A stretch of DNA of 64,000 nucleotides, from NCBI GenBank assembly GCA_029265355.1, contig JAJUJL010000002.1:1-64000 (forward strand). Direction: 5' to 3'. The stretch comes from Chloroflexota bacterium. GTDB taxonomy: Bacteria; Chloroflexota; Anaerolineae; Anaerolineales; UBA4823. Position 1 is the stretch's first letter. Each line of letters begins with the position of its first letter. The position numbers were made by a program, and so were the translations under genes. Below the pieces are notes generated by a model. It saw nothing but the letters and a program-made list of their open reading frames with translations, had not been told where the DNA came from and searched no databases. Below, piece by piece: positions 1 through 64,000 of this stretch.

Positions 1-183
1 GGGGGCTCACCACTTGGTTTCGGGGGGGGTTGTGTCTCGGGGGTTTTTTTCCAATGTTTGAAATTTTTTTTATTTGTTAGTTTGTGTTTTTTTTGGGGGG
101 GGCCCCCCCCCCCAAAACACACCAAAACCCACCCGAAATGTGTAACGCCTGTGGGTATTGACCATCATTTGGAGGGACTCGTG
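1..183. other. Low-complexity, G/T-biased contig-end sequence
   Basis: The first ~110 bases are dominated by runs of G and T and then switch abruptly, at about 103-115, from a G run to a C run followed by an A/C-rich stretch. The two sides are rough reverse complements (T/G-rich left, C/A-rich right). This looks like a fold-back or low-quality assembly end, not biology. From about 150 the sequence is ordinary and includes the ribosome binding site GGAGG at 171-175 for the next gene. An open frame runs through from 58, but its first part is a translation of the homopolymers and I do not believe it. Confidence 0.6.
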
Positions 184-690
184 ATGCACAAGTTGGGATT
201 GTTCTTGCTGGTTATCAGTTGGTTGGTGAGCGGGTGCATGCCAGTTTCGCAGCAATTCGAGCCATCAGAGGCTCAACCCACGCCAGTTGAGAGTTTAACC
301 AGCGGCGAAGATAAACCTGTCAGTAGTGAAACCCCTGTCACAGGCAGCACCCGCTCACCGCTGGAGCCATTGCCTGATGAAGAAAAATTGTCGCGGGGAG
401 AGGTGTTTATCGATGGTTCACAGCTTCAGGTTTTGGAGAGCTTTCCAGTGCAGATTGTGTTGGTGGTCAACGGAACGCTGCCAACACCCTGCCACCAGCT
501 CCGCATGGTGATGAATCCGCCAGACGAAAAGAACCGAATTGATCTCGAGCTCTACTCATTGGTTGACCCAGACATGATGTGCGTGCAAATGCTGCAGTTC
601 TTTGAGGAGCGCATCAACCTGGGCAGCTTCCCCAGCGGAAATTACGAGATTTACCTGAACGGAGACAAGGTTGGCGATTTTACAAGCTAG
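184..690 (+). CDS. Small secreted lipoprotein of unknown function
   Basis: A 168-residue protein with a short basic N-terminus (MHK), a hydrophobic stretch and a lipobox ending VSGC, so residue 18 should be the lipidated cysteine and the protein should sit on the outer face of the membrane. Residues about 19-65 are rich in Pro, Ser, Thr and Glu and look like a disordered linker; the rest (about 75-168) is a small folded domain with four cysteine/proline-marked strands that I do not recognise. The start was chosen at ATG 184 because GGAGG lies 8 nt upstream; GTG 181 is the alternative. An upstream in-frame extension to 58 runs through the low-complexity end and was rejected. It converges on the PspC gene across a perfect hairpin. 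Confidence 0.75.
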   Translation: MHKLGLFLLVISWLVSGCMPVSQQFEPSEAQPTPVESLTSGEDKPVSSETPVTGSTRSPLEPLPDEEKLSRGEVFIDGSQLQVLESFPVQIVLVVNGTLPTPCHQLRMVMNPPDEKNRIDLELYSLVDPDMMCVQMLQFFEERINLGSFPSGNYEIYLNGDKVGDFTS

Positions 691-741
691 CAGCAAGAAG
701 AGCTTTACAACTGCAGCGGCGCTGCTCGAGCTTAACCAGAG

Positions 742-781
742 AACAGGTTGCAAATCCATGGGGGCGGATTTGCAACCTGTT
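742..781. terminator. Bidirectional hairpin terminator between convergent genes
   Basis: A perfect 16-bp inverted repeat (742-757 with 766-781) encloses an 8-nt loop. It lies between the stop of the lipoprotein gene (690) and the stop of the PspC gene (806), and the right side is followed by a short T-rich stretch. Its position and symmetry suit a terminator that works in both directions. Confidence 0.7.
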
Positions 782-805
782 TCGATTTGTGGGCATGCGT
801 CTAAA

Positions 806-1000
806 TCAGGCGCTGGGGATGATCAACCAGAGCAACAGATAGAGCAGGATGCCTGGAACGCCGCCAGGCAACAGGGCGATCAGAAATGCCAGGCGAAACC
901 AAAACGCGCTGATCCCAAAGAACTCACCGAGTCCTCCGCAGACGCCGAGGAAGATGCGGTTGCGGCGGGAACGGCGTAATGGGGCTCGACTTGTGGACAT
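806..1000 (-). CDS. PspC domain protein
   Basis: A 64-residue protein that is essentially one PspC domain. It starts with a basic stretch, followed by the typical motif IFLGVCGGLGEFFGI (residues about 16-30) and a hydrophobic C-terminal half ending in LLYLLLWLIIPSA, which forms the membrane segment. PspC proteins are small inner-membrane proteins linked to envelope stress responses; here no other phage-shock genes are nearby, so the specific role is unknown. The start at 1000 is supported by an AAAGGA Shine-Dalgarno about 10 nt upstream. Length is normal for stand-alone PspC-domain proteins. Confidence 0.85.
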   Translation of the reverse strand: MSTSRAPLRRSRRNRIFLGVCGGLGEFFGISAFWFRLAFLIALLPGGVPGILLYLLLWLIIPSA

Positions 1001-1166
1001 TGCGGTTTACTCCTTTAAGGTATTCTCTAGAAACCGTATCACTCATTTATACGCAAACTCAGCAGATTGGTTGCAAGATGGTAGCCTGGAAGAAAATAAG
1101 ATTAAACTGAGAATTTAAGATATTGCCAATCATCTAAGTTAGAATTTGTCTCATAGGATATTGCAG

Positions 1167-2555
1167 ATGAAACCGTCTCATGCGCAGTGGAAATACAATT
1201 TTCGCTGGTTTGCCCTGGCATTGTTGATGGCTGCGGCAAGCCTATCCTGTGCATTTGCCGAATCGCTGGTCTTGGGGGGAGTTGGAGCGAATGAGACGCC
1301 ACAGGTACCCACTGCCGCCCCAACTCTGCAAACTGGCGCAAGACAGACTGGCGAAGGCTCGATCGCCTATCTCGGCCTGGATGGAAATGTCTATACCATT
1401 GTTCCAGCAGGCGGGCAACCTCAGGCGATCACTGATGACGCCAACCTGGATGCATCGGAGGACTCCCCGCTCGCACTTTATGAGAGTCCCACCTGGTCTC
1501 CGGATGGTAGACGCCTGGCGATCTTGAAATACGCTGCGGTTGGCGGAGAACCTGTCACAGCCAGCCTTTTGGTGGTGGAGGCTGGATCTGGAGTTTCCAT
1601 CGAGGCCTTCTCCAGCAGAGAACACTTCCCGTTTTATCTCTCCTGGTCGCCAGATGGACAATATGTGACCTTGTTGAGCAATTCGCGCGGCTCATCTTCC
1701 CTGTTCTTGCACCTGGTGGATTCGGACGGAGAGGCGGATCGCATCTTGCACACAGGCCAGCCATTTTATTGGGATTGGTCACCCGATGGTCGGCGCATCA
1801 TAGTGCACACGGGCGGCAGCCGCGCCCAAAACCAGGCAGCGGCTCTCGGCGTGTTGGAACTGGCAAACAGGGCGGGCTTCAACGCCTTTGATCTGAATCC
1901 GTCTGATTTTCAATCGCCGGCCTGGGCGCCGCATGGAGAAGGCGTGATACTGGCGGTCGAGGCGGCGGGAGGTGAGCAAAACCTGGTGCTTGCCAGCGCA
2001 GAGGGCAAAATTCTGCGCAATCTGGCTGAATTTGATGGCGCAATTGCATTTGCCTGGTCTCCACGAGGTGAGTCCTTAGCCTATTCGATCCAAGATCCAT
2101 TCGCTTCTCAGTTGGAGGCAAAATCGCTCAACCTGGTGTCTCCATTTACGGATGAGGCGGCGGAAGAATTGTTTCGCGGGCCGGTGCTGGCCTGGTTTTG
2201 GTCGCCAGATGGGCAAAAGATCGCTTGCTTCATGCTGGTCAACAGCATGGGGAAGGGAGGCGATCGGGTAGCCCAAACCCGAGAACAATTGCGTATGGGG
2301 TTATTTGTGTACGATCTTCGACTGCGCCGATCTCAGCAACTGGCATTGTTTCGCCCCACGGAGAGTTTTTTGGAAGTTGTCCCATTCTTTGACCAGTACC
2401 AGCGCTCCAGCACTTTCTGGTCGCCCGATTCTCGCCGCCTGGTGTTCGCCGCCCAAGAAACGAGTGGGGTTGAAGGAATCTATGTGGTGGCAGCCGACGG
2501 CAGCCAGGCGCCAGTAAAGATCGCGGAGGGGGTGATCGCTTTTTGGTCCAGGTAG
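1167..2555 (+). CDS. PD40 (TolB-like) beta-propeller lipoprotein
   Basis: A 462-residue secreted protein. The N-terminus has a hydrophobic segment and lipobox ASLSC, placing the lipidated cysteine at residue 28. The body holds about seven PD40/WD40-like blades marked by the motif W-S-P-D-G (for example TWSPDGRRLAIL, SWSPDGQYVTLL, DWSPDGRRIIVH, FWSPDGQKIACF, FWSPDSRRLVFA). Such propellers usually bind proteins or glycans; no enzyme residues are evident. ATG 1167 was chosen because AGGA lies about 8 nt before it; a TTG at 1146 in the same frame has no ribosome site. The gene ends 14 bp from the convergent methyltransferase gene. The same blade type recurs in the kinase at 32538-34817. Confidence 0.82.
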   Translation: MKPSHAQWKYNFRWFALALLMAAASLSCAFAESLVLGGVGANETPQVPTAAPTLQTGARQTGEGSIAYLGLDGNVYTIVPAGGQPQAITDDANLDASEDSPLALYESPTWSPDGRRLAILKYAAVGGEPVTASLLVVEAGSGVSIEAFSSREHFPFYLSWSPDGQYVTLLSNSRGSSSLFLHLVDSDGEADRILHTGQPFYWDWSPDGRRIIVHTGGSRAQNQAAALGVLELANRAGFNAFDLNPSDFQSPAWAPHGEGVILAVEAAGGEQNLVLASAEGKILRNLAEFDGAIAFAWSPRGESLAYSIQDPFASQLEAKSLNLVSPFTDEAAEELFRGPVLAWFWSPDGQKIACFMLVNSMGKGGDRVAQTREQLRMGLFVYDLRLRRSQQLALFRPTESFLEVVPFFDQYQRSSTFWSPDSRRLVFAAQETSGVEGIYVVAADGSQAPVKIAEGVIAFWSR

Positions 2556-2569
2556 CGAGCTTTGATCGT

Positions 2570-3217
2570 CTAATCCTTTATCTTTACAGCCACCAGAGTA
2601 CCATCCCCTGCCGGGTAAATCATGCTCAGTGCACGCTCATCGCCTGCCACGTGTTGGTTGAAGGCCTGGATGTGCAACGCGGCTGAATCGGCGGTCTCAG
2701 CATTTAATATTGCTCCACCGCGAAAAGCATTGTGCGCTGTAAAAACACCGCCGATGCGCAGATGTTGAATAGCCCAATCGTAACAATCGATATAGCTGGA
2801 TTTGTCGGCATCCACGAAGATGAAATCGAAAGGGCTGCTGTCTTCCAGGCCTGGTAATACGGCAGGCGCCTCTCCAACACGCACCTCCACGCATTGATCC
2901 AATTTCGCTATGTGCAGGTGCTGGCGGGCAATCTCGGCATGGTACGGATCCCTCTCAATCGTAATCAGGCGCCCTCCTGGCAGAAGCCCGCGGGCGATCC
3001 AGATCGCTGAATAGCCTCCCAGTGTGCCGATCTCGAGAGCGGTGTCCGCTCCGCACATCCTGGCTACAATTTGCAGGAAACGACCTTCTTCCGGGCGCAC
3101 ATTGAGAGGAGGCAGTCCCTTTTTGGGGGTGTTTTCTCTAGCAAACCTCAGGGCTTGATCTTCAATGGCGAACAAGCCTTCGTGATATCGACTGAGGTGG
3201 TGGTTATAGGTGGTCAT
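2570..3217 (-). CDS. Class I SAM-dependent O-methyltransferase
   Basis: A 215-residue protein of the caffeoyl-CoA/catechol O-methyltransferase family (Methyltransf_3). The SAM-binding motif I is seen as ALEIGTLGGYSAIWIA, followed by TIERDP (acidic residue after strand 2) and FDFIFVDADKSSYIDCYDWA, which holds the metal/substrate acidic motif VDADK. The length is typical. The start ATG at 3217 overlaps the stop of the upstream deacetylase gene as ATGA, which implies translational coupling; a longer frame upstream lies wholly inside the deacetylase gene and was rejected. Members methylate catechol-type hydroxyls with a divalent metal; the substrate here cannot be told from sequence. Confidence 0.87.
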   Translation of the reverse strand: MTTYNHHLSRYHEGLFAIEDQALRFARENTPKKGLPPLNVRPEEGRFLQIVARMCGADTALEIGTLGGYSAIWIARGLLPGGRLITIERDPYHAEIARQHLHIAKLDQCVEVRVGEAPAVLPGLEDSSPFDFIFVDADKSSYIDCYDWAIQHLRIGGVFTAHNAFRGGAILNAETADSAALHIQAFNQHVAGDERALSMIYPAGDGTLVAVKIKD

Positions 3218-4140
3218 GATGACTTCTGTGCAGTGGTAAACGCGGCGCTCAGCGATACGGCCAGGCGGATGGTTTGGAAATGGATATCTACGGTGTCCTC
3301 GATGCGTTTGCCGTAACCCCCGGAAAGTGTCACGGCGACCGGGACAGCATGCGCCTGGCATAGTGAGAATACCAGGCGATCCCGTTGTTGCAAGCCGGCT
3401 TTGCTGACGGCCAGCCTCCCCAGGCTGTCGCCGCTGTATGGATCAGCCCCTGCCAGGAATATTGCCAGTTCTGGATGAAAAGCCTCCAGGGCGTGACGCA
3501 CACCGTTTTCAACGGCGGTGAGATATTCGACATCGCCAGCGCCATCAGGCAGGGCGATATCCAGGTCAGATGGCTCTTTGTGAAAAGGGAAGTTCTTCTC
3601 GCCATGCACCGAGAAGGTGAACACGCTGGGATCATCCCTGAAAATCGAAGCGGTGCCGTTGCCCTGGTGAACATCGCAGTCCAGTATGGCGATCCTGGCA
3701 GCGCGCCCTTCTGCCTGCATGGCGCGAGCAGCAACTGCAACGTCGTTGAATACACAGTAGCCTTCCCCGTGGTCTGCGTAAGCATGATGAGTGCCGCCGG
3801 CCAGGTTGGCAGCGATACCATGCTGCAGCGCAGCCCGGCAGGCGGCAATCGTACCACCAACTGAGCGCCGGGAACGCTCAACCAGTTCGATCGACCAGGG
3901 AAAGCCAATGCGACGCATCTCGCGCTCCGTGATCTCCCCTGTTACCAGCCGGTTAAGGTAGTTTGCCTGGTGCACGCGCAGCAACTCCTCATCGCTGGCT
4001 GGTTCAGCTACCCGCAGATTGCTTGCCGGTACCAGGCGCTGCTCCAGGATACGCTGCCTGAGCAGGGTATATTTTTCGGCAGGGAAACGATGCCCTTCTG
4101 GGAGGGGGAGGGTGAAACGATCGCTGTAGAAGAGTTGCAT
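3214..4140 (-). CDS. HDAC-family deacetylase (AcuC/APAH-like)
   Basis: A 308-residue zinc amidohydrolase of the histone deacetylase superfamily. The charge-relay histidine pair is in AGGTHHAY (H118, H119), zinc ligands fit D156 and H158 in ILDCDVHQGNG and D233 in LAGADPYSGD, and the tyrosine loop is SGGYGKR (Y276). Bacterial relatives remove acetyl groups from acetyl-CoA synthetase or from acetylated polyamines; which applies here is not visible. The gene is first of a coupled pair with the O-methyltransferase downstream (4-nt overlap) and lies 38 nt after the nitroreductase gene. No clear ribosome site precedes the ATG. Confidence 0.88.
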   Translation of the reverse strand: MQLFYSDRFTLPLPEGHRFPAEKYTLLRQRILEQRLVPASNLRVAEPASDEELLRVHQANYLNRLVTGEITEREMRRIGFPWSIELVERSRRSVGGTIAACRAALQHGIAANLAGGTHHAYADHGEGYCVFNDVAVAARAMQAEGRAARIAILDCDVHQGNGTASIFRDDPSVFTFSVHGEKNFPFHKEPSDLDIALPDGAGDVEYLTAVENGVRHALEAFHPELAIFLAGADPYSGDSLGRLAVSKAGLQQRDRLVFSLCQAHAVPVAVTLSGGYGKRIEDTVDIHFQTIRLAVSLSAAFTTAQKSS

Positions 4141-4178
4141 GGAGGGAGAATAACGCTCGAACAGGACAAGCGCCAGGC

Positions 4179-4691
4179 TTACCAGCGGTCCTGGTGGATG
4201 AAGTCAGACAACGGCTTGCGACCGCCAGCTCGAGGCGAGCGCGTCAGCACCTGTTCGTCGGCGGGATAACCGAAGGAGATGGCAATGCGCAGGTGTAAAT
4301 CCTGGGGAAATCCCAAAACCTGGCGGGCCTTTTCCGCCTGGTAGATCGAGGCCAGGCAGGAGCCGACGCCCAGCTCCCAGGCTGCCAATTGCATATAGGC
4401 GGCAGCCTGGCCGACGTCAAACATCGTTTGGAACTTTTCGGCTGGATCGGGATGGATTATGGCAACGCCCAGCGCGGCGCCTGCCAGGTGTCCCGCCCAA
4501 TCGCCACACTCGGAAAGCTGCTTCAGGATTTCTTTGTTGGTGATCGCAATGAAGTGCCAGGGTTGGGTATTTTTGGAGGATTGCGCCCGGCGCCCCGCGT
4601 TCAGGATGGCGCGTATGGTGGCTTCGGGAAGGGGGGTTTCTTTAAAATTGCGCACGGCGCGCTTGAAACGGATAGCATCTGATACGTTCAC
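4179..4691 (-). CDS. Nitroreductase-family FMN oxidoreductase
   Basis: A 170-residue nitroreductase-fold protein. The N-terminal MNVSDAIRFKRAVRNF motif with the flavin-binding RAVR, the ARRAQSSKNTQPWHF stretch (residues about 33-47) and the C-terminal ISFGYPADE segment are typical of the short NfnB/BluB-like group. Such enzymes use FMN and NAD(P)H to reduce nitro compounds, quinones or related acceptors. The length matches single-domain members. Translation appears to start at GTG 4691, with GGA about 11 nt upstream. It precedes the deacetylase gene on the same strand by 38 nt and may share its transcript. Confidence 0.85.
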   Translation of the reverse strand: MNVSDAIRFKRAVRNFKETPLPEATIRAILNAGRRAQSSKNTQPWHFIAITNKEILKQLSECGDWAGHLAGAALGVAIIHPDPAEKFQTMFDVGQAAAYMQLAAWELGVGSCLASIYQAEKARQVLGFPQDLHLRIAISFGYPADEQVLTRSPRAGGRKPLSDFIHQDRW

Positions 4692-4730
4692 AGCAAATCA
4701 TCCTTTCCAGGCTGATCAATTTTATCATCA

Positions 4731-5636
4731 CTAAGCCGCGGTCACGCCTCCCGCGACGACCAGTGCACCGCCCAGCATGACCTGCCAGGTGAGCGACTCG
4801 CCCAGAAATATCGCTCCCAACAATGCTCCATACACCACCAGCATATTGTAGAAAGCCATTGCCTGGCCAGGACCAACGCGGCGGATGCCCTCGTTCCATG
4901 CCAGGAAGCTGATCACCGTGGGAAAGATGCCAATGTAAAGTGCTCCCAGCAGCACCGGCATGGTGGGTGTGAAAGAGACAGATCGCAGCTCCATGCCTCC
5001 CGCCAACAGCAAAAACGGCACTGCCATCCAGGTTGAGAGGGCGGTTGCCGAGAAGGTAGAGCGAGTTTGGATTGCCAGGCGCGCCAGCACTGAGTACAGA
5101 CCCCACAACGCCGAGGCAACCAGAGCCATCACATCGCCTGGGTTTACCTGCGCCTGCCCGCCCGGCGCCAGCGCTTCTGTGCCAATCACGAAAGCGACGC
5201 CGACCAGTGAAATGATCATCCCAATCACCGATTTGAGCTGCACCTTCTGGCGCAGTAGCACGGCCGAGAAGAGCAGTGTAAACAAGGGGCCGGTGGCGAT
5301 GATCAAAGCTGCATGGGCGGCAGTGGTGAACTTCAACCCCTGGTAGAGCAGGATCGGAAAGGCAAATACACCGCTCAGCCCCATGCCTGCCAGTATGACA
5401 TAATGCCTCGGCGTGTGGCTGATACCGGTGACGCCTGCCGGGGTGGGCGCTCGATTTCCGGTCATTGCCTGGAATAAAAGCGCATAGATCAGGCCGCCCA
5501 CCAAAAAGCGGGCTGCGCTGAGCGTCACCGGACCGATTTCATCGCGCATTGCTCGACCCAGGGCGATATTGCTTGCCCAGAAGAGGGTGGCTAAATTGAC
5601 CAGGAGATAGGCGCTAATTTTGCTGCGCAGGCTCAT
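4731..5636 (-). CDS. EamA/DMT-family transporter
   Basis: A 301-residue protein with about ten hydrophobic helices arranged as two five-helix EamA repeats. Typical features are NLATLFWASNIALGRAM near the N-terminus, the RFLVGG turn (about residue 46) and the second repeat beginning GDVMALVASALWGLYSVLAR. Drug/metabolite transporters of this type export or import amino acids, nucleosides or other small solutes; no substrate can be assigned. ATG 5636 is preferred to the TTG at 5639. The gene is followed after 39 nt by the nitroreductase gene on the same strand. Confidence 0.87.
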   Translation of the reverse strand: MSLRSKISAYLLVNLATLFWASNIALGRAMRDEIGPVTLSAARFLVGGLIYALLFQAMTGNRAPTPAGVTGISHTPRHYVILAGMGLSGVFAFPILLYQGLKFTTAAHAALIIATGPLFTLLFSAVLLRQKVQLKSVIGMIISLVGVAFVIGTEALAPGGQAQVNPGDVMALVASALWGLYSVLARLAIQTRSTFSATALSTWMAVPFLLLAGGMELRSVSFTPTMPVLLGALYIGIFPTVISFLAWNEGIRRVGPGQAMAFYNMLVVYGALLGAIFLGESLTWQVMLGGALVVAGGVTAA

Positions 5637-5701
5637 CAATGCAGGTTTGGCTGTCTTGGAAGTCTGGATAGTTGGGTTGTATTGGTTACTGCTGGCAGCG
5701 C

Positions 5702-6412
5702 CTAGCGCGCCTGGATCGTGATCAAGACGACACTGCGGCCATCCACCGGATTGCGGGTGATGGTCACCGTAGCGAGCCGGTCGGGCTTTTCAAAGCGCAA
5801 GATGGTGGTTTGGGCGGTTTCGATCCAACCACTGGAAGCCTGCACCCAGCCGTTGGCTGGCATCTGCTGCTTGTAAAAATCCACCACCTGAGCATATTCG
5901 ATGGGGGTGATATAGGATACCAGTTCTAAAGATTTGACAAAAGCATCCTTTTCACCATCCACGATGGGCACGTCTGGGGGCAGATTTCCCAGGCTGCCAG
6001 CTACCTGGGTAGCGTAGGCCTGGGCCGTGGCCATTGCAGAGGGTCCCTGCTGGGTGGCAAAGGCCTGTGCGGTTGCAATGGCCGCCGGACCTTGTTCTGT
6101 GGCGAAAGCCTGGGCAGTGGCGAGTGCAGAAGGGCCTTGTTCGGTAGCAAAGGCCACCGCGGTCTCCAACAGCCCGGACTCGCCAGCCAGGGTAGCCAGG
6201 GCTTGAGCGGTCTCCAGCCAACCAGCGCCTCCCACCTGAGTGCCGACCGCTCCCAGGGTAGCGAGCAGGTCTCGGCCTTGCGAGACGCTGGTTGCAACAG
6301 CTTGCACCGTCTCACGGGCATCGCCAACACGATTGATGGCATTGCAAGACAGGCTTGCAGCCATCAAAACGATGATGGCAAGCCAGGCTATCCGATATCT
6401 TCGAGGCTTCAT
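5702..6412 (-). CDS. Lipoprotein with 15-residue Ala/Thr/Gln repeats
   Basis: A 236-residue lipoprotein. After the hydrophobic signal the lipobox ASLSC puts the lipidated cysteine at residue 23. Residues about 67-137 are a tandem array with a 15-residue period and consensus A-T-A-Q-A-F-A-T-E-Q-G-P-S-A-x; its alanine-rich pattern suggests a helical or coiled stalk. The C-terminal domain (about 148-236) has a DFYKQQMPANGW motif and ends in beta strands. I know no function for it. The start is supported by AGGAGG five nt upstream and by a TATAAT box at 6450-6455. Bacterial lipoproteins of this pattern often anchor a small domain away from the membrane, but that is inference. Confidence 0.75.
   Translation of the reverse strand: MKPRRYRIAWLAIIVLMAASLSCNAINRVGDARETVQAVATSVSQGRDLLATLGAVGTQVGGAGWLETAQALATLAGESGLLETAVAFATEQGPSALATAQAFATEQGPAAIATAQAFATQQGPSAMATAQAYATQVAGSLGNLPPDVPIVDGEKDAFVKSLELVSYITPIEYAQVVDFYKQQMPANGWVQASSGWIETAQTTILRFEKPDRLATVTITRNPVDGRSVVLITIQAR
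6002..6214 (-). repeat. Tandem 45-bp coding repeats
   Basis: This stretch encodes about five copies of a 15-residue unit (one copy 16) within the lipoprotein gene. The best copies read ATAQAFATEQGPAAI, ATAQAFATQQGPSAM and ATAQAYATQVAGS. The nucleotide copies are diverged but recognisable, so the array grew by in-frame duplication. Confidence 0.75.
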
Positions 6413-6706
6413 CCATACCTCCTGATGAGATAAAGTTTTCGCCTGCTCATTATAACTTGTTATCCACGGTCAAATTTTTTGATGTGCTCTTTATCAAGCT
6501 CTTGCACCATTCTCGGCACTTCAATGGTGCGGACATGACAGTTTGCTTCGGAAGAAGATGGGCGAAGCCTCGTTGAGTCGCTCACCGTGACACCGCCTGT
6601 CATGGCGGATCCGGCAATCGGCGCCGGCTGAAGCAATCTTCCATGAATCCGGCAACGCTTGGGCAAGGAGAATTGTTTGGGGTATCGCGATGGAATCCCC
6701 TTGATC
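6413..6706. other. Intergenic region with a promoter for the repeat lipoprotein
   Basis: About 294 nt between two minus-strand genes. Near the lipoprotein end a minus-strand TATAAT (6450-6455) lies 37 nt before the start codon, with TTGACC a little too close upstream (13-nt spacer) to be a standard -35 box. The remainder has scattered short inverted repeats but no long hairpin, no repeat array and no convincing reading frame. Confidence 0.4.
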
Positions 6707-7120
6707 TCAGGCCGTCGGTTCGGGTATGGGCAGCTCAACTGCGCACCATGGACAGCGCGCTGATTGGTAACCGGTCCAATCCAATTCAGACTGCATGGCA
6801 AGCACCGGGCCTCCGCACATGGGGCAAACATCGGGCAGCAGCGCAGTGCTGTGGGCTGGCGGTGTGGGCGAGTAGCCTTCGCCCAGGGCAGGCGGAATAC
6901 CGGCCTCAGCTTCCGGGGTGGAGCCTGATTCTTCCACAACGGGTGTTGTCGCTGGCATATCCACCCTGGCTGGGGTGTCTTCAGGGATCATTGCATTGGC
7001 AAGCATGCTCAGGCCGATCAAAATCAAAATTCCAGGCCACCAAAAACCTGTCAGCAACAGCACACCGATGCCGATCAGCCAGATTCCCGATTGTACAGTT
7101 TTTCGATCCATAGCTACCAT
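6707..7120 (-). CDS. Small membrane protein with C-terminal zinc ribbon
   Basis: A 137-residue protein. Near the N-terminus a helical hairpin (WLIGIGVLLLTGFWWPGILILIGLSMLA written in parts: IGIGVLLLTGFW and PGILILIGLSML) resembles the LiaF/DUF5668-type membrane segment. A Pro/Glu/Thr-rich linker follows, and the end carries a four-cysteine zinc ribbon, CPMCGG and CPWC about 27 residues apart. Function is unknown; the layout suggests a membrane-anchored binding module. ATG 7120 is chosen because AGGA lies about six nt upstream; the longer frame upstream is not supported and the ATG at 7111 is too far from the ribosome site. Confidence 0.7.
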   Translation of the reverse strand: MVAMDRKTVQSGIWLIGIGVLLLTGFWWPGILILIGLSMLANAMIPEDTPARVDMPATTPVVEESGSTPEAEAGIPPALGEGYSPTPPAHSTALLPDVCPMCGGPVLAMQSELDWTGYQSARCPWCAVELPIPEPTA

Positions 7121-7194
7121 CCGTTTCCTGTCCAGATTTCTGCAGTTGGCAGGTGAGAAAATACACCCTGGTCGGAGTCGCAATCTACAATATT

Positions 7195-8127
7195 CTACGC
7201 AGAAAACGGAAAAACAGCGCGAGCCAATCTCTCCAATCCTACGAGATCGTCGAGCTCCAGCCATTGCAACATGATGCACTGTACACCGGCTTGTTGGAAT
7301 GGCAGCAGCACTTCACGAACATCATCGGGTGAAGCGGCAACCGCGCCGCGCTGGCGCAGGCTGGTAACGGTGTGACGCCCTCGAAAACGCTGGGCAACAG
7401 CTTGCTCCAGGGCACCGTGGTCGCGAGCAAATATGCAGGCTGTCATCAAGCTGCGGCGGACTTGCCCGGGCTGGCGCCCAGCCTGGAGCAGCAATTCGTC
7501 TAGCCTGGCGCTCAGGCGCGCAAATTCTTGGGGAGGCATCAAGAACCCATTCCACTCATCGCCATATTGAGCTACCAGGGGAAGCGTCCACTTTGCACTG
7601 ACACCTCCGATGATGATGGGCGGTCCGCCTGGTCGCGCTGGGCGAGGCAGCAAAATGGCATCTTGTAGGCGGTAGTACCGTCCACTGAAATCAACGGGTT
7701 GGTCGCTCTTCAACAAACGGGTGATCACCTCCAGTCCTTCCTGGAAGCGTGCGAAACGGTCGGGCACAGCGAGCAAGTCCCAGCCGTAGTTCGTGTGCTC
7801 GCGTTCCTGCCAGCCCGCGCCCACGCCCAATCGTAGCCGTCCGCCTGACAGGTCGTCGACGGCGGCAGCCATGCGGGCGGTCATCGTCGGGTGACGAAAT
7901 GAGACGGGTGAGACCAGGGGACCAAATTCGATCCGCCGGGTATGGCTTGCCAGCCAGGTCAATGAGACCCAAAGCTCGAGCGAGTCCAGGTCGGGCGGCT
8001 CGCTGTTGGTATAGTGATCCGAGCGGTATAAGCCAGCAAATCCCAGGTCTTCAACCGCCTGTGCGATGCGTTGCCAGCGGGGCCAGTTCAAACCATTTTG
8101 ACCTTCTACCATAATGGCGATTTCCAT
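7195..8127 (-). CDS. LLM-class flavin-dependent oxidoreductase
   Basis: A 310-residue TIM-barrel protein of the luciferase-like monooxygenase family, most like the F420-dependent group. Typical elements are MEIAIMVEGQNGLNWPRW at the start, GFAGLYRSDHY (residues about 30-40), FGPLVSPVSFRHPTMTARMA and LGVGAGWQEREH. The cofactor could be FMN or F420 and the substrate is unknown. The start is set at ATG 8127 because AGGAG sits six nt before it; the ATG six nt earlier would touch the ribosome site. It lies 13 nt downstream of the Lon-like protease gene and is probably cotranscribed. Confidence 0.87.
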   Translation of the reverse strand: MEIAIMVEGQNGLNWPRWQRIAQAVEDLGFAGLYRSDHYTNSEPPDLDSLELWVSLTWLASHTRRIEFGPLVSPVSFRHPTMTARMAAAVDDLSGGRLRLGVGAGWQEREHTNYGWDLLAVPDRFARFQEGLEVITRLLKSDQPVDFSGRYYRLQDAILLPRPARPGGPPIIIGGVSAKWTLPLVAQYGDEWNGFLMPPQEFARLSARLDELLLQAGRQPGQVRRSLMTACIFARDHGALEQAVAQRFRGRHTVTSLRQRGAVAASPDDVREVLLPFQQAGVQCIMLQWLELDDLVGLERLARAVFPFSA

Positions 8128-8140
8128 GTTCATCTCCTGG

Positions 8141-10621
8141 CTAATGATCGTTGTTCGGTGTGGGGGATGGCAGGTCGCGATCATTGCCAGACCTGCTTTC
8201 GCCATCACCGGTAGAACGCGCCACGCTTTTCGCAAAACTTCTTAATCGCTCCATCACCAGGTAATTGAGGCTGCCGGTGGGATAAGTTCCATCGGGTTGA
8301 CGTTCGCCGGCCTCCATTCCTGTGAGAAGCGGAATCCCTTCATCAATCGTTTGGATAGCCCAGATGTGAAACTGACCGTTTGAGACAGCTTCGACAACCT
8401 CTTCAGACAGCATCAAGTGGGATATGTTGCTGGCAGGAATAATGACGCCCTGTTCACCGGTCAGGCCGCTCTTGCGGCAAGAATAGAAGAAACCCTCGAT
8501 TTTTTCGTTAACGCCGCCGATCGCCTGGATTTGCCCATGTTGGTTGATCGATCCGGTGACAGCAATGTCCTGGCGCAGCGGTACGCCAGCGATGGCAGAC
8601 AGCAGGGCGTAGAATTCTGCAGCCGAAGCGCTGTCGCCTTCGATACCCTCATAGGATTGCTCGAATGCCAGGCTGGCTGTCATGCTCAACGGCTGCTCCT
8701 GGCCGTAGCGCTGGCCCAATAATCCCGACAGAATCAGTACACCTTTGGTGTGGATCGGCCCGCCAAGTTTGGCTACCCGTTCGATATCCACGATTCCCTG
8801 CCTGCCTGGATGAGCAATAGCAGTCACCCGGCTGGGGCGACCAAAGGCGTAATCCCCCAGGCTGATCACCGAGAGTGCATTGATCTGGCCGACCACCTTG
8901 CCGGTGAGCGTGATCAGAATCGTACCTTTGGCAATCATATCCTGGATGCGTTCTTCGATGAGATCACTACGGAAGATATTTTCTTTGATGGCATGTTGAA
9001 CGGCATCGCGGGAAACCAGCACAGATTCGCCATCTCCCTTTGCGGCATCTTTGCGCGCCCAATAGGCAGCTTCGCGCACCAGGTCGGCAATTTTTCCAAA
9101 CCGTGTCGAGAGGCGATGCTGATCCTCTGCCAGCCTGGCGCTGTACTCGATGATGGCCGCGACTGCCTGACGATCGAAGGGGGGTAAATGGTTGTCATCC
9201 ACGACGGATTTTACAAACAGCCCGTACTCATACTCGGTGTGTGAGTTCCTTTCCATGGTGGTGGCGAACTCAGCCCGCACTTTGAATAGTTTGGCGAAAT
9301 CTTCATCATAGGCGCGCAGCAAGTAATACAGCAGGGGTGTCCCGACCAAAAATACCTTGATATTGAGAGGAATCGGCTCGGGTTCCAGGGTGACCGTGCT
9401 GATCAATCCCAATTGGTTAGCCAATTCGGTCATTCGGATTTCACCATCCCGAAGCACGCGCTTCAGCCCCTCCCAGGCGTAAGGGTTGATCAGCAGGTCG
9501 CGCGCAGGGATGACCAGAAAGCCGCCGTTGGCGCGGTGCATGCTTCCTGCCTGGATCAGGGTAAAATCGGTGCGGGAGAGGCCCATCGACACCTCGTGTT
9601 CGATGCGTCCCATCAGGTTGTTGTAAGTTGGGTAGCTTTCCAGCAGCACCGGCGCGCCGTTGCGTTCTTTATGACTTACCAGCACATTGACCACATAGCG
9701 GCGCGACCACTCTCGCTGCTGCAGAATGGCGACTGGCTCGTTGGGGTTGGCGACTTGGCTGGTGCGGAAGTTGTCCAGGTTTTCGAGGATGTCATCTTTT
9801 ACGGATTGCAGGTACTTTAACACACTCTCCAGGTCAGCATATTTTTCCTCGATTGTTTTCAGCAACGGTGAGAGCAGGTAAAGCAAAGTTTGTTCATCGA
9901 GATGGGCGATCGCTTCCTGGAGTTCCTTTTCCGTCTCCTTCATTCGATTGAGCGATTTATCGACTTCTTCGCTGAGCTTTTGCTGCAGCCTGGAGAGCTT
10001 TTCGCGCTGTTCGGGCGAGAGTTTCTCCAGTTCATCCGGCGTGAGCGGTTTCCCGCCCACTGCAGGCGCTAGCAAAAATCCAACCGGTGTACGGGCGATC
10101 AGGAAATTGTTTTTCTCGACCTGTTCTTGCAGTCGGATAAATTCGGCCTCTTGTTTCTTTTTATATTCCGCCACCATGCGGTCGCGCTCTTTGGTATATT
10201 CCTCGGATTCAAATCGCTTAGGGATCTCTCTCCGGCAGGTGTTGATCAAGTTTTCCATATCCTGGCGGAACTCGTCGGCTTTTCCGGCTGGAAAACGCAA
10301 GGCTTTGGGTTGGCGAGGGTTAGAAAAATTATTGACATAGCACCAGTCATCCGGGGTGTCCAGTTGCACAGCGATGCGCTGTAAATATTCCAGGCTCAAG
10401 GTGGTGCGACCAGAGCCGGATTGGCCGATGACAAATGTATTGTATCCGGGGCCGGAGACCTCGCTGCCCAACTCCAGGGCGCGCAGGGCGCGTGGCTGAC
10501 CGATGACATCGGTGAGGTCGGGCAAATCATCTGTGGTATTGAATCCCAGGGTTTCTGGTTGACAGAGTAAGCGAAGATGATCTGGCGTCAGTTCAGGCGG
10601 ATGGTTGTTCTTCTCAATCAT
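8141..10621 (-). CDS. LonB-type ATP-dependent protease
   Basis: An 826-residue protein. The N-terminal AAA-type ATPase has Walker A GQSGSGRTT (residues 66-74) and a long inserted coiled-coil region (about 120-300, charged, with EKLSPEQREKLSRLQQKL). The C-terminal Lon protease domain has the catalytic serine in GDSASAAE (S664) and the lysine in GGVNEKIEG (K707), 43 residues apart as in known Lon enzymes. The absence of the N-terminal substrate domain of LonA and the insert fit the LonB-like/AAA_32 group. No transmembrane helices are obvious. It would degrade damaged or regulatory proteins. A spaced 9-bp inverted repeat lies in the 120-nt leader. Confidence 0.9.
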   Translation of the reverse strand: MIEKNNHPPELTPDHLRLLCQPETLGFNTTDDLPDLTDVIGQPRALRALELGSEVSGPGYNTFVIGQSGSGRTTLSLEYLQRIAVQLDTPDDWCYVNNFSNPRQPKALRFPAGKADEFRQDMENLINTCRREIPKRFESEEYTKERDRMVAEYKKKQEAEFIRLQEQVEKNNFLIARTPVGFLLAPAVGGKPLTPDELEKLSPEQREKLSRLQQKLSEEVDKSLNRMKETEKELQEAIAHLDEQTLLYLLSPLLKTIEEKYADLESVLKYLQSVKDDILENLDNFRTSQVANPNEPVAILQQREWSRRYVVNVLVSHKERNGAPVLLESYPTYNNLMGRIEHEVSMGLSRTDFTLIQAGSMHRANGGFLVIPARDLLINPYAWEGLKRVLRDGEIRMTELANQLGLISTVTLEPEPIPLNIKVFLVGTPLLYYLLRAYDEDFAKLFKVRAEFATTMERNSHTEYEYGLFVKSVVDDNHLPPFDRQAVAAIIEYSARLAEDQHRLSTRFGKIADLVREAAYWARKDAAKGDGESVLVSRDAVQHAIKENIFRSDLIEERIQDMIAKGTILITLTGKVVGQINALSVISLGDYAFGRPSRVTAIAHPGRQGIVDIERVAKLGGPIHTKGVLILSGLLGQRYGQEQPLSMTASLAFEQSYEGIEGDSASAAEFYALLSAIAGVPLRQDIAVTGSINQHGQIQAIGGVNEKIEGFFYSCRKSGLTGEQGVIIPASNISHLMLSEEVVEAVSNGQFHIWAIQTIDEGIPLLTGMEAGERQPDGTYPTGSLNYLVMERLRSFAKSVARSTGDGESRSGNDRDLPSPTPNNDH

Positions 10622-10686
10622 CTCGTTCCACCTTTCCAGGCGAGGCCTGCAAGCAAAGAAACACGGCTGGATATTGATTGCCGGGC

Positions 10687-10728
10687 ATTAATCGCCATAT
10701 GGATGTCCCCCTTTGGTTTGCGATTAAT
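10687..10728. repeat. Spaced inverted repeat upstream of the Lon-like gene
   Basis: ATTAATCGC at 10687-10695 is the exact reverse complement of GCGATTAAT at 10720-10728, with 24 nt between. It lies 65-107 nt upstream of the protease start and just after the stop of the fructose bisphosphatase gene. It could be a regulator site or a long-loop hairpin. Confidence 0.45.
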
Positions 10729-10744
10729 TTATCAATGAACAAAA

Positions 10745-11776
10745 CTATATACCATACTGCCTGATAAACTCCTCCGCCTTTTCTACCAGAGTGCGGTTGC
10801 CAATGAAGAGAGGTGTGCGCTGGTGCAGGGAGGTGGGCACGATATCCAGGATATTCTGGTGACCGTCTGAGGCATAGCCGCCTGCTTGCGAGGCGATAAA
10901 TGCCAGGGGTGCAGCTTCGTAGAGCAAACGCAACTTTCCAGATGGCTTTTGGGGATCTTTGTGATCGGCGGGGTAGTAAAATACGCCCCCCTCGAGTAGA
11001 TTGCGGTGGAAGTCAGCTACCAGTGAGCCAGCATAGCGCAAAGAAAGGGGCGGGATTTGACCATCCAGTCCTTGGAGATATTGCGTGTAGCGCACCATAC
11101 TCTCCCCCCAGTATTTTTGGTAACCGTGATTCACACTGTAATATTTTGGCTTTTTAGGGATCTGGATGTTATCGTTAGTCAGCAGGAATTCGCCAATGTC
11201 AGGGTCCAGGGTGAATCCGAACACGCCCGAACCGCTTGAATAGACCAGCATAGTGCTGACGCCATACAACAGGTAGCCAGCAACTACCAGGTTGCGTCCG
11301 GGCTGCAGACAGTCTTCCATCGTGCCCGGGCCGCTGTCCGAAATTCGCCGGTAAATGGAAAAGATGGTGCCGATGGATGTGTTTGTTTCGATATTGGATG
11401 AGCCATCCAGGGGATCGTACAGCAGCACGTATTTACCGGTCTGGTAACGTTCTGGGATGGGCAGCAGTCCTTCATGCTCTTCCGAAGCCATGGCAGCGAG
11501 GCGACCGGTGTGGTCGTTCATGCGGTAGATGGTTTGGTCGGCGAGCTGATCCAGTTTCATCACTCGCTCGCCCTGGATGTTGACCTCATTGGTCTCCCCC
11601 AGTATTTCAGCTAACCCGCCACGCGTCGTGTTGCTGGCGATGAACTTGCCTGCCAATGCCAGGTCGTACAACAGGTTTGTCAGCGTGCCGGTGGCTTCGG
11701 GGTGGATTTTTTGCTCTTCAAGGATGTGTCTCTCAATGGTCATAATACGGGCATGAGAAACCAGCTTTGGTGGCAT
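10745..11776 (-). CDS. fbp: Class 1 fructose-1,6-bisphosphatase
   Basis: A 343-residue enzyme that hydrolyses fructose 1,6-bisphosphate to fructose 6-phosphate in gluconeogenesis. The metal-binding motif is [13 protein letters not shown], with the upstream acidic SEEHEG and the substrate-binding [19 protein letters not shown] (residues about 260-278) and [12 protein letters not shown]. Length is typical of class 1 enzymes. The start at 11776 has AGGAGG five nt upstream; a longer frame to 11836 has no ribosome site. It lies 78 nt after the DUF429-like gene on the same strand, and the Lon-like gene follows after 123 nt. Confidence 0.93.
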
Positions 11777-11854
11777 ATGACCTCCTGCGTAGATTGAATG
11801 AACTGCAGAAATTGACTTGTTGATCTTATTGTACACGAAAGCAGCCAGTTAAGA

Positions 11855-12826
11855 TCATTGCTGGAGGTGGAAATCCGCCTGGCTGCCCTGGCCGAATATC
11901 CAGCCCTCGATTTGTTTCAACTCAGGAACATCTGGCTCCCACAAGATGGTGGGGTTGGTCAGCACATTGAGCATGCCCAACAAACCAACAAAGGCATCGA
12001 AACGATCCTCACCTTGTGGACTGTTCCCGAAACCCTCTGAAATCAGGCGGCTGGTAGCGGGGTCCAATGCGAGGTGGAGTCTTTGCGCCAGTGAAAACAG
12101 TGCCCCGGCAAGGTGGGTGCGATCGGCATGGCGACGTTTGGCCATTTTCCCAGGCAAGCGTACGATCCCCAGTTGGTGGTAGAACTCTGCCGGATAGGTT
12201 TCCACGACGATCACGTTTCCTGGCAAGCGCAACTCCTGCAGCGTACCAGCAAAAGGCCACAGAGCTAACCCCAATGCGGGCTGTTGCAGGGCGGGCGCCA
12301 GAACTTCGCGCCAGCCTGCCAGGGCAGCTTTGCCCACTTGCTGGGCGCCCATTGTCCAGAAGAGTGGTGCAGCGGCCCGCCGCCTGGCATGAGCAAGTTC
12401 GCAGCGCCGCCGCAATTGTCGGATTCCCAATCTGTTGATTAAATCCTGTAGCCGCTTGCCGCCGGGTTTTTGTGGATAGAATGGGCGGTGAAGGGTGATT
12501 TGGGTTGGGTCGGTGGCCGGCTGGTAGAAATCCTGCCAGGGGCCATGACCGAACTGGCGCAGCGCTGTGGTAAACTCTGTGATACCAGCCTGGCGGGCGT
12601 ATTCGATGGGCAGCCCGATGGGAAAGTCGAATCCGGCAAGAACACAACCCTGTTCGCCGCAGGCTGTCTTCAGTTGCGGCAGGTAGTTTGCAGCATCCAA
12701 GATATTTCCAAGGGACCGTAAGCGCCAGCCGCCGCCTGGATTCCGCGACGCCACAGCAGCCCACCGTTTTCTGGGGGTGATACTCCAATCAGCGTGAGCA
12801 ACCAGGTGGATTTCAGCCGAGGGCAT
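11855..12826 (-). CDS. Predicted RNase H-fold protein, DUF429-like
   Basis: A 323-residue soluble protein that I assign only tentatively. It has an early HADWS motif (residues 11-15), GFDFPIGLP (about 65-73), VIVVETYPAEFY (about 208-219), and a C-terminal GEDRFDAFVGLLGM, a pattern of spaced acidic residues that fits DUF429, a family predicted to adopt an RNase H-like fold. No function has been shown for most members. It lies 16 nt after the AlkZ-like gene and 78 nt before fructose bisphosphatase, at the far end of the long minus-strand run. Confidence 0.55.
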   Translation of the reverse strand: MPSAEIHLVAHADWSITPRKRWAAVASRNPGGGWRLRSLGNILDAANYLPQLKTACGEQGCVLAGFDFPIGLPIEYARQAGITEFTTALRQFGHGPWQDFYQPATDPTQITLHRPFYPQKPGGKRLQDLINRLGIRQLRRRCELAHARRRAAAPLFWTMGAQQVGKAALAGWREVLAPALQQPALGLALWPFAGTLQELRLPGNVIVVETYPAEFYHQLGIVRLPGKMAKRRHADRTHLAGALFSLAQRLHLALDPATSRLISEGFGNSPQGEDRFDAFVGLLGMLNVLTNPTILWEPDVPELKQIEGWIFGQGSQADFHLQQ

Positions 12827-12842
12827 GGCGAGCCGTCGCGCC

Positions 12843-13712
12843 TCAAGCGCCAGTTGATTGCAGCAGGCTGTTCAGCACGACCCAATCGCCGCTTTGCTGT
12901 TCGATGTGGACCCCGCTGGTGAGCTCGCCGGCTGCGACTAAATCCTGTATGGCCTGGTTTGCTTCCGCCAGTTTCCAGCTCATCAGGCGCGCCAGGTCGC
13001 CTGGTTGGGCAGCCCCCAGCGATCTAAAATAACACAGGGTGAGCCTCCGGCGAGCCTGGCGCTCGTTGATGTAACGGGCTTGTTGGGGAATTTGCGGGTA
13101 GTGACGTGCGGTAATATCATAGGCAAAGGCGTAGCGCCAGGCTCCGGCCTGCGTCACTGCCACGGGGACGAGTTTGAAGTCGGCCTGCAAATCGGCCAGG
13201 GCTTTATTGAAGCGCGCCTCGCTGTCGGGACTGGTCAGGCGAGCCTTTTTGCGCAGCGCCACGGTGTCCAGCGGGCCGTGCTCCAAGATGGCTTCGTACA
13301 CCACTTTAGCTTCCAGAGTCAGCCGGCCCTGTTCATAGAGCACCAGATGATCTTCTTCTGGGACTCCGTAATTCTCGGTGAGGGCGTAGAAATATGGGGC
13401 GAGTTCAAAAGAGATCATGGTGGCGCGTTTGCGCAGCACCTTGGCGTAGTACCAGGCTTGTCCGCCTAGCAGCGAGTCTTTCCAACCCCAGGTGATGTGC
13501 CCCGGATCATCGTGAGCGTCCGCCACCGGCCGGTTGCCAGCGACTGCCGTCCACAAGCTGGGGAAGGTGATGTCCTTGATCGGCCAGAAGTAAATGAAAC
13601 CGCGCTCATTGACAAAATCGATCGCTTGATCCCGCTGTTGGATGCGATTGTGAGGCAGCAGTCGAAAGGTCGATTGCCGGTATTGCTGGATGGCTTCAAA
13701 TGGTAGGCTCAT
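12843..13712 (-). CDS. AlkZ-like winged-helix protein (HTH_42 family)
   Basis: A 289-residue protein resembling the AlkZ/YcaQ superfamily of winged-helix DNA glycosylases. It begins with a region on RNERG-like motifs (INERQARRRLT appears about residue 215; DFVNERGFIYFWP about 32-44), and contains WGWKDSL and a winged-helix-type C-terminal half. True AlkZ uses a QxQ/QxD motif that I do not clearly see, so enzymatic activity is doubtful. Its ATG follows the stop of the LivM gene directly (TAAATG), so it is translationally linked to an ABC importer with which it has no evident functional tie. Confidence 0.55.
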   Translation of the reverse strand: MSLPFEAIQQYRQSTFRLLPHNRIQQRDQAIDFVNERGFIYFWPIKDITFPSLWTAVAGNRPVADAHDDPGHITWGWKDSLLGGQAWYYAKVLRKRATMISFELAPYFYALTENYGVPEEDHLVLYEQGRLTLEAKVVYEAILEHGPLDTVALRKKARLTSPDSEARFNKALADLQADFKLVPVAVTQAGAWRYAFAYDITARHYPQIPQQARYINERQARRRLTLCYFRSLGAAQPGDLARLMSWKLAEANQAIQDLVAAGELTSGVHIEQQSGDWVVLNSLLQSTGA

Positions 13713-15035
13713 TTATCGCGAGGGCGCTCTGGCATTCCTTCGAGCGGTCCACTTGTTCCACCAGGATTGGAGCGTGCCGGCGATGCCCGTGGGAAAGGCG
13801 ATAACGATCACGATGAAAATCACACCCAGGATCAAGAACCAGCGCTCTCCGATATTGATCTCGATGCCAGCGATGGGGATCACGGTGTCTCGCAAGGCTT
13901 GTTCAACCAGGTGGAGTAAGAAAGCGCCGATGACGGGTCCGATGAAAGTACCTGCTCCGCCGATGAGCGTCATCAGGAGCGGATCCATCGTGAAACTGAT
14001 CGACAACACGCTTGGGCTGGCGCCTTTGTTGAGCAAGCCGCGCAAGATACCTGCGCCGCAAGCCAGCGTTCCCGCCAGGACGATGGCAAGCATTTTGTAG
14101 GTGAAGGTGTTGTAACCCAACATGATGGCGCGGTCTTCGTTGTCGCGTATGGCATGCATCACTCGGCCGGTGGGGGAATTGACAATTTGCCGCACCAGTA
14201 AGAATGCGCCAACCAGGTATGCCAGTCCCAGGTAATAAAATGTGATCCGGTTCTTGGTGGCGTTGATCCAATCGGGAACGGCAAAGGTGAAGCCATCTTC
14301 AGCGCCGGTGATGTTGACCATGATCCGGTTTTGCGCCAACACGAAAAAAATCTCGGCAAACACAAGCGTGAAAATGGCAAAATACAATCCCCGGATACGC
14401 AAGGCGATCACGCTCACAAAGACGCCCATCGCAACGCTGACCAGCAGCGCGCCGAGCACCGCGCTGCCCAGCGGCCATTCCAGGTGGTGGATGAGCAAAC
14501 CTACTCCATAAGCCCCTGCGCCAAAGAATGCGGCGTGCCCAAATGAAATGACGCCGATGAAACCAAAAATCAGGTTGTAACTGATGGCGAGGGCGGCCAG
14601 GATGAAGGCTTCGATGAACACCGATTGCCAGAAGAAAGATTTGCCCCGTTCGCAGATGGATGAGTCGGTTCCCCAGGCAATCACAAAAGGCATGGCGATC
14701 AGCAGAAGCAGCGCGCTGAGCAAGGCGCCCTGGTTTCGCAGCGCGGTGAATACAGGATGCTTTCCAGGCGGAAAAGCAAATGCCACGGCAGTCAGCATGC
14801 CCAGCAGGATGGTCTCGGCGATATACAGGCTTCCGACGAGATTGAGCCCATCGGCGCAAGCGACCTCCGCCAGGCTGCGGGTAAAATGCTCGAAACCGGA
14901 GACATCAGGCGGCGCTTGCCCGCGGATCGCCGCGATCAAGGGAGGAGCCAACAAGGCTGCCAGCAGGATACCAGGCAGGAAACCCTTGTGAGAGGCCCGG
15001 TTGGGCTGTTCATAGAGAGCGCCGGGCGTTTGCAT
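13713..15035 (-). CDS. livM: Branched-chain amino acid-type ABC permease, LivM-like
   Basis: A 440-residue integral membrane protein with about ten or more helices. The LivM signature is seen in SYNLIFGFIGVISFGHAAFFGAGAY (in parts: SYNLIFGFIGVISFGHAAFF) and in the late TLIGGAGTFIGPVIGAF, which contacts the ATPase. An N-terminal extension with several extra helices makes it longer than a minimal LivM (about 320-420). It would form the heterodimeric channel with LivH. Its start shares one base with the LivH stop (TGATG), and its stop abuts the AlkZ-like start. Confidence 0.9.
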   Translation of the reverse strand: MQTPGALYEQPNRASHKGFLPGILLAALLAPPLIAAIRGQAPPDVSGFEHFTRSLAEVACADGLNLVGSLYIAETILLGMLTAVAFAFPPGKHPVFTALRNQGALLSALLLLIAMPFVIAWGTDSSICERGKSFFWQSVFIEAFILAALAISYNLIFGFIGVISFGHAAFFGAGAYGVGLLIHHLEWPLGSAVLGALLVSVAMGVFVSVIALRIRGLYFAIFTLVFAEIFFVLAQNRIMVNITGAEDGFTFAVPDWINATKNRITFYYLGLAYLVGAFLLVRQIVNSPTGRVMHAIRDNEDRAIMLGYNTFTYKMLAIVLAGTLACGAGILRGLLNKGASPSVLSISFTMDPLLMTLIGGAGTFIGPVIGAFLLHLVEQALRDTVIPIAGIEINIGERWFLILGVIFIVIVIAFPTGIAGTLQSWWNKWTARRNARAPSR

Positions 15036-16045
15036 CAGTTTTCCCTCCCAAACAAGCCGCTCGGGCGCACCAGCAGCACAACGATCATGATGAGTAAGAT
15101 GGATAGGCTGGCCAGCACCGGCGTTTGCAGATATTGCAGCGAGATTTGTTCGGCGGTGGCGCGCGTCAAGCCGACCAGGATGCTGGCAATGACCGTGCCT
15201 TCGAAGCTGCTCATCCCTCCCAGTACCACGACGATCACCGCGCTCAGCAAAAATTGATCGCCCATCGAGGGGAAAGCACCCAGGTACGGCGCGGCGGTGA
15301 TGCCGCCCAGGGCAGCCACGGCGCAGCCCAGGGCGAAAACCAGGGTGAAGATGCGTCGAATATTGATACCCAGCGCCTGCACCATCTCACTATCCTGCAC
15401 ACCTGCCCGGATGATGATGCCAATGCGGGTGCGCTGCAGCAGCAGCAGAATAGCTGCCATCAACACCGCACCGACGACGATGATAAAAACTCGGTAGGTT
15501 TCGAAGCGCGCCCCGAGGATCGGGAAGGTGGTGTCCAACGCTGCCGGGGGTTGGATCGGTATCAGCCCAGCCGGGCCATAGATGGCGCGCACGAGCTCAG
15601 TAAACACGATGCCCAGGCCAAAGGTGAGCACAATCTGGAAGACGGGGCGAGCATACAGCGGCCTGATCAGCGCCGATTCGGTCAAGGCGCCCAGCAGCCC
15701 GCCACCCAGCGTGGCAGCCATGATGGCAGCCATGAAGCGCGCCCACACCGGCGTGCCCTCTGGGAAACTGCCATATACGGCGAAGCCGATGTAAGCGCCG
15801 AGCATGAAGAAGCTGCCTTGCGCCAGATTGAGCACATCCAACAATCCAAAGACGATCGAGAAGCCCGCTGAAACCAGGAAGAAGAGCATCCCTTGATATA
15901 AGCCGGATAAAACCACCACGCTCACCTGACCTGGGTTGAAGAGGGCAAAATTGACCAACACAAGCAATGCAATGAATGCCGCGGAAAAGAGCAATGAGCT
16001 GCGGAAAGTGTTGGATCGCAGAACGGTTGCGGTTTGGAGTGACAT
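15035..16045 (-). CDS. livH: Branched-chain amino acid-type ABC permease, LivH-like
   Basis: A 336-residue membrane protein with about eight helices. Typical elements are GLYQGMLFFLVSAGFSIVFG (about residues 47-66), LDVLNLAQGSFFMLGAYIG and the coupling segment VVLGGMSSFEGTVIASILVG. It would pair with LivM and be driven by LivG and LivF. Four nt separate it from livF upstream, and it overlaps livM by one base. Liv importers take up branched-chain amino acids but also aromatic acids, amides and other carboxylates; the neighbouring CoA ligases make a carboxylic acid substrate likely (inference). Confidence 0.9.
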   Translation of the reverse strand: MSLQTATVLRSNTFRSSLLFSAAFIALLVLVNFALFNPGQVSVVVLSGLYQGMLFFLVSAGFSIVFGLLDVLNLAQGSFFMLGAYIGFAVYGSFPEGTPVWARFMAAIMAATLGGGLLGALTESALIRPLYARPVFQIVLTFGLGIVFTELVRAIYGPAGLIPIQPPAALDTTFPILGARFETYRVFIIVVGAVLMAAILLLLQRTRIGIIIRAGVQDSEMVQALGINIRRIFTLVFALGCAVAALGGITAAPYLGAFPSMGDQFLLSAVIVVVLGGMSSFEGTVIASILVGLTRATAEQISLQYLQTPVLASLSILLIMIVVLLVRPSGLFGREN

Positions 16046-16049
16046 GAGT

Positions 16050-16754
16050 TCAGGCAGCTCCCAGGTAGCGCCGGATTAAGTCGGGCTCTTTCAACAATTG
16101 CTTGATTTCTCCATGATGAACAGATTTCCCATCTTCGATGATGGTGTAGAAATCGGCGAGCTGACTGGCGACGCGGAAATTCTGTTCAACCAGCAGAACC
16201 GTGGAATGCGAGGAGAGCTGGCGGATGGCTTGCATCATCTGCTCGATGAGCACTGGCGCCAGCCCCTCGCTGGGTTCATCGATCAAGAGCAGTTTGTTTT
16301 CCGCCACCAGGGCGCGGGCAATGGCCAGCATCTGCTGCTGCCCTCCTGAAAGCTGTCCTCCAGGCCAGTTGTAAAGCCGTTCCAGGTCCGGGAAAAGATC
16401 GAAGATGAATCTCTGGCGCTCAGCCAGTTGGCCACGCTTGCGCTCTGCAATGCGCAAATTTTCTGCGACGGTCAGGTGGCGAAAGATGGCGCGGTATTCC
16501 GGTACATAACCGATGCCCAACTGGGCAATTTGGTAAGCTGGTTTGCCCACCAGGTCGGCGCCTTGATAGTTGATTCTACCGCGATGGGGTTTCCACAGAC
16601 CCATGATGCTGCGCAGGGTGGTGGTTTTGCCTGCCCCGTTGCGTCCTAGCAGCACGGTCACACTGCCTTCGGGTACCTGGAATGAGACGCCTTCCAAGAT
16701 GTGGAACTGTCCGATATCGGTGTAGATCTCGTCAACTTCCAGGATATTCGGCAT
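16050..16754 (-). CDS. livF: ABC transporter ATP-binding protein, LivF-like
   Basis: A 234-residue ATPase, the usual length of LivF. Walker A is GRNGAGKTT (residues about 37-45), the signature is QLSGGQQQML, Walker B is KLLLIDEPSEGL, and the switch histidine region is read as LLVEQNF. The QxxIGYVPE loop (IGYVPEYR) is characteristic of LivF. It lies 27 nt downstream of livG and four nt upstream of livH in the same operon. Confidence 0.92.
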   Translation of the reverse strand: MPNILEVDEIYTDIGQFHILEGVSFQVPEGSVTVLLGRNGAGKTTTLRSIMGLWKPHRGRINYQGADLVGKPAYQIAQLGIGYVPEYRAIFRHLTVAENLRIAERKRGQLAERQRFIFDLFPDLERLYNWPGGQLSGGQQQMLAIARALVAENKLLLIDEPSEGLAPVLIEQMMQAIRQLSSHSTVLLVEQNFRVASQLADFYTIIEDGKSVHHGEIKQLLKEPDLIRRYLGAA

Positions 16755-16781
16755 ACTCAGCTCGACTATGGGCGGCGCCTT

Positions 16782-17603
16782 TTAGATATCCAGGTCGCTG
16801 TACAGGCTGCCCAGGTAGGCTTCTTGCACCGTCTGGTTGGCGGCGATTTCGGCGGGGGTGCCTTCGGCCAGCAGGCGCCCCTGGTGCATCACCGAGATGC
16901 GATCCGATAAGCTCATCACCACGCTCATGTTGTGCTCGACCAGCACGACTGTCTTGCGGTTTTGAGCGCTGGCGGCGACTTCTTTGACCAGGGACATAAA
17001 TTCAGGCACTTGCTCGGTTGCCAGCCCAGCGGTTGGCTCATCCAGCAGCAAGATCTCGTTATCTTGAGCCAGCAACATTGCCAGCTCCAGGCGGCGTTTA
17101 TCGCCGTGCGGCAGCGAGGATACCAGGGAATGCCCGACGCCTGCCAGTCCAACGCGTTCCAGCACCCTCCAAGCGCGCTGTATATAGACATCGAAGCGCT
17201 GATAATGGGTGAGTAGCTTGAAGTTATCTCTGCCCAGGGCTTGCGCTGCCAGGCGCACATTCTCTAAGACAGTCAGGTTGGGAAAAACATTGGTGATCTG
17301 GTACGATCGACCAATCCCCAGGTGGGCGATGCGATGAGCCGGGAGGTGGGTGATATCTTGCCCCTTGAAGATCACTTTTCCCTGGGTCGGTTTGAGCACG
17401 CCGCTGAGCAAGTTTAGAAAAGTGGTTTTTCCTGCGCCGTTGGGACCGATGATCGAGTGGAAATCTCCGCTGGAGAGCTTAAAATCTACTCCATCCACGG
17501 CTTTCAAACCGCCAAAGTAACGCGAAAGCCCCTGCGTTTCCAGGATTGGGGCGGCTGGCGGGGATATTTCCAGGGGCAACTGACCGGTTTCGCCTTCGCT
17601 CAC
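16782..17603 (-). CDS. livG: ABC transporter ATP-binding protein, LivG-like
   Basis: A 273-residue ATPase. Walker A is GPNGAGKTT, Walker B ILLLDEPTAGL, and the C-terminal extension VQEAYLGS is typical of LivG. The ABC signature reads LPHGDKRRLE rather than LSGGQ, a variant common in the LivG branch. Translation starts at GTG 17603. The leader of about 20 residues before the first beta strand is longer than usual. A 13-bp hairpin in the 87-nt gap separates it from the binding-protein gene upstream. Confidence 0.91.
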   Translation of the reverse strand: MSEGETGQLPLEISPPAAPILETQGLSRYFGGLKAVDGVDFKLSSGDFHSIIGPNGAGKTTFLNLLSGVLKPTQGKVIFKGQDITHLPAHRIAHLGIGRSYQITNVFPNLTVLENVRLAAQALGRDNFKLLTHYQRFDVYIQRAWRVLERVGLAGVGHSLVSSLPHGDKRRLELAMLLAQDNEILLLDEPTAGLATEQVPEFMSLVKEVAASAQNRKTVVLVEHNMSVVMSLSDRISVMHQGRLLAEGTPAEIAANQTVQEAYLGSLYSDLDI

Positions 17604-17643
17604 GATGCCTTCTGTGAAGCGTGATCAGGAAATGGGCAGTGGC

Positions 17644-17674
17644 TGCGGGAAGGGCGACGCACGCCCTTCCCGCA
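17644..17674 (-). terminator. Intercistronic hairpin between binding-protein and ATPase genes
   Basis: A perfect 13-bp stem (17644-17656 with 17662-17674) with a 5-nt loop lies just after the stop of the binding-protein gene. No T run follows on the minus strand, so it is more likely a partial terminator or a 3'-end stabiliser that raises the binding protein relative to the membrane parts than a full stop. Confidence 0.6.
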
Positions 17675-17690
17675 ATCCGCTGAGCGTATT

Positions 17691-19046
17691 TTACTCGCAG
17701 TTTGGCGCGTCGCAAGGTGGAGCCGATTCCTCTGCTGATACCTCGGCCACCTTCTCGAAGAACTTCTCATCGGGATCGTCGATGTTTACCAGGCGCACCA
17801 CATACATCGGCGCCAGGGCCTGGTGATCTCCTGGGCGAATGGTGTAGGTGCCCTTCGGGCCATTGAATGTGAGGCCTTCCAGAGCGGGGATGAGCGCTTC
17901 CCCGCTTGTGTCGCCCATGCTCGCTTCCAGGGCGGCCACGACTGCCTGGGCGGTAGCGAAACCGCATTCGCTGAACAGATCTGGGGGTGTGCCGAAGCGC
18001 TCGATGTACTGTTCGGTCAGATAGTCATTCTCTGCCGTGCTGGGCATGGTGTAGTGGTAGACGATCAAGCCAACTGAGCCGACTGTACCGGCATCCAGCA
18101 GTTTGGTCAGGTCGTTGGAGGAGAATCCTGTGATGAAGGGGATGTTGCCCGTAACGCCCTGGGTGGTGAGCTGGTCGAACAGGATCTGCGCCGAGGTGTT
18201 GCTGGCCCAGATCAAGATCAAGCCATCGGGTTCCAGCGAGAGGATTTGCTGAATGTAGGGAGTGAAATCGGTGGTGTCAGAAGGTGCGAAGATGGGCGCT
18301 TCGGTGAGGAAGGTGGCGCCCATCGCGCCAAAGGTGGCCTGGAAACCCGCCGCGGTGGCCTGGCCAAAGGCGTAATCTTCGGCCAGGATGAGGTACTTGG
18401 TGCCCACATTTTCGATAGCCCACTTGGCAACCGTGGGAGCATCCTGGGCAGAATCGCGACAAACGCGGAAGGTGTAGGGATTCCAGTTCTTGCCGACGAT
18501 ATCGTGGGAGGCAGCGGGAGCGGCGAAGTAAACGATCTCATTTTCATTGGCGATTTGTTGCACCTGGGCGGCAACCGCCGAGCTGGAGTTGCCGATCAAG
18601 ATCTCGACGCCTTCGGACTCGATCAATTCGCGGGCCACGGCTGCTCCGGTCTCGACGTTGCTGGTGTCATCGCGAATGATCAGCTCGACTGGGCGACCGG
18701 CGACGGTCATTGTGCCGCCGGTGGCATAATCGAAGCCAATTTGCAACCCGCTCCACATTTCATTCCCGAACAAGGCTAGAGCGCCAGTCAGGTCAGACAT
18801 GACTCCGATTTTCAGCGGTTCGCCAACTGGCTCTGGGGTAGGTTCGGGTGTGTCAGTGGGTGGGACGGCGGTATCCGTTGGGGGAGGGGCTTCGGTTTTG
18901 ACTGGCGCTTCAGTAATAGTGGGCTCTTCCGTGGCCACAGCTTCCGGAGTCGCTTCAGGGGTCGCTGTCTGGCAGGCGCCTAGCAGCAACGAAGCGACCA
19001 GCAGCAAGCTGGCCAATATTAGAGGGGTGCGGTTACGTGATTTCAT
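17691..19046 (-). CDS. livK: Liv-type ABC substrate-binding lipoprotein
   Basis: A 451-residue lipoprotein. The signal ends in LLLGAC with the lipidated cysteine at residue 25, followed by a Thr/Pro/Glu linker to about residue 75. The mature part is a Peripla_BP_6 fold: KIGVMSDLTGALALFGNEM at the start, LIGNSSSAVAAQVQQIANE in the hinge-side region and DYAFGQATAAGFQ later. The family binds amino acids, but also aromatic and amide ligands, so the gene symbol reflects family only. AGGAGGAG lies upstream of the ATG. The gene is first of the importer genes, 66 nt after the broken hydrolase gene. Confidence 0.9.
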   Translation of the reverse strand: MKSRNRTPLILASLLLVASLLLGACQTATPEATPEAVATEEPTITEAPVKTEAPPPTDTAVPPTDTPEPTPEPVGEPLKIGVMSDLTGALALFGNEMWSGLQIGFDYATGGTMTVAGRPVELIIRDDTSNVETGAAVARELIESEGVEILIGNSSSAVAAQVQQIANENEIVYFAAPAASHDIVGKNWNPYTFRVCRDSAQDAPTVAKWAIENVGTKYLILAEDYAFGQATAAGFQATFGAMGATFLTEAPIFAPSDTTDFTPYIQQILSLEPDGLILIWASNTSAQILFDQLTTQGVTGNIPFITGFSSNDLTKLLDAGTVGSVGLIVYHYTMPSTAENDYLTEQYIERFGTPPDLFSECGFATAQAVVAALEASMGDTSGEALIPALEGLTFNGPKGTYTIRPGDHQALAPMYVVRLVNIDDPDEKFFEKVAEVSAEESAPPCDAPNCE

Positions 19047-19112
19047 GAAATTCTCCTCCTGAGAAGATAAAGGGTTGGGCTATTGCATACGTATCTCTAT
19101 ACCACCCACCGG

Positions 19113-19922
19113 TTACTGGCGGGTTACAAATTCGATGACCTCCCGGCTGGCAGCTTCCGGAGTCTCTAGGGGGTAGAAATGGCCTGCGCCGGGCAGGATA
19201 ATCACCTGGCTGTTGGGTAGCTGGCGAGCCAACAAGGCGGCATTGCCGGGCGGCACCACTCGGTCATGTTCGCCAAATAAAATGAGCGTAGGCGATTGAA
19301 TGTGGGGCAGCCGACTCTCAAAGGAGGCCGCTTCAGCCAGGAGCGCCAGGCCTATGCCCATTTGCGCCTGGTAGCCTTGCAGATCGATGGGGTGGGCGGC
19401 GCGGTACTGTAGCCATTCTTCAACCACCTGAGGCTGGCGCTGCTCGAAGCCCGGCGCACAGCTAATCAGGATGCCGCGCCTCAGGCGGGTCAGCGGATCG
19501 CTGGTCGTATCTGCGAGCACTGCCATCGCTTCAGGAGTGATGGGAATGTGGCGCGGACCCCCGAAGTTGGTCGCTGAGAGGACCAGTTTATGCACCAGGG
19601 CGGGATATGAGAGGGCCAGCGCCTGGGCAATAAAGCCCCCCATGGAATGCCCCATGATGACGGCTTTCTCGATATCCAGCGCCTGAAGCAGACCGACGGT
19701 ATCGTCTGCCAACATCTGGGCTGTGTATGGCCCGGCGGGTTTATCGCTTTCTCCCACGCCTCGGTTGTCGAAGGTGATCACCTAGAACTTATCCGCCAGG
19801 TAGGGCACCATCTTGTGCCACATCCAGCGATCGTACCCCAGGCCAGCGATCAGTACCAATGGCAGACCTTGACCGTGGATTTCGTACGCAAGGTGTATCT
19901 GGTTGACCTCAATCAAGGGCAT
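19113..19922 (-). pseudogene. Alpha/beta hydrolase interrupted by an in-frame amber codon
   Basis: From ATG 19922, with AGGAGG just upstream, the frame reads MPLIEVNQIHLAYEIHGQGL and continues through LVLIAGLGYDRW, which is the oxyanion region, to codon 46 (KF). Codon 47 (19782-19784) is TAG. The same frame then continues without break as VITFDNRGVGESDKP, the nucleophile elbow MGHSMGGF, the acid GEHDRV and the histidine GAGHFYPLE to 19113, a normal 269-codon hydrolase. A CAG (Gln) to TAG change would explain it. A GTG directly after the stop could restart translation but has no ribosome site and would lack the oxyanion strand. The gene overlaps the ligase gene by 14 nt. It may be a recent pseudogene, a sequencing error, or a readthrough case. 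Confidence 0.8.
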
Positions 19923-21474
19923 GGACACCTCCTGAATCGGATGCAGCGAGCATTGGGTATTGTTTGCGCAGCTCGGACTTCAACACTTTGCCATAGGGCG
20001 AGTACGGCAGGGATGGGATGAAAATCAATTGTTTGGGTATTTTGAAACGAGCCAATTGTCCGGAACAGAACTCGAGCAGCTCTCTCTCGCTGGTCTGAGA
20101 ACCGGCTTTAAGCTGGATGAAGATGACGCCCACCTCACCCCACTTTTGGTCCGGCACCCCAATCAGGGCAGCGTCGGCCACTGCAGGGTGCTGGCGGAAG
20201 ACCGCTTCGACCTCCGCGGCGTAGATGTTCTCGCCACCCGACTTAATCATGTCTTTATAGCGTCCCACGATGTAAAAGAAGCCATCCTCATCTTTGCGCG
20301 CCATATCTCCGGTGTGGAACCAGCCATCCCGAATGGCGCTGGCGGTTGATTCAGGATCGCGCCAGTAGCCCGAACAGACATGTGGGCCAGAGATCAGCAA
20401 CTCGCCAGTCTCGCCAGATGGCACATCCGCGCCTGTCTCTGGATCGATCAACCGCATGCGGCTGTGGAAGATGGGCTTGCCAACCGAGCCGGATTTTCGC
20501 AGCGACTCTTCATCGGTCATGCTGAAGCAATTGGTGCCCACCTCGGTCAGCCCGTAGCCCTGGCGGAATACAACGCCTTTCTGCTGGCGCCAGTGCTGCA
20601 TCAACGACACCGGGCAGGGAGCGCCGCCTGAAATGAAGAAGCGTACCCGGCTGAAATCGGCTGATGTGAAATAGCCGGTCTCTTGCCACATCTGGAACAG
20701 GGTTGGTACGCCCAGGATAACCGTGCAGTTCTGCTCCACGATGGCGTGCAGCGAGGCATCGGCTTCGAAGGTGCGCGCCAGCACCAGGCGACCGCCAACG
20801 TAAACGATGGGCGTCAGAAAAGCGAATAGACCGCCGGCGTGAAACAGCGGTGTGAAGATCGGCGAGACATCTTTTTCGGTCAATCCCCAGGAAATCACGG
20901 TATTGATGCAGTTCCATAAAATCTGTCGGTGGGGCAGCACCGCTCCCTTGGGATGCCCCGTAGTGCCCGAGGTGTACAAAATGCAGTAAGGGTCCTCTCC
21001 ATCCAATGGGGGGCGCTGCGGTTCGCTAGGGCGGCTGGCGGCCAGCAAGATCTCGTAAGAGGAAGCCCCGGGAATTTGCGCCCCTTCCACGCTCAGAACT
21101 TGGGGAAGATCCATCTCTGCGCGCATCTCTGCCAGGGTGTTGGCGAATTCTGGACCGCACAGGAGTAACTTTGGTTGGTTGTCGTTGAGAATATACCGCA
21201 GCTCATGCGCGGTGAGCCGCCAATTGAGAGGGGCAAAAATGGCGCCAATCTTGGGCAAGCCAAACAGCAGGTCGAAGTAGATGGGACTGTTATGCGCCAG
21301 GATCGAGACCCGGTCGCCTTTTTGGACGCCGAGCTGCGTTGCCAGGTTTGCCAGGCGGCAAGCGCGCTCGTTCAGGTCAGCATAGGTGAAACTGCGCCCG
21401 GTGTGCAAATCCTTGAGGGCGATGCGGTGCGGCGTTAATTCCGCCCGCCTGGTCAGCAGGTCAGCAGCGTGCAT
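19909..21474 (-). CDS. Acyl-CoA synthetase (AMP-binding family)
   Basis: A 521-residue adenylate-forming enzyme that would activate a carboxylic acid to its CoA thioester with ATP. The P-loop-like core is YTSGTTGHPKGAVLPH (residues about 168-183), the adenine-binding motif RQGYGLTEVG follows, then GWFHTGDMARKDEDGFF, and the hinge/catalytic region KDMIKSGGENIYAAEVE; the final catalytic lysine lies in YGKVLKSELRK. The length and motifs fit medium/long-chain fatty acid or aryl acid ligases. It follows the SDR gene by 12 nt and overlaps the broken hydrolase gene. A similar ligase lies at 26142-27698. Confidence 0.9.
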   Translation of the reverse strand: MHAADLLTRRAELTPHRIALKDLHTGRSFTYADLNERACRLANLATQLGVQKGDRVSILAHNSPIYFDLLFGLPKIGAIFAPLNWRLTAHELRYILNDNQPKLLLCGPEFANTLAEMRAEMDLPQVLSVEGAQIPGASSYEILLAASRPSEPQRPPLDGEDPYCILYTSGTTGHPKGAVLPHRQILWNCINTVISWGLTEKDVSPIFTPLFHAGGLFAFLTPIVYVGGRLVLARTFEADASLHAIVEQNCTVILGVPTLFQMWQETGYFTSADFSRVRFFISGGAPCPVSLMQHWRQQKGVVFRQGYGLTEVGTNCFSMTDEESLRKSGSVGKPIFHSRMRLIDPETGADVPSGETGELLISGPHVCSGYWRDPESTASAIRDGWFHTGDMARKDEDGFFYIVGRYKDMIKSGGENIYAAEVEAVFRQHPAVADAALIGVPDQKWGEVGVIFIQLKAGSQTSERELLEFCSGQLARFKIPKQLIFIPSLPYSPYGKVLKSELRKQYPMLAASDSGGVHALD

Positions 21475-21486
21475 GCCAGCGCCTCG

Positions 21487-22251
21487 TCAGGTGCCGACGA
21501 CAATGCCGCCATCGACTCGCAAGGTATCTCCGGTGATAAAACTGGCTTCATCGGAGGCCAGAAACACATAGGCGTTGGCGATATCGCGCGGTTCGCCCAG
21601 GCGGCCCAGCGGCGTGCGCGCCTTCATGTTCTCCAGAATCTTCTCTGGCATGGCAGCGACCATCTCGGTGGCTGTGAAACCGGGGGCGACGGCATTGACG
21701 CGAATGTTGTACCGCCCCAACTCGCGCGCCCAAACCTTGGTCATGCCGATCACACCAGCTTTGCTGGCGACATAATTGGTTTGACCAAAGTTGCCATCCA
21801 GCCCAACCACGGAGGTGGCATTGAGAATGACGCCGCCACCCTGGCGGATCATTACCGGAGCAACCGCCTGGCTACAGTTGAACACGCCTTTCAGGTTGAC
21901 GGCGATGACCTGGTCGAACTGCTCTTCGGACATCTGGGATATCAACTGGCCTTCCTTGACCTTGACCAGCAGACCGTCACGCAGGATGCCTGCGTTGTTC
22001 ACCAGCACATCAATGCGTTGGTAGCGCGCCATAACCTCATCGATCCAGGCCTGCACTTCCTGGCGGTCAGCGACGTTGACTTTGTAGAACGTGCAGCGTT
22101 CGCCGATCTCCTGGGCTGTCTGTTGACCTGCCACCTCATTTAGGTCGCAGATGACCACTCTTGCGCCTTCTTCGGCGAAGCGCAGGGCGGTGGCTTTGCC
22201 GATGCCGGCTGCGCCTCCGGTGATCAGAGTGACTTTATCTTTCAGACGCAT
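21487..22251 (-). CDS. Short-chain dehydrogenase/reductase, FabG-like
   Basis: A 254-residue classical SDR. The cofactor motif is TGGAAGIGKA, the structural NNAG is present (VLVNNAGILRDG), and the catalytic Ser and Tyr-Lys are in NATSVVGL and YVASKAG. Such enzymes reduce 3-ketoacyl or oxidise 3-hydroxyacyl thioesters. ATG 22251 has GGAGG four nt upstream; a TTG 12 nt earlier was rejected. Its placement between a KAS III-like gene and a CoA ligase suits acyl-CoA metabolism. Confidence 0.88.
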   Translation of the reverse strand: MRLKDKVTLITGGAAGIGKATALRFAEEGARVVICDLNEVAGQQTAQEIGERCTFYKVNVADRQEVQAWIDEVMARYQRIDVLVNNAGILRDGLLVKVKEGQLISQMSEEQFDQVIAVNLKGVFNCSQAVAPVMIRQGGGVILNATSVVGLDGNFGQTNYVASKAGVIGMTKVWARELGRYNIRVNAVAPGFTATEMVAAMPEKILENMKARTPLGRLGEPRDIANAYVFLASDEASFITGDTLRVDGGIVVGT

Positions 22252-22269
22252 AGTTCCTCCCAATGTGAC

Positions 22270-23325
22270 TTAAGCTTCTGACGGGCCCCAGCGCACGATG
22301 CTGGCGCCCCATACGTAACCGATACCTGCGGCGACGATGGCCATCAAGTCGCCGTCTTTCAAGCGCCCGGTTTTCAAACCTTCGGAAATGCTGAAAATGG
22401 CATCCTGTTCACCGATGTGACCGATATGCCCCAGGTAGGTGGATTGCTCCTCAGTCAGCCCCAGGTGCTGCAACATCTCGCGATGAGCCGAGGGCTTGAT
22501 CAGCAAGATATTGAGATAGCCCAGGTCGGAACGCCCATAAGCGCCTCCGCCGGGTTTGTTGCCGCTTTTGCGCAGGGCTTCGTCCACGCAGTGCAGCCAA
22601 TTTTTCATAGATACCTGGTTCAGGCGCTCCTTCATCGCTTCTGGTTCCAGCAGATCAAAGTAAAACAAACCCTGGGCGACTGCCTGATCGGTAGGGAACT
22701 GCACGGTGCCAGAGGCTGGCACGATCACGTGGTTGCTCATGTAGCCGTCGCTCATCAGGTGGGAGCCAAGCACCTGGTTGCGCGGCCAGTTGCGGCGCAG
22801 TAGCAGGGCGCCAGCGCCAGCGCCGATATTGAACATGAACGAGGTGCGGGTGTTTTTCAAGTTAATAAAATCGCCCACTCGGTAACCGCCAGCGATCAGG
22901 ATGGTGTTGATTTCCGGGTCAGCGATCATCATATCGCGCGCCAGCTTGAGCGCCCCGACAGTGGTAGCGCAGCGCATGTGCAAATCCATGCCCCAGGCGT
23001 TGGTCGCCCCGATCTCGTACGCCAGGTTGACGCCCGCCGTCCACAGTGTATATTCTTTCCATTCCTCGGTCGTGCACAGTACGACGTCGATCTCTTTCGG
23101 GGCGATATCCGTCTTCGAGAGGCAGTCCTGCGCAGCCCAGACTGCCATGCGGTTGGGGTGGTCGTTTGGGCCAGCCATGTGTTTTTGGGTGATGCCCAGC
23201 TTTTCACGTACCACCCATTCTGGCAGTCCCGAGATGGAGGCAATTTCAGCCGCGGTCAGCACCACTTCTGGCAGGTAGGTGCCGAAGCTGGCAATCCCAA
23301 CAGAAAAATTCTCCACACCAGACAT
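22270..23325 (-). CDS. KAS III/HMG-CoA synthase-like thiolase-fold protein
   Basis: A 351-residue thiolase-superfamily protein. The nucleophile is C119 in HMRCATTVGA, and TTEEW (E87, E88) falls where HMG-CoA synthases place their catalytic Glu. The usual His of FHQAN is not present; the equivalent stretch reads LIKPSAHREM (K277, H281 near), and the second conserved Asn position is taken by H303 in GHIGEQ. The end YVWGASIVRWG fits KAS III. It lies six nt after the DUF35 gene, which itself follows a thiolase, the same trio that forms the archaeal thiolase/HMG-CoA synthase/DUF35 complex. True activity is open: condensation, acyl transfer, or an HMG-like synthase. Confidence 0.75.
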   Translation of the reverse strand: MSGVENFSVGIASFGTYLPEVVLTAAEIASISGLPEWVVREKLGITQKHMAGPNDHPNRMAVWAAQDCLSKTDIAPKEIDVVLCTTEEWKEYTLWTAGVNLAYEIGATNAWGMDLHMRCATTVGALKLARDMMIADPEINTILIAGGYRVGDFINLKNTRTSFMFNIGAGAGALLLRRNWPRNQVLGSHLMSDGYMSNHVIVPASGTVQFPTDQAVAQGLFYFDLLEPEAMKERLNQVSMKNWLHCVDEALRKSGNKPGGGAYGRSDLGYLNILLIKPSAHREMLQHLGLTEEQSTYLGHIGHIGEQDAIFSISEGLKTGRLKDGDLMAIVAAGIGYVWGASIVRWGPSEA

Positions 23326-23331
23326 AAGCGT

Positions 23332-23760
23332 TCAACTCAGGGGGCGAAAAGCCAGGACGGTGCTGCGCTTTTCGCCATCACCTTGATCGATGAAATCCAC
23401 CACCAAAGGTTGGCCAATTGAAATGCCTTCCGGATGAGCGGCATCCAGCCCCAGCAGGCGAGCGCTGATTTTGGGCCCCTCCTCCAGCTCGACTACGCCG
23501 GAGAGGTAAGGATTCTCGCGCCCGTAACCGGCCTGCGCCATGACAGTGGGTGGAATGAAGACCGAGGTGAAGCCTGCCAGGCGTCCCCGACCGCTGAACT
23601 CCACCCAGGTCATCTGTGCGCTGCGACAAGCCGGGCAGATCGCTCGGGGAGGCAGGTGCATGGCCCCGCAGGCCGCGCAGCGCGATCCCATCAGCCGGTG
23701 AGCGGAGAGGTGTTGCTGGAAGGAGGCGTGGGTAAAGGGTAGCATTGTCGTTTCGTTCAT
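23332..23760 (-). CDS. Zinc-ribbon OB-fold (DUF35) acyl-CoA-associated protein
   Basis: A 142-residue DUF35 protein. The rubredoxin-like zinc ribbon uses C28, C31, C42 and C45 (RCAACG and ICPACRS), followed by the OB-fold acyl-CoA-associated domain with WVEFSGRGRLAGFTSVFIPP. DUF35 proteins pair with thiolase-like enzymes, as in archaeal HMG-CoA synthesis and in steroid side-chain degradation (ChsH2 with Ltp2). The gene is between the thiolase (12-nt gap) and the KAS III-like gene (6-nt gap), supporting a three-protein complex. Confidence 0.88.
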   Translation of the reverse strand: MNETTMLPFTHASFQQHLSAHRLMGSRCAACGAMHLPPRAICPACRSAQMTWVEFSGRGRLAGFTSVFIPPTVMAQAGYGRENPYLSGVVELEEGPKISARLLGLDAAHPEGISIGQPLVVDFIDQGDGEKRSTVLAFRPLS

Positions 23761-23772
23761 GCCAGGCTCCTC

Positions 23773-25041
23773 TCAATTTTTGCGTTCGTAGATGTGCACC
23801 ACGCAGGTAGATCCTGTAGCGCCCACATTGTGCGTCAGGGCAAGGGAAACATCTCCCTTCAGTTGGCGCTCGCCGGCCAGCCCGTGCATCTGCTTGAAAA
23901 CCTCCACGGCCTGAGCTATGCCGGATGCGCCAACGGGGTGTCCCTTGGATTTCAAGCCTCCGGAAACGTTGATAGGCTTGGCGCCGTTGCGAGCGGTCAC
24001 GCCGTCTTCCGCCATCTTATAGCCATCGCCCGGAGGGAAAAAGCCCAGGTCTTCGGTGGCGACGATTTCGGCGATGGTGAAGCAATCATGAACTTCAGCG
24101 AAGCGGATATCTGCCGGGGTGACGCCCGCCATTTGGTAGGCCTGCTGAGCAGCGTTGCGCGCCGCGCTCAGCGTGGTGAGGTCGGACCTGCCATGCAGTG
24201 GTACATCCGAGGCCTGCCCGGAGCCAATAATGTAGATAGGGTGGTCGGTGTAGTCTGCAGCGCGTTCGGCAGAGACGAGCAGTAGAGCGGCGGCCCCGTC
24301 GGTGATCGGTGAGCAATCGAACAGGCGCAATGGCCAGGCGATCATCGGGTTGGCAGAGTCATCGTGCAAGAAATCCCAAACGTTCTGCCAGGTGGGGGCG
24401 GGCTTGCCCTTCTTGATGGCAGCCGCAATCCTGCTTTGCATCCAATCCGAAATGCTGACGCCAAACTGTGCATTTGGATTGAGCGCGCCGTTCTCATGGT
24501 TTTTGATGGCGACGTTCATCAGGTGTTCAGGGCGCATGCCATACCGATGCATATACGCTGTGGCGATGGCGGCATAGAAGCCTGGGAAGGTGAAACCAGC
24601 GGGAATTTCATACTGCGTGTCAGCGGCGGTCGCCAGGGCGTCGGTGACTTCGGCGGTGGGCAAGCTGGTCATTTTCTCCGCCCCGCCAACCAGCACCACA
24701 TCGTACATACCGGAGGCCACCGCCATGACCCCCTGGCGCAGCGCTACGCCGCCGCTGGCGCAGGCATCTTCGACGCGGACAGCGGGAATGGGCGTCAAGC
24801 CCACGGCTTCCGCGATGAGCGGCGCAGTGTGACCCTGATGCTCGAACAACTCACTTGAGAAATTGCCCAGGTAAAGAGCTTCGATGGCCCTGGCATCCAT
24901 GCCCTTGCTGGCGGAGCTCTCCATGTCAAGGAAGGCTTCGACGAACAGATCGCGGCTGGATTTGCCCGGGAAAGCGCCAAACTTGCTGATGCCAGCCGCT
25001 ACGATGGCAACCGGGCGTGGCAGAGATCTTGTTGCAGGCAT
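23773..25041 (-). CDS. Thiolase-family protein (SCPx/archaeal type)
   Basis: A 422-residue thiolase. The nucleophile is C94 in EDACASGG, the catalytic histidines are H318 in EVHDCF and H368 in KSKGHPVGASG. The C-terminal CxG motif of biosynthetic thiolases is replaced by THNVGATGST, as in SCPx-like and archaeal members that work with DUF35 partners. It would either cleave 3-ketoacyl-CoA or make acetoacetyl-CoA. It is followed at 12 nt by DUF35 and then the KAS III-like gene. Confidence 0.88.
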   Translation of the reverse strand: MPATRSLPRPVAIVAAGISKFGAFPGKSSRDLFVEAFLDMESSASKGMDARAIEALYLGNFSSELFEHQGHTAPLIAEAVGLTPIPAVRVEDACASGGVALRQGVMAVASGMYDVVLVGGAEKMTSLPTAEVTDALATAADTQYEIPAGFTFPGFYAAIATAYMHRYGMRPEHLMNVAIKNHENGALNPNAQFGVSISDWMQSRIAAAIKKGKPAPTWQNVWDFLHDDSANPMIAWPLRLFDCSPITDGAAALLLVSAERAADYTDHPIYIIGSGQASDVPLHGRSDLTTLSAARNAAQQAYQMAGVTPADIRFAEVHDCFTIAEIVATEDLGFFPPGDGYKMAEDGVTARNGAKPINVSGGLKSKGHPVGASGIAQAVEVFKQMHGLAGERQLKGDVSLALTHNVGATGSTCVVHIYERKN

Positions 25042-25052
25042 ACCCTCCCTCC

Positions 25053-26123
25053 TCAGGAATTTTCAGCTAGAAAAGCAGCGAAAGAAGCCATGAACACTTC
25101 AGGTTTTTCGATGTAAGGGGAGTGACCGGTGTCGGTTATCACTACTTCCCGGTAGCTGCCGCCCTGGGAGGCGTACTGATTGAGAATCGAACGCACCTGG
25201 CTGACCATGGGCTGGGGCGGGTAAACCTCCGCGCCAGGCCAGCCGGGCACCAATCCCAACTGTCCCAGTGTACCAAAATCGAATAGGGAATTATCGGAGA
25301 CAATCTGATCCGAGTCGCCCCGCACCCACAGGAAAGCAGGCTTAGGCTGGACTGCCAGGAAGCGCTGGACAAAATCGCCAACATACTTAGGTGAGAGGGC
25401 GTTGATGGGTCCCCACTTGCCCGGGGCAACATGCGGCCAGTTGGGGGAGGCAACGAAGTCACCAGGGTAGCGATCCGGACCGATCTTTTCCGTCAACAGC
25501 GAGGAGAGCAGGTCTTCCTCGCGCTGTGGCTTAAAGGGGGGTTTCCAATAGAAGGCGTTCATCACCACCCGCGGTGAAGCCTGTGGGTTGTCGCTGGAGC
25601 GATCGCCGACGGCGATCAATTTCGGGAACTCTGGGTTGACAATGCCGCCGCCTGATCCGGCAAAGTCGTCGTAGCACGGTGAGCCATCCAATCCTTTGCT
25701 GCCGCCGAAGCCGTACGGCGAGCCCGGATTGACCACGGTGGCAGAGAGCACGTTAGCGCTGTCAGCGGCGACGATGGCAAAAACGATGGTGCCGCCCATC
25801 GAATGCCCGACCAGGTGGTATTTTCCAATTCCCAGGGCGGCTTTCAGCGCCAGGAAGTCATCGACCCAGTCGCCCATGCCACGCTCGGCGTTGATGAGCA
25901 GGTCCTCGGTATCGCCGTAGCCGCGCAGGTCCGGCGCCAGGCCGCGCATGCCGGCGGGCAGTTTGAGCATGATCTCTTCCCAGTAAGTTGCTGACGAGGC
26001 GTTGCCGTGGAAAAAGATGACGGGAACATCTGTGGTCGAACCATGCGAGAGCAAGTGGATTTTCAGGCGGGAGGTGGGCACAATGGTGGAAGTAATTCCA
26101 GGTAGGGTGGGTACGGTTGGCAT
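25053..26123 (-). CDS. Alpha/beta hydrolase
   Basis: A 356-residue hydrolase. The oxyanion motif is FFHGNASS (HG at 39-40), the nucleophile elbow is LVGHSMGG (S108), and the histidine lies in ITDTGHSPYIEKP near the C-terminus. A long insert of about 80 residues (NPGSPYGF to SPKYVGD) between strands makes it longer than typical members. The acid residue is probably in WVRGDSDQIV. ATG 26123 is chosen since AAGGAG lies nine nt before; a TTG at 26132 touches the site. It sits between a CoA ligase and the thiolase. Possible roles are thioesterase or ester/lactone hydrolase; none is provable. Confidence 0.83.
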   Translation of the reverse strand: MPTVPTLPGITSTIVPTSRLKIHLLSHGSTTDVPVIFFHGNASSATYWEEIMLKLPAGMRGLAPDLRGYGDTEDLLINAERGMGDWVDDFLALKAALGIGKYHLVGHSMGGTIVFAIVAADSANVLSATVVNPGSPYGFGGSKGLDGSPCYDDFAGSGGGIVNPEFPKLIAVGDRSSDNPQASPRVVMNAFYWKPPFKPQREEDLLSSLLTEKIGPDRYPGDFVASPNWPHVAPGKWGPINALSPKYVGDFVQRFLAVQPKPAFLWVRGDSDQIVSDNSLFDFGTLGQLGLVPGWPGAEVYPPQPMVSQVRSILNQYASQGGSYREVVITDTGHSPYIEKPEVFMASFAAFLAENS

Positions 26124-26141
26124 GGCAATCAACTCCTTATT

Positions 26142-27698
26142 CTAATCTTCGGTAGATTGTATGAACTGCTGGCGCAGCTCTCGCTTGAGAATCTTTCCAG
26201 CAGCCGAGATAGGCAGGCTCTGCAGGAAAGCGATGCTGCGTGGCACTTTGTACTTGGCAAGGCGCTGGGATAGGAAGTCCAACAGCTCTTGTTCCTCAAC
26301 CTGGAAACCAGGTTTGAGCACGACACAGGCTTTACCAGCTTCTCCCCATTTGGGATCGGGGACGCCGATCACTGCGCACATGTGCACCGCGGGATGCTGG
26401 TACAGCGCTTTCTCGATCTCAGCCGGGTAGATATTTTCCCCGCCGCTGATGAACATGTCTTTCTTGCGATCAACGATATAGAAATACCCCTGTTCGTCAT
26501 AGCGGGCGATATCGCCGGTGTGGAAGTAGCCAAGCTCATCCACTGCCGCCGCGCTGGCTTGCGGATCGTTGAAGTAGCCCGAACAATAGGATGGGCCTTT
26601 CAGCACCAATTCCCCGTCTTGATTGGGTCCGAGGTAAACGCCTTGATCATCGACAATTTTGGCGTCCACGAAGAAATTCGGGCGACCAATGGAGCCAGCC
26701 TTGCTAATGGCGTCTTCAGGCGCCAGGGCGAAGATGCCCGGACCAAACTCGGTCATGCCGAAACCTTGTTTGAAGCGAATGCCCTTTTCACGCGTGTACT
26801 GTTCGACCAGCGGCACCGGCAATGGCGCGCCGCCGGAAGTGCAGAAACGCAGGCTGGAAAGATCAGCAGTTGGCCAGTTCTTTGCCTGTGTCAGCATCTG
26901 GTACATGGTTGGCACAGCGGCGAAAATTGTCACTTTCTCTTGTTGCAGCAGGTCCAGCACCTGCACCGGATCGAATTGGCGGATCAGAATGGTGACGCCT
27001 CCAAAAATGACCTGGGGCAGCGTATAGACGAACAGCCCTCCGGTGTGGAACATCGGAAAGACGTTGAGATAAATATCGTTGTGGGTGACATCATGGATGA
27101 CTGTGTTCAGCGTATTCCAGGCGATCATGCGATGCGAGACCTGAGCTGCTTTGGGCAAGCCGGTGGTTCCGCCGGTAAAGATCAAAGCGGCAATATCCTC
27201 AGCCTCCAGAGTCTCACAGGTGACCGGCGAATCCGGGGAGTGATCGAGCGCAAATTGATAGGCGGTGCTCTCCGGCAAACCAGAGCCCTCGAGATGCAAC
27301 AATTTCAGGTGAATACCTGTGGAATTGAGATACTGGGCAGCAATTTGCTCCACATCGGACCTGAAATCATCCGAGTGAATCAGCGCCAGCGGCGTGACTT
27401 TGGTGAAAATATCTGCTTGCTCGCGCCAGTGCAGACGCCAGTTGAGGGCCGTGTGAATAGCGCCCAGTTTGCTGCAGGCGAAGAAGACGTCCAGGTGTTC
27501 CACACCATCGCGCGCCAGGATTGCCACACGATCGCCCTTTTGCACCCCGTTTGCTCTCAGCCAGTTGGCCAGGCGGTTGGCGCGTTGGTTGAACTGGCGA
27601 TAAGTCAGCCTGATCTGCGGAGTTTTTCCAGCATCAACGATCGCCAGGTGATTTGGCGAATAGAGTTCCCTTCGAGCCAGGTAATCGCCGATGTACAT
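26142..27698 (-). CDS. Acyl-CoA synthetase (AMP-binding family)
   Basis: A 518-residue adenylate-forming ligase. The core motif is FTGGTTGLPKAAQVSH, then FKQGFGMTEFGPG, GYFHTGDIARYDEQGYF and KKDMFISGGENIYPAE; the C-terminal lysine is in AAGKILKREL. The first motif has G for the usual S (GGTTG), a known variant. The start is MYIGDYL at 27698, one nt after the KAS III stop, with GGAGG six nt upstream; an upstream extension lies inside the KAS III gene and was rejected. It is paralogous in layout to the ligase at 19909-21474. Confidence 0.9.
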   Translation of the reverse strand: MYIGDYLARRELYSPNHLAIVDAGKTPQIRLTYRQFNQRANRLANWLRANGVQKGDRVAILARDGVEHLDVFFACSKLGAIHTALNWRLHWREQADIFTKVTPLALIHSDDFRSDVEQIAAQYLNSTGIHLKLLHLEGSGLPESTAYQFALDHSPDSPVTCETLEAEDIAALIFTGGTTGLPKAAQVSHRMIAWNTLNTVIHDVTHNDIYLNVFPMFHTGGLFVYTLPQVIFGGVTILIRQFDPVQVLDLLQQEKVTIFAAVPTMYQMLTQAKNWPTADLSSLRFCTSGGAPLPVPLVEQYTREKGIRFKQGFGMTEFGPGIFALAPEDAISKAGSIGRPNFFVDAKIVDDQGVYLGPNQDGELVLKGPSYCSGYFNDPQASAAAVDELGYFHTGDIARYDEQGYFYIVDRKKDMFISGGENIYPAEIEKALYQHPAVHMCAVIGVPDPKWGEAGKACVVLKPGFQVEEQELLDFLSQRLAKYKVPRSIAFLQSLPISAAGKILKRELRQQFIQSTED

Positions 27699-27699
27699 A

Positions 27700-28713
27700 T
27701 TACCCCTCCATCGTCCAGCGCCAGACGGAGGCAGCCATCGCCATACCACCACCGGTGGCACAGAAGACCACATGATCTCCGGGTTTGGGGCCAACCCCTT
27801 TTTCAAGCGCGTCGTGGAGCGCGGCTGGAATGCAGGCCGATCCCAGGTAGCCCCATTTGTCCATGATGGTGTGTGTCTTGGACATCGGCTGCCCCAGGTT
27901 CGCCATGACATACTCGATGGTGCGCAGGTTGAGCTGGGTAAACAGGAAGAAATCGATCTCGTCCAGGGTCAGGCCAGCCTTGGCGACCACCGAGCGCACC
28001 AATGGAGGCCATCTTTCGCTGTTGAACGTGGCTGGAAACTTGCGCACGAATTGTACCCTGGGTTTGCCCAGTTCAGAGACAACTTCTAGGGTCGCTGGAC
28101 GAAAGGTGCCGCCGGTGTAAATGCCGAGGGCGTCGTGATAACTGCCCTCTGCCTGCAATTTTCCACTCAGAAAGCCGGGTTGCTCACCGCGCGAGACGAT
28201 GACCGCTGCAGCGCCATCAGCGAAAAGTGTGCAGGTGTACTTGTCGCTCCAATCGAGGAATTTGGTCATGCCGTATGCGCCGACCACCAGGATATGATTC
28301 AGCTCCGCATCCGTAAGAATGTAACGGGCAGCCGCATCCACTCCAGTGACCCAGGCAGCGCAGGCGCAGTTGATATCGTACGTGCCCGCATTGACTGCGC
28401 CAAGCTTTTGCTGGACGGCGGAGGCGGTGGCTGGACTGAGGTAATCGGGCGTATCGGTGGCAACGATCACCAGATCTAACTCACCCGCCTCAAGCCCGGC
28501 GCGTTGCAACGCCTGGCGGGAAGCCGCAGTCGCCATATCGGAGGTGGTCTCATCCGGCGCCATGATGTGTCGCTCGCGGATGCCCACATTCTCGACCAGC
28601 CAATCGGAAACGTTTTGTCCCAGGATGCGATCCAGCTCCTGGTTGGTCAACACTTTTTCGGGTATGTATAATCCTGTGGCGCTAATTTGGGCTGCTTTTT
28701 GCATAGGCTTCAT
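27700..28713 (-). CDS. KAS III-like protein with substituted His/Asn
   Basis: A 337-residue protein of the FabH family. The N-terminal GLYIPEKVLTNQELD and the nucleophile C118 in INCACAAW are clear. Aligning by the flanking residues, the HQAN motif reads TQLN (T259 in place of His) and the NYGN motif reads KWGY (Y289 in place of Asn), while IPAAL and the C-terminal GGGMAMAAS are kept. Without His and Asn the decarboxylating condensation of FabH is unlikely; an acyl-transfer or partner-dependent role is more probable (inference). It is the first enzyme gene of the run; the CoA ligase starts one nt after its stop. Confidence 0.82.
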   Translation of the reverse strand: MKPMQKAAQISATGLYIPEKVLTNQELDRILGQNVSDWLVENVGIRERHIMAPDETTSDMATAASRQALQRAGLEAGELDLVIVATDTPDYLSPATASAVQQKLGAVNAGTYDINCACAAWVTGVDAAARYILTDAELNHILVVGAYGMTKFLDWSDKYTCTLFADGAAAVIVSRGEQPGFLSGKLQAEGSYHDALGIYTGGTFRPATLEVVSELGKPRVQFVRKFPATFNSERWPPLVRSVVAKAGLTLDEIDFFLFTQLNLRTIEYVMANLGQPMSKTHTIMDKWGYLGSACIPAALHDALEKGVGPKPGDHVVFCATGGGMAMAASVWRWTMEG

Positions 28714-28801
28714 TGCTGGCTAGCAGAACGTGGTTTGTTTTTTTCGAGGTGCGGTGACCTTTAAGGAAAGATGGTCTGCATGCGGGCAGTTAGCATTTGT
28801 G

Positions 28802-29017
28802 TCATTCAGGCGCGTTGTCTTCCAGGGTGACAAAGGATTGGATGAAATCCAGGGCTTCCTGCCAGCGCGAGAAAGCGATTTCACGATCGGATTGCACATG
28901 GCGGATAACGCCGCGCGTGGCGCGCGGCGGTGAAGCGGTGTTTGGGCCGGCTGCATCTGCCTGGACAAAGCGAATAACGAAGGATGAGATGGTTGGAAAG
29001 GTGGGTGGGTTTTCCAT
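28802..29017 (-). CDS. Small uncharacterised protein
   Basis: A 71-residue protein with the pattern SSFVIRFVQ, RGVIRHVQSDREIAF and WQEALDFIQSFV. This resembles small conserved proteins, seen in Chloroflexota and other phyla, that carry an I/V-R-x-W/V strand and an H-V-Q-S motif, with an amphipathic C-terminal helix. No function is known to me. It lies between the large regulator and the acyl-CoA run, on the same strand. No strong ribosome site is visible. Competing frames over the same stretch have no family-like pattern. Confidence 0.6.
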   Translation of the reverse strand: MENPPTFPTISSFVIRFVQADAAGPNTASPPRATRGVIRHVQSDREIAFSRWQEALDFIQSFVTLEDNAPE

Positions 29018-29023
29018 GTCGCT

Positions 29024-29098
29024 GTCTCTCAGCCAGGATCATAACATGGCCAAGTCACAACGCAGTTACAAGTTGAAAAAGGACTTGCTTTGAGAGAC
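29024..29098. repeat. Nested inverted repeats between regulator and small gene
   Basis: GTCTCTCA (29024-29031) and TGAGAGAC (29091-29098) are exact reverse complements. Inside them CAAGTC (29051-29056) and GACTTG (29082-29087) form a second pair. The nested set fills the 93-nt gap upstream of the small protein and could be an operator or a folded leader. Confidence 0.4.
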
Positions 29099-29110
29099 GT
29101 TGATTTTAGG

Positions 29111-32100
29111 CTATTGGTTGCGGGTCAATTGCTGGTAAAGTAAGTTTGTCTCGTGTGAGGGCTCCACGTCCAGGTCTTGACGCAGCGCATGCAAGCAGCG
29201 CTGGTAAGTCCGCGCCACTTGGCCGCGGTCGCCAAGCTGGTGATAAGCCAGCATCAGCATGCGGTAAGCGCGCTCCCAACACGCGTCCTGCTCAAGAATT
29301 CGGTGACAGATATCTATACAGTCTTTCGGTTGGTCGATCTCGAGCATGGTGGAGGCCAGTTGATCAGCCAGGTGAAGGAAAGCTACAGCAATCCGTTCGC
29401 GCTCTGCGGCTGCCCAGGTTTCATAGCGGGCGTCCGGCAGATACTCGCCCTGGTATAGCGCCAGCGCTCGATGAAGGTGTTCCAGGCGGTTTGTTTTGCC
29501 AGGCGAGCGTTTGGAGGAGGGTAGTGCTGCGTTATTTATGGATGTTTGTTGGTACAGATCGAGCAATTCTTGAGCATCGATCCACAAGTCGGCCTCGGGA
29601 CGCAGGCCGTATAGGCTGCCCTCGCGAAAGATATAAGAAGATTCCCTGCCCGGGTCGCGCTCAGGTTCGAGCACCTGAAACAATGTGTTCAAGGCCACTT
29701 TGAAACTGCGTTGGGCAGCGACTGGGTCCTGAGAGGGCCATAAAAACTCGATAATCTGTTCGCGATCGAGTGGGGTCTTGCGGAATGTGACCAATACCTG
29801 TAGAAGCTGGCGAGCTTTTTCCCGCCGCCAGCCGTTGGAAGGGATTGGGTGGAGACCACGCCAAACCTGGAAACTGCCCAATGTCTGAATGCGTAAGCGG
29901 TAGCCGGGATGGCTGCGGGCATTCTCAAGACCAAGCTCTGCTAACAATCGCTCGGCATAGTCAGCTTCCCACCCCTGATTATGGGCAATAATCAGCAGGG
30001 GTGTAAATAAGCGCTCATCTGTTGGTCCCAGCAAAGTTGGCCTGGTAAAGATAAAATCATACTCATTCTGGCGACAGGCTGCCAGCGCTCGCGGCAAGGC
30101 GGCCTCGAGCAGGCTGATGCGCTGCTTCTCGTCCAGATCTTTGCGGCGTTGCCAGGTCTGGCACAGCCAGATACGGGTGATGGCTTGCCCAAAAGCGTCG
30201 CTGCACTCCTGAAAGCCACGCAAGGCCAGGTTGAGCCATTCTTCAGCCTGCTGAAGATCGTATTCAGGATGAGGATCTTCGGCATTCGATCTTTCCAATT
30301 GGGCCAACCCGCTGCCCATGGCCAGGCGTGCCAGTGAGGCTACCCATTCATCTCCTGCCTGGGAGGCAATTTCAACTGCGCGCTGAGCATAGCTCAGGGC
30401 TCGTGGGATATCTCCCTGGTAGCCATAACTCCTGCACAATCCCCAATAGGTTTCGGCGAGCAGGCGGGGCACAGCCAATTGCTGGCTGATTTCTATCGTG
30501 CGTTCGAATTGGCGGCGTGCGGAGGAGAAATTTTCACCCATATTGAGCAGCATCAAAGCATGCCCCTGGCGGATATGTCCCACCGCATTAATGAATGGCG
30601 AGTGCAGGTCAGTGCCGCGCTGGGTGCCTTCCAGGGCTGCTTCCAGCGCCCGTTCTCCGAAACCCTGGAGAGAATAGACCAGGGATAGCAGGAGCAGCGT
30701 CTCGCGATGGGCACGTGGGGTGTGTACAGGCTGGCTCCGCTCGGATGCGGCGAGCGATTCCAATTGTTGGCGGGCTTCATTCAATCGCCCGGTACGCAGC
30801 AGTACGCGCAAGAGAAGCTGCGAATCAGAAGGCGCTTCGGTGCGCAAAGCTTCAGCCTGCTGGCGCAAACGTTCGGCATCCTCGACTTTTCCGGCATTCA
30901 GACGGTTCTCCGCCAATAGTTCGTACAGGCGCACTTGCGCTTCGCGATCTTCGATGCCATCGCTCAGGCGAATCGTTTGTTGCAAAATTTCTTCTGCCTT
31001 GCTGGGGTTGACCGTATCTAGATAAACGCGCGCCTGGCCGCGCAGCGCTCGCAGCGCGCCTTCGATCAAGCCGCGCTGGCGACAAATTGTCTCGGCCTGC
31101 TGGTACCATGCCAGGGCTTCCGAAAACCGGCTGTGCAGGCGCGCCAGGTCACCGTGCAATGAGAGCAGTACAGGATGCATGCGCAGCGCCGAGGGAGGCA
31201 GTGCATCCAGGTAGCTGGTGAGCGTATCCAGGCGACCCACACCGAGAAGTTGAGGGCCATAAGCCTCGAGCAGCTTTGCCGCGCCGTCTGTATCCTGGGC
31301 TTGCAGGCGGTGGTAGATTGCTGGATCAAAGTCCTGGTTAGCCTCGTAGTGCCGCGCGGCCAGGCTGTGCCAGTGGATACGCTGCTCGGCAGTGGAGGCC
31401 TGGCGGAGAAAATCGTGAAAGATATTGTGATAGCGCAAGCGAAGCGATGCGTCAGAGTGGGATCCATACGCGCCCGCATCAGTAGAATGGCCCAGGTCGA
31501 CAACGAACAGGTCCTGGCGGCGGAGATAAGCCAGCATAGCAGCGCTATCCTTTTTTTCACGCAGCGCGTCGCAGGCGCTGGCTGTCATTTCCCGTAAAGT
31601 GGCAGAAATAAGCAGGAAATCTTGCACATCGGGAGGTTGTAAATCGAACGCCTCCCTGGCGAGCAGCTCGAACAGACTCTCCAATGAAGCTGCGGGACGA
31701 GCCAGGAAGTTTTCCAATGTTGCGGCTGTTGCGCCCGAGGCAGCAGAACGCAAACTTTGCCAGACGAGCTGCACAGCAATCGCCCAACCTTCGGTGTAGT
31801 TATGCAAAGCTTCGGCTTCTTCGGGGGTGAGCTCGTAACCGTAATGGCGGGTAAAGAGTGTGGCGATCTCTTCGGGTGTAAATGCCAGCATGGACTGGTC
31901 GATAAAAAATACCGATCCCATTGCCTTCCACCTGGAAAGATTGGGCAACTTAAAGGGGGGGCGAGTGGCGACGAGGATATGCAAGTGGGCTGGGCTGAGG
32001 CTGATGAGCCGGTCCAGGAGAAGTGCGATTTCTGGGGATTCACTTACCAGGTTGAGATCATCTACCGCCAATATAACCGGTTGCGAAGTAAATTCGCTGA

Positions 32101-32470
32101 TCGAGTTCAATATCTGGTCTAAGACAGCCGTTGTTGGAAGTGGTCCCTGGGAGCTATCCCAGGTTTCCAATAAGGGAAGCGGGAGACCTGGCAAGCCTGG
32201 GAGAGCCAGGCTCACCGCGCCGCACAGGTGCATTAAGAAAACCAGCGGATCTGCATCTTCTTCACTTAACTGATACCACACCAAAGGGTAACCAAGCTCA
32301 ACCAGGTTGGCAAGGGCGGTGGTTTTTCCATAGCCTGCCCCGGCCTGGATGACCGTCAAGCGGTGGGATAGCGCCTGCTCCAGAACGGCTTGCAGGCGCG
32401 GGCGCACCAATGTGCGTGGACTGCGCGCGGGTGGAGTGATTTTGGTGCGCAAGACGATTGGCAGTGCCAT
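29111..32470 (-). CDS. MalT-like NTPase with TPR array and SARP/BTAD DNA-binding end
   Basis: A 1119-residue regulator. The N-terminal STAND NTPase has Walker A QAGAGYGKTT (about 42-51) and Walker B VILAVDDLNLV (about 132). Residues about 380-830 are helical, TPR-like, with repeats such as ALAWYQQAETICRQRG. The C-terminus holds an OmpR-type winged helix (from about 859, LRIQTLGSFQVWRG) followed by a BTAD domain (about 962-1119). Proteins of this plan act as ligand-gated activators. It lies upstream of the small gene and the acyl-CoA/Liv run on the same strand, so it is a good candidate for their regulator (inference). ATG 32470 is the first sensible start. Confidence 0.88.
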   Translation of the reverse strand: MALPIVLRTKITPPARSPRTLVRPRLQAVLEQALSHRLTVIQAGAGYGKTTALANLVELGYPLVWYQLSEEDADPLVFLMHLCGAVSLALPGLPGLPLPLLETWDSSQGPLPTTAVLDQILNSISEFTSQPVILAVDDLNLVSESPEIALLLDRLISLSPAHLHILVATRPPFKLPNLSRWKAMGSVFFIDQSMLAFTPEEIATLFTRHYGYELTPEEAEALHNYTEGWAIAVQLVWQSLRSAASGATAATLENFLARPAASLESLFELLAREAFDLQPPDVQDFLLISATLREMTASACDALREKKDSAAMLAYLRRQDLFVVDLGHSTDAGAYGSHSDASLRLRYHNIFHDFLRQASTAEQRIHWHSLAARHYEANQDFDPAIYHRLQAQDTDGAAKLLEAYGPQLLGVGRLDTLTSYLDALPPSALRMHPVLLSLHGDLARLHSRFSEALAWYQQAETICRQRGLIEGALRALRGQARVYLDTVNPSKAEEILQQTIRLSDGIEDREAQVRLYELLAENRLNAGKVEDAERLRQQAEALRTEAPSDSQLLLRVLLRTGRLNEARQQLESLAASERSQPVHTPRAHRETLLLLSLVYSLQGFGERALEAALEGTQRGTDLHSPFINAVGHIRQGHALMLLNMGENFSSARRQFERTIEISQQLAVPRLLAETYWGLCRSYGYQGDIPRALSYAQRAVEIASQAGDEWVASLARLAMGSGLAQLERSNAEDPHPEYDLQQAEEWLNLALRGFQECSDAFGQAITRIWLCQTWQRRKDLDEKQRISLLEAALPRALAACRQNEYDFIFTRPTLLGPTDERLFTPLLIIAHNQGWEADYAERLLAELGLENARSHPGYRLRIQTLGSFQVWRGLHPIPSNGWRREKARQLLQVLVTFRKTPLDREQIIEFLWPSQDPVAAQRSFKVALNTLFQVLEPERDPGRESSYIFREGSLYGLRPEADLWIDAQELLDLYQQTSINNAALPSSKRSPGKTNRLEHLHRALALYQGEYLPDARYETWAAAERERIAVAFLHLADQLASTMLEIDQPKDCIDICHRILEQDACWERAYRMLMLAYHQLGDRGQVARTYQRCLHALRQDLDVEPSHETNLLYQQLTRNQ

Positions 32471-32537
32471 GCTACGCTCATTGTTCGCCGCTGTGAAAAT
32501 CTCCGGCGATGAGCCTGCCTGCCTTGCACAGCGAAGG

Positions 32538-34817
32538 TTAGGGCGCGGGTCTGAGCACCGGCTCAGGCCACTCGCGAGGGTTCTCTATGGCAGGCAACGG
32601 TAACGGTTCATACTCACCGCCCGTAGTGATTGTACCAAATGGTATCAAATAAAGTTGGGTGATACTGCTAGCGCCACCGCCAATATCCTGGTATGCCACC
32701 ACCAGGTGAGTCCCATCGGGACTCCAGGACGGGTCGCGATAACAGCAGGACTTGTCGATTGGATTGACCGCAATCTGGGCTTTATGCAGATCAGAATTGT
32801 AGATGTAAAGGTCGCCAAAGCCCCCATTGCGAACGTTGTTGGTAAAGGCGAAGAGAAAGACGCCATCCCAGGCATAGTTTTGGATGACGGGTTGCTTGTC
32901 GTAGCCCTTGATGGTGAAGCGCTGGGCTGGAAAGTTATCCACAGCGCGAGGGTTGGGCAGGCAGTCATTGACGCCAAAGATCTGGATCAGGTCTCCCTGT
33001 AAGCCATTGCCGATGTTCGCCATAAGCCGGGCGGCGATTTGCGAGCCATCCCGCGACCAGCGGACTCCGGTGATCAGGTTGCGTGTATACGGAGCAAAAT
33101 CCTTGCAGGTTGCCATATCTGTCAGGCCAGTGCGCGTGGTAACCGCGCTCAGCGCGGCGGTATCGAATGGTACGATGTACATCTGGTTGTCCAGCGAAAT
33201 GGCCACCTGGCTGTTATCGGGAGAAATTTCAAAGGCCTTCAGTGTATCCACATAGTTGAAGCATACCAATTGGTTCAACCGTCCGGATTCTAATTCTACC
33301 GATTGGACGCACTTTCCGGTGATATAGGTCAAGGCTGAGCCATCCGGCGTCCAGCGCAGATAGGACTTTTGGCTACCATCCGATGTGAGCTGAATCAGGT
33401 CGCTGCCATCCAGGTTAGCTGCCCAAACATCGCCATTCATAAAAAATGCAATTTTATCCGCGCCACCAATGACCGGCGCGAGCGGTGCCGCGGTAGGCTC
33501 AGGGGTTGCTGTATCCGTTGGCTGGGGGAGTGGTGTATCAGTGAGCGCCAGGGTTGCACTGGGCAAGAGCGTTTCTGTGGGGGCAAGTGTGACGGTGGGC
33601 GCCTGCTGTGTAGGCGTCGCTGGTATCACCGCCACCGCCACCGGCGACTGCGCGGCCGTTGCCTGGGTTTGAGCAGTCGATGACGCGCCTCTGCCAGCGC
33701 TGAAGATAGCCAATCCACCCAAAGCAAATACGGCAATCGCTGCCAGTGCAACCACACCCAGGCCGATCAACAGGCAAGGCCAACGTCGTTTGATTAAGGA
33801 TTGTGCTGCTTGCCCTTGAGGGGTAGACGCTGCTGCGGGGGATGTTCTCAAGATGGAAGACCCGCCGGGTTGGGCAGCCTGTGCGTTGTGCGGGCTTGCG
33901 GAGACCACGGTCGAGTTTGGCGGTAGGGGACGAAAGACCGTTTGCCCACCGACAATGGTGGCATCTGACGCCTGAGCGCTGGGCTGATGAGCGATGCCTT
34001 GCCCGCGCAGAACCGATTGCAGATCCTGGGCAAGTTCGCCGCAGGTCTGGTAACGATCTTGCGGATTTTTCGCCAGGCTGCGGTTGATGATAAGCTGACA
34101 GGTCTCCGGAAGCCTGGCGCCGGCGGCCGCCAAGTCAGGCACGGGAGAGTTGATATGCATCAGCATGATTTTTACCGGAGTGTCGGCCCGGTAGGGTTGC
34201 TGACCAGTCAACATCTGGTAAAGCACCACACCCAAAGAATACACATCGCTGCGCCCATCGATTTCTGCATCTCCCTGAACCTGCTCAGGGCTCATATAGG
34301 CTGGCGTCCCCAACAGATTGGCATTTGCGAGGGTCAGGCTCTCCTGCTGCGCCAGGCGGGCGATGCCAAAATCGGACAGGAAGGCGTTGTCGTATTTGTC
34401 GAACAGAATATTGCCCGGTTTAATGTCGCGATGGACGATGCCGCGCGCATGAGCTGCATCCAATGCTGGCGCCAGGCGGGCGATGATTTGAGAGGTTTCT
34501 TCCAGGGTGAGAGCGCCATTCTTCAAGCGATCCGCCAGGGTGCCGCCGCTCATGTAGCGCATAACGATGTACGGCTGTCCATCCTGCTCGCCAAAATCAT
34601 AGACTGGCACGATGGCAGGGTGTTCCAATTGGGCAATTGTCTTGGCTTCGCGATCGAATCGGGCGCGAAACTGTGCATCGCTTTGAAGCGTAACCGTCAA
34701 TACCTTGATGGCCACGTCCCGTTCGAAATTCGGGTCATAAGCGTGGTAAACCGTGGCCATGCCACCCTGACCCAAAACAGATTTGACTTTGTAGCGGCCG
34801 ATTCTTTCGATAGTCAT
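32538..34817 (-). CDS. Membrane Ser/Thr protein kinase with extracellular PD40 propeller
   Basis: A 759-residue Hanks-type kinase. The ATP lysine is K38 in VAIKVL, the glycine loop is LGQGGMATVY, the catalytic loop IVHRDIKPGN (D131) and the DFG is at 149-151. After a Pro/Gln-rich juxtamembrane region one helix spans the membrane (about 344-370: LLIGLGVVALAAIAVFALGG). Outside lie a Thr/Pro linker (about 385-455) and PD40 blades (LRWTPDGSALTYI, VRWSRDGSQIAAR, PSWSPDGTHLVVA). It would phosphorylate cytoplasmic targets in response to an outside signal. A minus-strand TACAAT at 34864-34869 gives a leader of about 40 nt; no ribosome site is clear. Confidence 0.9.
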   Translation of the reverse strand: MTIERIGRYKVKSVLGQGGMATVYHAYDPNFERDVAIKVLTVTLQSDAQFRARFDREAKTIAQLEHPAIVPVYDFGEQDGQPYIVMRYMSGGTLADRLKNGALTLEETSQIIARLAPALDAAHARGIVHRDIKPGNILFDKYDNAFLSDFGIARLAQQESLTLANANLLGTPAYMSPEQVQGDAEIDGRSDVYSLGVVLYQMLTGQQPYRADTPVKIMLMHINSPVPDLAAAGARLPETCQLIINRSLAKNPQDRYQTCGELAQDLQSVLRGQGIAHQPSAQASDATIVGGQTVFRPLPPNSTVVSASPHNAQAAQPGGSSILRTSPAAASTPQGQAAQSLIKRRWPCLLIGLGVVALAAIAVFALGGLAIFSAGRGASSTAQTQATAAQSPVAVAVIPATPTQQAPTVTLAPTETLLPSATLALTDTPLPQPTDTATPEPTAAPLAPVIGGADKIAFFMNGDVWAANLDGSDLIQLTSDGSQKSYLRWTPDGSALTYITGKCVQSVELESGRLNQLVCFNYVDTLKAFEISPDNSQVAISLDNQMYIVPFDTAALSAVTTRTGLTDMATCKDFAPYTRNLITGVRWSRDGSQIAARLMANIGNGLQGDLIQIFGVNDCLPNPRAVDNFPAQRFTIKGYDKQPVIQNYAWDGVFLFAFTNNVRNGGFGDLYIYNSDLHKAQIAVNPIDKSCCYRDPSWSPDGTHLVVAYQDIGGGASSITQLYLIPFGTITTGGEYEPLPLPAIENPREWPEPVLRPAP

Positions 34818-35086
34818 AATTTTGTCATTTCGTTGAGGGTAAGCGCTGGTGAACGATAAAATTATTGTACTATGGAATAATTTCTAGAGAATTGCCAGGA
34901 GTTGAGAATCGGCTGTCATCTTCGTTAGTTTCTACCGTTAGGCGCTGCAGGTGGGAGGTGAGCCCACCGCCTCGAAAACACCTGAATGTGCTATCGAGCG
35001 ATCACCCGGCAGAATTGACCGGAACCGGAAGGGGATTGATATAATTTTCTCACCAGCAGCAGCGCCAATCTATTATCCGAGGTGTC
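34818..35086. other. Divergent intergenic region
   Basis: 269 nt between the kinase (minus) and the DUF1295 gene (plus). A minus-strand TACAAT lies at 34864-34869. A short hairpin, GGTGGG with CCCACC, is near the centre (about 34950-34970), and GAGGTG precedes the plus-strand start. I see no RNA gene and no convincing small reading frame. Confidence 0.4.
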
Positions 35087-35710
35087 ATGATGAAGCAAAA
35101 GCATTTTATCGATCTTAACAAAGGAATCACCTTCCTGGTGGTTTTGGCGTTGATCGCATCTTACCAGCGCTGGGAGAATGTGACCGCCTGGATCTACCTG
35201 GCCTTGCACGGCACGTATGGCGTCTTGTGGGTGCTGAAGTCTCGAATCTTTCCGGACAAGCAGTGGGAACAAGCTACCGGTTGGGCTTATGGCCTGGTGA
35301 TTTTCTTTGGGTTGGGACTGTATTGGATTGCCGGTTGGTTGGTGGTGGCACGCGATGTACATGCTCCGGCGTGGCTGCTGGCGGTCTGCATTAGTGTGTA
35401 TACAATGGGTGTATTTCTGCACTTTTCGTCGGACATGCAGAAATTCACAGCGCTCCAATTGCGACCTGGTTCGCTTATCACGGATGGTTTTTTCGCGCGT
35501 CTCAGGAATCCGAATTACCTGGGCGAATTGCTCATCTACAGCAGCTTCAGTGCATTGGCCTTGCACTGGCTGCCGTGGGTGAATCTCCTGGCCTGGGTGC
35601 TGGTGATTTGGGTGCCCAATATGCGCCGGAAAGACCGATCGTTGGCGCGCTATGCCGAGTTTATGTCCTACCAGCAACGAACGAAACTGTTTATTCCATT
35701 CGTGTACTGA
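35087..35710 (+). CDS. DUF1295/isoprenylcysteine methyltransferase-like membrane protein
   Basis: A 207-residue integral membrane protein with about five helices. The C-terminal half has the hallmark LRPGSLITDGFFARLRNPNY (residues about 126-145), with LGELLIYSSF after it, and ends YQQRTKLFIPFVY. This matches the DUF1295/NnrU/ICMT-like superfamily, which includes SAM-dependent methyltransferases and steroid reductase-like proteins. No substrate is evident. GAGGTGTC lies just before the ATG pair at 35087/35090; the first is chosen. It converges on upp with eight nt between the stops. Confidence 0.78.
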   Translation: MMKQKHFIDLNKGITFLVVLALIASYQRWENVTAWIYLALHGTYGVLWVLKSRIFPDKQWEQATGWAYGLVIFFGLGLYWIAGWLVVARDVHAPAWLLAVCISVYTMGVFLHFSSDMQKFTALQLRPGSLITDGFFARLRNPNYLGELLIYSSFSALALHWLPWVNLLAWVLVIWVPNMRRKDRSLARYAEFMSYQQRTKLFIPFVY

Positions 35711-35718
35711 TTGCGCCG

Positions 35719-36345
35719 TCAGCCGGTGCCGAATTGGCGATCACCAGCATCTCCCAGGCCGGGAAGGATGTAACCGCGCTCGTTCAAGCGTTGGTCAATG
35801 GCTGCCAGGTGGATGGGCACTTCCGGGTGGTGCTGTTCCATCAAGGCAATCCCTTCGGGCGCGCCCAAAATGCCGACGAACTTAATCTTAGCCACTCCCC
35901 AGCGCTTCAGCACGTCGATCGTGGCGACTGCAGAGCCTCCCGTGGCAAGCATTGGATCCAATACGAGGCAAACGGACACCGTTGGCTCGACGGGCAACTT
36001 GTTATAATACTCGACTGGTTTCAAGGTGCGCTCATCGCGGTACAAACCGATATGCCAGACCTCCGCTGAAGGCATGAGATTCCAGATGCCTTCCACCATG
36101 CCCAGACCCGCTCTCAAGATGGGTACCAGGCCAATTTTTTCCTTCAACTCCATGCCCTCTGTTTGCATCAAAGGGGTTTGAACTGGCTTGGGGATCAGGA
36201 GCAGATCTGCGGTAGCCTCATAGGCAAGGAGCGTGGCAATTTCTCGGATGAGTTCGCGGAATTTTTTGGGTTCGGTGTTGACATCCCGAAGCCGGGTCAG
36301 TTTATGTGCGACCAGGGGATGGGTAGATGGGATGACATTGGGCAT
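35719..36345 (-). CDS. upp: Uracil phosphoribosyltransferase
   Basis: A 208-residue enzyme that makes UMP from uracil and PRPP in pyrimidine salvage. The PRPP loop is [12 protein letters not shown] (about 128-139), the flexible loop has [11 protein letters not shown], and the C-terminal uracil site is [17 protein letters not shown]. Length is standard. GGAG lies seven nt before the ATG, and a minus-strand TATAAT occurs about 55 nt upstream. With the nucleoside phosphorylase (41123) and the pseudouridine genes (56707-58610) it makes this region rich in pyrimidine recycling. Confidence 0.95.
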
Positions 36346-36434
36346 GGGTTTTCTCCAGGGTTGGGGTTTGCATTTCTCATATTATAGAGGATTTGGCCAG
36401 CTCTGTGAGATGTTTTGCCAGGCGCTTTAGCGGT

Positions 36435-36440
36435 TATAAT
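36435..36440 (+). promoter_or_regulatory. -10 box of ruvB, leaderless spacing
   Basis: TATAAT ends at 36440 and the ruvB ATG begins at 36448, leaving exactly 7 nt. Transcription from such a box should begin at or next to the A of ATG, giving a leaderless mRNA. No Shine-Dalgarno precedes the ATG. The -35 region is weak. Confidence 0.6.
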
Positions 36441-36447
36441 CACAGAT

Positions 36448-37476
36448 ATGGAAAATAGCTCAAGTCGCCTGGTCAATCCCCAGCCTCAACCCGATGATCG
36501 CCTGGATATGGCCTTGCGCCCGCGCCTGCTATCCGATTTGATTGGGCAGGATAAAGTCAAGGAAAATCTACAAATCTTGATCGATGCTTCTCGCCAGCGT
36601 GGAGAACCATTGGATCATGTTTTGTTCTACGGTCCCCCCGGCCTGGGTAAAACCACCCTGGCGCATGTGCTGGCGAATGAAATGGGCGTCAATATTAAGA
36701 TCACAGCAGGACCGGCGATTGAGCGCCCTGGTGATTTAGCCGCCATCTTGACCAATCTGCGCGCTGGCGATGTGCTCTTTATCGACGAAATTCACCGCCT
36801 GGGCCGGGCAATTGAAGAAGTGCTTTATCCGGCGATGGAAGATTTTGCGCTGGATATCATCATCGGTAAAGGGCCATCGGCGCGATCGATACGCTTGAAA
36901 TTGCCGCATTTCACGGTGATTGGGGCAACGACACGCCTGGCCTTGGTGACTTCGCCTTTGCGCGCTCGCTTCGGGGCGGTCTACCGCCTTGATTTTTACG
37001 ACCTGGATGCGATGCGGCAGATCGTCTCGCGCGGTGCACGCGTGTTGGGAGTGGAGAGCGACGACGAGGGTGTGGATGAGATCGCTTTGCGCGGCCGGGG
37101 CACCCCGCGTGTTGCGCTGCGCCTGCTGCGACGGGTGAGGGATTACGCTGAGGTGCGCGCCAATGGCGCCATCACCCGGCAGGTAGCCCGGCAAGCCCTG
37201 GACTTGCTGGACGTGGATGCGCTTGGACTGGATGATATGGACCGGCGCGTTTTGACCACTATCATCGAAAAATATCGCGGCGGTCCGGTGGGCTTGAGCA
37301 CGATTGCCGCCTCGATTTCGGAAGAGCCGGATACGATTATGGATGTTGTCGAGCCATACCTGCTCCAACTCGGCTTCCTTGAACGAACCCCGCAGGGCCG
37401 GACTGCAACGCGCCTGGCTTATGAACATCTCGGGCTGCGCCCAGAGAACGATGCGCAGCCCAGGTTATTCGAGTAG
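36448..37476 (+). CDS. ruvB: Holliday junction branch-migration ATPase RuvB
   Basis: A 342-residue AAA+ helicase subunit that drives branch migration with RuvA. Early residues [20 protein letters not shown], Walker [12 protein letters not shown], Walker [12 protein letters not shown], sensor 1 [19 protein letters not shown] and the C-terminal winged helix ([19 protein letters not shown]) are all present. Length is normal. ATG 36448 is preferred over a TTG at 36415, which precedes the promoter box. DUF2905 and queA follow within 3 and 11 nt, a known ruvB-queA arrangement. Confidence 0.96.
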
Positions 37477-37479
37477 CTT

Positions 37480-37707
37480 ATGCTGCAGCTTGCGCGCACG
37501 TTAATGATTTTAGGCGTGATTATCCTGGCAACTGGTGGCTTGCTCTACCTGGTGGCGAAGCTAAATCTGCCCCTCGGGCGTCTGCCTGGCGATATTGTCA
37601 TTCAGCGCGGCAATTTTACCTGCATTTTCCCGTTGGCCACTTCGATCTTGCTTTCTATCCTGCTGACTTTGCTGCTCAGTTTGCTGGCGCGATATCTCAA
37701 CCGCTGA
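37480..37707 (+). CDS. DUF2905 membrane protein
   Basis: A 75-residue protein with two hydrophobic helices and the family motif GRLPGDIVIQRGNFTCIFP between them (residues about 33-51). DUF2905 proteins are small membrane proteins of unknown role, frequently found between ruvB and queA, as here (3 nt after ruvB, 11 nt before queA). Confidence 0.9.
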   Translation: MLQLARTLMILGVIILATGGLLYLVAKLNLPLGRLPGDIVIQRGNFTCIFPLATSILLSILLTLLLSLLARYLNR

Positions 37708-37718
37708 ACAAGTCACCT

Positions 37719-38741
37719 GTGAAAACCTCTGATTTTGATTACGAATTGCCGCCAGAATACATTGCCCAAACACCCACAGAGCCGCGCGACGCTTCGCGCT
37801 TGTTGGTGCTCGACCGGCAGAGAGAAGAACTTCAAACGGCGGTATTTCGCGACATCGGACGCTTCCTGCATCCGGGCGACTTGTTGGTACTGAATGAAAC
37901 GCGAGTGATACCCGCCCGGCTATTTGCCCACAAAGTGCCTTCAGGAGGGCGGGTGGAAATTTTGCTGCTCAGGCGCCGCGATGCATTGACCTGGGAAGCG
38001 CTGGTGGGCGGAAAACGCCCGAGGGCTGGCACCCGGTTAGAAATCGAGCAAGGTCCATACGCAGAGATCATCGCTGAGCAAAATGGCTCCAATCGCCTGG
38101 TAAGGTTTGATTCTCCGATCGAGCCGCATCTTGACAGAATTGGTCATACCCCGTTACCACCCTATATTCACACCCCCCTGGAAAACCCCGAGCGCTACCA
38201 GACAGTGTATGCCCGCCAACCAGGTTCGGCAGCCGCGCCCACCGCGGGATTACATTTCACACCGCAGTTGATCGCCAACCTGCAGGCTCAAGGAGTCCGT
38301 TTCGCATCGGTGACGTTGCACGTTGGGTTGGATACCTTCGCGCCGGTCAACGAAGAGGATCCTCGCACCCATCAAATCCATACCGAGTGGTGCCAGCTCA
38401 ATGAGCAGGCGGCCTCCGCAATCAATGCCGCCCGCGCCGAGGGCGGCCGGATCATTGCAGTTGGAACGACCAGTGTGCGCACATTGGAGAGCGCTGCCCG
38501 GCATGCTGGTGCAGGCCAGGCTGTTTCAGCCTTCGAAGGACTGACAGATCTCTTTATTCTGCCCGGATACACTTTTCGGGTTGTGGACGCCATGATTACC
38601 AATTTCCATCTGCCGCGTTCGACTTTGATCATGTTAGTGGGCGCTTTTGCAGGCAGGCAACGCGTACTGGCTGCTTACGAAGAGGCGAAGCGCCTGGGTT
38701 TTCGGTTCTATTCTTTCGGTGATGCCATGTTAATTGTCTAG
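37719..38741 (+). CDS. queA: S-adenosylmethionine:tRNA ribosyltransferase-isomerase
   Basis: A 340-residue enzyme that transfers and isomerises the ribosyl part of SAM onto preQ1-tRNA to make epoxyqueuosine. It shows the family start FDYELPPEYIAQTPTEPRDA, LVLNETRVIPARLF, the AAPTAGLHFT motif, and the C-terminal TNFHLPRSTLIMLV and FGDAMLIV. Length is normal. Translation begins at GTG 37719 without a clear ribosome site, so it may be coupled to DUF2905. Confidence 0.96.
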   Translation: MKTSDFDYELPPEYIAQTPTEPRDASRLLVLDRQREELQTAVFRDIGRFLHPGDLLVLNETRVIPARLFAHKVPSGGRVEILLLRRRDALTWEALVGGKRPRAGTRLEIEQGPYAEIIAEQNGSNRLVRFDSPIEPHLDRIGHTPLPPYIHTPLENPERYQTVYARQPGSAAAPTAGLHFTPQLIANLQAQGVRFASVTLHVGLDTFAPVNEEDPRTHQIHTEWCQLNEQAASAINAARAEGGRIIAVGTTSVRTLESAARHAGAGQAVSAFEGLTDLFILPGYTFRVVDAMITNFHLPRSTLIMLVGAFAGRQRVLAAYEEAKRLGFRFYSFGDAMLIV

Positions 38742-38816
38742 CGCATCTGTGAAACCAGAAGGCAGCTTTCAGCTTGCAAACTTGATAGCGATCTTGCGGG
38801 AATTTTGTGTTAATGT

Positions 38817-40244
38817 ATGCTTACTTTGGGAAAGCCGATGACGCCTGGTAATGTTTTTGCTGAAGAATTGGAAGAAATTCTCCTGCGATTGAGCAGGGGG
38901 GAGTTTGGCGTCTCCATCCCGGATATCGATGAGCGTACAGCCGACCCAAAGCTGGTTTTTCTGACCAGGCTGGCACGCACCCTTGACCAGCGCAACCAGC
39001 AGCGCAGCAAACTCGAGCAGATCACTAACAATATCAATGCCGGTTTCACCTTGCAGGATGTGTTGGAAAAGATCTATGTCGAATTTCGAGAGATCGTTCC
39101 GTACAACCGGATTGGCCTGGCGTTGATCGAGCCTCAAGGGTTGGTGCGCGCCTATTGGGCGCGCAGCGATGCCGGGCATATTCACCTGGCTGCAGGATTC
39201 ACAGCCCCGTTGGCGGGGAGCAGCCTGGAAACCATACTTCAAACCGGGCAACCCCGTATACTCAACGACCTGGTTGCTTATCTGGACGCCAAACCGAATT
39301 CTCACTCCACTCGATTGATCGTCACGGAAGGGATGCGATCGTCTCTGACCTGCCCATTGGTGGTCAGGAACGAGCCAGTCGGATTTTTATTTTTCTCGAG
39401 CACTCAACCGAACACCTACCTCAGTCAGCACATCGAGATATTTCAGCAAATCGCTTCACAACTGGTCGTTATCGTAGAAAAGGCGAAGCTCGTCTCCGAC
39501 CTGGAACAAAGTCGCCAGGAGATCAAGCACCAAAACGAAGCCTTGCAACGTTTGGATGAATTGAAAAACACCTTCATTGCAATCGCAGCCCATGATTTGC
39601 GCAGCCCCCTGAGCTACATATTGACCTCGATCGATTTGATCACCGGGCCGGATGCCGCGATGTATCGCGATCATCAAACGACCTTCCTGGAAGGGATTCA
39701 ACGCCAGGTGCGCCACATGGTTCACCTGGTTGACGATTTACTAGATTTAGGTGAAATTCAGTCGGGACGCTTCAAGTTGCATCTCCAGTCTACCAGGTTG
39801 TCCGATATTCTGGAAGAAGCCGTGCGTGTACAATCTCAGTTGGCGGCTGCCAAGGGTACGCACATTGAGCTGGTGATGAAAGACGACGGCATCGTGCTGA
39901 TTGACCCACCTCGCATGCGCCAATTGTTGTACAATTTGCTGTCGAATGCGGTGAAGTATTCGCCGCCTAACAGCCAGGTGCGAATGCTGGCGCAGCGCCA
40001 GCCGGCGGGTTGGAGGGTGGAAATCGTTGATCAAGGACCTGGGATCCGACCAGAAGACCGCCATCGCCTTTTCCAACCTTACCAGCGCCTGTCAGCGAAA
40101 CCCACTGGCGGAGAGAAGAGCACAGGCCTGGGACTGGCGATTTGCCGTTCGATCATCGAAGCGCACGCCGGCACGATCGGGGTCGACTCGTTGCCAGGGA
40201 AAGGCGCTTCATTTTGGTTCACGCTCCCGGATCGGAATGAGTGA
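38817..40244 (+). CDS. GAF-domain sensor histidine kinase
   Basis: A 475-residue soluble histidine kinase with no membrane segments. A GAF domain covers about residues 75-220 (VLEKIYVEFREIVPYNRIGL; SSLTCPLVV). The HisKA box is AIAAHDLRSPLSYIL with H259, and the HATPase domain has LLYNLLSNAVKYSPP (N box), DQGPGIRPED (G1) and GLGLAICRSIIEAHAG (G2). No response regulator is adjacent, so it is an orphan kinase. ATG 38817 is used; ATG 38838 is an alternative. The UDG gene starts 6 nt after it. Confidence 0.88.
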   Translation: MLTLGKPMTPGNVFAEELEEILLRLSRGEFGVSIPDIDERTADPKLVFLTRLARTLDQRNQQRSKLEQITNNINAGFTLQDVLEKIYVEFREIVPYNRIGLALIEPQGLVRAYWARSDAGHIHLAAGFTAPLAGSSLETILQTGQPRILNDLVAYLDAKPNSHSTRLIVTEGMRSSLTCPLVVRNEPVGFLFFSSTQPNTYLSQHIEIFQQIASQLVVIVEKAKLVSDLEQSRQEIKHQNEALQRLDELKNTFIAIAAHDLRSPLSYILTSIDLITGPDAAMYRDHQTTFLEGIQRQVRHMVHLVDDLLDLGEIQSGRFKLHLQSTRLSDILEEAVRVQSQLAAAKGTHIELVMKDDGIVLIDPPRMRQLLYNLLSNAVKYSPPNSQVRMLAQRQPAGWRVEIVDQGPGIRPEDRHRLFQPYQRLSAKPTGGEKSTGLGLAICRSIIEAHAGTIGVDSLPGKGASFWFTLPDRNE

Positions 40245-40250
40245 GCAAGT

Positions 40251-40940
40251 ATGGATGCCTGGCCTGCATTGCTTGATGATGTCACCTCTTGCCGGGCTTG
40301 TCCCAGGTTGGTCGCCTGGCGGGAGCAGGTCGCCCAAGTGCGGAGACGCGCCTACCGGGATTGGGAGTATTGGGGCAGGCCTGTGCCTGGGTTCGGCGAT
40401 CATCAAGCTCAGATATTGGTGGTGGGTTTGGCGCCTGGGGCGCATGGATCCAACCGCACCGGGCGCATGTTCACCGGCGACGCCTCCGGAGATTTTCTCT
40501 ACCCAGCGCTTTTTCGCGCTGGTTTTGCCAACCAGCCGACGGCAGCGCATCTTCAGGATGGTCTCACACTGCACAATATCTACATCACAGCGGTTTGTCG
40601 TTGCGCACCCCCGGCAAATAAACCCACCTCGAGCGAGATAGCGAATTGCACGCCTTTTTTGCAGCGCGAGATGGAACTCCTTCTGCCTGGGCTGAAAGTG
40701 ATTGTTGCACTGGGCAGGATTGCTTTCGATACCATCCTGCGTTTGTTCCCCGCACAGGATGGGCGAGCCAGGGCAATCTTCAGGCATGCTTCGCATTATG
40801 CATTGGGAGAAGGTAAACCCTGGCTGGTGGCCTCGTACCACCCCAGCCGGCAGAATACCCAAACCGGACGCTTAACGACGGCGATGTTCGACCAGGTCTG
40901 GCAATTGTCCGCCGCTTTGGCGAATTCAGCCTCGATGTAA
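40251..40940 (+). CDS. Family 5 uracil-DNA glycosylase (UdgB-like)
   Basis: A 229-residue DNA repair enzyme. Iron-sulfur cysteines fit C14 and C17 (CRAC), one of C116/C118, and C133. The active-site motif 1 is GLAPGAHGSNRTG followed by RMFTGD, and motif 2 is ASYHPSRQNTQTGR. The lack of the Asp/Asn of families 1 and 4 in motif 1 (GLAPGAHG) is typical of family 5. It excises uracil and related bases from DNA; family 5 is common in thermophiles and in actinobacteria. It ends at a very strong hairpin. Confidence 0.88.
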   Translation: MDAWPALLDDVTSCRACPRLVAWREQVAQVRRRAYRDWEYWGRPVPGFGDHQAQILVVGLAPGAHGSNRTGRMFTGDASGDFLYPALFRAGFANQPTAAHLQDGLTLHNIYITAVCRCAPPANKPTSSEIANCTPFLQREMELLLPGLKVIVALGRIAFDTILRLFPAQDGRARAIFRHASHYALGEGKPWLVASYHPSRQNTQTGRLTTAMFDQVWQLSAALANSASM

Positions 40941-40966
40941 CGCTGAGAACCTTTCCAAAAATACGG

Positions 40967-41009
40967 AGAGGGGGGTGTTGCAGCATATAGCGCTGCAACA
41001 CCCCCCTCT
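40967..41009 (+). terminator. Strong hairpin terminator after the UDG gene
   Basis: A perfect 18-bp inverted repeat (40967-40984 with 40992-41009), G-run/C-run rich, with a 7-nt loop. It starts 27 nt after the UDG stop; a T-rich stretch (ATTTTT) follows about ten nt beyond the stem. It separates the kinase-UDG unit from the phosphorylase promoter. Confidence 0.75.
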
Positions 41010-41040
41010 ACCCGATAATTTTTGGATAGATGGCGATGTA

Positions 41041-41070
41041 TTGTGATTGTTTTGCCAGTGGGGATATAAT
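41041..41070 (+). promoter_or_regulatory. Promoter of the pyrimidine-nucleoside phosphorylase gene
   Basis: TTGTGA (41041-41046), an 18-nt spacer and TATAAT (41065-41070). The implied start near 41077 gives a leader of about 45 nt to the ATG at 41123. An in-frame ATG at 41069 lies inside the -10 box and cannot be the start of this transcript. Confidence 0.6.
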
Positions 41071-41122
41071 GGACAAGAACAACAAACAAATGTACATCAA
41101 TTTCATCGAGTTGGAAAAGACA

Positions 41123-42436
41123 ATGCGCGCTGTAGATATCATTATCAAAAAACGGGATGGGGGAGAATTGACAAAAGAGGAGATCGAATTCTTCATCCAG
41201 GGTTTCAATCGTGGAGAAATACCCGACTACCAGGCGTCGGCCTGGGCGATGGCTGTCGTACTCAAAGGGATGAGCCCCCAGGAGACGACCGATTTGACCA
41301 TGGCGATGGCGCATTCTGGAGAAGTGCTCGACCTCAGCAGCGCAGTGCGTTTTGCGGTGGATAAGCATTCCACCGGAGGGGTCGGGGATAAAACCACCCT
41401 GGTGGTGGCGCCCGTGGTGGCGGCCTGTGGGCTGCCTGTGGGTAAAATGTCCGGTCGTGGCCTGGGCTTCAGCGGTGGAACGCTGGATAAGCTCGAGTCG
41501 ATACCGGGGTTCAGAGTTAATCTGAGTATGGAAGAGTTTTTATCGCAGTTGTCTCGGATCGGCGTGGTCGTGACCGGGCAAACCGCGGATCTTGCGCCAG
41601 CCGATGGTAAGCTGTACGCTCTGCGGGATGTGACTGGTACCGTGCCATCCATCCCCTTGATCGCTTCTTCCATCATGAGCAAAAAAATCGCTGCTGGCGC
41701 TCGAGCGATTGTGCTGGATGTGAAAGTTGGCTCCGGAGCGTTCATGAAGACGCTTCCCGAGGCGCAATCGCTGGCAAAACTGATGGTGGAAATCGGTCGC
41801 CTGGCAGGTCGGGAGACGATCGCCTTGATCTCTGATATGAATCAGCCTTTAGGTGAATTTGTGGGCAATGCCCTGGAATTGAAAGAGGCCATTAATACCC
41901 TGCACGACCAGGGATCGAAAGATTTTCGAGAGCACTGCCTGGTTGTCGCGGGAGAAATGCTGGCTCTTGGCAAGCATGCCTCCAATGTCCAAGAGGGAAT
42001 GAGAATGGCAGAAAAGGCACTGAAAGACGGGAGCGCCTGGGAGAAGTTCAAAGCTTTCGTGGCGGCGCAGGGTGGAGACCCAAGCTACATTGAGCACCCG
42101 GATAAGTTGCCTGCGGCCCCCATCGTTTCGGTGATCGAGGCGCCGCGAGCAGGGTATATCCAAAAAGTGGATGCGCAACGGGTGGGGGAAGCTGCCGTCT
42201 TGTTGGGCGCAGGCCGGACGCGCAAAGGCGAACCGATCGATCCGGCGGTGGGCATCCAGGTGCACGTCAAAGTTGGCGATGAAGTGCGCCAGGGAGAGCC
42301 GCTGTTCACCCTGCATGCGCGTGACCAGGCCAGCCTGGACCTGGCGCGTGGACACTTGGTGCAGGCAATCGGTTGGAACGAGGCACCTGTCGAAGTGTTG
42401 CCGTTGTTCTACGGCGTCGTTCGCGCTGGCGAGTGA
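41123..42436 (+). CDS. pdp: Pyrimidine-nucleoside phosphorylase
   Basis: A 437-residue enzyme splitting uridine/thymidine with phosphate to base and (deoxy)ribose 1-phosphate. The N-terminal [20 protein letters not shown], phosphate-binding [33 protein letters not shown] and [12 protein letters not shown] are clear. Length fits PyNP. A thymidine-specific phosphorylase is the alternative. ATG 41123 is preceded by GGAAAAG. Products can feed uracil phosphoribosyltransferase (35719). Confidence 0.93.
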
Positions 42437-42462
42437 GGCAGATTCTCTCTCGGAAAACCAGC

Positions 42463-42480
42463 GCTGAATGCCCGTTCAGC
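42463..42480. terminator. Short hairpin between convergent genes
   Basis: GCTGAA (42463-42468) and TTCAGC (42475-42480) form a 6-bp stem with a 6-nt loop. It covers the 39-nt gap between the converging phosphorylase and ketopantoate reductase genes. The T tract is poor, so this is a weak call. Confidence 0.35.
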
Positions 42481-43534
42481 TTGTGGGGACAAAATTCTGC
42501 AGCAGGCGCTCGGGTTGGTGGCGGAAGCTTTCTATGCTCAGAGATCCGTCGGTGAGCGCCTGCAAGGTTTCGGTCAATAATCGGTTGGCGGGGGTGGGTA
42601 TGCCCAAAGACAAGCCATGTTTCACCACCGCTCCGTTCAGGTAGGCTACTTCACTGCGACCACGCCCGGTGTGCAAATCGATGTGGAAAGAGGGCATCTT
42701 ATTGCCGCGCCCTCCGCCGACAGCGCGCGCCATCAATGGACGGGCTAAGGAAAGCGGCAGGTGTTGCGCGCCAAAGGCCAGGGCGCGCACCGGTGTGCCA
42801 GGCAGATCGACAACCCGATAGCCCAGAGCTCTCATCACCGCCAGAGCCTCGCGCAACTGGGCGATCTCCAGCCGAAATAATCCGTTATGGGCGAAAACCT
42901 GGGCAGGCGTGAAGTCAAGGATCGCCGAGGTTGCATTTGCCAGCAGGTTGGTCAGCAGTTTAGACCATTTCATCTCATCAGCATGGGCGTAAAGGCGGGC
43001 ATTCAACCCCGCTGCATTGAAGGCTGAGAGCAGCGCAGGTGAAAGAGGATGGTTGCCATCCAGGCCTGCGCCGCGCAGGCGCTCCAAAACGATCGAGCCG
43101 GGCCCAAGCCTGCCGATGGCGCTGGTGATTGTCGCCGCGATCACTCGATCCTCGCCCAGCACTTTTTTTAGAGCAGCTTCATTATCGACCCCATTCTGCA
43201 GGCAAATCACCGGTGGGAGCTGGCTGGCAAAGGGACGCATTTGCTCGAGCGCTGCGGCTGTGTCGTAGGATTTTAGTGCAAAGAGGGCGACATCAAACGG
43301 GCCAGCCGCCAATGCTTCCGGCAGGCTGGAAGCCAGCTCGGGTTGGGGCAGTGTGTGCAGCTTTCCGCCGATCTCCAGTTTAAGGCCGCTTGCGCGCAGG
43401 GTTTGCACGACTTCAGGGCGCTCTAGGAATACCACGCGATAACCTGCCAGCGCCAGGCTGCCGCCGATGTACGTGCCAATTGCGCCAGCGCCGAAAGAAA
43501 GCAGACTCAGATGCATCGCACTGTGGTCAGGCAT
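42476..43534 (-). CDS. Ketopantoate reductase family protein (ApbA/PanE)
   Basis: A 352-residue NADPH-dependent reductase, likely converting 2-dehydropantoate to pantoate for CoA synthesis. The Rossmann motif is FGAGAIGTYIGGSLA near residue 20, CLQNGVDNE contains the family LQNG motif, and KWSKLLTNLLANATSA holds the catalytic lysine/asparagine region. It is slightly longer than typical (about 300-320). The start is four nt after the phosphatase stop (TAACACATG). A role other than pantothenate synthesis is possible as paralogs are frequent. Confidence 0.85.
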   Translation of the reverse strand: MPDHSAMHLSLLSFGAGAIGTYIGGSLALAGYRVVFLERPEVVQTLRASGLKLEIGGKLHTLPQPELASSLPEALAAGPFDVALFALKSYDTAAALEQMRPFASQLPPVICLQNGVDNEAALKKVLGEDRVIAATITSAIGRLGPGSIVLERLRGAGLDGNHPLSPALLSAFNAAGLNARLYAHADEMKWSKLLTNLLANATSAILDFTPAQVFAHNGLFRLEIAQLREALAVMRALGYRVVDLPGTPVRALAFGAQHLPLSLARPLMARAVGGGRGNKMPSFHIDLHTGRGRSEVAYLNGAVVKHGLSLGIPTPANRLLTETLQALTDGSLSIESFRHQPERLLQNFVPTS

Positions 43535-43537
43535 GTG

Positions 43538-44188
43538 TTATAGGGCGGGACTCGGCTGCGGCCAGTGCAAGCGGTCATTGATTCCAGATAGCGCCCAAAT
43601 GTGGCGATCCGGGTAGTAAGTCAGCGTGGCAAAGGCGGTGTTATTGAAGCGGAAGCGTGGCCCTTGAAAGTTGGCCTGTGGAGCGATACCCAGGATGGCA
43701 TACAGCACCATATTGAGTAAGCCTCCGTGTGAAACTACCAGGTACCGGCCTGCGGGGCGATCGAGCAAGTCCTGGATTGCCCGTCCAGCGCGCAGGTACA
43801 GCTCCCACTGGCTTTCTCCCGTTTCACCGACAAAACGATAGGGGGACATAAAGGCCGGGCGGGGGTACAGGCGATTGGCTTCTTCAGGCGTCAACCCGGC
43901 GTAATACCCGTTATCTCGCTCCATCCACACTTCCCCAACCTCAAGCGAGAGGTGCAGCGTGTTCGCAATGATCTCGGCGGTCTGGTAGGCGCGCAGCAAG
44001 GGGCTGGCGATTACCTGGTCGAAGCCGACGCCTTCCGATTGCCAGCGGCGAGCCAGGGCATGCGCCTGGGCGCGGCCGGTGTCGGTCAGCGGAAAGTCGG
44101 ATTGTCCCTGATGTCGGCCCTCAGCATTGCCAACCGATTCTCCGTGGCGCAGCAAGATGATGTGATAAACCTGATCCTCTCCAACCAT
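43538..44188 (-). CDS. Histidine phosphatase (PGAM-like)
   Basis: A 216-residue phosphatase of the PGAM/CobC branch. The catalytic histidine lies in ILLRHGESVGNAEGRHQG near residue 15, the second histidine in YLVVSHGGLLN, and the arginine/glutamate region in WMERDNGYYAGLTPEEANR. The substrate (phosphosugar, cobalamin precursor or other) cannot be told. ATG 44188 lacks a strong ribosome site. The ketopantoate reductase gene follows at once; the lysA gene lies 107 nt upstream. Confidence 0.87.
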   Translation of the reverse strand: MVGEDQVYHIILLRHGESVGNAEGRHQGQSDFPLTDTGRAQAHALARRWQSEGVGFDQVIASPLLRAYQTAEIIANTLHLSLEVGEVWMERDNGYYAGLTPEEANRLYPRPAFMSPYRFVGETGESQWELYLRAGRAIQDLLDRPAGRYLVVSHGGLLNMVLYAILGIAPQANFQGPRFRFNNTAFATLTYYPDRHIWALSGINDRLHWPQPSPAL

Positions 44189-44295
44189 ACCTATCTTCTA
44201 TCTCCGCAAATAAATGACAGATGTCGCTGAGTATATCACGTGCTGCAGCAGGCAGGCTGTCCCTGGCGGGGCGAAAGAGGGACAGGTGAGCGACT

Positions 44296-45633
44296 TTATT
44301 GAGGCAAGGGACGATCATTACGGTAGAGATCGCCGGCTACCTGGCGGGAGATGAGCAGGGTGGGGGCACCGTCTTCCAGCCACACAACAGCGGGGCGGGC
44401 TGCGCCATTGTAATTGCTGGACATGCTCAACTGGTAAGCGCCGCTCACCGGCACCGCCAACAGCTCTCCAGGTTCGATTTCAGGCAGTGGCAGGTCTTCA
44501 ATCAAGATATCTCCACTCTCGCAGTAGGGTCCAGCAATCCAGGCTGGTGCGACCGGCTGGCGGTGGGGGTTGAACGCTGGTAAGGCGGTGTAGCGTGCGC
44601 CATACAAAGCCGGGCGGATATTATCTGCCATGCCGCCATCGATCAGCAGCCAGCGCCGGTTTGGAGTTTGCTTGACGGTGCCCACCCGGTAAATTGCCAC
44701 GCCAGCGCGGGCGATCAGGCTTCGGCCAGGCTCGAGCTGCAAGCGCGGCAGGGGGAGATTCCTTGCCTGGCACGCGGAGTGCAGCGCCTCGGCGATGGTG
44801 CGCACGTATTCTTCGACTGGCAAGTGGGGCAAATCATCCTCGTGGTAAGGCACGCCCCAGCCGCCGCCGGGTGAGAGGGTTTGTGGCAGCCATCCAAGAT
44901 CGTGCCGGATTTCTCGAACCAGATCGAGCGCAAACTCGATGGCCGGCTTGACGAGAGATGGATCATGGAAATGGGAGCCCTGGTGAAAGTGTAAGCCAGT
45001 CAACGGTAGACTGCGCTCCAGGCAGCGCCTGGCGGCGACCACACACTCCTGCGCTGACATGCCAAACTTGCTATCCAAGTGGCCGGTTTGCGTATAGCTG
45101 TGAGTGTCGACGGAAAGACCGGGTCTCAGGCGCAGCCAAAGCTCGGGTAGGTCGCTGCTCTGCTGGGCAAGCTGGGTGAGGCGATCCAACTCAGCCAGGT
45201 TATCGATCACCAGCACTCCTGCACAGCTAATCGCCGTCTCCAGATCTGCCAGGCTTTTATTGACGCCGTGCACCAGGATTTGCTGGCGGGGTAAACCGGC
45301 ATGCGCTGCCAGGAGAATTTCGTTCGCGCCGGTGCAGTCAACCACCAGTCCCTGGCGATGGCACCACTGCGCCATGGCGGTGCACAGGAATGCTTTTCCG
45401 GCATAGGTGATGCGGCTCTCGCCAGGGTAATCGCGCGCCAGAGCTTGTTGATAGTCTTCCAGGGATTGCTGTAGGGTTGCCTGGTCATACAAATAGAGGG
45501 GAGTGCCATAGTCCTGAGCCAGGTCATGCACATCCAGCCCAGCGATGGCTAGACGCTCTCCCTGCTGGGTTTTCTCCAGGCTGGCGCTGACCGGGAATAA
45601 CTGCAGGCGAAGATCTGGCTGGTAGCTATGCAT
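44296..45633 (-). CDS. lysA: Diaminopimelate decarboxylase
   Basis: A 445-residue PLP enzyme of the alanine racemase/ornithine decarboxylase fold. The PLP lysine is K80 in ITYAGKAFLC, the phosphate-binding segment is LSPGGGWGVPY, EPGRSLIARAG contacts substrate, and the partner-subunit cysteine lies in AGPYCESGD. It forms lysine from meso-diaminopimelate; a related decarboxylase is the alternative. Its ATG lies inside the end of fmt (8-nt overlap), an unusual fmt-lysA link. A longer frame through fmt was rejected. Confidence 0.87.
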   Translation of the reverse strand: MHSYQPDLRLQLFPVSASLEKTQQGERLAIAGLDVHDLAQDYGTPLYLYDQATLQQSLEDYQQALARDYPGESRITYAGKAFLCTAMAQWCHRQGLVVDCTGANEILLAAHAGLPRQQILVHGVNKSLADLETAISCAGVLVIDNLAELDRLTQLAQQSSDLPELWLRLRPGLSVDTHSYTQTGHLDSKFGMSAQECVVAARRCLERSLPLTGLHFHQGSHFHDPSLVKPAIEFALDLVREIRHDLGWLPQTLSPGGGWGVPYHEDDLPHLPVEEYVRTIAEALHSACQARNLPLPRLQLEPGRSLIARAGVAIYRVGTVKQTPNRRWLLIDGGMADNIRPALYGARYTALPAFNPHRQPVAPAWIAGPYCESGDILIEDLPLPEIEPGELLAVPVSGAYQLSMSSNYNGAARPAVVWLEDGAPTLLISRQVAGDLYRNDRPLPQ

Positions 45634-46549
45634 TGGTCTGCATCCAAAAACGAGCGCCGCGCAAAAACACCTCGCCGGATACGGGTCGCTTTCCAGGAAG
45701 TTGCACCAGGTCGAGCGCCAGGGCGCCCTCAGCGCAGGCGATGGCTGGTAGGCCATCAATGACGAGATGCTCGCCCGGAGCGCCGGACGCATCCACTTCA
45801 TGCGCCATGTGGATCTTGAACGGTTCGCCGCGCCAGAAGGTGAATGCGCCAGGCCAGGGATTGAAAGCGCGCACCTTGCGCGCCAGTTCCAGCGCGGTTT
45901 GTTGAAAATCCAGTTCGCCGTCTTGCTTTTGCAGCATGGGCGCGTAAGTTGCCAGGGCTTCATCTTGCGGGGTGGGTTGTAAGGAGCCATCCAGGTAGCC
46001 CGGCAAAGTGTCCAACAGCAGTTGCGCCCCAATGGTTGCCAGGCGCTCGCCCAATGTCTCGGTGGTATCCTGGGAAAGGATGGGTACTTCTTGCTGACGG
46101 AGCAGCGGTCCGGTATCGATGCCTGGATCCATGCGCATGATGGTGACGCCGGTGCTCTCATCGCCGTGGAGGATCGCTGCAGCTACTGGTGCGGCGCCGC
46201 GCCAGCGCGGCAGGAGGGAGGCGTGCACGTTGAGGCAGCCATGTGGGGGGAGGTCCAATACAGCAGGGCGCAGTATTTGTCCAAAAGCTGCCACAACGAT
46301 CAGGTCGGGCTGCCAATCCCGGAGCTGCTGCATGGTCTGAGGCTCTTTCAGGCGTTGAGGTTGGATCACTGGCAGTCCCAGTGAGTGCGCCAGTATTTTC
46401 ACCGGAGGTGGGGTCAATGCCCGGCCGCGCCCGGACGGGCGATCGGGCTGGGTGACCACGCCCACCACCGGGTAGTGTTGGCTGAGCGCCTGCAGGGTGG
46501 GCAGTGCAAAAGCGGGTGAACCCATGAAAACAATGCGTGGTTTGTTCAT
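45626..46549 (-). CDS. fmt: Methionyl-tRNA formyltransferase
   Basis: A 307-residue enzyme that formylates initiator Met-tRNA. Family motifs are KPRIVFMGSPAFALPTL, HASLLPRWRGAAPV (with the catalytic Asn-His of CLNVHASLLP), TGVTIMRMDPGIDTGP, and the C-terminal OB domain (VRAFNPWPGAFTFW). Length is standard. The start MNKPRIVF at 46549 has no Shine-Dalgarno but has TAAAAT 7 nt before it; an in-frame extension would read through the terminator and tRNA gene. It overlaps lysA. Confidence 0.94.
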   Translation of the reverse strand: MNKPRIVFMGSPAFALPTLQALSQHYPVVGVVTQPDRPSGRGRALTPPPVKILAHSLGLPVIQPQRLKEPQTMQQLRDWQPDLIVVAAFGQILRPAVLDLPPHGCLNVHASLLPRWRGAAPVAAAILHGDESTGVTIMRMDPGIDTGPLLRQQEVPILSQDTTETLGERLATIGAQLLLDTLPGYLDGSLQPTPQDEALATYAPMLQKQDGELDFQQTALELARKVRAFNPWPGAFTFWRGEPFKIHMAHEVDASGAPGEHLVIDGLPAIACAEGALALDLVQLPGKRPVSGEVFLRGARFWMQTNA

Positions 46550-46556
46550 AGCCGCT

Positions 46557-46562
46557 ATTTTA
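46557..46562 (-). promoter_or_regulatory. -10 box of fmt, leaderless spacing
   Basis: On the minus strand TAAAAT is followed by 7 nt and then the fmt ATG (46549). The same 7-nt gap occurs before ruvB and the first SPFH gene. The box lies just after the tRNA-Leu terminator. No good -35 hexamer is visible. Confidence 0.5.
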
Positions 46563-46575
46563 CCCGTAAAAGCAA

Positions 46576-46600
46576 CTCCACTCGCTATTGGCGAGTGGAG
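46576..46600 (-). terminator. Terminator of the tRNA-Leu gene
   Basis: A perfect 10-bp stem (46576-46585 with 46591-46600) with a 5-nt loop, followed on the minus strand by TTGCTTTT. It starts 6 nt after the 3' end of the tRNA and precedes fmt. Confidence 0.75.
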
Positions 46601-46605
46601 GAGTG

Positions 46606-46688
46606 TAGGGCGGGTGGGAGTCGAACCCACATGGCCTCACGGCCGATGGATTTTAAGTCCACTGCGTCTGCCTTTTCGCCACCGCCCC
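46606..46688 (-). tRNA. tRNA-Leu (anticodon TAA)
   Basis: An 83-nt class II tRNA ending at the discriminator A; CCA is not encoded. The acceptor arms GGGGCGG and CCGCCCT pair over 7 positions (one G-T), the anticodon stem GTGGA/TCCAT holds the loop CTTAAAA with anticodon TAA, a long variable arm GGCC-GTGA-GGCC is present, and the T arm is GTGGG-TTCGACT-CCCAC. The long variable arm and anticodon fix it as Leu. Confidence 0.95.
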
Positions 46689-46853
46689 GGGTGTTTAAGA
46701 TCAATGATATGATACCTGAAATTTTGCTTGGGTGCAAATAGATTTGTAAGGTGGAAAGCGGGTAAAAACTGTACCAACCCGCTATTCAAAAGTGATTTTT
46801 TTGCTAAAATCAAATAGTACTCAGATACCAGTGTGAGGTGACAAAGGAGTGCT

Positions 46854-49670
46854 GTGGGGAATGCGGAGATATTGACCTGGTCCAGCCTTGCGCTCGCGGC
46901 GATCACCCTGGCAACCGCACTCATCGCATTGCGACAGGCTTTGGGGGGTGTTTATAAACGCGCCTGGCTGATGGTCAGCCTGGCGCTAGTGACTTTCTGT
47001 GTTGCCGGCGCTTTCATCTTTTATTCAATCAGGATCTCCGCCATTCCCCAGATCGAGCAGATCGCCGCAGCGGCTGGTCTGGCGGGGGCCGTTTTGCTGG
47101 CATCAGGCTTGTTCGATCTTTCGAGGCAACTGGCGCGGCAGCGTGTGACGGATGAAATGCTCAAGGACAAGATGACGTTGCTGCTTCAGGGCTTCAATGG
47201 CGCATCAGAATTGCTGGTGATCAAGGATAAAAATGGGATTTACGTGGCAGCCAACCAGGCTTATGCCGATTTTTTGGGCAAGTCTGTCGAAAGTTTGTTG
47301 GGACACTCGGATTACGATTACTTCCCTCGCTCGCTTGCTAACCTCATTAAGCAGGAAGAAGAACGACTATTAGCGGGTGGAGCTGAAAAGGAAGAGATCG
47401 AAGAGCTGCACGGTGCTGTTGGATTGCGATCTTTACGAGTGCGCCGAGAAGTGCTGAAGGATGCAGCGGGCAAATTCTCGGGCATTCTGATGGCCGCTCA
47501 GGACATCACTGCCTGGAGCCAGGATACGGCGCAATTGAAGCAAGATAACCGCGCATTGCTGGAACTGCACGCGGCAACCTCCAGGCTGGTCAGGGGCGGT
47601 TATGGCGCTGAGTTGTACAAAACCATCCTCGAATCGGCCAGCCGTCTGGCTGGAAGTGAGCATGTCTGTCTGTGGTTGGTGGATGAGGACAGCAAAACGT
47701 TATTCGCCCGGGCTGGCGCTGGAAAATTGACGGATTTGGGTGATTTGCGCCTCAAACCGGGCGATGATTTGCCTGGGAAAGTGTGGCAGTCAGGACAGGA
47801 GGCGTTCGCTGCTGATTATTCAAGCGTGGATAAACGCCACCCGAGCCTGGAGAAGCTCGGTTTCTCAAGCGCTGCAGCCGCGCCGATCAAGGCAGATACC
47901 GATATTCTCGGGGTGCTGGGTGTCTACTACGCGGCTGAAAAAAAGGGCTTCTCAAAAGCTATCCTGGCCAATCTGTGCCTGTTTGCCGCGATTGCGGCTG
48001 CGGCTTTGGAGAGGGCAGGGCAACTTGCGGCGCGTGAGCGCGAATATGAGGAACGCAACCAGGCGCTGACGCAGTATCAATACCGGCTCCGCCTGGAGAG
48101 ACTCGTTTCCGCCATCGCAGCACGTTTCATCCAGATCCCTGCGCCTAAGATCGACGAAGCCATCACGCGCTCGTTGCAGTCTATGGCGAAATTTACCGGC
48201 GCAGATCGTGTATTCATCGCTCTCCTACCGGGAGATGATCACACAAAAAGCGCCAAATTCGCTGGCTATAGCAGCCAGCCTGGGGATAACCTGGTGGAGT
48301 TGGCTCATCCAGATTCACCCCACAACCAATGGCTCTTGGGACGGTTGAGCCAGTTGGAGATGGTACACATCGTAAAATCTGCTGAGAAGCACGGGGATTC
48401 TGAAGACGCTTCTATTTTCTTGAATGAGAGTGGGAATTTTTCGTTCACCGCGATACCCATGATCGCAAACCGTTCTCTGGTGGGCTGTTTTGCGCTGGAG
48501 AACAAAACGAAAGAGCTGGAGTGGTCGCCAGAAATTCTCTCATTGTTTAAGATTTGCGCCGAGATGTATGTGAGCGTCCTGGAGAGAAAATGGAGCGCTG
48601 AGGATCAGCAAGCCCACCTGAAGAAGGCGGACCTGGATAAGGCTGCGCTGGAACGCCGCGCTGAGGAAAGCGCCTTGATTGCAGAGATTGGTGATTTGCT
48701 ACAGGCCTGCCGCACGGCGGATGAGGCGTATCCAATTATTGCCCGCTATGCCAGCCGTCTCCTACCCCAGACGTCTGGCGCGCTGTATCTCGTGCGCCAC
48801 GCAGCAGACCCCGCTGAGAAGGTTGTCTCTTGGGGAGATGCGCCGCCAGGCCCAAGCGAAAACGATGTTGGTCCAAACGACTGCTGGGGGCTGCGTCGTG
48901 GGCGTTTGCACAGCGTGCTGAATCCGGAGTCAGAGCCCATTTGCGCGCATGTGCATGAGCCTTACCCGGCAAGCTATTTATGCGTGCCATTGATCGCGCA
49001 AGGCGCATCAGCGGGTGTCTTGCACCTGCGCCAAACTGCCAACCAGGCGGCTGGCGAACCCTTGAGTGTGGAGCGACAGCAATTGGCCAGCCGCGTGGCA
49101 GAGTACATCGCTCTGGCGTTGGCCAATTTGAATTTACGGGATACTTTGCGCAGCCAGGCCATCCGTGATCCATTGACCGGCTTGTTCAACCGGCGCTACA
49201 TGGAAGAGACATTGGATCGAGAAATTCGCCGCGCCAGCCGGCATGGCACATCGGTGGGGATCATCATGTTCGATATTGATCGGATGAAGCCGATCAACGA
49301 TACTTTCGGACACGACGCAGGCGATTTGCTGCTACGCACGCTGGGAGGGTTGATGCTAAACTCCTTCCGAGGGGAGGATGTCGCCTGTCGTTACGGCGGT
49401 GACGAATTCACGATTGTGCTGCCGGAGGCAAGCCTGGTGGATGTGTGGCGGCGCGCCGAGCAGCTTCGTGAAAATGTCAAGAAGCTGGATATCAGGTATG
49501 AGGGTCGCAGTGTTGGGGCAATCACACTCTCGATTGGTGTTGCCGCCTATCCCGATCATGGATTGACAGCCGAGCGTGTACTGCTGGCGGCAGATGCAGC
49601 CTCATACGCTTCGAAATCCGAGGGTGGAGACCGCATCGTAGTCGGACACGAAGCAGAAACGCAGGAATAG
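46854..49670 (+). CDS. Membrane-anchored PAS-GAF diguanylate cyclase
   Basis: A 938-residue signalling protein. Two to three N-terminal helices (about 6-26, 35-58, 66-82) anchor it. A PAS domain follows (about 105-215, LLQGFNGASELLVIKDKNGIY in part), then a GAF domain (about 235-390), a second GAF-like region (about 420-580), a third (about 620-760) and a GGDEF domain. The active site GGDEF is at 848-852 and the inhibitory I-site RGED at 839-842, so it should make c-di-GMP with product control. GTG 46854 is supported by AAAGGAG four nt upstream. The next gene converges with three nt between stops. Confidence 0.9.
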   Translation: MGNAEILTWSSLALAAITLATALIALRQALGGVYKRAWLMVSLALVTFCVAGAFIFYSIRISAIPQIEQIAAAAGLAGAVLLASGLFDLSRQLARQRVTDEMLKDKMTLLLQGFNGASELLVIKDKNGIYVAANQAYADFLGKSVESLLGHSDYDYFPRSLANLIKQEEERLLAGGAEKEEIEELHGAVGLRSLRVRREVLKDAAGKFSGILMAAQDITAWSQDTAQLKQDNRALLELHAATSRLVRGGYGAELYKTILESASRLAGSEHVCLWLVDEDSKTLFARAGAGKLTDLGDLRLKPGDDLPGKVWQSGQEAFAADYSSVDKRHPSLEKLGFSSAAAAPIKADTDILGVLGVYYAAEKKGFSKAILANLCLFAAIAAAALERAGQLAAREREYEERNQALTQYQYRLRLERLVSAIAARFIQIPAPKIDEAITRSLQSMAKFTGADRVFIALLPGDDHTKSAKFAGYSSQPGDNLVELAHPDSPHNQWLLGRLSQLEMVHIVKSAEKHGDSEDASIFLNESGNFSFTAIPMIANRSLVGCFALENKTKELEWSPEILSLFKICAEMYVSVLERKWSAEDQQAHLKKADLDKAALERRAEESALIAEIGDLLQACRTADEAYPIIARYASRLLPQTSGALYLVRHAADPAEKVVSWGDAPPGPSENDVGPNDCWGLRRGRLHSVLNPESEPICAHVHEPYPASYLCVPLIAQGASAGVLHLRQTANQAAGEPLSVERQQLASRVAEYIALALANLNLRDTLRSQAIRDPLTGLFNRRYMEETLDREIRRASRHGTSVGIIMFDIDRMKPINDTFGHDAGDLLLRTLGGLMLNSFRGEDVACRYGGDEFTIVLPEASLVDVWRRAEQLRENVKKLDIRYEGRSVGAITLSIGVAAYPDHGLTAERVLLAADAASYASKSEGGDRIVVGHEAETQE

Positions 49671-49673
49671 GCT

Positions 49674-50336
49674 TTAGACCTGCGAACGAAATCCCATTTT
49701 CTTGCGCCACACCGCGTAGCGGGAAAACAGGTGCACCCAGGCAGGTGAAAGTTTCAGGATTGGTTGCGCCTGGCGCAAGGCTTCGAGCAGCTCCTGGCGA
49801 TCCTCAAACCGTGGCATGCGTAAACAGGCCCGTCCCAACTCGAAGGGAGCGTGCGCGTCGGAGCCAACCGTTCCAGGGAGATTGTGCTGACGAGCGAACG
49901 CTTGCGCCTGGCGATTAGATTCCGGAAAAATGCAGCGTGCATTGAAGGTTTCGATAGCATCCACCAGGGGCGCGATCTCGAGCAGCTCCGGCAGCTTCCA
50001 GTGTCCGGAGCGATATTGATCGAATGGATGTGAGACGCTGATAAACGCATTCTGCTGGCGCAGCCGGGCAATCGCTTCCAGAGCTGGCAGACCAGAGGGG
50101 AGTTCCTCTTGCACGAAGATTGCCAACAGCTCGCCGGATTGAGTCATGATTTCTTCGCCGACGATCACTCGTTCCGGATCCAGATGGCGACAGCGAAGTG
50201 CGCCTTGAATGGTGTTGTGATCGGTGATCACCACCCGCTCGATACTTTTTTTGCGGCAGGCGGATAGAAACTGGTGGGGGGTGGTCAGGCTGTCTTTGGA
50301 AAAGATGGTATGGCTGTGAAATTCGGTCAGCAGCAT
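49674..50336 (-). CDS. PHP-domain metal-dependent phosphoesterase
   Basis: A 220-residue PHP protein. Metal-binding motifs are EFHSHTIFSKDS (H-x-H), VVITDHNT, the acidic GEEIMTQSGELLAIF, VSHPFDQ and GTVGSDAHAPFELG. This fits stand-alone PHP proteins such as 5'-3' nucleases/phosphatases of the YciV type. The C-terminal 40 residues are an extra helical end. It lies 9 nt after the flippase-like gene on the same strand. Confidence 0.87.
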   Translation of the reverse strand: MLLTEFHSHTIFSKDSLTTPHQFLSACRKKSIERVVITDHNTIQGALRCRHLDPERVIVGEEIMTQSGELLAIFVQEELPSGLPALEAIARLRQQNAFISVSHPFDQYRSGHWKLPELLEIAPLVDAIETFNARCIFPESNRQAQAFARQHNLPGTVGSDAHAPFELGRACLRMPRFEDRQELLEALRQAQPILKLSPAWVHLFSRYAVWRKKMGFRSQV

Positions 50337-50345
50337 TTGGTCATC

Positions 50346-51359
50346 TCAGGCGGGTCTTTCTTGCGGCTTACCAAAGCCGAGCAGCCTGGGGGAGATCATC
50401 CAGGTGAGCAATCCCAGGCTAACGCCGAACCACAAGGTGGCAAACCGGATCAGCAACGTGGCAGCCGCGCTCTGCGAAGCGGACAATCCCAACAGCAGGG
50501 CAAGCATACCGGCGATGGAAGCCTCTGAGGCACCCAGCCCGCCGGGAAGCGCAGAAGCTGCGCCAATAACAATCGAAAACGAGAGCGTGAAAACGGCGAC
50601 AAACAGAGTGCGGCTGCCCGGATCGACGCCCAGCCCAACCAGGATCAAGTACATGCCAATGCCCTCCCCGAGCCAGGAAATCATGCCGAGCAGCACAGCA
50701 AATGAAGTAGTGGTTGGTCGGAAAACGGCAAAACTGCCCTCGTAAAATTCTCTCAATGTGTGCGAGAAACGCCGGATGATCGGCAGCCGCTCAGTACGCT
50801 CAATCAGCCACAGCGCGGCGGGCCTGATTTGGGAGATAATTACCACCCCCAGCAGGACAAGCAGGATGGCAGCGAAAGCGGGCCAATACTGCGGGTAGGC
50901 AATGACTCCCATGGTGGAGAGGAACAAAACCGCCAGCCCGTCGCTGATGCGCTCTGCCACAACCACTGCCACACCGCGCGCGGCGGGCACGCCGGTTGCT
51001 TGCTCCAGCCAGAGTCCCTTGAGGACTTCGCCTGCCTTTCCGGGCGTGACCGCCAGGGGAAAGCCAGCAACAAACAGGCGAGCGCTTTCCAGCCAACCCA
51101 ATTGGTTTGCGCCGATCTGTCCCAGGTAAAAATGCCACTTGATAAATCGCAGGCTATAGTTGAAAAGGGTGAAGAGCAGCACGGCAGGAAACAAGCCCCA
51201 GCGAAATGCCAGCACCTCTGTGCTCACCTGGCGCAGGTCTCCGAACAGGGAAACCCCAACCAGCACCAGTACCCCGAATGCCAGGCCGAGAGCCAGCCTG
51301 CGGATCAACCACCCCGTGGATGGGGCGGGTTTGGCATTCATTTCGAACGGGTTGCTCAT
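50346..51359 (-). CDS. Flippase-like membrane protein (UPF0104/LPG synthase TM family)
   Basis: A 337-residue protein with about eight membrane helices. Markers are NYSLRFIKWHFYLG, AGFPLAVTPGKAGEVLKGLWL (in part) with the conserved TPGKAGE, and the late SALPGGLGASEASIAG, as in AglD/YbhN-type proteins (Pfam LPG_synthase_TM). These act in lipid or lipid-linked saccharide handling; the exact role is unknown. Its start overlaps the DUF362 stop by 4 nt (ATGA), so the two are translationally coupled. Confidence 0.85.
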   Translation of the reverse strand: MSNPFEMNAKPAPSTGWLIRRLALGLAFGVLVLVGVSLFGDLRQVSTEVLAFRWGLFPAVLLFTLFNYSLRFIKWHFYLGQIGANQLGWLESARLFVAGFPLAVTPGKAGEVLKGLWLEQATGVPAARGVAVVVAERISDGLAVLFLSTMGVIAYPQYWPAFAAILLVLLGVVIISQIRPAALWLIERTERLPIIRRFSHTLREFYEGSFAVFRPTTTSFAVLLGMISWLGEGIGMYLILVGLGVDPGSRTLFVAVFTLSFSIVIGAASALPGGLGASEASIAGMLALLLGLSASQSAAATLLIRFATLWFGVSLGLLTWMISPRLLGFGKPQERPA

Positions 51360-52570
51360 CCACCGCGTCGGCGTAAAAGCAACCCCAAGCCGAGCATTGC
51401 CGCGGCGATAACCGTCAAGCCAACCGCAGCCTGGACGACCGTTTTGGGCTCCATTCCAGGCATAACCACGCCCCCATCCCCATAGGATTGGAACAATCTG
51501 CCCCAGCGAGTTTGCAGGGCTGCTTCAACGCGTTTGCGGCCCACAAATGGATACCAGTAAACATTGTGGTAGAAATTGCTGGCAAAGTAAGACCAGGGCA
51601 CCAGGGGGCTTTGCAGCAGGATTTTTTCGAATGGCTTGAGCGGACCGTGGTAAATCAGTTTTTGGCCCTTGCTAGCGAAGGTATCTTCCTGGACGAAATT
51701 CCACGGGCGTTCCTGTTCGATGTCATACCCAATAATTTCTATCTGGCGTGGGTCGCCCACCCCCAACCCAAGCTCGTGGGCTTTGCGGATGAAGCGGATC
51801 TGCATCGGGTCGAAGCCTTGCAAGCGGGCGGAAACCGCATCAATAGCTACCTGGTCGGAAGAAGCCAGCAGAATGTCCTTCTCATGCCAGCGCATGGCGC
51901 GTGGGCCTGGGCCGTCTCCGGCAAATGTGCCGTCCATGACGGCAAAAATGCCCGGGTGGATATCTTGTTGGATGGTCAGAAGATCAACCAGGGTGTCGTG
52001 GATCACGGCGTGTGTCCAGTGACGGTTGCGGTGCAGCAAACCCCCAAAGGCGTTTTTCATAGCGCCGGTGATGGTGGTGAAGACGTGCGTTTTCACCGTG
52101 GGCAGGTGGATGATATTCATCCCCACCAAAGCCTTTGGGATAAACACGCCTTGGGGGTAGACCTTATCCAGCACCAGCAGCGGTTTACGCGGGTGATACT
52201 CGATCCATTCGAAGTCTTGATTGTAAAGATACAGGCAGGGGACTCCGTATTTGTCCGTCACGAAGCGGTGCTTATTGTTCACCTCAGCGTCTGCGGTGTT
52301 CACGACCACGGTGTCATTGTGCACACCGACCAGGTCTGTGTAGCCGGCGTTCTTGAGGGTACGAATGACACCCTCCAGTTGCCAGGGCGTGCTGGAACAG
52401 GCTGGATACCAGGTTTGCCAGGAAATGTTGATTTTAAGGCCCGTCGTGATATCCTTGCGCAGCACACTTTCGAACTCGGCCAGTTTCATTAACTTCTCAA
52501 TATCATCCAGAACGGTTTCTGGCGAGGTTTTCAATACAGCAACCTTGCCTTTTCCAGGAAAGTCAGCCAT
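51356..52570 (-). CDS. DUF362-domain protein with C-terminal membrane helix
   Basis: A 404-residue DUF362 protein. The domain spans most of the chain, with NISWQTWYPACSSTPWQLEGV early, HLPTVKTHVFTTITGAMKNAFGG in the middle (in parts) and TFAGDGPGPRA later. DUF362 often carries a ferredoxin domain; none is present. The end has a transmembrane segment (VVQAAVGLTVIAAAMLGLGLLL) and a short basic tail, so it is membrane-bound. GGAGG lies 8 nt before the ATG. It is coupled to the flippase-like gene. Function unknown. Confidence 0.83.
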   Translation of the reverse strand: MADFPGKGKVAVLKTSPETVLDDIEKLMKLAEFESVLRKDITTGLKINISWQTWYPACSSTPWQLEGVIRTLKNAGYTDLVGVHNDTVVVNTADAEVNNKHRFVTDKYGVPCLYLYNQDFEWIEYHPRKPLLVLDKVYPQGVFIPKALVGMNIIHLPTVKTHVFTTITGAMKNAFGGLLHRNRHWTHAVIHDTLVDLLTIQQDIHPGIFAVMDGTFAGDGPGPRAMRWHEKDILLASSDQVAIDAVSARLQGFDPMQIRFIRKAHELGLGVGDPRQIEIIGYDIEQERPWNFVQEDTFASKGQKLIYHGPLKPFEKILLQSPLVPWSYFASNFYHNVYWYPFVGRKRVEAALQTRWGRLFQSYGDGGVVMPGMEPKTVVQAAVGLTVIAAAMLGLGLLLRRRGG

Positions 52571-52595
52571 TCAATTTGCCTCCATGAGATCGATG

Positions 52596-52943
52596 TTATC
52601 CAGCAGACGTCTCTTTGAATTTTTTCATCACCCGCCTTCTGACCAGCATTTCCAACAGGCCCAGCCCAAACGCAGCGGCTGCGATCAAATAGGGCTGCCA
52701 GCGCGCAAAAATATACGCCAGGGCGATGGATGCGAGAAAAAAACCCAGGTAAGTGACTACCCTGAGCAAACTGCGATCTGTGCGATACGGATCACTCAAG
52801 CTGAAGAGCTGGCCCCAGAGCAGAATCGCCAGAGCGGCAAACCAAAAATAGCGCTCGGAATCCGCCGAAACGCTCATCATGGCTGCCATCTGTAATATCA
52901 CGACCAGCGCCAGTGCTGATAGACTTGATAAAATTTGAAGCAC
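52596..52943 (-). CDS. Small four-helix membrane protein
   Basis: A 115-residue protein with about four hydrophobic helices separated by short charged turns (DPYRTDRSLLR in the middle; RRRVMKKFKETSAG at the end). I do not recognise a family. Translation starts at GTG 52943 with AAGGAG five nt upstream, which supports a real gene. It precedes DUF362 by 25 nt on the same strand. Confidence 0.7.
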   Translation of the reverse strand: MLQILSSLSALALVVILQMAAMMSVSADSERYFWFAALAILLWGQLFSLSDPYRTDRSLLRVVTYLGFFLASIALAYIFARWQPYLIAAAAFGLGLLEMLVRRRVMKKFKETSAG

Positions 52944-53027
52944 AGAGACTCCTTCCGCAGCAAGGCGGCGTCTTTATTCTAACAAGATTTTGCAGAGTGG
53001 GGTAGTGCAGCAACCTGCAGCTTACAG

Positions 53028-53056
53028 TTGCGTAATCTGGGACTTGTGTTTACAAT
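53028..53056 (+). promoter_or_regulatory. Promoter of the SPFH-pseudouridine operon
   Basis: TTGCGT (53028-53033), a 17-nt spacer and TACAAT (53051-53056), then 7 nt to ATG 53064. The layout predicts a leaderless mRNA starting at that ATG. Confidence 0.6.
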
Positions 53057-53063
53057 CATGGGT

Positions 53064-54728
53064 ATGGAAGATCGGCGGGCGCAGACGGTACGCACGCTCT
53101 CTCAAGTGGTCATTGTTACACTTGCAGCGTTAGGGCTGTATGTTTACCTGGCGCGTTCGCTGGATGATCCTGTGAGTGTGATGGAATTTATCAAGGGGGT
53201 TGTAAAGTTCTTCATTCTTCTGTGGGGCAGCATACCTGAGAAAGTCTGGCTGGTGTTTCTGGACCTGGCCCTGGTGGTCATTTTCATGCTGCTGAGCATG
53301 GCTTTTTTTGCCCAGTTCGGGCTGCCTGTGCGCAATTTGAGCCAGAGGATCAAGGCGATGCTCTACCTGCCCCTGTACTATACGCCCTTTCGCGGGCCGC
53401 TGGTGCGCATTGACAACGGAAAGTTGCCCGATTTCTATGATAAGCAGTCGCAGCGCGGCCTGGGCGTGATCTATCTGGACACCGCCAGCGCGGCGGTGCT
53501 GCGCAAGCCTGGCGAGTTTACACGCTCAGTGGGTCCTGGGTTGGTCTTTGCTCGCCCAGATGAGTACATTGCAGAGACGGTGGATTTGCATCGCCAGATG
53601 TGGCCCTGGCCACCCTTTGGACCACTGGGAGATGCTGAGGATCCCTTTGCACCCAAAGATGCCAAAGAATCAGAAGCAGAATATGCAGAGCGAATGGCGC
53701 GCAAGATACAGACCAGCGGCAAGACCCGCGATGGGATCGAGGTAGTGCCCCGGATCTTTGCTGTTTGCAAGCTGGATACAAATCTGAAACGACCCGACGA
53801 TCCTGAATTTGTCAGGAACGAACGCATGTACCCAGAATGGGGGGGAAACCCGAATATGGTTGCCAGCGGCTTTGGATATGGCGACGAGGCTGTGCGCCGG
53901 GCAGTGATCGGCGTGCGAGTGGATCGCCAGCGTGAGCGGGATCTCTCTGCGGAAGAAAAGCAAAGACCCTGGTACCAGCTCCCTGCCTACATGGCTGCGG
54001 ATTTATGGCGCGAATACCTGCTCAAATTTTCCTTTCAGGAGCTGTTCAATCCCCTGGATGCTCACGACCCTGCTTATCAGGATGTGCGCTATGCTGGTCG
54101 CACAGCGTTGGAAGTGATTGGCATGATGGTGGCCAGTCGCCTGAAAGAAAAATATGTGGATGTCATCGACGCGCAGGGAATGCTGCAGCGAGCCCTCTCC
54201 GATGATGGTGAATCTCGCCTGGTCGAGCTTCCCAATGGTCGTATCTTGCGGGATGAAGATGGCGAACCTGTGCGCATTCAGCGCATGCTCAGCCGTGAGT
54301 ATATCTTGCTACAAGACCGGGGCATCGAGGTGCTGTACGCCCCAATCCGCGATTATCGATTCCCGGCGCGCATCGAAGACCAACTGGTTAACGATTGGTT
54401 GAACACCTGGCAGATCAGGGCGCGCGCTGAGCGTGAGGAGATCGAAGCCCTGCGCAGTGAACGCCAACGCCTGGGAACTTACGAAGGCCAGCGCGAGTTC
54501 ACCGTGCAAGTGGCTCGCGCCGTGGAGCGAGAGATGTCTCAGCCATCGCGCCCACGCGATGCCACTGACCAGCGTGTGCAGGCTGAGCGACTGCTGGAGC
54601 TGTTGCTGCGCGGTGCAGTTTTCGGCGCTTCAGCAGACCAATCCTTGAGCGCGCGCCTGACCAATGAGATCCGGCAGATCCTTGAGGTGATCGACTGGCT
54701 GCACCGCTTTGGAAAGGGGCGCACATGA
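53064..54728 (+). CDS. SPFH-like membrane protein, first of a pair
   Basis: A 554-residue protein. Two membrane helices lie near the N-terminus (about 9-30 and 58-82). The next part resembles an SPFH/band 7 domain: RGLGVIYLDTASAAVLRK, RSVGPGLVFARPDEYIAETVDL, then KTRDGIEVVPRIFAVCKL, with an insert of about 40 residues rich in acidic residues. The C-terminal third has a charged helical stretch (RARAEREEIEALRSERQRLG) like the coiled coil after SPFH domains. Such proteins form oligomeric membrane scaffolds. ATG 53064 is chosen because an earlier ATG (53058) lies before the predicted transcript start. It overlaps the next gene by ATGA. Confidence 0.72.
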   Translation: MEDRRAQTVRTLSQVVIVTLAALGLYVYLARSLDDPVSVMEFIKGVVKFFILLWGSIPEKVWLVFLDLALVVIFMLLSMAFFAQFGLPVRNLSQRIKAMLYLPLYYTPFRGPLVRIDNGKLPDFYDKQSQRGLGVIYLDTASAAVLRKPGEFTRSVGPGLVFARPDEYIAETVDLHRQMWPWPPFGPLGDAEDPFAPKDAKESEAEYAERMARKIQTSGKTRDGIEVVPRIFAVCKLDTNLKRPDDPEFVRNERMYPEWGGNPNMVASGFGYGDEAVRRAVIGVRVDRQRERDLSAEEKQRPWYQLPAYMAADLWREYLLKFSFQELFNPLDAHDPAYQDVRYAGRTALEVIGMMVASRLKEKYVDVIDAQGMLQRALSDDGESRLVELPNGRILRDEDGEPVRIQRMLSREYILLQDRGIEVLYAPIRDYRFPARIEDQLVNDWLNTWQIRARAEREEIEALRSERQRLGTYEGQREFTVQVARAVEREMSQPSRPRDATDQRVQAERLLELLLRGAVFGASADQSLSARLTNEIRQILEVIDWLHRFGKGRT

Positions 54729-56710
54729 ATCAACGGGGGATCTTGAGCCAGGTCTACGCTGGTTTGCGCCAACTACGCGACGATTTGCTCACCCTGCTCC
54801 CACAACCGTTGCGCAGATTCTTGGGGCGTTCCTGGCTGTTGGCTGACCTGCTGGCGGATTACGCCTTATCGACGGGCGGGCGCTCGCGAACAGCGCGTTT
54901 TTTCCTATTGATCGGGCTGGGCGCCATTGCATGGGCTTTCCTGGCGACTCTGCCTACCACTCAGCTCCCACGCAGCCTGGAATGGGGCCTGACACGCGCC
55001 CAGATCGAGTATGTATTCTGCAATGTGCGCAATGCCATCAGTTCCAGCACGATCTACAACCAGCCGGATTTTCGCTGCTACAGCTTCTTTCAGGCGCGTT
55101 CATTCTCATTCGAGCCGCTCTTTTTTGAGCTGCCCCTGCTCCTGTTATTCTCTGCGGATCGCTTTCGCCACGTCTTGATGGTGACATTGGGAATCTGGTT
55201 AGGATTCAAGGCTGCTGCTCACTATACGACTCGCTTGAATAATCTTTACGATGATCGCCTTGGCGAACACTTCTTGTTGCAAACCGCCCTGGCGAATCCC
55301 TTGAATGTGATCGATATCAAGGATGCCCAGGTGCCGTTTTACCAGCAGCGCTTGCCTGTCTTTCGCATCGGCGGGCCTGGACGGGTGCGCGTGCACCTTG
55401 AGAACGTAGCAGTTTTCGAGGATATCGGCGGCAGAGCTATGATTCTCGGGCCCACAGGCACACACGAGCCGGATTGGTTTCGGATGTATCTGGTAGCAGG
55501 TGTCACATTTATCCTGGCGTTTGCGGTAGCGATAAGCATTGGATATTCACCTTTGATCATCATCACGCTGCTGTACGGTTTTTACCAGGCCTTGAGATTC
55601 ACATTTTTTAGGGATTTCATTCGCGCCGAAGGCGGCGCCAGGAGACTGTATCGCTACGATCGTCTACGAAGCATCATCGATCTGCGGGACCAGCAGGAAA
55701 AGTTTGATGTACGCGGCCGCTCGCGGGATGGTGTGCCCTTGGAGGCGCGCGATGTGCAGGTGGTGTATCGGGTGAATCGCAATGGACAGCAACCGAGCTT
55801 GAAAGTCCCCTATCCATTCTCTGCTGAAGCTGTACGCCGGCTGGTTTACCATCAAGGGCACGGTGCCTGGCAAACCGCCATGGCGGTAGCAATCCAGGCC
55901 GAGTTTCGTGATTTTCTCGGAAGCCACACCCTGGAGCAGTTCCTGGCTATGATCGAGGCGCCAGACAGCCTGAGAAGCAACGGGGGATTAGACTCCACGC
56001 GCCTGGCAGGAACTCGCCGTTCGGCGCCGAATCAGAGCGGGCGCGATTCTGGAGAGCAAAAGAGAAACCAGTTCGTGTCGCGAAATATGCTCACCGAGCG
56101 TTTCTATCAGGCCAATATTGAGTTCAGTCCTATCCGGGGCATTGAGCTAGAATGGATTGGGGTCGGCACCTGGGGAGGGCCGGTGGAACGCCTGTCTGGG
56201 CAACATCAGGAAGCCTGGAGGATCACTCGCCAAAATGAAATCAGTCGCCGCCCTGGTGCGCTCAATCGCGTGCAAAGCGACAGTCGGGCGGCAGAATTCA
56301 CCCGCCTCGTACAATCCATTGCGCTTGAATCTTATGGTTCGCTGCGCTCCAAGAAAAGCCTGGACGAGGCCGATCTGAGAGAGTCTTTGAATGCTTTTGC
56401 AAACTTTCTGCGCGAGACGCTAAACAGTACCTTCCCGCAATTGAAGGAGCAACTGGATCTGCGCCTGGCAAACCTGAAGGATGCAGAGAGCGATACACGC
56501 CAACAATTGCTGATCATCGAGCAACTCCCACCAGAACTCAAGGATGAACGTGATACGCAGCGGCTGAACGTGATGCTGACGGAGTTGCGGGCTGAAATTA
56601 ATCTGTTGCAGCACCAGCTTCAGCAACTCGAAGAAGATCAACAACGCACTCGCAGGGTGGCGCAACTATTAACGCGTTACGTTTATCCCTGGGTAGGAAC
56701 TGAGACATGA
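54725..56710 (+). CDS. SPFH-like membrane protein, second of a pair
   Basis: A 661-residue protein. One N-terminal helix (about 58-76), a second pair (about 130-160) and a third pair (about 258-300) cross the membrane. An SPFH-like half-domain precedes the third pair (PGRVRVHLENVAVFEDIGGR) and a second follows it (RSRDGVPLEARDVQVVYRVN). The C-terminus is a long coiled coil (about 555-640, LRAEINLLQHQLQQLEEDQQ). It shares layout with the preceding protein and is translationally coupled to it and to the kinase gene after it (both ATGA). I know of no described system of this form. Confidence 0.7.
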   Translation: MNQRGILSQVYAGLRQLRDDLLTLLPQPLRRFLGRSWLLADLLADYALSTGGRSRTARFFLLIGLGAIAWAFLATLPTTQLPRSLEWGLTRAQIEYVFCNVRNAISSSTIYNQPDFRCYSFFQARSFSFEPLFFELPLLLLFSADRFRHVLMVTLGIWLGFKAAAHYTTRLNNLYDDRLGEHFLLQTALANPLNVIDIKDAQVPFYQQRLPVFRIGGPGRVRVHLENVAVFEDIGGRAMILGPTGTHEPDWFRMYLVAGVTFILAFAVAISIGYSPLIIITLLYGFYQALRFTFFRDFIRAEGGARRLYRYDRLRSIIDLRDQQEKFDVRGRSRDGVPLEARDVQVVYRVNRNGQQPSLKVPYPFSAEAVRRLVYHQGHGAWQTAMAVAIQAEFRDFLGSHTLEQFLAMIEAPDSLRSNGGLDSTRLAGTRRSAPNQSGRDSGEQKRNQFVSRNMLTERFYQANIEFSPIRGIELEWIGVGTWGGPVERLSGQHQEAWRITRQNEISRRPGALNRVQSDSRAAEFTRLVQSIALESYGSLRSKKSLDEADLRESLNAFANFLRETLNSTFPQLKEQLDLRLANLKDAESDTRQQLLIIEQLPPELKDERDTQRLNVMLTELRAEINLLQHQLQQLEEDQQRTRRVAQLLTRYVYPWVGTET

Positions 56711-57660
56711 CCGGAGAACATTTTAGTGACCGCCCCGAGGCTCCAGCGCTGGTGATCGGCGCAGCAGGCGTTGACATTGTCGGGCGATTGCGCAACGACT
56801 TGATCGCTGGTAGCTCTACCCCAGCCCAAATTCGATTTTCTTGGGGCGGAGTGGCGCGCAATGTAGCCGAGAATTTAGCGCGCCTGGGACAGCCAACGTA
56901 CCTGATCACCGCAGTTGGCGAGGATGAAACTGGCGAACGACTGTGCGCGGCGACCAGCGCGGCTGGTGTGCATATTCACGCCGCCCGCTCGAAGGAACAC
57001 CCAACGGGCACATACCTGGCAGCCGTTAATCAGGGCGGCGCCTTGCAATATGCGCTGGATGATATGCGCGCCATTTCAGCGCTGACGCCCGAATTTATCC
57101 GCCAGAATCGCCAGTTGTTTATGGATGCTTCGGTGTTGTTTGTGGATGCCAACCTGCCAAAAGACACCCTGCGCACGATCATGTCTGAGGCGCGCAAAGC
57201 CATGCTGCCCATCTGTGCAGATCCGACTTCCACCAGCCTGGCGCCGCGCCTGAGAAATTATTTGCCCCGGCTAAGGTTGATCACACCCAACCGTCACGAA
57301 GCTGAGGTGTTTTGTCAGAAAGGTGTGGAGATCAACACCCGGCGCCAGGCGTTAGAGGCAGCCAAGCACCTGGTTTCACAGGGAGTTGAAATTGCTGTGA
57401 TTACGATGGGTGAAATTGGCCTTTGCTACGCAACATCGGAGACGAATGGGTACATACCCGCGGTGCGCACAGAGGTCGTGGACCCCACTGGCGCTGGCGA
57501 TGCGCTTTCGGCAGCGATCATTTTTGCTCTGTTAAACGACATCCCTATCGATGATGCGGTTAGGTTGGGCGTTTCAGCGGCTTCACTGACTTTACGCTAT
57601 CGTGGGGCGGTTGTGCCCAATCTGACTCTCGAAAAACTCTACGACCAATTGGTTATCTAA
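56707..57660 (+). CDS. psuK: PfkB-family sugar kinase, probable pseudouridine kinase
   Basis: A 317-residue ribokinase-type enzyme. The N-terminal GGVARNVAENLARLG, which binds the sugar, and the catalytic DPTGAGDALSAA (D265) are both present; GAGVDIVGRL-like residues begin the fold. It would phosphorylate pseudouridine to its 5'-phosphate, for cleavage by the next gene product. That assignment rests mainly on the 2-nt gap to psuG. The start overlaps the second SPFH gene (ATGA). Confidence 0.85.
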   Translation: MTGEHFSDRPEAPALVIGAAGVDIVGRLRNDLIAGSSTPAQIRFSWGGVARNVAENLARLGQPTYLITAVGEDETGERLCAATSAAGVHIHAARSKEHPTGTYLAAVNQGGALQYALDDMRAISALTPEFIRQNRQLFMDASVLFVDANLPKDTLRTIMSEARKAMLPICADPTSTSLAPRLRNYLPRLRLITPNRHEAEVFCQKGVEINTRRQALEAAKHLVSQGVEIAVITMGEIGLCYATSETNGYIPAVRTEVVDPTGAGDALSAAIIFALLNDIPIDDAVRLGVSAASLTLRYRGAVVPNLTLEKLYDQLVI

Positions 57661-57662
57661 AC

Positions 57663-58610
57663 ATGAACGAACTGCCCAAATTTTTCGAAGTATTGCCTGA
57701 AATCAAACGCGCCCTGGATCAGGGTCAACCCATCGTGGCGCTCGAATCGGCGGTGATCACGCATGGATTACCCTATCCTGAAAATCATACGCTTGCGGAA
57801 GACATGGAAGACGAGGTGCGCGCCCAGTCCGCTATACCCGCGACGATTGCTGTAATCGATGGAAAAATCCGCGTGGGTTTAACAGTTCCCAATTTGCTCA
57901 CTCTGGCAGAAAGCAGTGGTAAATTGCGCAAGCTCAGCTCTCGAGATCTGGGCGCAGCAATCGTTCAACAAGCCAGCGGAGGCACGACGGTTGCGGGTAC
58001 GATGGCTATTGCCCATCAAGTGGGGATACGTGTGTTTGCCACGGGAGGGATCGGCGGTGTGCACCACGATATCTCTCGAAGTCGAAAGGGGAGCATGGAC
58101 ATTTCAGCCGACTTGATCATGCTGGCAAATACGCCGATGATTGTGGTATGCGCGGGAGCCAAGGCGATATTGAACCTGGTCGCTACGGTAGAGTACCTGG
58201 AAACGGCCTGTGTACCGGTAATTGGTTATCAAACGGATGATTTCCCCGCCTTCTACACCAGCAAGAGCGGATTAAAGACTTCAGCGCGGGCGAATACCGC
58301 GGAAGAGATCGCTCGCCTGGCCCGGGCGCACTGGGCGCTGGGACTGCGCAGCGCGGTGCTGGTTGTCGCGCCACCTCCTCCAGACTACGCTATGCCACAG
58401 GAAGAGGTCGAGCGAGCCGTCAACAAGGCGCTTGCAGAGGCGCAAGAGCAGGGTATCCGTGGGCAGGCTGTAACGCCCTTCCTGCTCGAGCGCGTCAATC
58501 GTCAAACGTTTGGCGCGAGCCTGGCAGCAAACGTGGCTTTGCTGTTGAACAATGCCCGTCTTGCCGGGGAGATTGCAAGATACATGGTGGATACGCCTGG
58601 GACGAGCTAA
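57663..58610 (+). CDS. psuG: Pseudouridine-5'-phosphate glycosidase
   Basis: A 315-residue enzyme that reversibly splits pseudouridine 5'-phosphate into uracil and ribose 5-phosphate. The family motifs ALESAVITHGLPYPEN, GGTTVAGTMAIAHQVGI, VFATGGIGGVHHDISRS, VCAGAKAILNLVATVEYLET (in part) and GYQTDDFPAFYT are all clear. Length is normal. Uracil released could be re-used by upp in this window. Confidence 0.95.
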   Translation: MNELPKFFEVLPEIKRALDQGQPIVALESAVITHGLPYPENHTLAEDMEDEVRAQSAIPATIAVIDGKIRVGLTVPNLLTLAESSGKLRKLSSRDLGAAIVQQASGGTTVAGTMAIAHQVGIRVFATGGIGGVHHDISRSRKGSMDISADLIMLANTPMIVVCAGAKAILNLVATVEYLETACVPVIGYQTDDFPAFYTSKSGLKTSARANTAEEIARLARAHWALGLRSAVLVVAPPPPDYAMPQEEVERAVNKALAEAQEQGIRGQAVTPFLLERVNRQTFGASLAANVALLLNNARLAGEIARYMVDTPGTS

Positions 58611-58664
58611 CCGGCGCCTGGCTGCCCCAATCCATGCCCAATAATTCATAACGAGCGGAAGACG

Positions 58665-59723
58665 CTACGGACTCGGAGTGCGTGTAGGCGTGCGCGTCAG
58701 CGTGGGTTGTGGGGTGATACTGGGCGTCACCGGTGTGCGGGTTAATGTAGGCCAGGGCGTCCGGGTAAGGGTGGGGGTTGGACTCAGATAAGGCGTGCGC
58801 GTGGGTGTAATGGTCGGTGATAGCGTCATGGTGGGGCTGGGCCTGGGCGTGCGAGTGGGAACCGGTGTGGCTGTCGGCCAGGGTGTGCGTGTGGCGGTTT
58901 GTGTGCGGGTGGGCGTCAGAGTCGGGGTAAGCGTGCTGGTCGGGGCTGGCGTGGGTGGATCTCCAGTGACCGTGAAGAAACCAGCCTGTTTCCAGATCAA
59001 TCCAACAAATAACTGCACCTGGTAGGTTCCTGGTAGCCACTCGGAGGGAGGTGGATTCCAGTCTGTAAAACCCAACCCGCCCGTCTCGCCGTCCCAAGGG
59101 ATGGTTTCATAGTGAACCAGCTCACCGTTGCGATACCACAGCGCGGTCCATTGCGAGCCACGGATCATGCCATCATACGAGAACACAGCATACATGTGCC
59201 CGATTGGATTTTCGAAAGTCTCCCCGGGTTTTAGCGGGCGATATTGATCATCCAGGCCATCGGTGAAAACCAATGGACTGAATACCGCATCCGGATTTGG
59301 GGTGATGGTGCTTTCGAATCGCGCTTCGATTGCCAATGGAATAAACGGCGTGGGTGTGATGGTGGGGGTGTCGGAGACGGAGGGTGTCGGGGTGATGGTC
59401 GGGCTGAGGGTAATAGTGGGCGTCAGGCTGATGGTCGGTGTGACGCTGATGGTGGGGGTGATGGAGGGAGTTACCGTGGGTGGGAAGTAGGCGTATAGCA
59501 CTGGCTCTGCCTGGGTACCGATCAGGTAGACCAGGCCGATCAAGAGGATGCCGACCAACAGCATGCGCCAACCACGCAGGTTCTGCTCGCGGCGCAGGCG
59601 AAAAAATCTCAGCGCACGCGCTCTGGCAATCAAAGATACGCCTCGCCACAGGAATATAATGATGAGCAGAATGAGAATTGCCTGGGCGGTGAGCACGCCC
59701 GTGCGAATATCTAGTTGGGGCAT
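58665..59723 (-). CDS. Membrane protein with Thr/Pro-rich stalks and one globular domain
   Basis: A 352-residue protein. Two helices lie near the N-terminus (about 9-30 and 53-70). Outside follow a Thr-Pro-Thr/Ile repeat stalk (about 80-128, units such as TPTITLSPT), a globular domain of about 110 residues ([15 protein letters not shown] to [18 protein letters not shown]) that looks like an Ig/beta-sandwich, and a second Thr/Pro/Arg-rich tail (about 260-352). The tails could be O-glycosylated or span the cell wall. Function unknown. Confidence 0.75.
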
Positions 59724-59782
59724 CGCGAACCAAATATGCTATGCTGCTGTGAAAAACTCTATTTCAACTGCAGTCGGCTTCA

Positions 59783-60562
59783 TCAGCCGGGCTGGTGCTC
59801 CAGGTCAGCTTCAACAGGATTGGCCAGTTTGCCCAGGCCTTCGATGCTCACCTCTACCACGTCACCCGATTTCAGCGGACTGACGCCGGCTGGAGTTCCA
59901 GTTAGAAGCAAGTCGCCCGGTTCGAGGGTCATCACGGAGGAAGCGTAGGCGATCAATTGCCTGACGCTGAACACCATGTCACGGGTAGAAGCCATCTGGC
60001 GCATCTCGCCATTGACATGGCAGGTGATGAGTGCATCGGCAGGGTCGAAATCCGTTTGGATCCAGGGCCCAAACGGGCAGAAGGTATCGAAACCTTTTGC
60101 TCGGGTCCATTGGCCATCAGAGCGCTGCAAATCTCGCGCCGTGACATCGTTTGCAATGGTGTAGCCCAGGATATATTCGTTCGTTTCCTCCAGGGCGATC
60201 CACCGCCCACGCTTGCCAATAACAACCGCCAGTTCGGCCTCATGCTCAACCTGCCTGGACTGTGGAGGCAGGATGATTTTGTCATTCGGATTGATGATCG
60301 AGGATGGAGGCTTGAGGAACAAGAGCGGCACTTCTGGAACCTCCGCATTGTGTTCCTTGGCATGGGCGACATAGTTACGTCCCACGCAGATGATCTTGCT
60401 TGGGATGACCGGCGCCAGTAGGCGAACTTCACCCAACTGGTAGACAACATCCAGGCGACGGTACTCGCCAAAAGGTGAGCCTTCTAACTCACCCACCAGG
60501 TTATCTTGTACCCAGCCAAAACGCGGCGCTTCGCTGGCATGCTGGTAACGTACAATGCGCAT
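59783..60562 (-). CDS. Fumarylacetoacetate hydrolase family protein
   Basis: A 259-residue FAH-fold enzyme. The signature KIICVGRNYVAHAKEHN, LFLKPPSSIINPND, the metal-binding EHEAELAVVIGKRGRWI, NDVTARDLQ, KGFDTFCPFGPWI and the C-terminal LLTGTPAGVSPLKSGD are all present. Members are hydratases, isomerases or acylpyruvases acting on 2-oxo or dicarboxylic acids; the substrate is not clear. GGAGG lies about 6 nt before the ATG. Confidence 0.9.
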   Translation of the reverse strand: MRIVRYQHASEAPRFGWVQDNLVGELEGSPFGEYRRLDVVYQLGEVRLLAPVIPSKIICVGRNYVAHAKEHNAEVPEVPLLFLKPPSSIINPNDKIILPPQSRQVEHEAELAVVIGKRGRWIALEETNEYILGYTIANDVTARDLQRSDGQWTRAKGFDTFCPFGPWIQTDFDPADALITCHVNGEMRQMASTRDMVFSVRQLIAYASSVMTLEPGDLLLTGTPAGVSPLKSGDVVEVSIEGLGKLANPVEADLEHQPG

Positions 60563-60662
60563 ACTTTCCTCCAGAAATATTCAGGGGATTCAGCCAGGAG
60601 TCGCCGGGCCAAACCCCCCTCTCGCCAACTGCGTAAGTCCCACTAATTATAAATGAGATTTC

Positions 60663-61499
60663 TTATTCAAATGGCTGCTGAATGCGATTCATCAATTCGA
60701 CAATGGATTGCTCAGTACCCGCAAAACGCTCTGCGAAACGCCAGCGGAGAACTTGAGCCAGAGCGTAGACGATCGATTCAATGGTAATAATTCCAATTCC
60801 CAAGGATTGGTGAGCCTGGGCTGCCAGCACAATGTTGGCAGCGCGCGCTGAAGCCAGCGAGGATGCTCCCACCAGGGCAGCCGTGGGGATACCCTTCGCC
60901 TGGGCTTCTGCCAGGGCGCGGGCGATGTACGCGGACTGCCCGACCACTTCCATGGCGAGCAGCAGGTCTTGTGGCGTGGCAGTGTTCACGGTGCGTGCCA
61001 GATCTGCAATACCAGAACGGGCGATGTAAACTGGAAAGCCGCCTTGTTCCAGATAGTGCACCAGGCTGTAGGCGGTTGGTTGAGCGGGACCCTCTGCGAG
61101 AACTACTGTCCGGCGCACCTGGCCCATCAGCTCTGCCAGCTTTTCGAGAGCCTCGGTATCCAATGAGATGCGCGTCTGTTCCAGGGCGACAGAAAGTTCG
61201 TGCATGGCAATGGCGGCGATTCCTGGCGCGGAATCTGGATCCTGCGCCTGTTTGGGCCGGATCAGCAGGTCAGCTTTGACGCGCGATCGAATTTCACGCT
61301 GCAATTCGGGAAAGCCAGAGTACCCCAAGAACTGAGAAAAGCGCACGACCGTGGCTGCATCCAGGTTTAGGGCGTGAGCCAGCTCACTGGCGGTCATGAA
61401 AGCGGCTTCGACATAGGAATCCAGCAGAAAATCGGCCAGGCGTGAAAAACTCTTGGACATTTCCGGGCGTTCTCGTCGGATGCGATCCTCATATAACAT
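60663..61499 (-). CDS. RpiR-family transcriptional regulator
   Basis: A 278-residue regulator. The N-terminal HTH_6 domain has MTASELAHALNLDAATVVRFSQ-like residues (MTASELAHALNLDAATVVRF) and the C-terminal SIS sugar-isomerase domain (about 115-250) binds phosphosugars (VVLAEGPAQPTAYSLVHYL; LLAMEVVGQSAYIARAL). ATG 61499 has GGAGG 7 nt before. It is divergent from 6-phosphogluconolactonase, so it may control that gene in the manner of HexR (inference). Confidence 0.88.
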   Translation of the reverse strand: MLYEDRIRRERPEMSKSFSRLADFLLDSYVEAAFMTASELAHALNLDAATVVRFSQFLGYSGFPELQREIRSRVKADLLIRPKQAQDPDSAPGIAAIAMHELSVALEQTRISLDTEALEKLAELMGQVRRTVVLAEGPAQPTAYSLVHYLEQGGFPVYIARSGIADLARTVNTATPQDLLLAMEVVGQSAYIARALAEAQAKGIPTAALVGASSLASARAANIVLAAQAHQSLGIGIITIESIVYALAQVLRWRFAERFAGTEQSIVELMNRIQQPFE

Positions 61500-61707
61500 A
61501 GCCCTAACCTCCATCAAACCTTATCTGCACACCTGTGCCGGGTGGCAATTTGCTCCGGAAGTCATTTTCAGGATAAAATATCGCAAAAAGAATTGGTAAT
61601 ATTTAGTTTATCACAATCACTAACAATTTACAATCTGAAATGAATTCATGATGTATTGTAGCAAAATTTTTCCATTCTGGAAAATTCAAATAAATTTGTA
61701 AGCTTCA
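61500..61707. promoter_or_regulatory. AT-rich divergent control region between rpiR-like and pgl
   Basis: 208 nt, clearly richer in A/T than its surroundings. It contains a 7-bp inverted repeat TTTTCCA-TTC-TGGAAAA (61668-61684) 23 nt before the lactonase ATG and a 10-bp palindrome ATGAATTCAT (61640-61649). Both are candidate operators for the RpiR-type regulator. No small gene is visible. Confidence 0.5.
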
Positions 61708-62469
61708 ATGGGTGCAGATCAGGTGCAGGCAATGGCGGACTTAAAAATCTTTCCATCCAGAACGGCGCTGGCAGAGGCAGCTGCCGACGAATTCCTAAGT
61801 ATTTGCGAGCTGGCTATCCAGCGCCAGGGATGGTGCAGGCTACTTTTGGCAGGCGGCAGCACGCCGCGCAGCCTGTACGCGCTCTTGGCAAGCCGAAACC
61901 GATCCTGGAGCGGCTGGCCCAGGTTGCAGGTGTGCTGGGGAGATGAGCGCTGTGTTCCGCCTGACCATGCAGAGAGTAATTACCGAATGGCTTATGAAAG
62001 CCTGCTGGCCCACGTACCGGTATCATCACAGCACATTTTTCCGATGCCGGGTGAACTTTTGCCAGCCCTGGGCTCAGCGCGCTATGAGGAAACATTGCGC
62101 ATACTGTTCGATGGGCAAGATCTACCCGATTTCGACCTGGCGCTGCTGGGCGTGGGCGAAGATGGGCATGTTGCTTCTTTGTTTCCAGGCAGCCTGGCTT
62201 TGGATGAGGCTCGGCGTTGGGTGGTGGATGTGCCCCACGACCAGCCGCCGCCTCCGCTGGTGCCGCGACTGAGTGTGACACTGCCGGTGCTCAACGCTGC
62301 ACGTCACGTGCTATTTCTGGTCTCGGGAGAGACTAAGGCTCCCATTTTGGAGCGTGTTTTCCTTGCCCAGCATGAAAACTCCAACCTGCTGCCAGCCCAA
62401 AGGGTGCGCCCAAGCTCCGGTTTTCTTACCTGGATGGTGGATGCCGCTGCTGGAAAATTCTTGAGCTGA
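61708..62469 (+). CDS. pgl: 6-phosphogluconolactonase
   Basis: A 253-residue enzyme of the oxidative pentose phosphate pathway, hydrolysing 6-phosphoglucono-lactone. The phosphate motif LLLAGGSTPRSLYALL, the WGDERCVPPDHAESNYRM region, LLGVGEDGHVASLFPG and LFLVSGETKAPIL are all typical. ATG 61708 is used; ATG 61732, preceded by AGGTGCAGG, would give the more usual 245 residues and may be the true start. It is divergent from an RpiR-type regulator. Confidence 0.92.
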   Translation: MGADQVQAMADLKIFPSRTALAEAAADEFLSICELAIQRQGWCRLLLAGGSTPRSLYALLASRNRSWSGWPRLQVCWGDERCVPPDHAESNYRMAYESLLAHVPVSSQHIFPMPGELLPALGSARYEETLRILFDGQDLPDFDLALLGVGEDGHVASLFPGSLALDEARRWVVDVPHDQPPPPLVPRLSVTLPVLNAARHVLFLVSGETKAPILERVFLAQHENSNLLPAQRVRPSSGFLTWMVDAAAGKFLS

Positions 62470-62542
62470 GTTCTTGGGAGAGTTGTTTTTTGCAGGGCAA
62501 TTCAGTTGTGGTATATTTGCGATCGTCATCAGGAGGCCGATC

Positions 62543-63094
62543 ATGACACTCAAATCATCCCCCAAAACCACCCGAGAAAAACGCCGAGAGGCGCGCTCTG
62601 CCCGGCGAAGAAATCTCATCCTGTTCATCAGCCTGGCAGCATTGATTATCATCGGTGTGTTAGCCGCTTTCGTCTATTTCAGCCAGCCGCAGGCGGGCGA
62701 AACAAACATGGACAGTGGCGAGGCGGTCACTGGCGCTGATCCCAATTTTGAGGTGATCAAGATGGATTCGGGCCTAGAATACCAGGATCTGGTGGTTGGG
62801 AACGGTGAAACCGCCGACTCTGGCGATACCGTGGCGGTGCACTACACCGGTTGGCTCACGGATGGAACGAAATTCGACTCTTCGCTGGACCGGGGCAGCC
62901 CGTTTACTTTTACGATCGATCGCGGCTCGGTGATCCAGGGCTGGCATGAAGGGATCAGAGGCATGAAAGTGGGCGGCAAGCGGCGCTTGATCATCCCCTC
63001 CGACCTGGCCTACGGGGATGACGGCTATGCGGGGGTGATTCCTCCCAAAGCCACATTGATTTTCGATGTCGAGCTGGTGGAGATGGTCAAGTAA
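62543..63094 (+). CDS. Membrane-anchored FKBP-type peptidyl-prolyl isomerase
   Basis: A 183-residue protein. After a basic N-terminus a single helix (about 27-48, LILFISLAALIIIGVLAAFV) anchors it outside the cytoplasm. The FKBP domain (about 75-183) is complete: VAVHYTGWLTDGTKFDSS, GSVIQGWHEGIRGMKVGG, and the final IPPKATLIFDVELVEM. It should catalyse proline isomerisation and help fold exported proteins. AGGAGG is 7 nt before the ATG. The stop overlaps the convergent LysR gene by 8 nt. Confidence 0.93.
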   Translation: MTLKSSPKTTREKRREARSARRRNLILFISLAALIIIGVLAAFVYFSQPQAGETNMDSGEAVTGADPNFEVIKMDSGLEYQDLVVGNGETADSGDTVAVHYTGWLTDGTKFDSSLDRGSPFTFTIDRGSVIQGWHEGIRGMKVGGKRRLIIPSDLAYGDDGYAGVIPPKATLIFDVELVEMVK

Positions 63095-64000
63095 GCTCGA
63101 GAATGCGCTCCCGTTGAGCCACGTCCACGCAGTACAGGGGATTGTCTTTGCTGTGGACGAATTCCCAAAAGGCGTTCTGTGCGATCGTGGCTGGACGGCG
63201 TAAATTCCGGCTGAGATAGATATCGCGGGATATCTGCAGCCCGTCGATTTGAATGCGCGCCACCCGGTCTGGTCCGAGGCGCTCGATCACCATCTCGGAG
63301 ATAAAACCCACACCTAATCCTTCCTGAACCGCCATGGCAATGGCCTCAGCGTTGCCCAGGGTGAGCAGGGTGCTGAGGTGGTGGATCGAAATGCCGACCT
63401 GCGCCAACGCGTCGCGCACGGCAGCGTACGTGCCTGCGCTTTCCTCACGCATGATAAAGGTGGCCTGGGTTAATTCTTCGGGCGCGATGTGCCCTTTCTC
63501 TGCCCAGGGATGACTCTGAGGGGCAATCAAGATCACTTTGTCGCACAAAAATCGGCTCATTTCCAGCTCTGGATCGGCGCTTTCTACCAGGCTGGTCAAG
63601 GCGAAGTGCACGCCCCCCTCCATCAACAATTGCATGGTAATTTGCTGGGAAGATACCTGGCAAGTAACCCTGACCTGTGGATAGCGCTGGTGAAAACGCG
63701 CCAGTAACTGGGGCAGGACATACTTTCCGGGGGTGGTGCTGCAGCCCACCATCAGGTGGCCGACCACATCGCCCTTTACCGAACGCATAGCCTCTTCTGT
63801 GCGCACAGAGAGCGCTACAGCCTCGCGCGCTAAGGGTACCAGCGCCAGCCCTGCATCGGTCAGCTCCAGGCTGCGCCCGTTGCGAATAAACAGCTCTGTA
63901 CCAAATCGCCGCTCCAAAGCCTGGATATGCTGGCTGACGCTGGGCTGAGTCAGGTGAAGCTTTTGCGCTGCCTGGGTGAAGCTCAAGGTTTCGGCTGCAG
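63087..64000 (-). CDS. LysR-family regulator (5' end cut by the window)
   Basis: At least 304 residues of a LysR-type regulator. The helix-turn-helix is read as ETLSFTQAAQKLHLTQPSVS, then HIQALERRFGTELFIR, and the effector domain follows (about 90-295, VGCSTTPGKYVLPQLLARFH). The frame runs on to the window edge and residues before SFTQAA match the family start, so the gene begins outside; an internal TTG at 63986 is not the true start. The TTPGKYVLP pattern resembles the CbbR/CysL branch. No target is visible. Confidence 0.88.
   Translation of the reverse strand, partial: AAETLSFTQAAQKLHLTQPSVSQHIQALERRFGTELFIRNGRSLELTDAGLALVPLAREAVALSVRTEEAMRSVKGDVVGHLMVGCSTTPGKYVLPQLLARFHQRYPQVRVTCQVSSQQITMQLLMEGGVHFALTSLVESADPELEMSRFLCDKVILIAPQSHPWAEKGHIAPEELTQATFIMREESAGTYAAVRDALAQVGISIHHLSTLLTLGNAEAIAMAVQEGLGVGFISEMVIERLGPDRVARIQIDGLQISRDIYLSRNLRRPATIAQNAFWEFVHSKDNPLYCVDVAQRERILELT

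Follow-up and report, generated by a model that had tools for sequence, protein, structure and literature searches.

BbsAB, in which an SCP2-type thiolase is paired with a DUF35 protein, acts on bulky substrates, and Liv-type importers are able to carry aromatic acids. Passages of PMC12329534 describe the Ltp2 and Sal pairs with DUF35 as acting on bulky substrates, and distinguish the SCP-2 thiolase signature HDCF from the aldolase signatures YDCY and YDHF with Gly. In Haloferax mediterranei, PHA synthesis is supplied by two-subunit thiolases whose beta subunit has an OB domain, as stated in sections of the review PMC7137286, and in PhlA the Cys position of HMGCS is taken by Gly and the Glu position by Cys, according to a part of PMC6392133. 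Here we analysed a 64,000 nt stretch of DNA from a Chloroflexota bacterium (the window), in which a thiolase and a DUF35 gene lie in an operon with genes for two KAS III-like proteins, KASa and KASb. These are two unstudied relatives of fatty-acid synthases in a recurring Chloroflexota cluster, whose probable role is to take up short hydroxy- or keto-acids and cleave them to acetyl-CoA by a two-part thiolase. A literature search on this gene set (thiolase, DUF35, 3-oxoacyl-ACP synthase, operon) found no report of it among the best-ranked matches.

Operon layout and gene assignments

The run comprises nine minus-strand genes in the order KASa, LigA, HydA, thiolase, DUF35, KASb, SDR, LigB and HydB (Table 1). 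This order, proposed in an initial annotation, was borne out by ORF reading and family matches, as each of the nine assignments is backed by hmmscan (for HydB, by the part past its stop). The tight spacing with one overlap was likewise confirmed: using likely start codons, the gaps from KASa to LigB are, in order, 1, 18, 11, 12, 6, 18 and 12 nt, with LigA starting one base past KASa by DNA reading, and LigB and HydB overlap by 14 nt. The Liv-type binding protein gene follows HydB at 66 nt and is accompanied by four more transporter genes (two ATPases, two permeases), again as annotated. The location originally given, 21487–28713, holds for seven of the nine genes, whereas LigB and HydB both lie outside it. 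The reported lack of acyl-CoA dehydrogenase and hydratase genes also stands, as Pfam typing found none among the operon genes of the window.

Table 1. Coordinates and typing of the regulator, operon and importer genes in the window
Feature	Position	Strand	Basis of assignment
Regulator-like protein, 1119 aa (BTAD + MalT-like TPR)	29111..32470	-	Pfam BTAD 70.8 bits; upstream, same strand
KASa, FabH-like protein	27700..28713	-	NF006829 256.2 bits, cut-off 249
LigA acyl-CoA ligase (AMP-binding + C-terminal domain)	26142..27698	-	Pfam PF00501 279 bits
HydA alpha/beta hydrolase, GHSMG nucleophile elbow	25053..26123	-	Pfam PF00561 + motif
SCP2-type thiolase	23773..25041	-	NF004720 456 bits, cut-off 420; best PDB sequence match 6esq chain A
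DUF35 (zf-ChsH2 zinc ribbon + OB fold)	23332..23760	-	Pfam PF01796, PF12172; alignment
KASb, PRK06840-family KAS III-like protein	22270..23325	-	NF005308 429 bits, cut-off 315
SDR (FabG/PhaB-type 3-oxoacyl reductase or 3-hydroxyacyl dehydrogenase)	21487..22251	-	NF004198 289 bits, under cut-off 296
LigB, second acyl-CoA ligase	19909..21474	-	Pfam PF00501 320 bits
HydB, second alpha/beta hydrolase	19113..19922	-	Pfam on part past stop
Liv-type substrate-binding protein	17691..19046	-	Pfam PF13458 229 bits
Liv-type ATPase (LivG-like)	16782..17603	-	
Liv-type ATPase (LivF-like)	16050..16754	-	
Liv-type permease (LivH-like)	15035..16045	-	PF02653 124.5 bits
Liv-type permease (LivM-like)	13713..15035	-	PF02653 115.7 bits

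LigA and LigB are 42 % identical, and the FadD3-like matches of the ligases fall below the cut-off. HydB is interrupted by an in-frame TAG at 19784–19782, so that the gene is either broken as sequenced or contains a base error. Relatives of the regulator-like protein recur beside the cassette in related genomes, as well as beside three PHA operons. The clustering is not a product of chance, as one related genome (G581, locus L147) reproduces the order of the window from KASa to LivJ, and two Ignavibacteriota loci (L037, L044) share its eight kinds of gene, arranged in a different order. The last hydrolase in L147 is a closer match to HydA than to HydB. Additionally, the sequence record of a plasmid from Chloroflexota strain ZRK35 contains a compact version of the cassette. 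In the two Ignavibacteriota loci, genes of 525 and 564 aa gave no Pfam match at the limits used.

The thiolase–DUF35 pair

By alignment, the thiolase carries the SCP-2 thiolase signature, with a nucleophilic Cys94, HDCF (His318-Asp-Cys320-Phe) and a GHP-type His368. These residues are near-invariant (at least 90 %) in the alignment and are changed in the two other paralogues of the genome; a loop of some 26–30 aa also makes the protein longer than its paralogue at the mevalonate locus. A steroid aldolase of the Ltp2/Sal kind was ruled out by HDCF and Cys94, which stand in place of the YDHF or YDCY without nucleophilic Cys given for aldolases in passages of PMC12329534. A DUF35 gene lies next to the thiolase gene in 37 of 38 loci of relatives, the remaining locus stopping at a contig edge; the two genes form one unit. 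Within the stretches fetched around the 38 loci, a Liv binding protein was found in 25, a hydrolase in 27 and an SDR in 20. A role as a mevalonate trio was discarded, since the genome has a separate mevalonate HMGCS trio elsewhere, whose HMGCS scores 542 bits against TIGR00748 (cut-off 353).

KASa and KASb

Against TIGR00747 (fabH), KASa reaches 226 bits, below the cut-off of 292. It keeps Cys118 but lacks the Cys-His-Asn triad of FabH, with Thr259 at the His position and Tyr289 at the Asn position, and Asp87 takes the HMGCS Glu position; D87, C118, T259, Q260 and Y289 are found in 27/27 family sequences. KASb keeps Glu88, Cys119, Lys277 and His303, of which Glu88 and Cys119 match the Glu and Cys positions of HMGCS. 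The His shared by FabH and HMGCS is replaced by Leu275 in KASb and its clade (22 of 35 KASb sequences have His there), and the FabH Asn position is occupied by His. KASb is much nearer to FabH than to HMGCS (hhalign E-values of 1e-36 versus 9e-14), and scores against the archaeal HMGCS model TIGR00748 (cut-off 353) are only 43.9 bits for KASa and 34.5 bits for KASb. AF2 models (pLDDT 90.4 for KASa, 94.7 for KASb) have FabH, BioZ, PqsC, PqsD and other KAS III proteins as structural neighbours by Foldseek and VIA-align, as well as OleA for KASb by Foldseek; HMGCS and PhlA were absent from the best 50 matches of each search, which does not argue against either as a more distant neighbour.

Both proteins therefore keep the Cys with its catalytic partners replaced (Asp-Cys-Thr-Tyr in KASa, Glu-Cys-Leu-His in KASb), and as such are probably not ordinary condensing enzymes. 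With a FabH fold and rebuilt active sites, an ordinary condensing role is unlikely for either, and they may instead be acyl-Cys transferases or structural partners.

PHA operons and CoA-transferase loci in relatives

In two related genomes (G574 and G504) the thiolase–DUF35 pair stands last in a class III PHA operon. Their thiolases, 66 % and 65 % identical to that of the window, nest among the cassette thiolases, and the operons include relatives of the window SDR (59 % and 52 %). PhaC scores 485 bits in G574 and 475 in G504 (cut-off 365), PhaE 175 and 154.5 (cut-off 154.95, G504 falling just under) and the PhaB-like SDR 340 and 331, both under the cut-off of 436. Overall, relatives of the window SDR, 52–59 % identical, adjoin four PHA operons. 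Another genome (G568) has two PhaC-like genes inside a full cassette; identity to the PhaC of locus L146 is 24 % for the first and 34 % for the second, and the second scores 362 bits (cut-off 365.3). Genes beside the thiolase in L141 and L146 had been considered as steroid-type hydratase and dehydrogenase genes, which was rejected as Pfam identifies them as PHA synthase genes. In the window's own genome no PhaC match was found at E ≤ 1e-80.

In seven loci without a ligase match, a gene of 430–477 aa is flanked by the KASa relative on one side and the thiolase on the other. The copy in L127 is a CoA-transferase by Pfam (TIGR03948 304 bits, below the cut-off of 675), and a 108 aa gene adjoining the thiolase there gave no Pfam match at the limits used.

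Proposed function

With about even confidence, we read the operon as a module for the uptake and thiolysis of short 3-hydroxy or 3-oxo acids, for which the most likely substrates would be 3-hydroxyalkanoates, as PHA monomers or as short oligoesters, or else acids resembling acetoacetate. The Liv-type ABC importer would bring in the acid, the alpha/beta hydrolases would cleave oligo-esters or thioesters, and LigA and LigB, by family typing, would form the CoA thioesters, a step that a CoA-transferase may take in some relatives. The SDR, also typed to family, would then oxidize 3-hydroxyacyl-CoA to 3-oxoacyl-CoA, which the thiolase and its constant DUF35 partner, judging from the intact residues and conserved pairing, would split with CoA into acetyl-CoA and acyl-CoA. 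Dehydrogenase and hydratase would be missing because substrates that are already 3-hydroxylated need neither. The key support comes from the pair in the class III PHA operons of two relatives and from the CoA-transferase replacing ligases in others. The uptake, CoA activation and C–C cleavage by thiolase suggested initially, as well as the view that this is not plain beta-oxidation, are in keeping with these contexts, the family typing and the intact thiolase residues.

Several observations stand against this proposal. Family typing of the Liv protein, the ligases and the hydrolases points to no particular compound; among the 38 thiolase loci, no more than 2 have the pair in a PHA operon, and the window genome has no PhaC match. 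Furthermore, some close homologues (L134, L135, L138 and L153, as well as L132, which is cut upstream) have the thiolase–DUF35 pair with no other window-type same-strand genes in the stretch, and two ligases and two KAS-like proteins exceed the needs of simple 3-hydroxybutyrate use. An enoyl-CoA hydratase is added in L039, L056 and L059, and together with MaoC in L073, and genes for acyl-CoA dehydrogenases, hydratases or a PaaK occur in haloarchaeal regions around KASb or a related thiolase, which would suit ordinary beta-oxidation too.

Alternative explanations

The initial annotation had read thiolase, DUF35 and KASb as a channelling trio, akin to the archaeal HMGCS or PhlABC complexes, that condenses or cleaves acyl-CoAs. 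The three genes are indeed adjacent in the window and in L147, KASb has the HMGCS Glu and Cys, and KASb and thiolase co-occur above expectation in 395 genomes of the class (odds ratio 8.9, uncorrected for shared ancestry). However, the trio is not kept together in relatives: KASb is present in 14 of 38 related genomes with the thiolase (KASa in 28), and so missing from 24, and lies in only 6 of the 38 loci. In L130 the rest of the window order is intact without KASb, which has no match in that genome (G661), and 0/30 distant KASb loci show a thiolase or DUF35 within the fetched stretch. These counts rule out the three as a conserved unit and, together with the FabH-like profile of KASb and its Leu275, make the channelling explanation improbable. 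Haloarchaea do have an HMGCS-like domain fused to a DUF35-type (zf-ChsH2) domain, in the three cases examined adjoining thiolase genes, and for this reason a complex of the pair with a KAS-like subunit is possible by analogy, although KASb has no phmmer match to any of the three fusions. It is conceivable, if doubtful, that KASa, with LigA or the CoA-transferase, is the true third partner of the pair in a DUF35-linked assembly, a KAS subunit recruited from FabH rather than HMGCS whose new Asp-Cys-Thr-Tyr site would serve acyl-Cys chemistry without decarboxylation, for instance by opening or forming 3-hydroxyacyl esters in a CoA-dependent reaction. On this view KASb would be a second such invention (Glu-Cys-Lys-His), at work in import modules of a similar kind in both bacteria and haloarchaea.

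General salvage or beta-oxidation of branched, aromatic or cyclic acids, with dehydrogenase and hydratase encoded elsewhere and a thiolase for alpha-branched 3-oxoacyl-CoAs as in BbsAB, would accord with the bulky substrates of BbsAB and of Ltp2/Sal, with aromatic acids as possible importer cargo, with the sub-threshold FadD3-like ligase matches and with the dehydrogenase, hydratase and PaaK genes noted above. We nevertheless consider it unlikely, given the operon's own lack of dehydrogenase and hydratase, a BbsB model score of 152 bits (cut-off 750), and the pair's presence in two PHA operons, a setting in which a short 3-oxoacyl-CoA with no branches would be the substrate. Least convincing is a biosynthetic operon, in which imported acids are activated, condensed by KASa and KASb and reduced by the SDR to a lipid or signal. 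The combination of two KAS III-like proteins with a FabG-like SDR and a pair of ligases does resemble PQS- or polyketide-type logic, and BioZ, PqsC and FabH are among the best structural matches of the KASb model (Z about 38), but the FabH His and Asn are replaced in both proteins (His in KASb only in the window's clade), no carrier protein is present among the typed genes, the transporter is an importer and not an exporter, and the thiolase retains its thiolytic signature, all of which make biosynthesis very improbable.

If the operon does serve the uptake and thiolysis of short 3-hydroxy or 3-oxo acids, the largely uncultured Chloroflexota and the Ignavibacteriota that share the cassette would gain a defined diet of bioplastic monomers or similar hydroxy- and keto-acids. 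PRK06840 and FabH-like family proteins would then belong to catabolic import modules, and '3-oxoacyl-ACP synthase' labels would mislead. The pair would also offer a useful natural experiment, since some genomes have it in a catabolic cassette and two others have it in an operon for PHA synthesis.

Comparison with known systems

KASa and KASb resemble FabH/KAS III and the PRK06840 '3-oxoacyl-ACP synthase', respectively, in scoring above the NF006829 and PRK06840 cut-offs and in their FabH-like fold, and differ from FabH in the replaced triad; their annotated names imply a condensing function to which the residues give no support. The archaeal acetoacetyl-CoA thiolase/DUF35/HMGCS complex (PDB 6ESQ) is the best PDB sequence match of both thiolase and DUF35. 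Unlike in that complex, neither KAS protein is an HMGCS by TIGR00748, the true HMGCS trio lies elsewhere in the genome and the three genes are not kept together. PhlABC, the Friedel-Crafts acylase of Pseudomonas protegens, shares the content of thiolase, DUF35 and KAS-like genes, whereas the Cys that PhlA lacks, by the part of PMC6392133 cited above, is kept here with Asp or Glu. BbsAB, Ltp2-ChsH2 and Sal-Shy likewise join a thiolase-fold subunit to a DUF35 partner, and have no KAS subunit; BbsA (36 bits, cut-off 250) and BbsB scores set the pair apart from the first, and the absence of the aldolase signature as described in PMC12329534 from the other two. In contrast to the haloarchaeal two-subunit ketothiolases, for which a section of PMC7137286 gives Ser-His-His, the nucleophile here is Cys, the window genome lacks a PhaC match, and ligases, hydrolases, KAS-like proteins and an importer are added. 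The likeness to PhaA-alpha/beta and BktB-alpha/beta of H. mediterranei, as far as that section describes them, lies in the thiolase and OB-domain genes standing side by side and, in two relatives, in the placement of the pair within a class III PHA operon.

Organization of the operon

The nine minus-strand genes and five-gene Liv importer described in the initial annotation were borne out, in the order KASa, LigA, HydA, thiolase, DUF35, KASb, SDR, LigB and HydB, where KASa and KASb are KAS III (FabH)-like proteins, LigA and LigB acyl-CoA ligases, and HydA and HydB alpha/beta hydrolases. The interval originally assigned to this run encloses seven of the nine genes and leaves two outside. Genes are spaced by 1–18 nt, with a 14 nt LigB/HydB overlap, and HydB lies 66 nt from the gene for the Liv binding protein, LivJ. 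The in-frame TAG in HydB (see table) marks either a true pseudogene or a sequence error. A regulator gene lies upstream of the cluster. The flanks (window 8141–13712 and 32538–34817) appear unrelated to it, with AlkZ-like, fructose-1,6-bisphosphatase and LonB-like genes and a 323-aa gene without a Pfam match downstream, and a Ser/Thr protein kinase gene upstream.

Location of features in the window and in fetched loci (L numbers)
Feature	Location	Strand	Remark
HydB	window 19922-19113	-	TAG in frame at 19784-19782
TPR/BTAD regulator gene	window 29111-32470		upstream of cluster
Mevalonate-locus thiolase, own genome (C27)	L096:7990-9210		gene between HMG-CoA synthase and DUF35
DUF35-linked thiolase, own genome (C31)	L095:9114-10304		
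zf-ChsH2-bearing haloarchaeal proteins	L170:7167-8597; L171:9173-10612; L172:12653-14098		C-terminal domain; all three adjoin a thiolase gene

Conservation of the thiolase–DUF35 pair

The window thiolase was matched in 39 of 396 genomes of the class, its own among them (E ≤ 1e-130), and surroundings were taken from all 38 others (35 plus loci L102, L103 and L104, whose genomes have a second number from the named-locus search, G313 = G497, G314 = G537 and G301 = G573, equated because coordinates and scores agree exactly). In 37 of these 38 loci the gene right after thiolase is DUF35; in the other, the contig stops 71 bases beyond the thiolase match. The trio of thiolase, DUF35 and KASb proposed initially is not kept together: KASb occurs in 14/38 thiolase genomes (whole-genome search, E ≤ 1e-40) and near thiolase in 6/38 loci, and locus L130, from a genome of the same order (G661), reads KASa-LigA-HydA-thiolase-DUF35-SDR-LigB-HydB-LivJ, the window order minus KASb, its KASa being cut by the contig end. 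Locus L147 (G581) has the window order. KASa-type proteins were found in 28/38 genomes (E ≤ 1e-66) and near thiolase in 18/38 loci. Many loci end at contig ends, and the contig-cut KASb of locus L139, below threshold, is not among the six; only nine loci extend 8 kb either side, of which five hold KASa and three KASb. Neighbourhoods were read with a mechanical ORF caller and homology to window proteins, and their counts are lower bounds because of start codons, short genes and truncated contigs. Across the 395 non-own genomes, Fisher odds ratios, uncorrected for ancestry, were 18 for thiolase–KASa, 8.9 for thiolase–KASb and 13.7 for KASa–KASb, using thresholds of ≥ 265 bits for KASa-type proteins, which removes weaker, FabH-like matches, and ≥ 399 bits for KASb.

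By eye, seven of 21 aligned DUF35 orthologues (alignment A4; the window's own and two own-genome paralogues lie outside this count) have lost the zinc-ribbon cysteines and kept the OB part (L037, L039, L044, L045, L103, L132 and L153).

The wider context of KASb

KASb belongs to PRK06840, an NCBIfam family found above cut-off in 25 of 301 phylum genomes, own genome included. We examined 51 KASb loci (27 from a named-genome scan and 24 others; own locus excluded; L046 and L052 represent one genome), in a set that shares some genomes with the thiolase set. Of these, 43 have a ligase nearby on the same strand, 41 a hydrolase, 27 Liv genes, six a thiolase and four DUF35. Near the 30 more distant KASb genes (≤ 500 bits) the corresponding counts were 28, 26 and 21, with neither thiolase nor DUF35 on the same strand (0/30 each). 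A KASb-family gene also stands directly 3' of a Liv permease gene in all four haloarchaeal plasmid regions viewed (L085–L088); within the stretch shown, it is accompanied in three by an AMP-binding protein, of which two also include an alpha/beta hydrolase and MaoC. Thus, KASb is part of a Liv importer–ligase–hydrolase module that extends beyond the loci in which it meets the thiolase. The four haloarchaeal KASb-family genes are annotated merely as 3-oxoacyl-ACP synthase.

Active sites and folds

KASa Asp87, Cys118, Thr259, Gln260 and Tyr289 are invariant in 27/27 sequences. In KASb, Lys277 and His303 are present in 35/35, Cys119 in 32/35 and Glu88 in 29/35, whilst position 275 is His in 22/35 and Leu in 13/35. 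A quick tree of 60 rows placed KASb rows in one group and KASa rows in another, with the window KASb inside a starred group of 16 whose members are without the His by residue lists. FabH Cys-His-Asn and the HMG-CoA synthase (HMGCS) His have textbook roles. The HMGCS Cys and Glu are those given in PMC6392133; the Glu position was transferred from the own-genome HMGCS by MAFFT and, for KASb, also by hhalign. Profile comparison put both proteins nearer own FabH than own HMGCS (KASb, E 1e-36 vs 9e-14; KASa, 2e-53 vs 3e-9). The predicted KASb model (pLDDT 94.7) had BioZ, FabH and PqsC as top structural rows (Z about 38); that of KASa (pLDDT 90.4) had FabH (Z about 46, rmsd 1.5–1.8).

The window thiolase retains Cys94, HDCF and His368. 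In the mevalonate-locus thiolase the position of the nucleophilic Cys is Gly, the HDCF-type motif carries Tyr and Ala and the last His is Asn, so that two catalytic His positions are lost; in the C31 thiolase, Pro replaces the Cys and the motif reads HDAF. Judged by these residues, both may be structural partners only.

A probable role for the pair

Seven compact loci (L126–L129, L152, L154 and L156) read SDR, KASa relative (41–46 %), a 430–477-aa gene, thiolase, DUF35 and LivJ, with no ligase match and no KASb; the regulator is present except in L154, whose stretch begins at SDR. Pfam and NCBIfam assign the 430–477-aa gene of L127 to the family-I CoA-transferases, the copies of L126, L129 and L156 read like it, and those of L128, L152 and L154 were assigned from size and place only. 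The same compact set lies on the annotated plasmid CP069395 (L169; 180-kb record, Chloroflexota strain ZRK35) and can therefore be plasmid-borne.

In two further genomes (loci L146 and L141), phaE, phaC and a phaB-like gene of polyhydroxyalkanoate (PHA) operons precede the pair, and upstream lies a relative of the window SDR; on the thiolase tree their copies nest among cassette thiolases, sister to that of G568, whose cassette itself holds two PhaC-like genes. PhaC was matched in 14/375 class genomes (E ≤ 1e-80; above cut-off in ten), with no match in the window genome at that threshold. PHA loci were viewed for nine of the 14: G504 and G574 are the two genomes just described, with the pair in a PHA operon; G568 and G594 have PhaC-like genes within, or divergent from, a full cassette (L161 and L162); G597 and G615 have a PHA operon with regulator and SDR relatives, without a window-type thiolase; and in G468, G486 and G533 (for G533, at the PhaC-like locus) the pair is absent from the stretch, although the C17 stretch of G533 includes a regulator relative. 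A review (PMC7137286) describes PhaA and BktB of Haloferax as thiolases built of two subunits, the beta subunit having an OB domain. Together, the CoA-transferase loci, PHA-operon pairs and Haloferax enzymes favour short-chain ketothiolase as the best-supported step for the thiolase–DUF35 pair, and uptake of 3-hydroxyalkanoate or acetoacetate, substrates we infer, as the best-supported pathway.

Comparison with haloarchaeal fusions

Thiolases of two haloarchaeal plasmid regions, L170 and L171, are 41.9 and 44.8 % identical to that of the window, and the gene directly 3' of each encodes a protein of 476 or 479 aa with a zf-ChsH2 match in its C-terminal part. In the third region, L172, an OB-fold protein of 128 aa comes after the matched thiolase (45.5 %), and another thiolase gene precedes that of a 481-aa protein matching zf-ChsH2 and OB. 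The N-terminal part was typed as HMGCS-like in two of the three zf-ChsH2 proteins, those of L170 and L171, by HMGCS models under cut-off (PRK04262, 127 and 161 bits; cut-off 244). By eye, the active-site stretch of all three has no Cys. KASb gave no phmmer match to any of them, and KASa scored 28 and 12 bits on two. These fusions beside thiolase genes show that a KAS-like domain can be tied to DUF35 next to a window-type thiolase; the haloarchaeal domain, however, is HMGCS-like, whereas KASa and KASb are not.
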